NCBI GenBank assembly: GCA_025360805.1 | Contig: JANYBK010000070.1 | Location: 1-33,422, forward strand | Length of the DNA stretch: 33,422 nucleotides | Reading direction: 5' to 3' | DNA from: Methanomicrobiales archaeon | GTDB taxonomy: Archaea; Halobacteriota; Methanomicrobia; Methanomicrobiales; Methanospirillaceae | In this document: positions 1 through 33,422 of the stretch, piece after piece | Layout of the letters: the number at the start of each line of letters is the position of its first letter | Position numbering within the stretch: the first letter of the stretch is position 1 | Translations under genes and position numbers: made by a program | Notes under the pieces: model-generated | What the model was told of the DNA's origin: nothing | Seen by the model: only the letters and a program-made list of their open reading frames with translations | Databases searched by the model: none

Positions 1-3000
1 TCAACCGATTCAGAATACTGTTTAAGTTCACTAAGCGCCAACCCCCGGTTGAACCAAGCCTCGGCGTAGTCAGGGTTGATGGCAACCGCCTTGTCGAATG
101 AATCAACCGATTCAGAATACTGTTTAAGTTCACTAAGCGCCAACCCCCGGTTGAACCACGCATCGGCGAAATCCGGGTTGATGGTAACGGCCTTGTCGAA
201 TGAGTCGACCGATTCAGAATACTGTCCAAGTTCATTTAGCGCCAACCCCCGGTTGAACCACGCATCGGCATAGTCCGGTATTATGGCAAGTGCTTTGTCG
301 AACGAGTTGACCGATTCAGAATACTGTCCAAGTTCATTTAGCGCCAACCCCCGATTGAACCACGCATCGGCGTAGTCCGGTATTACGGCAAGTGCTTTGT
401 CGAACGAGTTGACCGATTCAGAATACTGTTCAAGTTCATTTAACGCCAATCCCCGGTTGAACCAAGCCTCGGCGTAGTCCGAGATTACGGCAAGTGCTTT
501 GTCGAATGAGTCAACCGATTCAGAATACTGTTTAAGTTCACTAAGCGCCAACCCCCGGTTGAACCACGCATCGGCGTAGTCCGGTATTACGGCAAGTGCT
601 TTGTCGAACGAGTTGACCGATTCAGAATACTGTCCAAGTTCATTTAGCGCCAACCCCCGATTGAACCACGCATCGGCGTAGTCCGGTATTATGGCAAGTG
701 CTTTGTTGAATGAGTTGACCGATTCAGAATACTGTTCAAGTTCATTTAACGCCAATCCACGGTTGAACCACGCATCGGTGTAGTCAGGATTGATGGCAAC
801 CGCCTTATCGAACGAGTTGACCGCTTCAGCATGTTTTCCGAGTTCATTTAACGTTAATCCCAGGTTGTACCATGCTACAGTAATATCTGGCTTGATGGTA
901 ACCGCCTTATCATATGATTCGACCGCTTTTGCATGTAGTCCAAGTTCACTTAAAGCAAATCCGCGGTTGTACCATGCATCGAAGTAGTCAGGATTGATGG
1001 TAACCGCCTTGTCATATGAGTCTACGGCTTCTTCCTTCTGATCGAGATCACTTAATGCTAATCCCCGGTTGTACCACGCATCAGAGTATTCAGGGTTTAT
1101 GGCGATCGCTTTGTCGAATGAGTTGACTGCTTCTGCATACTTGTCGAGATCCCTTAATGCTAATCCCCGGTTGTACCATGCCCAGGAAAAATCTGGCTTG
1201 ATAGCAATTGCTTCGTCATACGAGTCGACGGCTTCTGTCTGTCGACCGAGATCACTTAATGCTAATCCCCGGTTGACCCATGCTCCTGCGAAATTTGGGT
1301 TGATGTCAATTGCCTTGTTATACGAGTCAATCGCATCTGAATATTGACCGAGATTATTGAGCGCATTTCCGCAGTTGACCCATACCCCTGCGTAATCAGG
1401 GTTGATTGTTAATGCCTTGTCATACGAATCGACCGCTTCTGAATAGCGTCCCAGTTCACTTAAGGCAAGTCCGCGGAAGTTCCATGCTTTGGCGAGATCT
1501 GGTTTGATGGCAAGTGCTTTGTCGAATGAATCAACCGCTTCAGCATGCAGTCCAAGTTCACTTAATGCGAATCCGCGGCTGTACCATGCTTCGGTGTAAT
1601 CAGGGTTTATGGCAACCCCTTTGTCATATGAGTCGACGGCTTCTGCATACCAGCCGAGATCACTTAACGCAAATCCGCGATTGTACCACGTACTGGCTTC
1701 ATTTGGGTTTATGGCAACTGCCTTATCATAAGATGCAAGTGCACCTGAATTCCGGTCTAGCTTTCCTTGCGTGAGTCCGTGGTTGCTCCACGCATTTGCA
1801 TCATTGGGGTTGATATCAATTGCCTTATCAAATGAGGCAAGGGCTTCTTCATGCAGTTCAAGTTCACTTAGCGCCAATCCCCGGTTGTACCATGCATCAG
1901 CAAAACCCGGATTGATGTCAATTGCCTTGTTATATGTGTTGACTGCTTCTTCATGCTGACCGAGATTATCCAGTGCATTTCCGCAGTTGACCCAAGCATC
2001 ATTGTAATCCGGGTTGATGGCAATTGCTTTGTCATATGAATCAAGCGCTTCTTTATACCTGCCAAGCTTTCCTAGCGCGAGTCCATGGTTGCACCACCCT
2101 TTTGCATCATTCGGATTTATGGTAATTGCCTTGTCATACGAGTGAAGGGCTTCCTCATCCTGTCCAAGTTCACTTAACGCTAAACCGCGGTTGTACCAGG
2201 CCTTTGCGTAGTCTGGATAGATTTCAATTGCCTTGTCATGCGAGTCTACCGCTTCTTCATACCTGCCGATATCGCTTAACGCTAATCCCCGGTTGTACCA
2301 CGCATTGGCATCATCCGGGTTAATGGCAATTGCTTTGTCATACGAGTCGATTGCATCTGCAAGCCGTCCAAGTTCACTAAGTGCTAATCCCCTGTTGTAC
2401 CATGCCTTCGCGTAGTCCGGGTTAATGGCAACAGCCTTGTCATACGATGCAAGGGCTTTTGTGTGCAGTCCAAGTTCATCAAGTGTAAATCCGCGGTCGT
2501 ACCATGCACTGGAGTCATTTGGGTTGATGTCAATTGCCCTGTCATATGAGTTGACCGCTTCTGAATACCGACCCAGTTTATCCAGCGCGACACCGCGATT
2601 GACCCATGCGCCAGCGAAATCCGGGTTGATGTCGATTGCCCTGTCGTATGAGTTGATCGCTTCTGCATGCCTGCCGAGATCACTTAACGCCAATCCGCGA
2701 TTGTTCATGGCATCGATGCAGTCGGGTTTGATCGCAATTGCCTTGTCATATGAGGCAATAGCTTCTGAATACCGACCGAGATCACTTAGCGCAAGTCCGT
2801 GGAAGTTCCACGCTTTGGCGAGATCAGGCCTGATGGCAAGCGTCTTGTCATACGAGGTAACCTCTTCAGCGTACCATCCGAGATTACTTAATGCAAGTCC
2901 GCGGTTGAACCACAGACTGGCATCATCCGGGTTTATGGCAATAGCCTTGTCATACGATTCGACTGCTTCGCCATGCCGGTCGAGCATCATCAGCGCTAAT

Positions 3001-4130
3001 CCGTGGTTGCTCCATGCATTGGCATCTGTTGGATTTATGGCAAGTGCCTTTTTTAACGAGTCAACAACTTCTGCATGCAGTCCGAGATGATGGAGAGCGT
3101 TTCCGCGGTTGACCCATGCATTGGCATCACCAGGGTTGATGTCAATTGCCCTGTCATAAGAGTCGACTGCTTCTGCCTGTTGTCCAAGTTCTCCCAGAGC
3201 TAATCCGCGGTTATACCAGGCCTTTGCGTAGTCTGGACGAATATTAATTGCCCTGTCATAAGAGTCAACTGCTTCTGCCTGCTGTCCAAGTTCTCCCAGA
3301 GCTAATCCGCGATTGTACCACACACTGGCATCATTTGGGTTTATGGCAATCGCCTTGTCAAAAGAAAAACCCGCTTCTTCATGCAGTCCGAGATAATGGA
3401 GAGCATTTCCGCGGCCGACCCATGCATTGAACAAAACCGGGTTTATAGCAATTGCCTTGTCATACGATTCGACTGCTTTTGAATATTGACCTATATTACC
3501 CAGTGCGTTTCCACGGCTGACCCATGCATTGGATGAATCCGGGTTTATGGCAATAACCCTGTCATATGAGTTGACGGCTTCTTTGTATCTACCAAGGTTA
3601 CCCAGAGCGTTTCCGAGGTTGTACCATACACTTGCATCATCTGGCCTGATGGCAATTGCCTTTTTATATGATTCGACCGCTTCTGCATACCGACCGAGAT
3701 TTCCAAGCGCGTTTCCGCGGTTGACCCATGCATTGGAAAAATCCGGTTTTATGGCAATCGCCTTGTTATACGAGTCGACTGTTTGTGTATATTGACCGAG
3801 ATTATAGAGTGCATTTCCCCGGATGACCCATGCCAAAGCGTAGTCCGGGTTTATTTCAATCGCCTTGTCACAAGACTCGACCGCTTCTGAATGTTTTTCA
3901 AGATAATATAATGCGTTTCCGCGGTTGACCCATGCATTGGAAAAATCCGGTTTTATGGCAATCGCTTTGTCATAGGAATCGACTGCTTCTGAATACCGAC
4001 CGAGATTACCAAGTGCGTTTCCGCGGTTGACCCATGCATTGGAAAAATCCGGTTTTATGGCAATCGCCTTGTCATAGGAATCGACCGCTTCTGCATATAG
4101 ACCGTGTTTGGCAAAATCAATACCTTCATT
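1..4130 (-). repeat. 102-bp coding tandem repeats (TPR units), about 40 copies
   Basis: Each unit encodes one TPR. The units at the left end (1-820) are nearly identical in DNA and fall into three sub-types recognisable by the bases after gaatactg: tttaagttcactaagc at 13, 115 and 523; ccaagttcatttagc at 217, 319 and 625; ttcaagttcatttaac at 421 and 727. The unit at 319 and the unit at 625 differ at only a few bases, so part of the array repeats with a 306-bp (three-unit) period. The units at about 3915 and 4017 are also nearly identical to each other. Central units are more diverged. This pattern suggests recent unequal exchange or conversion at both ends. Confidence 0.9.
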
Positions 4131-4157
4131 GTAATATTGCATTGCCCGATCTTCCAT
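1..4157 (-). CDS. Giant TPR-repeat protein (partial, C-terminus beyond left edge)
   Basis: The minus strand is open from the ATG at 4155-4157 to the window edge, about 1385 codons, and is almost wholly a run of 34-residue tetratricopeptide repeats. The start reads MEDRAMQYYNEGIDFAKHG. A typical N-terminal unit contains SYDKAIAIKPDFSNAW and VNRGNALGNLGRY; near the left edge units read FDKALAVIPDYADAW and FNRGLALNELGQY. Repeat landmarks checked at 13, 115, 217, 319, 421, 523, 625, 727, 2251, 3883, 3985 and 4087 all fall on an exact 102-base grid, so no frameshift is evident. About 40 units are visible. No signal peptide, membrane segment or catalytic domain is seen, so a cytoplasmic protein-interaction scaffold is the inferred role. 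It is divergent from the archaellum operon; a functional link is unproven. The C-terminal end is outside the window. Confidence 0.9.
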   Translation of the reverse strand, partial: MEDRAMQYYNEGIDFAKHGLYAEAVDSYDKAIAIKPDFSNAWVNRGNALGNLGRYSEAVDSYDKAIAIKPDFSNAWVNRGNALYYLEKHSEAVESCDKAIEINPDYALAWVIRGNALYNLGQYTQTVDSYNKAIAIKPDFSNAWVNRGNALGNLGRYAEAVESYKKAIAIRPDDASVWYNLGNALGNLGRYKEAVNSYDRVIAINPDSSNAWVSRGNALGNIGQYSKAVESYDKAIAINPVLFNAWVGRGNALHYLGLHEEAGFSFDKAIAINPNDASVWYNRGLALGELGQQAEAVDSYDRAINIRPDYAKAWYNRGLALGELGQQAEAVDSYDRAIDINPGDANAWVNRGNALHHLGLHAEVVDSLKKALAINPTDANAWSNHGLALMMLDRHGEAVESYDKAIAINPDDASLWFNRGLALSNLGWYAEEVTSYDKTLAIRPDLAKAWNFHGLALSDLGRYSEAIASYDKAIAIKPDCIDAMNNRGLALSDLGRHAEAINSYDRAIDINPDFAGAWVNRGVALDKLGRYSEAVNSYDRAIDINPNDSSAWYDRGFTLDELGLHTKALASYDKAVAINPDYAKAWYNRGLALSELGRLADAIDSYDKAIAINPDDANAWYNRGLALSDIGRYEEAVDSHDKAIEIYPDYAKAWYNRGLALSELGQDEEALHSYDKAITINPNDAKGWCNHGLALGKLGRYKEALDSYDKAIAINPDYNDAWVNCGNALDNLGQHEEAVNTYNKAIDINPGFADAWYNRGLALSELELHEEALASFDKAIDINPNDANAWSNHGLTQGKLDRNSGALASYDKAVAINPNEASTWYNRGFALSDLGWYAEAVDSYDKGVAINPDYTEAWYSRGFALSELGLHAEAVDSFDKALAIKPDLAKAWNFRGLALSELGRYSEAVDSYDKALTINPDYAGVWVNCGNALNNLGQYSDAIDSYNKAIDINPNFAGAWVNRGLALSDLGRQTEAVDSYDEAIAIKPDFSWAWYNRGLALRDLDKYAEAVNSFDKAIAINPEYSDAWYNRGLALSDLDQKEEAVDSYDKAVTINPDYFDAWYNRGFALSELGLHAKAVESYDKAVTIKPDITVAWYNLGLTLNELGKHAEAVNSFDKAVAINPDYTDAWFNRGLALNELEQYSESVNSFNKALAIIPDYADAWFNRGLALNELGQYSESVNSFDKALAVIPDYADAWFNRGLALSELKQYSESVDSFDKALAVISDYAEAWFNRGLALNELEQYSESVNSFDKALAVIPDYADAWFNRGLALNELGQYSESVNSFDKALAIIPDYADAWFNRGLALNELGQYSESVDSFDKAVTINPDFADAWFNRGLALSELKQYSESVDSFDKAVAINPDYAEAWFNRGLALSELKQYSESV

Positions 4158-4326
4158 GAATTACAATCTACGATTCAGATAATTACTGTTGTCATTGGTG
4201 TCATTAAAAAACAACTTGTCTGGGATTATGGCTATGAACCATATTGTTTTTGTATCCATTGGTTATGAAAATCGATCATCAATATTTTGTCAAATGCAAA
4301 AATCCCCGTTTTTTTCCAAGATCGAG

Positions 4327-4470
4327 ATATGCATTTTTTGTTGTTGAACGCTTCAATGAAATCCGATTTGATATCGGGAGATATTAACAAACAATAATGG
4401 CATATGAGTCCCGTTTTGGTTCGGCAAAAGCAATACCCTTATAGTAATATCGCACTACCTCATCTCCTAT
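4327..4470 (-). pseudogene. Decayed copy of the 5' end of the TPR gene
   Basis: Read on the minus strand from 4470, the sequence gives IGDEVVRYYYKGIAFA, which aligns with the start of the neighbouring TPR protein, MEDRAMQYYNEGIDFA. The initiator is ATA, not ATG. After SYAIIVC an in-frame TAA occurs. Similarity resumes in another frame as DIKSDFIEAFNN, matching AIKPDFSNAWVN, which implies a deletion of about 7 bases. Similarity also extends upstream of the start (gattcaaattcat versus gattgtaattcat), so the leader was copied as well. This is a truncated, frameshifted remnant, probably from duplication of the TPR gene head. It is not expected to make protein. Confidence 0.7.
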
Positions 4471-4550
4471 GAATTTGAATCCCGGATCTGACAAAAACTT
4501 TTGAGAAAAACCGGCTTCAAATCTTCTCTAAAAAACCCGCAAAATTCCTG

Positions 4551-4560
4551 AAATTAAATA
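4551..4560 (+). promoter_or_regulatory. Possible TATA element for the archaellum operon
   Basis: An A/T-rich aaattaaata stretch lies about 75 bases before the arlCDE start codon. It resembles an archaeal TATA box and would place transcription start near 4585, giving a leader of roughly 50 bases. A second AT-rich stretch (tgatatatcg, about 4613-4622) is closer to the ATG, so the choice is uncertain. Neither has been tested. Confidence 0.3.
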
Positions 4561-4635
4561 CTGATCGAGATTTACCCCGTTTTACAGGTAAGAATCTTTA
4601 TTAGTAACTAATGTGATATATCGCATAGATACATT

Positions 4636-5649
4636 ATGGCAGTAAACCAATCTCAGGTAGACCATATCATCACTGCCGCATCAGAGGATGACCCTGAGGT
4701 CAAGCTCCAGAACCTCGAACGGGAAGTTGACCTGATAAAAACATCCATAAAACGTCTGCTTATGGACATACGGGAACGGATGAATGAACTTGAAAATCCA
4801 TTCACTCTCGCTGCAGTATCAGGAGGAGCGCCAGCACAGACCATGTCGACTGCGGACGCTGAAGCCGGAGACGCCAAACGATCTGCCCTTGAAGCAAGGG
4901 AAGCTGCCCTTGATGCCCGTGAATCGCAGATAGATGCAAACGAATCGAAAAAAGAAACAGAAAAAATAAAGGGAGATCATCCAAAAGAACATGAAAAATC
5001 TCCACAAGTGACCCAATACGATACAGATAGAAAGATGCTGGATGAGCAGATGCTCGCTGCCTTAAGAAATCAGATGATTGCCCCACCCATGTCAGGTCAA
5101 CTCCCATATCCTCCAGCAAGTCAACTTGGATATCCGTCTATAAATCAACCTACATATCCGCCAGCTAATCAAACTGCAAGAACAGCAATGCCACCGGCAA
5201 TTCCGTTAAACGAGAAGCTCCGTCTCCAGAAGGTTTATAAACTCTTCAAGTGGACAACCCAGTCGGTAAAAAAGTTCGGACATGACCGTCTTGAAATTAT
5301 TCTTGGATCTTACCAGGCTATGGGGTATATCTCCAAAGACTCCTGCGATGAGATACGAGAGATTTCCCGTCTTATGCCCGCAAATCTTGGTGAGGAGCAT
5401 GAAGTGGGTCCTGACGAATTCGTTGCTGAGCTATATGCATTAAACCGCATCCTCTCCCCTACAGACACATCCCTTGACCGTGATATGATTGAAGTTATGA
5501 TGGAACAGCGCCAGCAGGATCTGCCTGTAAAGGAGAAATCCAGCGATGCAAAATCGAATATTTCGGGCATCTCTATGAGAGAACGCTCCTCCCCATCAAA
5601 GAGTAAAGAAAATGATGAAGACTGGATGAACCTTCCTGACAGGATTTGA
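4636..5649 (+). CDS. arlCDE: Archaellum cytosolic motor-ring protein, fused ArlC/D/E type
   Basis: This is the first gene of the arl operon, 337 residues. Three parts are visible: an N-terminal helical, probably coiled-coil part (residues about 15-55, then a charged Ala/Glu/Lys-rich stretch to about 125); a low-complexity Pro/Tyr/Gln linker (about 145-190) with YPPASQ and YPPANQ repeats; and a C-terminal globular region (about 195-300) with KLRLQKVYKLFKWTTQSV and LEIILGSYQAMGYIS, typical of the FlaD/FlaE domain. In euryarchaea ArlC, D and E form a cytoplasmic ring that links the ArlI/ArlH motor to the chemotaxis adaptor CheF. Here the modules sit on one chain, and cheF lies at the end of the same gene run. 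The charged C-tail of about 40 residues is unexplained. The stop is 3 bases before the next ATG. Confidence 0.85.
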   Translation: MAVNQSQVDHIITAASEDDPEVKLQNLEREVDLIKTSIKRLLMDIRERMNELENPFTLAAVSGGAPAQTMSTADAEAGDAKRSALEAREAALDARESQIDANESKKETEKIKGDHPKEHEKSPQVTQYDTDRKMLDEQMLAALRNQMIAPPMSGQLPYPPASQLGYPSINQPTYPPANQTARTAMPPAIPLNEKLRLQKVYKLFKWTTQSVKKFGHDRLEIILGSYQAMGYISKDSCDEIREISRLMPANLGEEHEVGPDEFVAELYALNRILSPTDTSLDRDMIEVMMEQRQQDLPVKEKSSDAKSNISGISMRERSSPSKSKENDEDWMNLPDRI

Positions 5650-5652
5650 TAA

Positions 5653-6129
5653 ATGTCTGCCGAGACCATCACCACCGCTATTTTCTTAATTACCGCAGTA
5701 GTTGCAACAGCAGTCCTTGTGAATGCAATATACCCGGTCATTTACAGTACGGCAGGAACATTCCAGTCTTCCACACATGACGCGGACATGAGACTCCGCA
5801 CGGATTTCAAGATTGTTGCAAATTTTGCCACGCCCGCTGGCACTGCCGATATATATATGAAGAATACCGGAAGCCAGAGGATATCCACTGCGGAAATCGC
5901 GAATGCAAATGTTTTTTGTGGGAAGACTGTAGGCAACCTGCTTACTGGTAGTAGCTGGACTGCAGAAATCGTCCCTGCCTCAGCTGCTGCCGATGGATTC
6001 TGGGATGCCGGTGAGACCCTTCATGTCACCGCAACAACATCAATCGATGCTGGCAAACCGGTTTTTTTCCAGTTTGTGCTTCCGAACGGTATCTGGCGAT
6101 CGCAGGAATTCAATGCAGAGTTGAGCTGA
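5653..6129 (+). CDS. Archaellum stator protein, ArlF/ArlG family (ArlG-like)
   Basis: The 158-residue protein has one N-terminal hydrophobic helix (about residues 7-27, TAIFLITAVVATAVLVNAIY) followed by a predicted beta-rich extracytoplasmic domain. The stretch RLRTDFKIVANF, then IYMKNTGSQRIS, resembles the ArlG signature (TDF plus KNTG). ArlG forms a short filament and ArlF caps it and binds the S-layer, anchoring the archaellum motor in the envelope. Position between arlCDE and arlH agrees with an F or G gene. Gene order in other euryarchaea would make the first of the pair ArlF, while the motif favours ArlG, so the exact letter is left open. It is tightly packed, 3 bases after arlCDE. Confidence 0.75.
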   Translation: MSAETITTAIFLITAVVATAVLVNAIYPVIYSTAGTFQSSTHDADMRLRTDFKIVANFATPAGTADIYMKNTGSQRISTAEIANANVFCGKTVGNLLTGSSWTAEIVPASAAADGFWDAGETLHVTATTSIDAGKPVFFQFVLPNGIWRSQEFNAELS

Positions 6130-6136
6130 CGCAACC

Positions 6137-6646
6137 ATGGCTGTCGCTGAAATAATCGGAGCAGCTATCGGGGTGATGATGCTGGTTATCGTGGCATACA
6201 TACTTGTGGGTAGCGTTCTTACAACAACGGATGTAGTCATAAATGCACAAAAAGATACTACGTTGCTACAGGGAGCACGGTTGGGAACCAATATTAAAAT
6301 CACCTCATTTGGCAATAGCACAACTGAACCGTGGCTCAATTTCAATGTCACGAATACCGGAAATGAAATGATCACAGATTTCGGACATACAGATGTTTTT
6401 ATCCTTACCAGTCCTCTTCCAATCCAGCATAACTCTTACGAAACCTCTTATACGGGTTTAACCGGCAAGTGGAGAAAGATAGGGATTTATTCAGGCCCTA
6501 CACTTAACGACCCAGAGGTTATTCATCCCAACCAGCTGGATCCCGGTGAGAGGATGTGGGTTTGCGCAACCTATGTCAATACCTACCTTATAAAATGGTT
6601 CCAGATCACAACAGGCAATGGGGTAAATGCTCAGAGAACGATATAA
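6137..6646 (+). CDS. Archaellum stator protein, ArlF/ArlG family (ArlF-like)
   Basis: The 169-residue protein has an N-terminal membrane helix (about residues 4-27, IIGAAIGVMMLVIVAYILVG) and a beta-sandwich-like outer domain containing ARLGTNIKITSF and FNVTNTGNEMI. This is the same architecture as the preceding gene, and together they form the usual arlF-arlG pair. The LGTNIKI stretch recalls ArlF, which contacts the S-layer. Assignment of F versus G is tentative. The gene begins 7 bases after its neighbour without a clear Shine-Dalgarno sequence, so translational coupling is likely. Confidence 0.72.
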   Translation: MAVAEIIGAAIGVMMLVIVAYILVGSVLTTTDVVINAQKDTTLLQGARLGTNIKITSFGNSTTEPWLNFNVTNTGNEMITDFGHTDVFILTSPLPIQHNSYETSYTGLTGKWRKIGIYSGPTLNDPEVIHPNQLDPGERMWVCATYVNTYLIKWFQITTGNGVNAQRTI

Positions 6647-6655
6647 TAATATCAA

Positions 6656-6661
6656 AAGGAG
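6656..6661 (+). promoter_or_regulatory. Strong ribosome binding site for arlH
   Basis: AAGGAG lies 7 bases before the arlH ATG at 6669 and fixes that start. Confidence 0.7.
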
Positions 6662-6668
6662 TTCCTAA

Positions 6669-7400
6669 ATGGCAACCATTTCCGATTTGATGGGGGGCGA
6701 AGACCGGAGAATCCTCTCAACAGGCAACTCGGAACTGGATAAAAAGATAGCCGATGGTCTCCCGCTTGAATCACTCACCCTGATCGAAGGGGAAAATGAT
6801 ACGGGAAAAAGTGTATTGACCCAGCAGATCATCTGGGGAGCAATGAAGCAGGGATTTTCTGTTGACCTCTTCACAACAGAGAGTACAACCAAGAGTTTTC
6901 TCAAACAGATGGAGTCGATGAGCCTTGATATATCCGAGTATTTTGCCTGGGGCTATCTTAAGGTATTTCCTCTTCACGTTGTCGGATTTGAATGGAAAAA
7001 AGAAGACATGGTCGGGATCCTCGCTCATCTGATAACACACATCAAGCAGAGCAAAGCAGAAGTGATAGTCATTGATTCCCTTACCTTATTTACCGAGTAT
7101 GCAGAGACAGACTCTATCCTTACCTTCTTTACAAGCTGCAAATCCCTTGTTGATCACGGCAAGACAATCCTTGTGACCCTTCATACCTATGCATTCGAAG
7201 AGGACACCCTTGTCCGGATACGTTCCATTTCTGATGCCCACCTGAACATGAAAAAAGCCCTGGTCGGGGACAAATTCGTGATGGTTATGGAAGTAAACAA
7301 GGTCCGTGGTGCAAGAAAGACAACCGGAAACCTTGTCAGTTTTGAAGTCCACCCGGGTTATGGAATGAAAGTCATCCCCATGAGCTTTGCGAGGGTCTGA
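6669..7400 (+). CDS. arlH: ArlH, RecA-like regulatory ATPase of the archaellum motor
   Basis: ArlH is a KaiC/RecA-fold protein that binds ATP and docks on the ArlI hexamer. At 243 residues it has the usual length. Walker A is GENDTGKS at residues 41-48. The Walker B strand is EVIVIDSLTLF at about residues 134-144, followed by LVTLHTYAF. As in other ArlH proteins, residues suited to nucleotide binding are present, and the family is regarded as a regulatory nucleotide switch. It is preceded by a clear AAGGAG and followed after one base by arlI, in the standard H-I-J order. Confidence 0.93.
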   Translation: MATISDLMGGEDRRILSTGNSELDKKIADGLPLESLTLIEGENDTGKSVLTQQIIWGAMKQGFSVDLFTTESTTKSFLKQMESMSLDISEYFAWGYLKVFPLHVVGFEWKKEDMVGILAHLITHIKQSKAEVIVIDSLTLFTEYAETDSILTFFTSCKSLVDHGKTILVTLHTYAFEEDTLVRIRSISDAHLNMKKALVGDKFVMVMEVNKVRGARKTTGNLVSFEVHPGYGMKVIPMSFARV

Positions 7401-7401
7401 T

Positions 7402-9270
7402 ATGGGCACTCTGACAGTTGCAGTCAATCTTCCTTACAAACCCGAAGTGGTTGATTCCGATGTTGATTTTTACAATGATATCGAATCAAGCCCGCTTTAC
7501 AAAATGCTCCCGGCTAATGCCAAAGAATATGTAAAAGCGAGCCCGCACCTGCTCGAATATCTGCATACATTCCCGGTAAACACATATGGCATCCCGCTTT
7601 TTTTGTCGGAGTTGAAAAAAGATCTCCGCAAGATGGAGAGTCCAAACATCATTTACCCTGTCAATGAGACCACTTTTATCCACATACTTCCCGATCCTGA
7701 CGATGTAAGAAACTATTACATCCCCATTGAACCGTCGTTTCTCCACAATGTGAACCAGATGATGCCTGTGATTGAGATAAAACTTGTAGACATGATTGAC
7801 GGTCTTGATGAAGATCCGATCAGCGACAAGGAGCGGTCAGAAGTTATTAAAAAGATGCTGGCTCTTGTTACAGTTATCATCCCAAAAGGAATGGATATCG
7901 CCAAGTTCACCGGTGGGGATGCCAAAGCGCAGGATATGAAATCCAAACTTACCACCTTTTTAAAAACGGACTTCACTGCAAAGGACAAGATGAAAAATGT
8001 CAAAAAGAAGCACCAGGTACCCCAGACTCCTGATGGAAAAGTGATCCTTACAAACGAGCAATACCGGGCAATTGAATACCTACTCATCCGTGACAAGATC
8101 GATATGGGTGTTCTCAAACCTTTCCTTTCTGACAGTTATATTGAAGATATTTCCTGTGATGGAGTTGGACCTATCTTTATTGAGCACAAGATCTTCAAAG
8201 GCCTCAAATCCGTTATTGAATTCACCGTTTCAAGCGAGCTTGATGAATTTGTGGTCAAGATGGCAGAAAAGATCAAACGCCCCATCACCTACAGGAGTCC
8301 TATTGTTGATGCCACACTGCCGGATGGTTCACGTATCAATATTGTTTATGGAACTGCCATAAGTCGCCACGGGAGCAACTTTTCCATCCGTAAAGTGAAC
8401 GAAGTCCCGCTCTCAATTCTCAACATCATTGAAAGTAATGGTCTTGACTACCTGTCAGCTGCATATCTCTGGATCTGTGTAGAGTATGGTATGTCACTCT
8501 TCGTTTCCGGTGAAACTGCGAGCGGAAAAACAACCCTTTTGAATGCAATTACGGCATTCATACCCCCAGAGAACAAGATCATCACAATCGAAGATACTCC
8601 TGAACTCAACGTGCCACACAGGAACTGGATCCGGGAAGTTGCACTTGCAAAAGGCAAAGGATCGGGTGGTGGAACTGGTGGAGAAGTGACGATGTTTGAT
8701 CTGCTCAAGGCAGCCCTGCGTCAGCGTCCCAACCAGATCCTTGTGGGTGAAATCCGTGGAGAAGAGGGAGCTGTTGCGTTTGGTGCCATGCAGACAGGTC
8801 ACCCCGTAATGAGCACCTTTCACGCGGCATCTGTAGAAAAACTCATCCAGCGACTATGTGGTGATCCGATCAATATTCCCCGGACATATGTGGATAACTT
8901 AAACCTCGTAGTTATCCAGAGTGCAGTCAAGCGGCCGGACGGTTCACTGGTGCGCAGGATGATCAGCTGCAACGAATTAGTGGGGTTCAACCCTGAGACA
9001 CAAGGGTTTACCTTTGTCGAAATGTTCACCTGGGAACCTGTTTCTGATACATTTACCTGGAGCGGAAAAGGCAGTTCATTCCTGCTCGAAAACAAGATTG
9101 CGACGATGCTTGGGATGCCTGAAAGTAAAAAATCCGAGATCTATCTTGAAGTTGAAAAACGTGCAAAAATTCTCGAGCGCCTGCATAAAGCCGGGTACAC
9201 CAAGTTCTGGGATCTGTTCCACATGATGACCAAGATCAAGAAACAGGGACTCCTGCAGATTGGTTCCTGA
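7402..9270 (+). CDS. arlI: ArlI, archaellum assembly and rotation ATPase
   Basis: ArlI is a hexameric type II/IV secretion-superfamily ATPase that powers both filament assembly and rotation. From the ATG at 7402 it has 622 residues. Walker A (GETASGKTTLLN) is near residue 370, an acidic box (ITIEDTPEL) follows, Walker B is ILVGEIRGEEG near residue 446, and the His-box region is TGHPVMSTFHA. The N-terminal half (PLYKMLPANAKEYVKASPHL and on) is the archaeal-specific domain. The start at 7402 is preferred over an upstream in-frame codon inside arlH, because it begins one base after the arlH stop, like the next junction. Confidence 0.95.
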   Translation: MGTLTVAVNLPYKPEVVDSDVDFYNDIESSPLYKMLPANAKEYVKASPHLLEYLHTFPVNTYGIPLFLSELKKDLRKMESPNIIYPVNETTFIHILPDPDDVRNYYIPIEPSFLHNVNQMMPVIEIKLVDMIDGLDEDPISDKERSEVIKKMLALVTVIIPKGMDIAKFTGGDAKAQDMKSKLTTFLKTDFTAKDKMKNVKKKHQVPQTPDGKVILTNEQYRAIEYLLIRDKIDMGVLKPFLSDSYIEDISCDGVGPIFIEHKIFKGLKSVIEFTVSSELDEFVVKMAEKIKRPITYRSPIVDATLPDGSRINIVYGTAISRHGSNFSIRKVNEVPLSILNIIESNGLDYLSAAYLWICVEYGMSLFVSGETASGKTTLLNAITAFIPPENKIITIEDTPELNVPHRNWIREVALAKGKGSGGGTGGEVTMFDLLKAALRQRPNQILVGEIRGEEGAVAFGAMQTGHPVMSTFHAASVEKLIQRLCGDPINIPRTYVDNLNLVVIQSAVKRPDGSLVRRMISCNELVGFNPETQGFTFVEMFTWEPVSDTFTWSGKGSSFLLENKIATMLGMPESKKSEIYLEVEKRAKILERLHKAGYTKFWDLFHMMTKIKKQGLLQIGS

Positions 9271-9271
9271 T

Positions 9272-10894
9272 ATGGCAGATATTTTACCGGACAAAAAAGA
9301 AACGAAAGCCAAAAAAGAACTACCGTTTGCATCAACTATTGAAGATCTAAAATTAAAAGTCAATCTGCTGACCGAAGCCAAAAAGATGCCAGCAGATCTG
9401 CTCTTTATGATAACTTACATGGCATCTCTGGGACTTGCCAATGCCACCCGCCCTGAAATTTTTACCTTTGGTGCTAACAGGAAGGAGTACATATCCGCTA
9501 TATATATAGAAAAAGTGGATACATTTGCCAAGAAATGGGGTTTTAGCTATTCAGAATCGTTAAGCATTGTAGCCGAACGTGTAAGCAATACCAATCTAAA
9601 GAGTATGCTCAACCGGTATGCAAATGCGATTGAATCCGGTGTCCCTGATGAGGATTTCTTAAATAACGAGCTCTCAACCGTGCGAACTGTGTACAGGAGC
9701 CAGGTTGAGCAGGGACTCGAGATGCTCAAGAAATGGGGAGATGCTTATATCGCTATGCTCCTGTCAGGGACAGTGATAGCAGTGGTCATGATGATCTCGA
9801 TTGCCATCTATGCCCCATCAGGTATTCAGGGTACATTGAATGTCGCATATGGAATTGTTTTGGCTATCTCCATCGGGGGCAATGCACTCATGTATACATC
9901 GGTTCCCGAGGATCCAAAAACCCATGGTCTGATGACCCGTGCATCGAAAGAACAGGATACGATTCATGCCATGGAAAGGATCATCGTACCTCTCACCATT
10001 ATCGCAGTTATCGTTCTTGTGCTGCTCGGTATTCATGCAGGATTGATTTTTGTTCTCGCAGGAATCCTAATGGCACCGCTTGGCATCATCGGTTTTATTG
10101 ATGATTCCAATATTACCCTTCGGGACGCAGATTTTTCAACATTCATCAGCAGCCTTGGGGCAATCATGGGTGGGCAGGGTACAACTGCAGTAACGGCACT
10201 GGGAAACATCGACCGCAAATCACTCCCGGCTATTGAGTACCTCGTAGATTCTGTTTATTCGAAAATGAACCTGGGGCTGGATAATAAACAGATCTGGGAT
10301 AAATTCATTGGGGAATCCGGAAGCAACCTGATCTACAAATACTTAAATATCTATCTGGATACCGTTACGCTTGGGGGTCCTGCAGAACCCATAGGTAAGG
10401 TAGTGGGATCTTCAGTACTTGAGCAGACACTTCTTAGAGAAAAGAAAGATATGCATGCCAAAAGTTTTTTTATTCTTCTTATCCCGATGCATATCGCAAT
10501 GATTGGAATTTTTGTCGGGCTCTACCAGATCATGGTAGTCCTGACCGGTTCCGTATCGAAAATGATGACACAGTTCCAGAGCACATCGGGTGCCGTATCC
10601 GGAGCAGCGAGCGGGGCTGGTGTATCAGCTGGTTCAGCTATGGGTGGAATGACCATGCTGACTAATTTTCCTGAAAAGGAGATGATGACCTTTGTTGTAA
10701 TTATTGTAACCATCATCACCGTATCAAATATCTTTGCTGCAAGGATAGTCGGAGGAGGGGATCGGTATATGTATTATTTCTACATAGCAATATTCTGTAC
10801 ATGCTCCGGATTCGTACTGCTCGTAGCACCAATGGGAGTCGGTATGTTCTTCAACCCTGAAGCACTCCAGCACATGGGATCATCGGTAAAATAA
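9272..10894 (+). CDS. arlJ: ArlJ, archaellum polytopic membrane platform protein
   Basis: ArlJ is the membrane core of the archaellum motor, related to PilC/GspF/TadC platform proteins, and couples ArlI to the filament. The 540-residue protein has a soluble N-terminal part, a pair of membrane helices near residues 165-215, another group around residues 240-275, a second cytoplasmic domain, then helices around 390-425 and three near the C-terminus. The second half has the TadC-like LVDSVYSKMNLGLDN region. The ATG at 9272 lies one base after the arlI stop. A Gly/Ala/Ser-rich segment (GAVSGAASGAGVSAGSAMGG) sits in the loop before the last helices. Confidence 0.94.
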   Translation: MADILPDKKETKAKKELPFASTIEDLKLKVNLLTEAKKMPADLLFMITYMASLGLANATRPEIFTFGANRKEYISAIYIEKVDTFAKKWGFSYSESLSIVAERVSNTNLKSMLNRYANAIESGVPDEDFLNNELSTVRTVYRSQVEQGLEMLKKWGDAYIAMLLSGTVIAVVMMISIAIYAPSGIQGTLNVAYGIVLAISIGGNALMYTSVPEDPKTHGLMTRASKEQDTIHAMERIIVPLTIIAVIVLVLLGIHAGLIFVLAGILMAPLGIIGFIDDSNITLRDADFSTFISSLGAIMGGQGTTAVTALGNIDRKSLPAIEYLVDSVYSKMNLGLDNKQIWDKFIGESGSNLIYKYLNIYLDTVTLGGPAEPIGKVVGSSVLEQTLLREKKDMHAKSFFILLIPMHIAMIGIFVGLYQIMVVLTGSVSKMMTQFQSTSGAVSGAASGAGVSAGSAMGGMTMLTNFPEKEMMTFVVIIVTIITVSNIFAARIVGGGDRYMYYFYIAIFCTCSGFVLLVAPMGVGMFFNPEALQHMGSSVK

Positions 10895-10904
10895 GAGAAT
10901 CGCA

Positions 10905-12194
10905 ATGAAAGAAAATCTCCGCAGGCCAATACTTTTTGCAGTGATCGTTATCACCGGATCTATTTTGATCCTCTTTGATATACCACTCATCTTTATGTTT
11001 CCCATCATCCTTATTGTGGGATTTATTATTCTCATTGTTCTCGGTGCGATAACCGTTACAGATATAAAAACCGCTCTGAAAAACTTAAAACCGGCAAATT
11101 TAAAAAATATCGGCATATTCAAAAAACTCGGTGGAATGAAAGTTTTTAAAAAATCCACACCCGTTCCGAAAGATAAAACGCAACCGCAAAAGGCAGAGAC
11201 AAAAAAACCTCAAAAAGTACCTGGACCGAAAAAAGGTATCCGTCTTCATATCAGTTCGTTTGTATCCTCCATTAAATCACTGGGTTCAGTGTTAAAAGCA
11301 CGCGGCAAATCCGAAAAAAATGTCGGGGACATCAATAAGCAGCTTGACAGGACTGTCCGTGAAAAAGTGGAGAGAGTTTCGGCACTTGAAATTGCCGGAA
11401 CTGCGGAAAAGAACGCTGTCCAATTACCTTCCAGTGGTGCAGGAACAACTGCCATTGGTACTACAAAAGATCAGGACCCCTTTCTGTCCTTGTCTGAGGA
11501 TGAATTTGATTCGAGTCTGCTGGATTCATTAGATGGACTTGAATCCCCGCAATCAATTTCAGGAATTGAAAAAGGATCTTCCAATTCAGTTCCGGACCCC
11601 AGTTCAATAGACATCAATGATTCTGATATCCCCCTCCCCTCTCTCGATCTTGACGGTGAAGCAGGAAATATTCTCAGGGACAATGCAGAGGGACTTGAAG
11701 AGTTCAGTGGTCTTGAAGGTGGTGACTCAATTGACAGTGACTTTGGAGATCTCGAAAACCTGAGCCTGGACGATGTTGATCTGGATGATGATTCAGAAGA
11801 AAAAACTCCTCAGCCCCCAGCAACTCCGGCTGAACCGGCTCCGATAATTGATGTTGCTCCAGATAAATCAGATAAAGGTCAGGTAAAAACAGACTGGATC
11901 AAATCTGATGCTCCGAATGAAGCAGGACAAACTGACGAACAGATCTCAACTCAATCTGATATAGCAGCGTTCTCCAGCGGTAGCGGGGGTACCGATGCAG
12001 ATCTTTTAAGCTCGCTTGCTTCTGAGGTAAAGCATATCAAAAAAGAGAAAAATCTTGCCCTGCTTCGTGAATTAAAGGATTTCAAAGCCCCAGCTGTGGA
12101 GATTGAGAGTGAACTTACTGAAGTCTATACACGGATGAACTCTATCAAGGAAACTCAGAAAAAGATTACTTCTCCCCCAGAAGGAATAAAATAA
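10905..12194 (+). CDS. Uncharacterised arl-associated protein: two N-terminal TM helices and a long acidic cytosolic tail
   Basis: I do not recognise this 429-residue protein. Two hydrophobic helices, about residues 8-30 and 33-53, form a membrane hairpin. A basic stretch follows (about 55-125, many Lys and Pro), then a region dominated by Asp, Ser, Glu and Leu (about 180-320; for example DFGDLENLSLDDVDLDDD) that is probably disordered. A charged helical end (about 365-429, EVKHIKKEKNLALLRELKDF) may form a coiled coil. It lies between arlJ and cheF, starts 11 bases after arlJ and is on the same strand, so a role at the motor-chemotaxis interface is inferred. In topology it recalls crenarchaeal ArlX (membrane anchor plus coiled coil), but no sequence match is claimed. 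Confidence 0.8.
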   Translation: MKENLRRPILFAVIVITGSILILFDIPLIFMFPIILIVGFIILIVLGAITVTDIKTALKNLKPANLKNIGIFKKLGGMKVFKKSTPVPKDKTQPQKAETKKPQKVPGPKKGIRLHISSFVSSIKSLGSVLKARGKSEKNVGDINKQLDRTVREKVERVSALEIAGTAEKNAVQLPSSGAGTTAIGTTKDQDPFLSLSEDEFDSSLLDSLDGLESPQSISGIEKGSSNSVPDPSSIDINDSDIPLPSLDLDGEAGNILRDNAEGLEEFSGLEGGDSIDSDFGDLENLSLDDVDLDDDSEEKTPQPPATPAEPAPIIDVAPDKSDKGQVKTDWIKSDAPNEAGQTDEQISTQSDIAAFSSGSGGTDADLLSSLASEVKHIKKEKNLALLRELKDFKAPAVEIESELTEVYTRMNSIKETQKKITSPPEGIK

Positions 12195-12264
12195 GCCATA
12201 GCACTGCATACATGTATCCGGATATCTTTAATCTCAACAAAAAAGAAAATATTATCGAGGTTCA

Positions 12265-13074
12265 ATGACGGAAGTACCGGTAAAAATTGAGTTCAACAAG
12301 GAATGGATCGTCACTAAACTGAACGTTAGTGAAGATCGTATGGTAATTCCGGCTCCGATAAACAAAGAGATCCTCTTTAAGTCCGTATTAGACGTTTCTG
12401 AAAAGAAAAACATTCTCATCATTACGGTAAAAACGGACACTGAAGTAGTGTATAAAATACTCTCTGTTGAAAAAGTCCTCCAGTTTTTAAAAGTACGTAT
12501 TCTCCCGCTCTGCAATGCCTACAGGCTCATGGCGTACTTCATGTCACCAGCCATCCGTGGGGGTGTGATGATCAAGGAAGCCGTATGGGAGAAGGGCAGT
12601 GTGGTAGTAGTCAAGAGCGGTATCTGGTTTGTCGGTGCGGTAAAACAGATCAGTGTTCCCATTACTGAAGTGGCGGCAATAGAGCTCACCAAACGGGATG
12701 TGCAGGGAAAACCTACAGAAGTGATAAGAATTGATTATCTTGATTCAGGTGAAGTGGTCTCAAGCCTTGTGCTCTGTCCCATTTCAACTTTGCAGGTTCT
12801 CTATAATTTCTTAAAAGAGACAACAAAAAGCATGGATATGAAAGGAACTGAGCTGGATGGGATTGACCTGCAGGTTGCCATGCTCGTATATTCAGGAATG
12901 GACTCTCACGCCACAGAGAATATGTTAAACCTCCCTCACAAACAACTCGACCAGATCTATGATAAAATATTAGCACTGGGCCTTGCTGAGGTGGTCATTA
13001 TAAGAAGAGAGATTCAGCTCACACCCAAAGGGGTAAGATATATTACAGATGCCTCCAAAACGCAAACAAATTAA
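12265..13074 (+). CDS. cheF: CheF, archaeal adaptor linking chemotaxis proteins to the archaellum
   Basis: CheF (DUF439 family) is the archaea-specific protein through which CheY acts on the archaellum motor via ArlC/D/E; CheC and CheD are also reported partners. The 269-residue protein shows the family layout: an N-terminal beta-rich region (IEFNKEWIVTKLNVSEDRM), a central domain (SVVVVKSGIWFVGAVKQISV) and a C-terminal winged-helix-like region (LDQIYDKILALGLAEVV, then LTPKGVRYITD). A GAGGT sequence at about 12257 supports the start. It follows the arl genes after a 70-base gap and precedes cheY by 68 bases, bridging the motor and chemotaxis blocks. Confidence 0.85.
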   Translation: MTEVPVKIEFNKEWIVTKLNVSEDRMVIPAPINKEILFKSVLDVSEKKNILIITVKTDTEVVYKILSVEKVLQFLKVRILPLCNAYRLMAYFMSPAIRGGVMIKEAVWEKGSVVVVKSGIWFVGAVKQISVPITEVAAIELTKRDVQGKPTEVIRIDYLDSGEVVSSLVLCPISTLQVLYNFLKETTKSMDMKGTELDGIDLQVAMLVYSGMDSHATENMLNLPHKQLDQIYDKILALGLAEVVIIRREIQLTPKGVRYITDASKTQTN

Positions 13075-13102
13075 AAATTACACTCTTTTTATCACCAATA
13101 CT

Positions 13103-13110
13103 TCTATATG
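13103..13110 (+). promoter_or_regulatory. Possible TATA element for the che genes
   Basis: In the 68-base gap between cheF and cheY, tctatatg lies about 33 bases before the cheY ATG. Transcription from about 13133 would leave a leader of roughly 10 bases. This suggests the che block may have its own promoter besides read-through from arl. It is a pattern match only. Confidence 0.35.
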
Positions 13111-13142
13111 TAATCATCTCACAAATTGTAGTTTGATCGTCA

Positions 13143-13505
13143 ATGGGAAAGATTTTGATCGTGGATGATACGCTCTTCATGCGAACCCTTATTAAAAACA
13201 TTTTGTTTACTGGCGGACATTCGATTGCCGGTGAAGCAGGGGATGGCGAAGAAGCGATAGCAAAATACAAGGAATTGAAACCAGATCTCGTCACTATGGA
13301 TGTCGTGATGCCAAAGATGAATGGTATTGAGGCATTAAAGGGCATCATTGCGATTGACCCGGCTGCAAAGATCATCATGTGTACAGCAGTTGGCCAGGAA
13401 CAGATGGTCAAACTCGCGATAAAGAGCGGTGCAAAAGGGTATATTGTCAAACCGTTCCAGGCACCCAAGGTTCTTGAGGAAGTTAAAAACGTACTGGCTA
13501 CCTGA
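13143..13505 (+). CDS. cheY: CheY, chemotaxis response regulator
   Basis: This is a single receiver domain of 120 residues. It has the acidic pair D8-D9, the phospho-acceptor D53 (LVTMDVVMPKMNG), the switch Thr region (IIMCTAVGQ) and the conserved Lys in YIVKPFQ. Phosphorylated CheY delivers the signal from CheA to the archaellum, through CheF in archaea. It is the first gene of the che block, 2 bases ahead of cheB. Confidence 0.95.
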   Translation: MGKILIVDDTLFMRTLIKNILFTGGHSIAGEAGDGEEAIAKYKELKPDLVTMDVVMPKMNGIEALKGIIAIDPAAKIIMCTAVGQEQMVKLAIKSGAKGYIVKPFQAPKVLEEVKNVLAT

Positions 13506-13507
13506 TT

Positions 13508-14548
13508 ATGGTTAAAGTTCTTATCGTAGATGATTCCGTATTCATGCGGACAATCATTAAGGATATGCTGACAAAAGATAAGTCCATAGAAATAGTGGGA
13601 ACTGCAACAAATGGTGTTGAAGCATTAGAGAAGATCCAGAGTCTCGCGCCGGATCTAATAACCCTCGATATTGAAATGCCCGTAATGAACGGGATTGAAG
13701 TATTAAAAGAACTTCAGAAACAGTCAAAGCGCCCAAAAATTCTGGTGCTGAGCACACTCACTTCAGAGGGTGCTGAAATGACTACTCAGGCAATTCAGCT
13801 TGGTGCTGATGATTTCATGCTCAAGCCAAAGGATATTCCCCACGTGCGTGATATAAGTCAGGAACTGATCGATAAAGTCAAACATCTCATCTCCCTTCCG
13901 TCAAAATTTGTAACCCGAAAAGAACCTGTCAGTACAGAACATGCCGACAGGGTAGTCCTCATTGGATCATCAGCTGGTGGTCCGCCAATGCTCGATACGC
14001 TTCTGGCAGAACTCCCAGCCGATCTTCCGGCAGGCATCATCGTCACCCAGCACATGCCTCCGGGTTTTACCAAACCCCTTGCAGAACGGTTCAACCGGAT
14101 ATCGCAGATCCCCGTCAAAGAAACAGAAACCGGAGATTCCATACTGACCGGAAGGATTCTTCTCTCAAGAGCTGGTGTGCATACTGTAATCAGCGGAGCA
14201 TTATCCGGAAACAATAAAAAAATTGGGCGCATCATTCATACCAATTCCCCTCCGCTTCATGGAGTAAAACCCGCTGTTGACAAAACTTACGAATCTGCAG
14301 TCACAGTCTATGGAAAAAACATTGTTTCAGTAACATTGAGTGGGATGGGAAACGATGCCGGTGCCGGAGCACTGGCGATAAAAGAGGCCGGTGGAAAAAA
14401 TATTGTTTGTGATGAGAAGGACTGCCTTGTCTATGGCATGGTACGATCAGTCATAAAGAATAATGCTGCCGACCAGACCCTGCCTCTCAAAAAGCTTGCA
14501 AAAGAGATTGAGAAGGCAGTGCGTGGAATGGAGGGCATAGATGTCTGA
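13508..14548 (+). CDS. cheB: CheB, chemoreceptor methylesterase/deamidase
   Basis: CheB removes methyl groups from receptor glutamates to adapt signalling. The 346-residue protein has an N-terminal receiver domain (D8-D9, acceptor D54 in LITLDIEMPVMNG, Lys in MLKPKD) and a C-terminal methylesterase domain with the catalytic Ser in IGSSAGGPP, His in TQHMPPGFT and Asp in SGMGNDAGAG. All catalytic residues are present. It overlaps cheA by 8 bases. The matching methyltransferase gene cheR is not in the window. Confidence 0.96.
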   Translation: MVKVLIVDDSVFMRTIIKDMLTKDKSIEIVGTATNGVEALEKIQSLAPDLITLDIEMPVMNGIEVLKELQKQSKRPKILVLSTLTSEGAEMTTQAIQLGADDFMLKPKDIPHVRDISQELIDKVKHLISLPSKFVTRKEPVSTEHADRVVLIGSSAGGPPMLDTLLAELPADLPAGIIVTQHMPPGFTKPLAERFNRISQIPVKETETGDSILTGRILLSRAGVHTVISGALSGNNKKIGRIIHTNSPPLHGVKPAVDKTYESAVTVYGKNIVSVTLSGMGNDAGAGALAIKEAGGKNIVCDEKDCLVYGMVRSVIKNNAADQTLPLKKLAKEIEKAVRGMEGIDV

Positions 14549-16514
14549 ATTTGAAGCATACAGGGGCCTTTTTGTTGCAGAATCACGTGAGAATCACGAG
14601 ATGCTGGTAAGGAACATGCTGATCCTGGAAAAAGGTGGTAGTCAGACGGCTATTGACGAGATATTCCGTTCGATTCACACCCTCAAAGGTGCATCGGCAT
14701 CCATGGGTTTTATGGAAATGGAGAGACTCTGCCATACCATGGAAGATGTTTTCCAGATGATACGCAGCGGTAGCGCTGTGATTACAGCAGACTTAAACAA
14801 CATGCTATTAGCATGCTCAGATATTGTTGAGTTGATGCTGGATGATGTGGAAGGTGGTGGAGACTCATCATCTGTCAATCCTGATGAACAGGTAAAAGCG
14901 TTAAAAAAATGGCTTTCTCAAAATACTGGTAAGCCAATTGACAAAGCAACAAAACCAGAGGTCATAACCAGTAAGGCAACCGCAGAAATAAAGGCCCCCG
15001 CAGAAAAAATACCAGAAATAGTCGATAATACGGATCGCCCGCGTTATTCCATAACAATAAAGGTTGCAGATGACTGTGTTATGAAAGATATCCGGGCAAT
15101 GTTAGCCATTGGAAATCTTGAATCCCTTGGAACTATCCTGTCTTGTAATCCGTCACGTGAGGCTATCGATGAAGGTGTTTTTGATGGCATTCTTCAATTG
15201 AAGATAGCCAGTGATGTGGGCGAGGATGCTCTGAAAACCGCTGCAACCGGAACTGATATCGCATCCGTTGAAATTACACCTGTTCAAAAAGAAGTGCCAG
15301 CCCCATTACCTGAAGTTTCTGACGATGCAAAACCTGAAAAACCAGATACAAAGCAGCAATCTGCAAGTGCGGATAAAAACCGTGAAATAAAGAACTTAAG
15401 AGTTGACATCACCCAGCTCGACCATATCATGAATCTCGTTGAGGATCTGGTGATTAACCGCGGCAGGCTCAAACAGATTGCCGAACAGAATAAGATCAAG
15501 GAGATGGATGAAGCTATCGGGATGGTGGAGCGATCGGTATCGGATCTCCAGAACCTGATGATGAACATCCGCATGATTCCCTTAAATCATATATTTAACC
15601 GCCTTCCAAGGGTGGTCCGCGATGTTGCCCAGTATGATGGGAAAGAAGTGGAATTTGTTATCGAAGGTGGGGAGACGGAACTTGACAGGAGTGTCATGGA
15701 CGGGCTCAATGATCCGCTCCTTCACTTAATCAGGAACGCAGTGAATCATGGGATCGAATCCCCCGAAGTGAGGGAAAAGGCCGGCAAACCCAGAAAAGGA
15801 TATGTTAAACTATCAGCTCACCGTGATCGGGATAATGTAATCATCGAACTGATTGATGATGGTGGCGGAATCAATGTTGAAAAGGTCAAGTCAAAAGCGG
15901 TAGAAAAAGGTTTAATATCACAAGAAAGTGCTGAGACATTGACTACGGATCAGGCAATAGATCTCCTGTTCCTGCCGGGATTTTCAACAGCTGATAAAAT
16001 ATCAGACATCAGTGGCCGGGGTGTGGGACTCGATGTGGTAAAACGATCCATCGAAGCCCTGAAAGGTTCAATACGGGTTGAGACAAACACGGGAAAAGGG
16101 AGCCGTTTTGAATTGCTGCTCCCCCCCACAATGGCCATAGTTGACGTAATGATAGTGCGGATCAATAAGCGCAGACTTGCCATTCCTATCAGCAGTATTG
16201 TTGAAGTGGCAAACTTCAAAGACGAAACAACCCACAGGATTGGCAAGAGTGATGCAATTTTACTTCGTGATGAAGTTCTTGAAGTCTTTTTACTCGATGA
16301 TATGATGGGCAAATCCGAAGACCGGGAGATCCTTATCGTAGTGCAGTACCAGAAACGGAAGTGCTGTATCGCAGTCGATATAGTTGAAGGAAAGCAGGAG
16401 GTTGTGGTAAAACCTTTAAGCAGCATTATCGGCAACACCCGCGGTGTGAGCGGGATTACCATCCTTGGTGACGGTGAAGTAGTACCGGTACTGGATGTAA
16501 ATACCATGGTGTAG
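14541..16514 (+). CDS. cheA: CheA, chemotaxis sensor histidine kinase
   Basis: CheA autophosphorylates under receptor control and passes phosphate to CheY and CheB. The 657-residue protein shows the full domain order: an HPt domain with phospho-accepting H46 (FRSIHTLKGASASMGF); a linker and regulator-binding region (about 165-240); a dimerisation domain (LDHIMNLVEDLVINRGRL, about 295-350); the kinase ATP-binding boxes N (LLHLIRNAVNHGIESPEV), G1 (LIDDGGGIN) and G2 (SGRGVGLDVVKRSI); and a C-terminal CheW-like domain (about 530-657). The start overlaps the end of cheB and has GGAGGG ahead of it. CheW is not encoded nearby. Confidence 0.97.
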   Translation: MSEFEAYRGLFVAESRENHEMLVRNMLILEKGGSQTAIDEIFRSIHTLKGASASMGFMEMERLCHTMEDVFQMIRSGSAVITADLNNMLLACSDIVELMLDDVEGGGDSSSVNPDEQVKALKKWLSQNTGKPIDKATKPEVITSKATAEIKAPAEKIPEIVDNTDRPRYSITIKVADDCVMKDIRAMLAIGNLESLGTILSCNPSREAIDEGVFDGILQLKIASDVGEDALKTAATGTDIASVEITPVQKEVPAPLPEVSDDAKPEKPDTKQQSASADKNREIKNLRVDITQLDHIMNLVEDLVINRGRLKQIAEQNKIKEMDEAIGMVERSVSDLQNLMMNIRMIPLNHIFNRLPRVVRDVAQYDGKEVEFVIEGGETELDRSVMDGLNDPLLHLIRNAVNHGIESPEVREKAGKPRKGYVKLSAHRDRDNVIIELIDDGGGINVEKVKSKAVEKGLISQESAETLTTDQAIDLLFLPGFSTADKISDISGRGVGLDVVKRSIEALKGSIRVETNTGKGSRFELLLPPTMAIVDVMIVRINKRRLAIPISSIVEVANFKDETTHRIGKSDAILLRDEVLEVFLLDDMMGKSEDREILIVVQYQKRKCCIAVDIVEGKQEVVVKPLSSIIGNTRGVSGITILGDGEVVPVLDVNTMV

Positions 16515-16523
16515 GTGAATGAG

Positions 16524-17135
16524 ATGAAATTATCAGCAGTGCAGGCAGATGCAATTCAGGAACTGGGAAATATCGGTGCAGCTCACGCGGCCACAACATT
16601 ATCACAGATGCTATCGAGCACAGTTTCGATGAGCGTTCCGGCAATCAAGGCTGTTGACCTCTCCGAGCTGGGAAACCATATCGGCGACGAGTCAGCTGCA
16701 ATGGTTGTATTTGAGCTTCAGGGCGAGATCCCTCATGGTGGTTTTATTATTTTTTATATCACCAGGGAATCAGCCATGCGACTGACCAACACCATGCTTG
16801 GAATGACCGATATGGATCGTGCATTTAATGAAATGGACCAGAGTGCCCTTTTAGAAGTGGGAAATATCATGGTCTCTGCATTTTTGGATGCTACAGCAGA
16901 GCTGCTGGGTTTTATAATGCTCCCATCTCCTCCGGCTCTCAGTATCGATATGGCCCATGCAGCAATGGAGTCACTCATCGCCCAGCTGGGAGAGGAAGTG
17001 GATGAAGTTTTGCTCTTCTCAACAGAACTTATCTGTGAAGAGCACAAGATTGACAGTGATATTATCATGCTGCCGGAGATCAGTACGTTAAAAAGAATTA
17101 CTGAACTTCTTGAAGCGATGATGAAAAGCACATAA
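16524..17135 (+). CDS. cheC: CheC, CheY-P phosphatase
   Basis: CheC dephosphorylates CheY-P and partners with CheD. Both helical active-site motifs of the family are present: IQELGNIGAAHAATTLSQML near the N-terminus and ALLEVGNIMVSAFLDATAE in the second half, each with the Glu-x-x-Asn pair. I place the start at the ATG at 16524 because GGTGA lies 5 bases ahead of it; a GTG at 16515, directly after the cheA stop, would add three residues. It sits between cheA and cheD, as in other euryarchaeal che operons. Confidence 0.93.
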   Translation: MKLSAVQADAIQELGNIGAAHAATTLSQMLSSTVSMSVPAIKAVDLSELGNHIGDESAAMVVFELQGEIPHGGFIIFYITRESAMRLTNTMLGMTDMDRAFNEMDQSALLEVGNIMVSAFLDATAELLGFIMLPSPPALSIDMAHAAMESLIAQLGEEVDEVLLFSTELICEEHKIDSDIIMLPEISTLKRITELLEAMMKST

Positions 17136-17150
17136 CACTAGTGAACCAAA

Positions 17151-17645
17151 ATGGCTGAACCCAATCCACAGACCATGCAAACGGCGATGATTGGCATCGG
17201 CGAATACCGGGTCGGTTCCTTTCCCATGATGACCATCGGACTGGGTTCATGTATCGGGCTTACTTTGTATGACCCGCAAAAAAAAATTGGTGCAATGGTA
17301 CATATTATGCTGCCAGATAGTGGCGGCAGGACAGATCGCCCCGGGAAATATGCAGATACTGCAATTCCCCTGCTCTTAAAAGAGTTAGATAAGACCGGCA
17401 GCAGCAGCAACCGTTCACTTGTTGCAAAAATGGCGGGTGGGGCATGCATGTTTGAGTATTTCGGCACCAATCTCAATATCGGTGAAAGAAATACTGAAAA
17501 AGTCCGGATTATTTTAAAAGAGCTGGGCATCAAGTTGTCGGCTGAAGATGTTGGGGGAAAGGTCGGGCGAACGGTTACATTCCTCCCGGCTAGTGGCGGA
17601 AAAGTCTCTATCAGGAGAGCAGATGGCGTCACGAGCGAGTTATGA
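17151..17645 (+). CDS. cheD: CheD, chemoreceptor glutamine deamidase
   Basis: CheD deamidates receptor glutamines and, with CheC, forms a feedback loop on CheY-P. In 164 residues it carries the catalytic set T28, C34 (TIGLGSCIG) and H51 (MVHIMLP), with the spacing expected for the family, and the downstream KMAGGACMFEYFG motif. Its end overlaps the start of the following secreted-protein gene by 23 bases, which implies co-transcription. Confidence 0.94.
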   Translation: MAEPNPQTMQTAMIGIGEYRVGSFPMMTIGLGSCIGLTLYDPQKKIGAMVHIMLPDSGGRTDRPGKYADTAIPLLLKELDKTGSSSNRSLVAKMAGGACMFEYFGTNLNIGERNTEKVRIILKELGIKLSAEDVGGKVGRTVTFLPASGGKVSIRRADGVTSEL

Positions 17646-18921
17646 AATCGCAGTAATTATTATCGTTTTTCTTATTTTTTTCCCGGTTAGTGCACTCACA
17701 GAAAATAATGATACGTTATTAACCGGCGAATTGATCACAAACCGTTCACAACCCCTGCCGTATACCATTAAGCTGTTCATCCCTGCTTCAAACGAGGTCC
17801 ATTCAGACCAGATTATGGACCAGATCACTTACCAGAATGGCGATGTCTTGTTCGCAACTGCATTCGGGTTGTCCACTTTCAATGGAACCTGGAGTACTCG
17901 CCACACAAACCTGAATAATATCTCTGAAGGACTGATGGATGATTTTATCACGGCAGTTGAATTCGATCAAAAGGGAAATCTGTGGATCGGGTATTCCGGT
18001 GGGATTCAGATTTACAATGGTATCTATTATCAGTCAATCCGCGATCAGCAGCTGCTCAAGGAGACACGAATCCATGACCTCCAGCGCTGGAACGATGATA
18101 TGTGGGTTGCAACCGGTCATGCTGGCATCCATCGTTACCGCAATGGTGAATGGACCTGGTTTCAGCCAATGACAAAGAACGGGCCGGGTTTTTTTGAGAT
18201 CGACAGCATGGCCCTTGATTCATCCAGCAATTCTCTGATTATTGCTACGGAAAAGGAAGGTCTGTGGATAGTACGTAATCAGTATGATCCTGTCACCTTT
18301 GAGATGTTGGCAACAAAAGATGATGCCGCAGGGCATATGCAGCATGTGAAACGGGATCCTCTGGGTGGAGTATATTTCTTCAATCCCGAAAAGATCATTC
18401 ACTATGATACTGCATCTGGTTTTAGAGATATCCTGACAACCGGGGATCTGACACAGGAACAAATTAACATCAATGATATTGCTGCAGGATCCGATGGCAA
18501 CATCAACATAGCAACCGATGATGGATTATATATCTGGCGCGAAGGGAGGATATATCGTCACCTTAACCGTTTCGAAGGCATAGGCACATCCGAAAATGTC
18601 AGAACTGTTAATGTGGATGCGAATAACAGGGTCTGGTTTTCTACACCGGGAAATGTCGGTTATTACTCTGACAATACAAATCCTGTAAACCTGATACTGT
18701 TTGATCCGGTTACCCCAACACCGTCACTAATTCCGGTTATGATTATTAATATAACTCCTGATAATCATACGATCACTAATAAAAACCCATCAGCAAATAC
18801 ACCCGTCAACACATCATCTGGTTCATCATCTATTATGACCATTTTTTCCCAGATCACAGATCCAATCGCACGTGCCATCAGTGCAATTGCTCAAAAGTTT
18901 GGCGTGAATATCTTTTCCTGA
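17623..18921 (+). CDS. Secreted beta-propeller protein (two-component-regulator-propeller-like repeats)
   Basis: The product has 432 residues from the ATG at 17623, which overlaps cheD by 23 bases and is preceded by GGAG. An N-terminal hydrophobic segment (about residues 9-24, IAVIIIVFLIFFPVSA) looks like a signal peptide. Blade-like repeats follow, each with a W/F-x-x-T/Y-x-x-G pattern: LFATAFGLSTFNG, LWIGYSGGIQIYNG, MWVATGHAGIHRYRNG, INIATDDGLYIWREG and VWFSTPGNVGYYS. These resemble the Reg_prop repeats found in the outer sensor domains of some histidine kinases, but no kinase or transmembrane output part is attached. A Thr/Asn/Ser-rich stretch and a short amphipathic end close the protein. 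The place at the end of the che operon suggests an external sensing or binding role; this is inference. Confidence 0.8.
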   Translation: MASRASYEIAVIIIVFLIFFPVSALTENNDTLLTGELITNRSQPLPYTIKLFIPASNEVHSDQIMDQITYQNGDVLFATAFGLSTFNGTWSTRHTNLNNISEGLMDDFITAVEFDQKGNLWIGYSGGIQIYNGIYYQSIRDQQLLKETRIHDLQRWNDDMWVATGHAGIHRYRNGEWTWFQPMTKNGPGFFEIDSMALDSSSNSLIIATEKEGLWIVRNQYDPVTFEMLATKDDAAGHMQHVKRDPLGGVYFFNPEKIIHYDTASGFRDILTTGDLTQEQININDIAAGSDGNINIATDDGLYIWREGRIYRHLNRFEGIGTSENVRTVNVDANNRVWFSTPGNVGYYSDNTNPVNLILFDPVTPTPSLIPVMIINITPDNHTITNKNPSANTPVNTSSGSSSIMTIFSQITDPIARAISAIAQKFGVNIFS

Positions 18922-18966
18922 TCTCCTGATGGTTTTACGAAAAAAGGGTAGGGAGAGATTCAGTTT

Positions 18967-20163
18967 TTAATTAATTTTTTCTTTCAGGTTTTCAGTACAA
19001 TACTGCTCAATTGAATCCAGGAGAGCTTTTTTGGCCCGTTTGACCCGTGATTCATTGTCCGAAAAGAAATCTGCAGCAATATACCGGAGCGCTGTGATGT
19101 AATACTGGTATTGCGGAAAAACTCTTTCGAACTCAGTGATCTTGCTCATCGCCGCTTTTTTGTCCTGTGTCAGCAGATCAAAGGATAGATCAAACAATTC
19201 GATAATTGAAGCAGGCATACCTTTTGTGGTGGCAAGTTTCCTGAAACTCTGGTACGTGATCTTTTTTGTTAAGAGCAGGGATAATTTCAAACCGAGGTAG
19301 ATGGGTTCGAGATCATCCGGGTACTGCTTGATCAACTGGTTCACAACACCAGCTGCTCCCGCAGCATCACGGTTCTCCAGTTTCAAGAGATACATTTCCC
19401 GCAAAAAGACCATGTCGGTATAGAACCGCTCGGAGCCGATCTCCAGAAGGCGTTTCTTCATAGCAGCATTTTGGGTAAATGTAGCGTTTTTTAACCCCAC
19501 CTCAATGAACCAGATTTCACTGGGGAACCATTCGATTCCGTAAAATATCATCTGCCAGAAGATCTTTTCTAAAAATTCAGGATCCTCCATTTCCAGCTGC
19601 TTTAACTGGTTAACCGGAGGCCTCACGCGGGTAAGATTGAGCATGGTTTCCCGTGCCTGAAGTTCCATATCCCCTGGCCGAAGGTTTCTCTGAACCGCTT
19701 CATCTTTTTTAAATTCCCTGAGCGACAGGACAAAATGACAGTAGGCTACAGCTGTTCCAATTTTTGCATCGAGGTCAGAATATTTTTTTAAGAAATCAAG
19801 AGCATGAGCATAGTCACCGTTTTTTAAGAGTTTCAGACCAACAACTAAATTAATTCCAATGTCGGCATTTTTTCCCCTTTTCAAACGAAGTGCATTGATA
19901 TTAACTTTTTTTATGTAATCAAAATCATTGCTGTTGGAACTCGCATCAAGCACCTTGAACGTGATGCTATCGATGAAATCATCATAGGATTCGTCCGTGA
20001 TATCGGGGAAAGATTTTTCAAGAGCAGAGATCATGTGCCCGAAAAAGACCGGAAGGTTTTCATCAACCTTTTTGGAATTACGTTCGATATAGCCAAAAAA
20101 ATCTTTTTTTAAGAGATTCAGCTTGTCATAGATAATTGCATCGGTAAGCAGCTCTCCCCGCAT
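18967..20163 (-). CDS. Uncharacterised helical-repeat (TPR-like) protein downstream of ABCE1
   Basis: I do not recognise this 398-residue soluble protein. It seems all-helical. The segment GINLVVGLKLLKNGDYAHAL, then FLKKYSDLDAKIGTAVAYC, looks like a TPR or related solenoid, and further helix pairs follow (GAAGVVNQLIKQYPDDLEPI). The first 100 residues (FFGYIERNSKKVDENLPVFF) are charged and helical. No membrane segment or catalytic motif is seen. It starts 44 bases after the ABCE1 gene on the same strand, so it may be co-transcribed, but a TATA-like element in the gap also allows a separate leaderless transcript. It converges with the propeller gene. A protein-interaction role near ribosome recycling is only a guess from position. 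Confidence 0.8.
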   Translation of the reverse strand: MRGELLTDAIIYDKLNLLKKDFFGYIERNSKKVDENLPVFFGHMISALEKSFPDITDESYDDFIDSITFKVLDASSNSNDFDYIKKVNINALRLKRGKNADIGINLVVGLKLLKNGDYAHALDFLKKYSDLDAKIGTAVAYCHFVLSLREFKKDEAVQRNLRPGDMELQARETMLNLTRVRPPVNQLKQLEMEDPEFLEKIFWQMIFYGIEWFPSEIWFIEVGLKNATFTQNAAMKKRLLEIGSERFYTDMVFLREMYLLKLENRDAAGAAGVVNQLIKQYPDDLEPIYLGLKLSLLLTKKITYQSFRKLATTKGMPASIIELFDLSFDLLTQDKKAAMSKITEFERVFPQYQYYITALRYIAADFFSDNESRVKRAKKALLDSIEQYCTENLKEKIN

Positions 20164-20183
20164 ATAGGGAAAATTGCATGTCC

Positions 20184-20195
20184 TTATATTAAAAT
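20184..20195 (-). promoter_or_regulatory. TATA-like element ahead of the helical-repeat gene
   Basis: On the minus strand, ATTTTAATATAA lies about 27 bases before the ATG at 20163. That is the distance expected for a leaderless archaeal transcript. It lies just beyond the ABCE1 stop codon. Confidence 0.4.
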
Positions 20196-20207
20196 GTATG
20201 ACAGAGT

Positions 20208-21980
20208 TTACGTTTCGTCTGCTGTATAATAATAGAATTCACCGGTTCCTTTCTGTTCACGGTCAAGGAATGAACCGGGTTTATTGATTCGTGGCCGTCC
20301 GCTCTGATCCCGTCTAAAGGTAACGTCGAGTTCATTTAAGAACCGGTTCATACCGTCCCGCATCTTAAAAGGACCTGCTGCGGTGCCTGCAATCCCGGGC
20401 TCACCTTCAAAGACTAAAATGCGCTCGCTGATCATATCGATTAAGTAAATGTCGTGATCGATCACCATGATGCCGACTTGTTTTCCTTCAGCATGATGCT
20501 TGATGATCCGGGTGACCTTAACCCGCTGCTCGACATCGAGATGTGCACTGGGTTCATCGAGGATATACACATCAGCTTCACGGGATAGACACCCGGCAAT
20601 TGTCACGCGCTGTAGCTCCCCGCCACTGAGAGTATCTACCGATGACTGGAGTATGGGTTCTAATGAGAGCGATTCTATGATCTCGTGCTGGTAATACGAT
20701 GTGTCATATTTTGTTGTGCACCTGCGCAGGTACATCTCCACGCTGTCGGACGTGTCGGCTTTGATATACTGGGGTTTATAAGATATGCGCAGGGATGATT
20801 CCATCTTTCCTGTTGTCGGAGTTTCAACCCCCGCAAGGAGTTTTGCAAAGGTGCTCTTACCCATACCGTTAGCTCCAACAACCCCGAGCACTTCGCCGCT
20901 CCTTATTGTGCCCCCGGAGACTGTGAGATGGAACGATTCATATTCCTTTGTCATTGCCGGAATCTCGAAGAGATCGTCCCGGTTGGATCCTTTATCATGC
21001 GCACGCTTCTCAAATACCACCTGTGTTGTGCGGAACCGTACGTTCTCTTCGGTTAAAAATCCCTCAAGGTACTGATTGATGCCTACACGGACACCCTTAG
21101 GCCGGGTGATGATACCAAAGACAGCTGGTTTACCATAGCCTACGTGGACGGTATCTGCAAGCATATCGAGGATTGCCAGATCGTGTTCTACTACAACTAC
21201 TGGACGTTCAGCTGCAAGTTCCCGGATCAGTTTTGCTGCAGCAATCCTTTGGTAAATATCCAGAAACGGAGTGATTTCATCGAGGAAGTAGAGGTCTGCA
21301 TCACGCGCAAGGCATGCAGCGATTGCCACCCGCTGCAGTTCTCCGCCGCTTAATGTGCTGATATCGTGGTCAAGTATTGCATTGAGCTTGAGTACAGGGA
21401 GTATCTCTGAGAGTTTATTGCGTTCATCGGTTTTTTTGAGGAGTTCCCGGACTGTTCCTGCAAATAATTTGGGAATGTAATCAATGTACTGGGGTTTTGA
21501 TGCAATCTTCAAGCTCTTTTTTGAGACCGTCTGGAGATAATCGAAAAGTTCGGTGCCCGCGTAGCGCTTGAAGATCTCGTCCCATGCAACTTCGGTATCG
21601 AAATTACCTAGATTGGGGCGGAGTTGTCCTGACAGGATTTTTACAGCAGTACTTTTACCGATACCGTTAGCACCAAGAATACCAGTGACTTTTCCTTCAA
21701 GAGGGATTGGGAGACCGTAGAGAGCAAAACCATTCATACCGTACCTGTGCGTAGGGTGCTCAAGTTCTTCAGGCAGGCTGACGATGTCGATCGCATTGAA
21801 CGGACATTTTTTTATGCAGATCCCGCAACCGACACATAGTTCTTCGGATATGACGGCTTTTCCCTCATCTCCGATAATAATTGTTTCGTCACCGGTCCTG
21901 ACACGGGGACAATAAATAATGCATTCGGTGCCGCATTTTTTTGAGTGGCATCGATCTTTATGAACTATCGCAATTCTCAT
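20208..21980 (-). CDS. abcE1: ABCE1/Rli1 ribosome-recycling ATPase
   Basis: ABCE1 splits terminated or stalled ribosomes together with aRF1 or Pelota. The 590-residue protein has the full architecture. The N-terminal iron-sulfur domain has Cys groups in CHSKKCGTECIIYCP and CVGCGICIKKCPFN. NBD1 has Walker A GANGIGKST, signature LSGGELQRVAIA and Walker B LYFLDEITPFLD. NBD2 has Walker A GANGMGKST, signature LSGGELQRVTIA and Walker B VYILDEPSAHLD. The NBD1 D-loop region reads DEITPFLD where many homologues have DEPSSYLD. I chose the ATG at 21980 (MRIAIVHKDRC) rather than a TTG three codons earlier, because it gives the conserved N-terminus. It lies 18 bases after the EMC6-like gene and opposite NFACT and Pelota. 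Confidence 0.96.
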   Translation of the reverse strand: MRIAIVHKDRCHSKKCGTECIIYCPRVRTGDETIIIGDEGKAVISEELCVGCGICIKKCPFNAIDIVSLPEELEHPTHRYGMNGFALYGLPIPLEGKVTGILGANGIGKSTAVKILSGQLRPNLGNFDTEVAWDEIFKRYAGTELFDYLQTVSKKSLKIASKPQYIDYIPKLFAGTVRELLKKTDERNKLSEILPVLKLNAILDHDISTLSGGELQRVAIAACLARDADLYFLDEITPFLDIYQRIAAAKLIRELAAERPVVVVEHDLAILDMLADTVHVGYGKPAVFGIITRPKGVRVGINQYLEGFLTEENVRFRTTQVVFEKRAHDKGSNRDDLFEIPAMTKEYESFHLTVSGGTIRSGEVLGVVGANGMGKSTFAKLLAGVETPTTGKMESSLRISYKPQYIKADTSDSVEMYLRRCTTKYDTSYYQHEIIESLSLEPILQSSVDTLSGGELQRVTIAGCLSREADVYILDEPSAHLDVEQRVKVTRIIKHHAEGKQVGIMVIDHDIYLIDMISERILVFEGEPGIAGTAAGPFKMRDGMNRFLNELDVTFRRDQSGRPRINKPGSFLDREQKGTGEFYYYTADET

Positions 21981-21998
21981 GAGGATCAAAAATGTTTA

Positions 21999-22349
21999 TT
22001 ATTTAGGCATTGCAGTCAGCAGGATTGTCCATGACATGTACCAGAAGGCAAATGTCATGAATCCCTGGTAGAACCAGTCCTTTGCACCGAGTTTTTGGGT
22101 ATCCATATGCAGTAGCATAAAAATATGCTTCTGGACAACAATTCCTGCAATCATCAGCATGAGTGCAAGAAGCCCGGAATCTGTGCTGAAGGATTTGCCA
22201 ATGTAGTATGAAAGTCCACCCACAATGATACCAATGAGACTGGCTGCAAGTGTCCGCTTGATGCGTTCAATGTGTTCTGCCTGTTTGTCTGCCTTGGTCT
22301 TCTGTTTCTTGGTCTGGACTGGTTGTTCTTCAATAATCTCGTCGCTCAT
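21999..22349 (-). CDS. EMC6-like small membrane protein
   Basis: This 116-residue protein has a charged cytosolic N-terminus (about 30 residues, Lys/Glu/Gln-rich) and three membrane helices at about residues 33-51 (TLAASLIGIIVGGLSYYIG), 58-77 (GLLALMLMIAGIVVQKHIF) and 92-112 (YQGFMTFAFWYMSWTILLT). Length and topology, and the Tyr/Trp/Phe-rich third helix, resemble archaeal homologues of EMC6, a subunit of the ER membrane protein insertion complex in eukaryotes. The match is by recollection of the family and by topology, so it is moderate. It is the first gene of the minus-strand run with ABCE1 and is divergent from NFACT across 59 bases. Confidence 0.6.
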   Translation of the reverse strand: MSDEIIEEQPVQTKKQKTKADKQAEHIERIKRTLAASLIGIIVGGLSYYIGKSFSTDSGLLALMLMIAGIVVQKHIFMLLHMDTQKLGAKDWFYQGFMTFAFWYMSWTILLTAMPK

Positions 22350-22408
22350 CCCGTTACACCAGTAGTCTTATTTTTTAGTGCGCAAGCCATATGTAATTTG
22401 GTACATAC
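22350..22408. promoter_or_regulatory. Divergent promoter region between the EMC6-like/ABCE1 and NFACT/Pelota units
   Basis: Only 59 bases separate the two opposing start codons. On the minus strand CTAAAAAATAAG (about 22365-22376) is TATA-like at about the distance for a leaderless transcript. On the plus strand catatgta (about 22389-22396) is a weaker candidate; if used, transcription would begin near 22415 and would favour the second in-frame ATG (22427) of NFACT. Confidence 0.35.
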
Positions 22409-24304
22409 ATGGCATCCGAACAGGGCATGAGCGGAATCGACGTTAAGGCGATGACGTCAGAATTGTGTGATAAGCTGCCGCTCTGGATCGACAAGGTCTA
22501 CCAGTTCGATTCAAGAACTCTCGGTATCCGGCTTAACGGAGAGAACAAAGCCAGAAATCTGCTGCTCGTTGAGTCTGGCAGGAGGGCCCATCTGGTAAAG
22601 GAATTTCCCGCACCCCCAAAAAACCCGCCCCAGTATGCAATGCTCCTGCGCAAGTACTTGTCCGGTGGAAAGGTGCTTGCTATCCACCAGCATGGACTTG
22701 AACGAATCCTGATCTTCGATGTGGGTAAAGGGACCACTGTATACCATCTGATCATTGAACTCTTCGATGAAGGAAACGTTATACTGACCAATGAAGAATA
22801 CAAAATTGTCAAACCTCTCCGGCATCACCGGTTCAAGGAACGTGAAATTGTTCCCAATGCAGTGTACCAACTGTCGGCAGTTGATCCCACTGCATCGTTA
22901 GAGAACCTGACAGCTGTACTTAAAGGTGAAGAGCGGGATCTTGTCCGGGCGCTGGCTATGGGATGTATGCTCGGTGGCGCCTATGCAGAGTATATCTGCG
23001 TAAAAGCAGGGCAGGAAAAAACAATGCCGGCAGTATCGGCTGATCCGGCTCTTCTGTTTACGGCGGTTCAGGAGTTTTTTGACCAGGTGCTGCACTCACG
23101 CACCCCGGTCATCTCGGCAAAGCACTGCGAATCGGTTGACATCCGGGGCGGAACCGATCAGCAGACGTTTTTGAGTTTTTCTGATGCCCTTGAAGCATTC
23201 TATCCCCTGACAAAGAAAGAGACTGCAACAAAAGCGGCAAAACCCAAATTCTCAAAAGAAGAGCGGATCAGGAAATACCAGGAATCTGCCATAAAAAAAT
23301 TCGATGAGAAAGTTGCAAAAACTGAAGAGATTGTTGCTGCCATGTACGAGAATTACCAGTTTATCTCACAACTGATCACCTCTCTGGATGCAGCAAGCAA
23401 GCAACTCTCATGGCAGGAGATCGAGCGACATCTCAAAGGGGCAACATCTGCTGATGCAAAAAAGATCACGGCATTTTATCCCGATGAAGCGGCTGTTGAA
23501 GTTGACATTGGAAAACGGGTAAAAATTTATGTGCATGAAGGCATTGAGCAGAATGCAGGCCGGTATTACGATGTCATAAAGAAATTCAGGAAGAAGAAAG
23601 CCGGTGCTCTTGTAGCAATGAAGAACGTGGTTGTCAAAAAGAAAGTACAACGACGCGATATTATCCCGTTAAAGAAACTCTGGTATCACCGCTTCCGCTG
23701 GTTTATCACAAGCGATGGTATTGTGGTCCTTGGTGGACGTGATGCATCCCAGAACGAGGAACTGGTCAAGAAATATATGGCCGGCGGAGATCTCTTTGTG
23801 CATGCCGATGTGCATGGTGCAAGTGTCGTAATTGTCAAAGGTAAAACTGAACATATGGACGAAGTGGCCCAGTTTGCTGCTTCCTACTCCGGCGCATGGC
23901 GCAGCGGGCATTTCTCTGCTGAAGTCTATAGTGCCCTTCCCGCTCAGGTAAGTAAGACTCCTGAATCAGGGGAATTTGTCTCACGGGGTTCATTCATAGT
24001 CCGTGGCGAACGTACCTGGTACCGGAATGTGCCGCTATCTGTGGGTATCGGGCTTATGCTTGAACCAAATGCAGCAGTAATTGGCGGTCCGCCATCAGTG
24101 ATCAAGGGAAAATGCAAGGCATATAACGAGCTTAAGCCGGGACAGTTCGAACCAAATGATATTGCAAAGAAGATACTGCGTCTTTTGAAGAGCAAGATCT
24201 CTGACGAGGAGGAAAAGGCGCTCAAAGGCATCCTTAATACCGATACCGTTGCAGCCTTCGTTCCCCCCGGGGGTTCTGATATAGTAGGGCAGCATGAAGG
24301 CTGA
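22409..24304 (+). CDS. rqcH: NFACT-family ribosome quality-control protein (RqcH/Rqc2/NEMF homologue)
   Basis: NFACT proteins bind large ribosomal subunits that carry stalled nascent chains and recruit Ala-tRNA to tail them. The 631-residue protein has the NFACT-N region (MSGIDVKAMTSELCDKLPLW at the start, then RNLLLVESGRRAHLV and the AIHQHGLERILIFDV segment), a helix-hairpin region, a coiled coil (about 285-345, FSKEERIRKYQESAIKKFDE) and the NFACT-R domain (about 420-525, LWYHRFRWFITSDGIVVLGG and LFVHADVHGASVVIVKG). Residues 98-99 are Glu-Arg where the family motif is Asp-Arg. No large C-terminal NFACT-C domain follows. The ATG at 22409 is used; the ATG at 22427 is also possible. The stop overlaps the start of pelota by 11 bases. 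Confidence 0.93.
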   Translation: MASEQGMSGIDVKAMTSELCDKLPLWIDKVYQFDSRTLGIRLNGENKARNLLLVESGRRAHLVKEFPAPPKNPPQYAMLLRKYLSGGKVLAIHQHGLERILIFDVGKGTTVYHLIIELFDEGNVILTNEEYKIVKPLRHHRFKEREIVPNAVYQLSAVDPTASLENLTAVLKGEERDLVRALAMGCMLGGAYAEYICVKAGQEKTMPAVSADPALLFTAVQEFFDQVLHSRTPVISAKHCESVDIRGGTDQQTFLSFSDALEAFYPLTKKETATKAAKPKFSKEERIRKYQESAIKKFDEKVAKTEEIVAAMYENYQFISQLITSLDAASKQLSWQEIERHLKGATSADAKKITAFYPDEAAVEVDIGKRVKIYVHEGIEQNAGRYYDVIKKFRKKKAGALVAMKNVVVKKKVQRRDIIPLKKLWYHRFRWFITSDGIVVLGGRDASQNEELVKKYMAGGDLFVHADVHGASVVIVKGKTEHMDEVAQFAASYSGAWRSGHFSAEVYSALPAQVSKTPESGEFVSRGSFIVRGERTWYRNVPLSVGIGLMLEPNAAVIGGPPSVIKGKCKAYNELKPGQFEPNDIAKKILRLLKSKISDEEEKALKGILNTDTVAAFVPPGGSDIVGQHEG

Positions 24305-25319
24305 TTGCGCAGACCTAAAAGGTAACAATGGCGAAGTTCGGCTGTTTCCAGAAAGTGTAGATGATCTCTGGCATCTTCAGCACCTTGTCGCACCCGGAGA
24401 TCTCATCTTTGCCACCACGTTTCGGAGCGTGGATACCGCAAGTGACAAACTCCGCCCGGAGAAGATGGAAAAGCGCCCGGTAAGACTCGGTGTCCGGGTT
24501 GAACGTGTAGAGTTCTCACAACACGGTGTCAGGCTCCGTATCAGCGGGGTGATCGAGCATGGCATTGAAATTGGCGCATACCACACGATCAATGTAGAGA
24601 CGGGTTTTGAGATCTCGATAATCAAGCAGTGGCGTCCCCATGAACTTGAGCGCATCGAACGGGCGGTGAAATCCTCAGCATTCAGCCTGATCCATATCCT
24701 CACAATCGAAGAAGGGGAAGCCGAACTCTTCAGGCTCCGGCAATACGGCCCGGAGAGCGTAGTAACCTTCACTGCCGGCAGCGGCAAAGGAGGAGAGTCA
24801 GACAACCGTCCTGCATTCTTTGAACAGGTGCTGGCTCCTCTTTTAGCAATCGATGGACCGCTGATCATTGCCGGGCCGGGATTTATCAAAGATGATTTCA
24901 TAAAATATGCCAAGAACAAGGGAAGTCCGGTTGCAGAGAAAGCGATCAGTGTCGAGACACGGCGCATCGGACGGGGCGCGGTTCAGGATGTGATTGGCAA
25001 GGGTGCGCTTGAGAAACTGATCGATGATCTACAGCTTTCCCGCGAGGTGAAGTTCATGGACGAGGTGCTCTGCCGGATCGCACAGGACGGGGCGGTTGCC
25101 TATGGGCGGCAGGAAGTTAAGGATGCTATCGGGTATGGCGCAGTCGAGCAGGTGCTGGTTGCAGATACGCTGCTGCGGGACCCTGCAACTATGGCACTTA
25201 TCGAGAACGCAGAAGCGATGCGGGCAGTTGTTGTTGTGCTCTCCTCCAGTTTTGAGCCCGGGGAGCGACTTGTAGCGCTGGGCGGGATTGCAGCATTACT
25301 CAGGTACAAACTGGTATAA
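24294..25319 (+). CDS. pelA: Pelota (Dom34/aPelota), stalled-ribosome rescue factor
   Basis: Pelota is the release-factor-like protein that recognises ribosomes with an empty A site and, with aEF1A and ABCE1, frees them. The 341-residue protein shows the three-domain layout: an N-terminal Sm-like domain (about 1-130, GEVRLFPESVDDLWHLQHLV and RVERVEFSQHGVRLRISGVI), a central domain (about 135-245, GPLIIAGPGFIKDDFIKYAK) and a C-terminal domain (about 250-341, GAVAYGRQEVKDAIGYGAVE). No GGQ motif is seen, as expected for Pelota rather than aRF1. It begins inside the end of the NFACT gene, so the two are probably translated from one mRNA. Confidence 0.95.
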   Translation: MKADCADLKGNNGEVRLFPESVDDLWHLQHLVAPGDLIFATTFRSVDTASDKLRPEKMEKRPVRLGVRVERVEFSQHGVRLRISGVIEHGIEIGAYHTINVETGFEISIIKQWRPHELERIERAVKSSAFSLIHILTIEEGEAELFRLRQYGPESVVTFTAGSGKGGESDNRPAFFEQVLAPLLAIDGPLIIAGPGFIKDDFIKYAKNKGSPVAEKAISVETRRIGRGAVQDVIGKGALEKLIDDLQLSREVKFMDEVLCRIAQDGAVAYGRQEVKDAIGYGAVEQVLVADTLLRDPATMALIENAEAMRAVVVVLSSSFEPGERLVALGGIAALLRYKLV

Positions 25320-25363
25320 TCCGGATTTTAATTTTCCAGAATAAAAAAGAGAAAAAACTGGTT

Positions 25364-26455
25364 TTAACTATTAACCGAAAAAACATCGGTTAACGTCCCG
25401 GATGTACCATCAGTGTTCGTCAGAACGAGGCTCCATGACCCTGCAGATCCTGTGGGTATGTTGAAGAAGCATTTTATCTCTGTCTCGCTGTTGCGCGTTA
25501 CGGTCGATGCAAGAATATCTGCATTCCCGCTTTTGGTCAGCTTGCCGGTAATGCCATCCTTGAAATTAGAGCCATGTACGTTTATCGGTACATAAGACCC
25601 GGAGAAAGCGAATTTTGGATCATCTATGGAAGAGATACTGATACCCCCCGTTGAAGATGTGGTAGTTGTGGCAGTTGGATTCGCATTCACCCGAACCCTG
25701 AAACCATCGTAGTAACGGGTCGACTGACCATCCGGGTTACCAACAATGATATCCCATGTTCCAATGGTGGCATTTGCGGGAAGTGTAAAAGTACACGAGA
25801 TCTGCGATGCAGATTGGACATTAACATTTGTTGCAGAGATATTCACGCTGGAAACCCGTGCGAGGATAACGGATGCCCCACTCTGAAATCCAACACCCCG
25901 GAGATCTGAAATAGCGACTGATGTTCCGGCCACTCCATTGTCCGGGGTAATATCTGTTATCTTGGGTTTAATTGCCAGTGTTTTTGTTATTTCGGGTTTC
26001 GTTGTTGTAACGGTACCGGTACTTGTGGCAGTTACTACGGCAGTAATAACAGTAGGTTGCGTGATAGAAACCTTGGATGGATCAACATGAATTACTTTAA
26101 CCGTGTTGACTTTTTCAAATGCAGACCGCGGAATGGTCAGGGTTTGCGAATCAACACGGTACCCCCAGCTCCCGTCTTTATTCCGGTAAATAAATGCCCG
26201 TTCGTAGGAATCGGATCCCGCATTATAGTTAAGAATAAGATAGCCTGTGTCTGCGGCACCGTTTGGACTTCTGACAATATCTCCGGCAATGTACAGGGCG
26301 GTAGTTCCGGAGGGAGTCTTTGTTGCAGTGGTTTGTGCAGGCGTAGTATTTACATGCGTAGTATTTACTGACGCAGAATCCGTGCAGCCGGCAATGAACA
26401 CTCCTGCGATAAGAACGACCAGAATGGCAATGACAAAACGTGATATTCTGCTCAT
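25364..26455 (-). CDS. Lipoprotein with two TIG/IPT-like domains
   Basis: This is an extracytoplasmic protein of 363 residues. Residues 1-25 form a signal peptide with a hydrophobic core (FVIAILVVLIAGVFIAG) ending in a lipobox Cys (IAGC). A Thr/Ala-rich linker follows, then a small domain (LYIAGDIVRSPNGAADTGYL, about 55-125). Two immunoglobulin-like TIG/IPT domains follow: about 165-260 (KITDITPDNGVAGTSVAIS) and about 278-362 (ISSIDDPKFAFSGSYVPINV). Similar multi-domain surface lipoproteins are common in Methanomicrobiales; the ligand is unknown. It is divergent from the radical SAM gene and convergent with pelota, separated by a short AT-rich gap. Confidence 0.85.
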   Translation of the reverse strand: MSRISRFVIAILVVLIAGVFIAGCTDSASVNTTHVNTTPAQTTATKTPSGTTALYIAGDIVRSPNGAADTGYLILNYNAGSDSYERAFIYRNKDGSWGYRVDSQTLTIPRSAFEKVNTVKVIHVDPSKVSITQPTVITAVVTATSTGTVTTTKPEITKTLAIKPKITDITPDNGVAGTSVAISDLRGVGFQSGASVILARVSSVNISATNVNVQSASQISCTFTLPANATIGTWDIIVGNPDGQSTRYYDGFRVRVNANPTATTTTSSTGGISISSIDDPKFAFSGSYVPINVHGSNFKDGITGKLTKSGNADILASTVTRNSETEIKCFFNIPTGSAGSWSLVLTNTDGTSGTLTDVFSVNS

Positions 26456-26563
26456 AATGAATTGTTTGGCCCGGATACTATTAAAAAAACCGGTTTAACT
26501 CACAGTAAAAGAATAATGATAATACCGTTTAAAAAGAGAACAACAAATAAGGAAATCCATTTT

Positions 26564-27730
26564 ATGAAAAGTCCTTTTCACATCATGCTCATCCCTACTC
26601 TGGGCTGTCCTGCCCATTGCAGTTACTGCTGGAGTTCAGAAGCCGGATCTCCAAAGATGAGCATTGATACGGTAAAAGAAACAGTGGCATGGCTTAAGAA
26701 TTTTAAAAACGATCAAATCACCATCACCTTCCATGGCGGTGAACCGCTCCTTGGAGGCGTGGACTTTTACCGTCAGGCACTTCCCTTGATCTCTGAAGGA
26801 TTAGCCCACCTCAAACCCACGTTTGCCATGCAGAGTAACCTCTGGCTGCTTACGCCCGAGCTTGCTGACATTCTTGCGAAATACAATGTGCCGATTGGCA
26901 CCAGCATCGATGGCCCTGAATCTCTCAATGACTCTCAGCGGGGTAACGGTTATTTTAAAAAAACCATGCAGGGCTACGAACTGGCAAAGGCACATGGCCT
27001 TCAGGTCCGGTTCATCTGCACATTCACCGGCGAATCCGTAAAACAGAAAGAAGAGATCTTCCGGTTTTTCTTAACCAACGGTTTTGTGATGAAACTCCAT
27101 CCCGCACTGCCGTCCCTGCGCAGCGAAAATCCAAAGCAGTGGGCGCTTGAACCTGCTGTATATGGGGAACTGCTTGTCTTTTTGCTTGACAAATATCTCG
27201 AAAACATGGGCAGGATTGAGATCATGAACATCAATGACCTTTGCCGGTGCGTCTCTACACGGAGGGGTTCGGTCTGTACATTTGCCGATTGCATGGGAAG
27301 CACCTTTGCCATTGGTCCGGATGGGAGCATCTACCCATGTTACCGTTTTGTTGGTATGGATGAGTGGGTGATGGGCAATGTGTGTGATCAGCCTTCTGCA
27401 GAAACACTCGCAAATACGTCTGCAGGGAAACGGATGCAGGCTTACAAGGAATTTGTTGACATCTCATGCAGGGAATGCCCGCATATCAGTTACTGCCGGG
27501 GCGGGTGTCCTTACAATGCGATTGTCCCAACCGGGGGGGAGATACGGGGTGTCGATCCTCATTGCCTTGCCTACAAACGAATCTTTGACGAGATGAACGA
27601 TCGGGTCAACAAGGAGATGTTTGGATCCGACGACATGGATATGGATGCCTTTTTGCCATTTGGATCCCGGCCGAAGCGAGCGAAAAAAGCAGGAATAATG
27701 ACCCTGGTGCACTCGGTGCTTTCAAAATAG
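26564..27730 (+). CDS. SPASM-domain radical SAM protein, putative peptide-modifying (Mhun_1560-like family)
   Basis: Radical SAM enzymes of this class use an iron-sulfur cluster and S-adenosylmethionine; SPASM members often modify peptides or act as sulfatase-maturase-like enzymes. From the ATG at 26564 the protein has 388 residues. The cluster motif is C15-x3-C19-x2-C22 (LGCPAHCSYCW), followed by FHGGEPLLGG near residue 65. The SPASM-type region has many Cys: LCRCVSTRRGSVCTFADC, IYPCYRF, DISCRECPHISYCRGGCPY and DPHC. From memory it resembles the methanogen family named after Mhun_1560; this needs a profile search. AAGGAA precedes the start. No standard precursor peptide is obvious next to it. 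Confidence 0.82.
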   Translation: MKSPFHIMLIPTLGCPAHCSYCWSSEAGSPKMSIDTVKETVAWLKNFKNDQITITFHGGEPLLGGVDFYRQALPLISEGLAHLKPTFAMQSNLWLLTPELADILAKYNVPIGTSIDGPESLNDSQRGNGYFKKTMQGYELAKAHGLQVRFICTFTGESVKQKEEIFRFFLTNGFVMKLHPALPSLRSENPKQWALEPAVYGELLVFLLDKYLENMGRIEIMNINDLCRCVSTRRGSVCTFADCMGSTFAIGPDGSIYPCYRFVGMDEWVMGNVCDQPSAETLANTSAGKRMQAYKEFVDISCRECPHISYCRGGCPYNAIVPTGGEIRGVDPHCLAYKRIFDEMNDRVNKEMFGSDDMDMDAFLPFGSRPKRAKKAGIMTLVHSVLSK

Positions 27731-27820
27731 GAAACACATATTCATTATTTTTTAAAGGTTTTTTCATGAAATCTAGGTTTTTAGAAAGACTTATCGTATC
27801 AAAATTATGACAAGAAAATA

Positions 27821-28336
27821 ATGTCAAAAATTTGCCAAGCCTGCGGAAAAACTCATGAGGCTGCAAAAACATGCCCTTATTGTGGAGCTGCGGTACCGCC
27901 ACCTCCTGTACCCGAGGTTATAGTTCAAATTCCGGAAGATAAACGGACATGCTCAATCTGCGGAAAAACTCATCAGGCGGCAAAAATATGTCCTTATTGC
28001 GGCGTAGCGGTACCGCCACCTCCTATAAAAAATGTGAATCCCGATGTTATGGTTCAAATGCAGGAATATAAACGGACATGCCGAAATTGTGGAAAAATAT
28101 GGCATTCACTTGTATCAAGAGAGGGGCAATTAAGCTATAAGGCAACTACCAATCAAATAGGCGCATGTGGAAGTAATATGCGATATGCATCAACTTGTTT
28201 TATGTGTGGAGGAAGTAGAGCCGCTCAAATGGATAGAAATACAGATGCCATTAAAAGCGAACTTGACAGATTAAAAACATGTCCCGACTGTGGGTCAAAA
28301 AATTATTCTGAAGATCTATTGACCTATGAAAGATAA
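27821..28336 (+). CDS. Zinc-ribbon protein with internal duplication
   Basis: The 171-residue protein is built from Cys-x2-Cys pairs. Units 1 and 2 are near copies: [18 protein letters not shown] and [18 protein letters not shown], each followed by a VPPPP linker. A third, diverged unit starts [16 protein letters not shown] and later has CFMCGG. A fourth pair is [14 protein letters not shown] near the C-terminus. These are zinc-ribbon-like modules and may bind nucleic acid or protein; no enzyme domain is visible. The start lacks a clear Shine-Dalgarno sequence. The gene lies in an AT-rich patch and overlaps the yidD start by 11 bases. Confidence 0.8.
27842..28080 (+). repeat. Tandem DNA duplication inside the zinc-ribbon gene
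   Basis: The segment starting tgcggaaaaactcat at 27842 recurs at 27959 (117 bases, 39 codons later) with high identity through accgccacctcct. The following segment, with gttcaaat and ataaacggacatgc, recurs about 126 bases further on, so a third unit is partly preserved. This indicates recent in-frame expansion. Confidence 0.8.
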
Positions 28337-28565
28337 CCTGTTGGTATTTGTATCAATCACATTAATAAAAAAAATATGGCATGGGCATTTAGGAAGCCAT
28401 TATAAATCAAAAGGAAATATAATCTGCCGATTTTACCCGTCGTGTTCAAATTACGCAATTATGGCATTAGAAAAATATGGCTTTCTAAAAGGTTGGTTTT
28501 TGACATACAAACGCATAAAAAGATGTATTCCCCAAAATACCGATTCTTGTATTGATTTACCCTAA
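28326..28565 (+). CDS. yidD: YidD-family protein (membrane protein insertion efficiency factor)
   Basis: The 79-residue protein carries the family core: [20 protein letters not shown] followed by [14 protein letters not shown], with conserved Cys, Tyr-Pro-Ser-Cys-Ser and the Arg-x2-Arg-Cys end. In bacteria YidD is a small membrane-associated protein that helps YidC insert proteins, and its gene usually lies beside yidC or rnpA. The family is mainly bacterial, so its presence in an archaeal context is unusual. The usual GGYDPVP end is replaced by SCIDLP. It overlaps the zinc-ribbon gene by 11 bases and has AT-rich codon use, consistent with transfer. Confidence 0.87.
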
Positions 28566-28622
28566 TACAGACAGATTATATTCCCTAGAAAACTTTTTAC
28601 CGCGTAGTGATAATGAGGTTAT

Positions 28623-28916
28623 ATGGGAAAAGGGAGTCATGAAGGTTCTGTGCAGTTATATCATTCATTTAATGAGGCATTTGATTATTTAATGCAAAAT
28701 GGTTCAAGTGAATTAAAAACTGCAAGAAATACAGTTTTCAAAGCAATTGCATCTGAAACTAACGATAGTCGGAAAGTAATTAAATTTTCTCAAAAGGTAA
28801 ACCAAAAAGAAGAGGATTATGCACGATGTTTTTCCTGTTGTTGGAGTCATTATAATAATTGCGATGGGACTTGGATAGGAATGTATTGTAGGTCATTAGA
28901 CCAAACAATTCGTTAA
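28623..28916 (+). CDS. Small uncharacterised protein with Cys-rich C-terminus
   Basis: I do not recognise this 97-residue protein. GAGG lies 4 bases before the ATG. The first 65 residues look helical and charged (YHSFNEAFDYLMQNGSSELK). The end is rich in Cys and aromatics: ARCFSCCWSHYNNCDGTW then IGMYC, five Cys within 23 residues, possibly a metal site or disulfide knot. It belongs to the AT-rich patch with the zinc-ribbon and yidD genes, 57 bases after yidD. A role as substrate of the nearby radical SAM enzyme can be imagined but nothing here proves it. It could also be a cargo gene of the transferred segment. Confidence 0.6.
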   Translation: MGKGSHEGSVQLYHSFNEAFDYLMQNGSSELKTARNTVFKAIASETNDSRKVIKFSQKVNQKEEDYARCFSCCWSHYNNCDGTWIGMYCRSLDQTIR

Positions 28917-29024
28917 GCGCTTTAAGAAGTTAAAGCAAAAAGACAACGTTTAGAAACGTTTACTTTGAGTTTCCCTTAAAAAAAAACATCCAGAATTTTT
29001 CCGGGAGAGAAATTTAAAAAAAAT

Positions 29025-29702
29025 TTATTCTTCTTTCTTCTCAGGTTTCTTGTAGCTCTCGACAAGAACGATCTCAGAGATGCCCTTGATCTGCTCAAAA
29101 CCCTCGTGGATGATCCGGCCGCGCCAGAGCATCCAGCGGCGGTCGTAATTGATGCCTGCCGGGAGGGTAACGGTTGCCTTTTCATCTTCAAGAGTTGCTT
29201 CCATATCCCTTCCTGCATACAGGCGGATGAGACCTTTAAGCTCTTCGAGCGGGTCGGTGACTTCTTCTTCAATCTTATAATGGTAGACAAGTGTCTGACC
29301 CGCGAGGGGTGCATTGAAGTCCACAATCACGCGGTTACCGATTACATCGACAACAGTCCCTTCACCGTGCTCTTCCATCTTGACCGGCATACCGCGGACC
29401 GGTTTCTGGGTGAACTTGTTCTTGGGATAGGACTGAACACGTTTCATATCGCGTTCCCCGAATGCTTTTTCGGGTAGAACGGTTATATCGCCCTCCGCTC
29501 CAGCTTCCTTACCCACAAGTGCTTCGTCAAGACCCAGAATCACATGCTTCTGGCCGACACAGACAGTTACCGGGCCGTAGATCGCATTTTCGCTGTGAAT
29601 ACCGGCAGTTTTTGCTTCTTCTTCAAATGTTGAATCAAAAACATTACCATTCACACTGCCCGTATAGCTCAGTTTGATAAAATCTCCTTCTTTTATTGCC
29701 AT
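29025..29702 (-). CDS. FKBP-type peptidyl-prolyl cis-trans isomerase (long archaeal/SlyD-like type)
   Basis: The protein catalyses proline isomerisation and usually has chaperone activity in the cytoplasm. The 225-residue protein starts MAIKEGDFIKLSYTGSVNGN with the FKBP strand, followed by FDSTFEEEA, then VCVGQKHVILGLDEALVGKE, the conserved FKBP core. An insert-in-flap domain (about 85-130, VRGMPVKMEEHGEGTVVDVI) follows, then ADFNAPLAG-type closure seen here as VIVDFNAPLAGQTLVYHY. A C-terminal extension of about 75 residues is typical of long archaeal FKBPs. No signal peptide is present. It is divergent from the CYTH gene across 55 bases. Confidence 0.93.
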   Translation of the reverse strand: MAIKEGDFIKLSYTGSVNGNVFDSTFEEEAKTAGIHSENAIYGPVTVCVGQKHVILGLDEALVGKEAGAEGDITVLPEKAFGERDMKRVQSYPKNKFTQKPVRGMPVKMEEHGEGTVVDVIGNRVIVDFNAPLAGQTLVYHYKIEEEVTDPLEELKGLIRLYAGRDMEATLEDEKATVTLPAGINYDRRWMLWRGRIIHEGFEQIKGISEIVLVESYKKPEKKEE

Positions 29703-29757
29703 GCTTCACCTGACTATATTAAATCGCAACGATGACAGATAAAAGTGTGGCACACCT

Positions 29758-30300
29758 ATGCTCGAAGTTGAATTGAAAGTTAAGGTCCCTTCGCTTGAAC
29801 CCGTCCGCAAACAACTGCTTATGAAAGGAGCGGTATGTTCAGGCAGGATACACGAGCACGATATTTATTATAATGCTCCCCATCGTGACTTTGGCGTAAC
29901 TGACGAGGCAGTCCGTGTCCGGTACACCAACAATCACGCTGTAGTCACATACAAAGGGGCGAAGATTAAAAAGTTTGGGCTCAAGGCGCGTGAAGAGCTG
30001 AATACTGCTGTGGAATCCGGCGAAGTGTTTGAAAAGATGCTCAACCGTCTTGGCTTTACAAAAACCACTGAAGTTAACAAGTGGCGCGAGAACTACCGGT
30101 ACGCGGAAGCTGCTATCTCACTGGATGAAGTTGATGAGCTTGGCACTTTTGTCGAGATCGAGATCATGGCAGAAGATGAGAATTCAAATGCCTCTGAAGT
30201 AATTGAAAGAATAGCAAAAGAGATTGGTGTATCCGGCGAGTCAATTCTCGCCTCGTACCTTGAACTGCTGCTCTCTAAACGGACAGCAGTTCAATTTTGA
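29758..30300 (+). CDS. CYTH-domain protein (class IV adenylate cyclase CyaB / triphosphatase family)
   Basis: CYTH proteins form a beta-tunnel that binds metal and triphosphate; members hydrolyse inorganic or thiamine triphosphate or make cAMP. The 180-residue protein begins with the signature ExExK (MLEVELKVKV). It then has DIYYNAP, EAVRVRYTN and VVTYKGAKIKKFGLKAREEL, and ends with ISLDEVDELGTFVEIEIMA. The charged tunnel residues are all present. Which triphosphate it uses cannot be told from sequence. Its 3' end overlaps the convergent metallophosphoesterase gene by 26 bases. Confidence 0.9.
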   Translation: MLEVELKVKVPSLEPVRKQLLMKGAVCSGRIHEHDIYYNAPHRDFGVTDEAVRVRYTNNHAVVTYKGAKIKKFGLKAREELNTAVESGEVFEKMLNRLGFTKTTEVNKWRENYRYAEAAISLDEVDELGTFVEIEIMAEDENSNASEVIERIAKEIGVSGESILASYLELLLSKRTAVQF

Positions 30301-30916
30301 TATCTTTGGCATCGTTGCCGAAGTGTATCATCGCACAGTACCCGTCCATTGCCGGGCCGGGATTAACAATTTTTACTCCGTCAACTTCCATAATGCCCCG
30401 TGCCTCGTGAATGTGGGCACAGCACACGAGATCAAAAGATTTCATGTGCTTTCTTATGCTGTGACTCCCGATATGCTCATTCCCCGGTTTGTCGAGGATC
30501 TCATACGGGGGTGCATGGCAGAGCAGTACATTATGAATGGACTTTTGCATCTTTTTCGTAGCGCTGTTCAACACGTCATCTATCTGCTTGTCGGTCAGCT
30601 CGAACGGGGTTCCGAACGGTGTAGGGTTGGATCCGCCAACACCAGCGATCGTCATTTTGCCCAGATTGATACTGGAGCCATGAAGGCTGACAGTGTCTGA
30701 GTGTTCAAGTGTCTCGAGGATCTCACGCGGGTCACAGTTTCCGGGAACTGCAAAGCACGGTACATCGATACGTGAAAGCACGTCGTCGACCGTGTCAACT
30801 GGACCCATATTGGTGATATCTCCTGCAATAAATACCGCTTCCGGATTCAATTCCAGAAATGAATCAATCTTACCAAATTGACCATGGAGATCTGCTATCA
30901 ATAGCACATCTTTCAT
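30275..30916 (-). CDS. Calcineurin-like metallophosphoesterase
   Basis: The 213-residue protein carries the metallophosphoesterase motifs in order: LIADLHGQ (D-x-H), FIAGDITNMG (GD), VPGNCDPRE (GNxD), LLCHAPPY, and CCAHIHEARG (the GHxH motif, here AHIH). Such enzymes use two metal ions to cleave phosphomono- or diesters; substrate is unknown. Length matches the small archaeal MPE family (YfcE/MJ0936-like phosphodiesterases). It is convergent with the CYTH gene, overlapping by 26 bases. Confidence 0.92.
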   Translation of the reverse strand: MKDVLLIADLHGQFGKIDSFLELNPEAVFIAGDITNMGPVDTVDDVLSRIDVPCFAVPGNCDPREILETLEHSDTVSLHGSSINLGKMTIAGVGGSNPTPFGTPFELTDKQIDDVLNSATKKMQKSIHNVLLCHAPPYEILDKPGNEHIGSHSIRKHMKSFDLVCCAHIHEARGIMEVDGVKIVNPGPAMDGYCAMIHFGNDAKDIKIELLSV

Positions 30917-30936
30917 GGTATATCATTTGAAGGGGG

Positions 30937-31062
30937 TCTAAAAAACCTTACCGCAGGTTCACTCCACGAACTCGTGATTTTTCCAGCCAAAGCTGGTTTT
31001 CCAGAGACTTTTTTAGTTTCTTTAAGGCGTGCACGCGCGGTTGTTCAGGAGAGCGGGGTCCC
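30937..31062 (-). pseudogene. Remnant of the 3' end of a radical SAM gene
   Basis: Read on the minus strand from 31062, the sequence gives GTPLS, a TGA stop (31045-31047), then TTARARLKETKKVSGKPA and on to SSWSEPAVRFFR. This aligns without gaps to the last 42 residues of the radical SAM protein at the right edge (GTPLAGTTARPLLKETEKV and on to GSWTDPEIRFFR); by hand, 26 of 42 positions match. No coding similarity continues upstream, where the TMEM175-like gene ends at 31119. The terminal stop codon is also lost. It is a truncated, inactive copy. Confidence 0.75.
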
Positions 31063-31093
31063 CCCTTGACATAACCCGGGGCCGGTATCATAA

Positions 31094-31108
31094 CGGGGAG
31101 TTTCCCCG
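31094..31108 (-). terminator. Small stem-loop after the TMEM175-like gene
   Basis: CGGGGA and TCCCCG form a 6-bp perfect stem with a 3-base loop, about 10 bases beyond the stop codon on the minus strand. No T-run follows in that direction, so a termination role is uncertain. Confidence 0.25.
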
Positions 31109-31118
31109 CAGGGCGGCC

Positions 31119-32444
31119 TTAATCATTTCGGGAGAGCAGGAAAAAGGCGATACACGGGATCAAGTAAAGGATGGTTTCCGGGATGAGGCCAAATGAGGAA
31201 ACCTGGCTGTCAATAAGCAGTCCGGCAACTGCGGTTATTGGGAAAAAAAGGAGCCGCAGGGAAATATTGTTCACCCGCGCCGCGCCCACTCCCGGATAGA
31301 TAAGCCTCCCACTTCCAGAAGCATGTTTCCAGAGGATAATCATGATCAGACCGGAGATGAGGACATTGGCGTGAAACAGGATCCCATACGGAACCGGCAT
31401 GTCGGAGATCGAATACAGGAGCGATGTTAGTGGCATGAAAATGAGAGCGAGGACAAAAATGAAGGAGACATATACGAAATACCGGTCAAGTGCACGGATG
31501 TATCGCAACATTTCGAAGAACAGGATATACAATATTGCAAAGATGATGAACAGGAAGACAAAAGTCACCAGATCCCCCAGTACCCCGTCACCCATGTATT
31601 CCGTAAGGAGTGTCAGGTCATCACTGCCGGATAACTTGGGCAGAGGGATATTGTTCCTGATGATAAGCGTCATAATAAAGGCAAAGACCCCGTTCATCAT
31701 GATCTCGAACATGTCTTGCGGGACTATCCCTTTGCAGATACTGTCCGGGCTGTGATTACTACACTCGGTTTCCTTAACGATACCACTGTCAATCCTGCAG
31801 CTCCCCCCGCTTGCCTTAAGATTTCTCCAGGAGAATAACGATGTGAGTGCAAACGCCCCCATGGTAATATAGTAAATGTATTGTGTGTAGGGAAGATCAC
31901 AGGCTGCAAGGATGATGCCGGCAACTGCAGTTACCGGCAGAAAGATCATCTTGAGCGTTATGCAATCCATCTGCCAGCCGAAAACACCGGGCCTCATCAC
32001 CGCTGGTGTGCGGGTGATATGGACCCACTCGAAAAAAAGGAAAAGACCCAGAAGGAGCATGATGCAATGGAACAGGACCGAAAAAAAGGATTTATTCGGA
32101 AAAAACACCGTGTAATGGCACCATACCGGTATCATAATCAATAGCATCAGGACAGCAATGTGGAGATAAAGATAGGTCCGGTCAATGCGGGCAACCATGT
32201 GAAAAACATGAAACGCGAGGATCCATATCATACCGATGATCAGGTATGCGGTGAGAAAACTCAGGATATCCGGAAGCTGCAAAAGCCCGAAAACATGTGG
32301 TGATACCCTCTCGATCACATCGCCGAATGCCGGTATCCGGATCTTGGTAAAGAGAAGAAGCAGTGTAAAGACGAAGATTGAATTCGTCAGCCTGCCGATA
32401 TTTACCTTTGTTACCGGTCCTTCCGTACCAATATCCTGAGGCAT
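31119..32444 (-). CDS. TMEM175/DUF1211-like membrane protein with two tandem units
   Basis: The 441-residue protein has about 12 predicted membrane helices in two similar halves. Each half begins with a helix resembling the DGVFAIAITLL helix of TMEM175 potassium channels: NSIFVFTLLLLFTKIRIP in half 1 and NGVFAFIMTLIIRNNIPLP in half 2. Each then has an Arg-x2-Asp-Arg motif (HMVARIDRTYLYL; RYIRALDRYFVYV) and closes with a matching segment (ITLKMIFLPVTAVAGIIL; ISLRLLFFPITAVAGLLI). The hallmark FSD is replaced by LTN and MMN. Prokaryotic members are usually single-unit proteins; this two-unit layout is like animal TMEM175. Ion conduction is therefore plausible but unproven. I use the ATG at 32444; a TTG three codons earlier is possible. 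Confidence 0.7.
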   Translation of the reverse strand: MPQDIGTEGPVTKVNIGRLTNSIFVFTLLLLFTKIRIPAFGDVIERVSPHVFGLLQLPDILSFLTAYLIIGMIWILAFHVFHMVARIDRTYLYLHIAVLMLLIMIPVWCHYTVFFPNKSFFSVLFHCIMLLLGLFLFFEWVHITRTPAVMRPGVFGWQMDCITLKMIFLPVTAVAGIILAACDLPYTQYIYYITMGAFALTSLFSWRNLKASGGSCRIDSGIVKETECSNHSPDSICKGIVPQDMFEIMMNGVFAFIMTLIIRNNIPLPKLSGSDDLTLLTEYMGDGVLGDLVTFVFLFIIFAILYILFFEMLRYIRALDRYFVYVSFIFVLALIFMPLTSLLYSISDMPVPYGILFHANVLISGLIMIILWKHASGSGRLIYPGVGAARVNNISLRLLFFPITAVAGLLIDSQVSSFGLIPETILYLIPCIAFFLLSRND

Positions 32445-32933
32445 TACGATCAATACGTATATGGGAAGGATTCGTGATAAGGTTCACGGACTATTTCTTC
32501 TAAAAGGACTGTGATTCGAAGCGGGAAAGGCGTTTAACCGTCATGGTTGTCAGCCGGGCCTCCAGATCGCTGACAAAAGAAAAAACCCGCGACTTGCAGT
32601 CTTCTTCTTTTTTTAGTGTCCCGGGTCTGGACGGTCAATCCGAAATACTCAATCTTTATCTCTGTAGAAATCATCTCAAAAACTCTGACGCTCTTTTTGG
32701 TCTCCGATTCCGCGTTCTGCCCCCCGCTGATGCATTCCCAGCTTTGTGATGACGTTGTATTACATGTAACTGACCTCCTCCCATCGCAAACCACCTCGCT
32801 CCTCAATCAGGATACCACTTGGCGCAAGATGGGGGCATAAACTCAAATGAGCAATGTTTTTTTTCTAGGCACATTCTTTAAAAAAATCCTCTGTTCCCGA
32901 TTTACAGGAAACCTTTGGTTTGAAATCCTGCAG
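32445..32933. other. 489-base spacer with no convincing gene
   Basis: The region between the TMEM175-like gene and the radical SAM stop holds short overlapping open frames on both strands (for example 90 codons on the minus strand at 32534-32806), but none has recognisable motifs. A GGAGGAGGT on the minus strand near 32775 is followed by ATG TAA, so it starts nothing. Promoter sequences for the minus-strand TMEM175-like gene should lie at its lower end (AT-rich stretch near 32445-32465). I see nothing else. Confidence 0.5.
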
Positions 32934-33422
32934 TTACCGGAAAAACCGTATCTCCGGGTCCGTCCATGATCCGGTCAACCGTCCAGAAAGAGCGAGGTTT
33001 CCGCAGACTTTTTCCGTCTCTTTCAAGAGTGGACGTGCGGTTGTTCCGGCAAGGGGGGTTCCCGGCAAAGGGATGAACCGATGAACATGGACTTTTCCTG
33101 ACCGTGCCACCTGCCGGATCAGGTTGACGGTCGCTAACTGCTCATCGTCACTCTCGAAAGGGAAACCAACAATAAAGTCAACAACGGGGGTGATTCCGGA
33201 TTCTGTGCAGAGTGCTACTGCATGGATTACATCATCCACATTGTGCCCGCGATGCAATTGTTCCAGTACCGCATCACTTCCCGACTGGGCTCCGAAATGC
33301 AGTTTTGTGTTCGTACAGTACCGGTTCACGAGTGAAAGGGACTCTTTGCAGATAAATTCCGGGCGTACTTCTGATGGAAACGTTCCAAAGTAGATTTTGT
33401 TGTGAAGTTTTTTGAAAAGTGT
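32934..33422 (-). CDS. Radical SAM protein, C-terminal part (gene continues beyond right edge)
   Basis: The minus strand is open for 163 codons from the right edge to the TAA at 32934-32936. The visible part reads KIYFGTFPSEVRPEF, then LHFGAQSGSDAVLEQLHRGH and VVDFIVGFPFESDDEQ. These are features of the later half of a radical SAM (Elp3/MiaB/B12-binding-like) barrel: the GxQSGS strand, the RGH after it, and the GFPxE motif. The cluster-binding Cys motif would lie upstream, outside the window. It resembles, from memory, archaeal B12-binding/radical SAM proteins of the MJ_1487 type. Its last 42 codons have a decayed copy at 30937-31062. Confidence 0.8.
   Translation of the reverse strand, partial: TLFKKLHNKIYFGTFPSEVRPEFICKESLSLVNRYCTNTKLHFGAQSGSDAVLEQLHRGHNVDDVIHAVALCTESGITPVVDFIVGFPFESDDEQLATVNLIRQVARSGKVHVHRFIPLPGTPLAGTTARPLLKETEKVCGNLALSGRLTGSWTDPEIRFFR

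What the first reader, a model, noticed from the sequence alone, without database searches (positions are those of the whole stretch)
31119..32444. Archaeal two-unit TMEM175-like protein without the FSD motif
The protein shows clear internal duplication (ITLKMIFLPVTAVAGIIL versus ISLRLLFFPITAVAGLLI, and paired RxxDR motifs), with each half resembling a single 6-TM TMEM175 unit. Prokaryotic TMEM175 proteins are generally single-unit tetramers, while the animal protein is a two-unit dimer. Here the same fusion seems to exist in an archaeon, and the FSD hallmark is changed in both halves, so its pore may differ or be lost.
Basis: partly seen in the sequence, partly recalled or inferred. Interest (0 to 1): 0.6.

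Follow-up and report, generated by a model that had tools for sequence, protein, structure and literature searches.

The report
Archaeal double-unit TMEM175-type channel protein
A methane-producing archaeon carries a fused, two-unit relative of the animal lysosomal potassium channel TMEM175; related archaea keep the same two units as separate neighbouring genes, so this lineage shows how a channel built of identical subunits can become a built-in heteromer, with its usual subunit-clamping and pore residues replaced.

Summary
The 441-aa ORF (31119-32444, minus) has two 6-helix units. Both pass the Pfam TMEM175 cut-off (45.5 and 38 bits against 25), and the full-length model matches human TMEM175 (TM-score up to 0.77). 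The FSD motif is LTN in the first unit and MMN in the second.

Relatives add the main result. In one family of Methanomicrobiales (18 of 108 genomes) the units form two subfamilies, N and C, either fused (8 genomes) or as adjacent genes, N then C, usually overlapping by 4 bp. One single fused clade is rejected (AU p=2e-9). Shared ancestry with the animal fusion is rejected too (p=0.003-0.009).

The Asp-to-Asn change is older than the fusion: single-unit paralogues share it. The RxxxFSD/His/Asn network is replaced. Single-unit relatives carry Glu(-4) and Arg(-3); N units mostly keep only Arg, C units only Glu, as expected of obligate partners. N units lack the selectivity threonine; C units keep it. 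A pore-lining Leu (CmTMEM175 Leu30) is Lys/Arg in C units.

Best reading: a 2N+2C TMEM175-fold pore; conduction and ion are unproven. New variant of a known kind. Pore loss is untested.

The parts
31119..32444 (-). Whole ORF, 441 aa, two-unit TMEM175-fold protein (an alternative TTG start at 32453 would add 3 residues)
   Evidence: orthologues in G063 (89%) and G064 (83%) keep the same length
31824..32411 (-). N unit, residues 12-207, six helices (13-33, 49-82, 89-114, 119-145, 156-181, 187-211)
   Evidence: PF06736 45.5 bits; N-unit profile A4 270 bits; AlphaFold2
31731..31823 (-). Linker, residues 208-238, low confidence; both unit ends expected on the cytoplasmic side, as in TMEM175
   Evidence: pLDDT under 50 at residues 215-237; alignment A1
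31122..31730 (-). C unit, residues 239-441, six helices (243-265, 277-314, 321-346, 350-377, 388-413, 423-438)
   Evidence: PF06736 38.0 bits; C-unit profile A3 278 bits; AlphaFold2
32382..32390 (-). LTN (residues 19-21) in place of FSD in TM1; Arg18 at -3, Gly17 at -4, Asn15 at -6
31692..31700 (-). MMN (residues 249-251) in place of FSD in TM7; Glu247 at -4, Asp244 at -7
32346..32369 (-). N-unit pore positions: Phe26 (+5, gate layer), Leu29 (+8, where canonical members have Thr), Thr33 (+12, where CmTMEM175 has pore-lining Leu30)
   Evidence: pore roles from PMC7176437 and PMC7141809
31656..31679 (-). C-unit pore positions: Phe256 (+5), Thr259 (+8, kept), Arg263 (+12, Leu in canonical members)
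   Evidence: pore roles from PMC7176437 and PMC7141809

Best explanation
It is a TMEM175-fold membrane protein whose chain holds two different units, N and C. Two chains probably form a four-unit ring (N-C-N-C) around one pore lined by TM1 of each unit, as in human TMEM175. The two units arose from a single-unit homotetramer of the Asp-to-Asn clade by tandem duplication (sister origin likely, not proven). They first worked as a heteromer of two translationally coupled genes, and were then joined into one chain, in this lineage and more than once in the family. The ring is no longer clamped by the RxxxFSD-His-Trp-Asn network; a new contact between Arg(-3) of N units and Glu(-4) of C units at alternating interfaces probably replaces it. 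The pore is hydrophobic with a Phe gate layer. Only the C units supply the threonine layer, and C units put a Lys/Arg where canonical members have a pore-lining Leu. The likely activity is a weakly selective, gated small-ion leak across the plasma membrane, probably cationic. SHOWN by computation: homology of both halves, fold, gene-pair relatives, residue pattern, purifying selection, mixed fused and unfused states, independence from animals. INFERRED: stoichiometry, the Arg-Glu contact, conduction, and the ion.
For: Both units pass Pfam PF06736. The model (pTM 0.78, pLDDT 80.6) matches human TMEM175 along its whole length, TM-score 0.64-0.77, E down to 6e-9. Relatives occur as adjacent N and C genes, 9 of 12 pairs overlapping by exactly 4 bp, several with a purine-rich Shine-Dalgarno-like stretch before the C start. 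N and C trees agree on the main groups. Residue counts: single-unit ITN relatives E(-4) 15/15 and R(-3) 15/15; N units R(-3) 18/20 and E(-4) 3/20; C units E(-4) 21/21 and R(-3) 0/21; T(+8) 0/20 in N, 21/21 in C. dN/dS is 0.27-0.33 among three fused orthologues.
Against: No structure, oligomer measurement or electrophysiology. AlphaFold2 was trained on human TMEM175, so the placing of the two halves may be partly remembered, and only a monomer was modelled without access to coordinates. The network that holds known TMEM175 rings together is absent. Lys/Arg near the outer pore does not favour cation flow. Gene neighbours are not conserved across lineages and give no functional hint.
Confidence: 0.6

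Rival explanations
1. Same fold and ring, but no longer a K+/cation channel: the Lys/Arg near the outer pore and the lost network make it anion-permeable or a charge-gated pore.
For: Position +12 is Lys/Arg in 21/21 C units, 14/20 N units and 15/15 ITN single units, but hydrophobic in most canonical archaeal units (L17 I4 V3 T3). CmTMEM175 Leu30 at this position faces the pore and human Leu53/Leu278 line the vestibule (PMC7176437; PMC7141809).
Against: In MtTMEM175 the equivalent Leu42 does not face the pore, so the charge could snorkel outward. The window's own N unit has Thr33 there, so its ring would have two charges, not four. C units keep the threonine layer that acts in K+ selectivity.
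Confidence: 0.25
2. A non-conducting or decaying TMEM175 relative.
For: The FSD network is gone. One fused copy, in G069/G070, is further degraded (N-unit R(-3) to Gly, C-unit N to Cys).
Against: Purifying selection over the whole chain. The D-to-N state is fixed across N, C and ITN units with its own invariant residues. ORFs are intact in all 8 fused cases, except that G060 contains masked bases.
Confidence: 0.12
3. The fusion is shared with, or transferred from, animal TMEM175.
For: Same two-unit architecture and full-length structural match.
Against: Human repeats fall with CmTMEM175, outside the D-to-N clade. AU tests reject repeat 1 with N (p=0.003), repeat 2 with C (p=0.009) and all four together (p=0.003). 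Human repeats are long branches, so this is strong but not absolute. Unfused N and C genes exist in archaea.
Confidence: 0.02
4. Assembly artefact: two separate genes joined by a sequencing error.
For: The window genome is a draft in 253 contigs; relatives have overlapping gene pairs one frameshift away from fusion.
Against: The same fused ORF of equal length occurs in G063 and G064 at 89 and 83% identity, and another fused form occurs in two single-contig genomes, G069 and G070. The linker shows dN/dS of 0.12-0.34 (few sites).
Confidence: 0.01

Closest known systems
Human TMEM175 (two-repeat lysosomal K+/H+ channel, homodimer; PDB 6W8N, 6WC9, 7UNM)
   Same: Two 6-TM units in one chain; full-length structural match; Pfam PF06736 in both units
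   Different: Human keeps RxxxFSD, Ile46/Ile271, Thr49/Thr274 and Leu53/Leu278; here FSD is LTN/MMN, the gate layer is Phe, N-unit Thr is Leu, and the C-unit +12 residue is Arg. Independent origin
Single-unit prokaryotic TMEM175 (CmTMEM175 5VRE, MtTMEM175 6HD8; homotetramers)
   Same: Each unit has the fold and passes the family profile; C unit keeps Ala(+4) and Thr(+8)
   Different: Two different units per chain; no R(-6), D0, TM2 His or TM3 Asn
ITN-type single-unit paralogues in the same archaea (own genome C72, L004)
   Same: Same clade (support 0.996); same R-to-N and D-to-N change, His in TM3, Lys/Arg at +12
   Different: One unit per gene; each carries both E(-4) and R(-3), and keeps Thr(+8)
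Adjacent N/C gene pairs in Methanospirillum, Methanolinea and Methanoregula
   Same: Orthologous halves in the same order
   Different: Two coupled genes instead of one fused gene

Membership tests
TMEM175 family (PF06736) | Match to the curated Pfam profile above gathering score | tested here: met
   45.5 and 38.0 bits, cut-off 25
TMEM175 family (PF06736) | Six transmembrane helices per unit with the TMEM175 fold | tested here: met
   12 helices; Foldseek top hits all TMEM175, TM-score to 0.77
TMEM175 channel (functional definition) | RxxxFSD motif in TM1 | tested here: not met
   N unit N(-6)...LTN, C unit M(-6)...MMN
TMEM175 channel (functional definition) | Partner residues of the motif: TM2 Trp and His, TM3 Asn | tested here: not met
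   N unit keeps Trp74 only; His is lost in both; TM3 Asn is His95 in N and Ser327 in C
TMEM175 channel (functional definition) | Threonine layer at +8 of the pore helix | tested here: inconclusive
   Kept in C (Thr259), Leu29 in N
TMEM175 channel (functional definition) | K+ or other cation conduction | not testable with these tools
   Needs electrophysiology or flux assay
Two-repeat TMEM175 as in animals | Two tandem units in one chain with the same relative arrangement | tested here: met
   Full-length match to human chains over about 445 columns
Two-repeat TMEM175 as in animals | Common ancestry of the fusion | tested here: not met
   AU p 0.003-0.009 against
Two-repeat TMEM175 as in animals | Homodimer with four-unit pore | not testable with these tools
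   Only a monomer could be modelled

The most novel reading that the evidence does not exclude
A TMEM175-fold pore that has become an obligate N/C heteromer held by a new Arg-Glu clamp, with a positively charged outer pore and a changed ion preference (possibly anions), in a lineage where the switch from homotetramer to gene pair to fused chain can be read step by step and the fused state arose repeatedly.
Probability: 0.3. Interest if true: 0.82.

Novelty: new variant of a known kind. Interest (0 to 1): 0.62.

Why it matters
Reviews state that prokaryotic TMEM175 is a single-unit tetramer and the mammalian one a two-unit dimer (PMC10216561). Here a prokaryotic lineage shows the intermediate steps: single unit, coupled heteromeric pair, fused chain. 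It offers natural proteins to test what the RxxxFSD network, the threonine layer and the pore leucines really do, since all are altered here while the fold persists.

Tried and rejected
Assembly artefact: rejected. Shared ancestry with the animal fusion: rejected by AU tests. A single fusion event for all fused genes: rejected (p=1.7e-9); also for the window group plus the other two Methanoregula groups (p=4e-38) and for G054/G060 plus G069a/G070a (p=1e-4). The last is not fully settled, because the linkers of G054 and G069a share RTPDVPAP, which would suit one fusion followed by splits. Conserved gene neighbourhood as a functional clue: none across lineages; only close relatives share CYTH-like, phosphoesterase-like and FKBP-like neighbours. 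NCBIfam: no hit. Names for prior work: no paper holds both TMEM175 and Methanoregula. Tandem TMEM175 genes in another family of the order (L091, L092) were checked and are canonical LTD units without N/C features. A search around L060 in another group was not accepted by the tool. The apparent 514-aa frame in G009 proved to be two separate single-unit genes.

Full report
WHAT IS THERE. The ORF at 31119-32444 (minus) encodes 441 aa. Each half matches Pfam PF06736 TMEM175 above its gathering score (45.5 and 38.0 bits, cut-off 25). The halves are homologous to each other (BLASTP E=2e-16; Smith-Waterman 185 against a shuffle maximum of 86). The genome is a draft of 2.5 Mb in 253 contigs, 88% complete, and holds four further single-unit TMEM175 genes. 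The nearest relatives G063 and G064 have contigs of the same length as records titled Methanoregula sp. (6771 and 48099 bases), so the host is very probably a Methanoregula.

STRUCTURE. AlphaFold2 from 31 aligned relatives gives pLDDT 80.6, pTM 0.78 and six helices in each half with a disordered linker at 215-237. Foldseek against the PDB returns eleven human TMEM175 chains first, TM-score 0.64-0.77 along about 445 columns, then CmTMEM175 5VRE for one unit. AlphaFold2 has seen human TMEM175, so the mutual placing of the halves is supportive rather than independent evidence.

RELATIVES: FUSED OR PAIRED. In 108 genomes of the family, 18 hold N/C relatives. Eight have one fused ORF (G000, G063, G064, G054, G060, G069, G070, G008). 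The others, and G069 and G070 a second time, have two adjacent genes, N then C. Of 12 complete pairs, nine overlap by exactly 4 bp and three by 14-56 bp; several have a purine-rich Shine-Dalgarno-like stretch before the C start, which suggests coupled translation. Named records include Methanoregula, Methanolinea and Methanospirillum. A C-unit profile over 393 genomes of the phylum finds strong matches only in this family; other matches are below about 107 bits, as for paralogues. PF06736 over 295 genomes of the phylum (about 100 matches) finds two ORFs with two units, both in this family.

TREES. Units fall into an N clade and a C clade. A clade of single-unit paralogues with ITN or LTN in place of FSD joins them, together with L060 (support 0.996, FastTree; 98 SH-aLRT). 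Whether N and C are sisters is unresolved (AU p=0.47 for the sister arrangement, not rejected). The N tree and the C tree agree on the main groups. On the joint tree the fused state needs four changes, and one fused clade is rejected (lnL 142 lower, p=1.7e-9). Fusion is the likely direction because the outgroups are single units, but splits cannot be excluded: the linkers of G054 and G069a share RTPDVPAP although the tree separates them (p=1e-4). Human repeats lie with CmTMEM175; uniting them with N, with C or with both is rejected (p=0.003, 0.009, 0.003). They are long branches, so some caution is due.

RESIDUES (offsets from the Asp of FSD). Canonical archaeal units (27): R(-6) 27, D0 27, A(+4) 27, T(+8) 27, TM2 Trp 27, TM3 Asn 25. 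ITN single units (15): N(-6), E(-4), R(-3), N0, A(+4), T(+8), TM3 His all 15, and R/K(+12) 15. N units (20 with TM1): N(-6) 20, R(-3) 18, E(-4) 3, N0 19, T(+8) 0 (Leu 15), K/R(+12) 14; the window has Thr33. C units (21 with TM1): E(-4) 21, R(-3) 0, N0 19, T(+8) 21, K/R(+12) 21, TM2 Trp to Tyr in 18 of 22, and Glu at Trp+5 in 22 of 22, where N units mostly have His (16 of 21). TM3 is His in all N units and mostly Ser in C units. The RxxxFSD, His, Trp and Asn residues form the intra- and inter-subunit network of known TMEM175 (PMC7141809; PMC7176437). Thr38 of MtTMEM175 and Thr49/Thr274 of the human protein act in K+ selectivity (PMC7176437). Position +12 is CmTMEM175 Leu30, one of three pore-lining hydrophobic layers, and human Leu53/Leu278; in MtTMEM175 the equivalent Leu42 does not face the pore.

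INTERPRETATION. The ancestor of this clade exchanged both charged partners of the old network for Asn and gained R(-3) beside the conserved E(-4). After duplication the C unit lost R(-3) (already in the earliest-branching pairs G005 and G008) and later most N units lost E(-4). Such complementary loss is what an obligate heteromer with alternating N/C contacts would show. That R(-3) and E(-4) touch is an inference, since no coordinates were available. The heteromeric ring would have two threonines and two leucines in the selectivity layer. I expect a weakly selective small-ion leak, probably cationic, with an anion-permeable or charge-gated pore as the serious rival.

SELECTION. dN/dS among G000, G063 and G064 is 0.27-0.33 for the whole gene, so the fused gene is maintained.

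LIMITS. No functional data; monomer model only; bacteria outside the phylum were not searched for two-unit members, so priority in prokaryotes as a whole is not claimed; Lee et al. 2017 was not held and is cited through PMC7176437.

Noticed in passing
window 20208-25319: Genes that look like ABCE1/RLI, a small membrane protein, RqcH/NFACT and Pelota lie side by side, a possible ribosome-rescue cluster (read from sequence, no profile search).
   Followed up: no
window 4636-17645: Apparent archaellum genes (F, G, H, I, J types) followed by chemotaxis genes of CheY, CheB, CheA, CheC and CheD types (read from sequence).
   Followed up: no
window 3-4157: Very long ORF of near-identical TPR repeats running off the contig end (1385 aa, incomplete).
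   Followed up: no
L042:8387-9739 and L037:1449-2800: G069 (and G070) hold both a fused copy and a separate N/C pair; the fused copy has lost R(-3) in N and the Asn in C, so it may be specialised or relaxed.
   Followed up: partly
L091, L092: Tandem pairs of canonical TMEM175 genes (LTD motif) in another family of the order: a second, unrelated tandem arrangement.
   Followed up: partly
L010 and L011 linkers: Linkers of two fused proteins that the tree separates share RTPDVPAP; shared fusion with later splits, or recombination, is possible.
   Followed up: partly
L060:5717-6340: Single D-to-N unit (VERLTN) in a Euryarchaeota MAG with no C unit beside it; a possible early branch of the clade.
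   Followed up: partly
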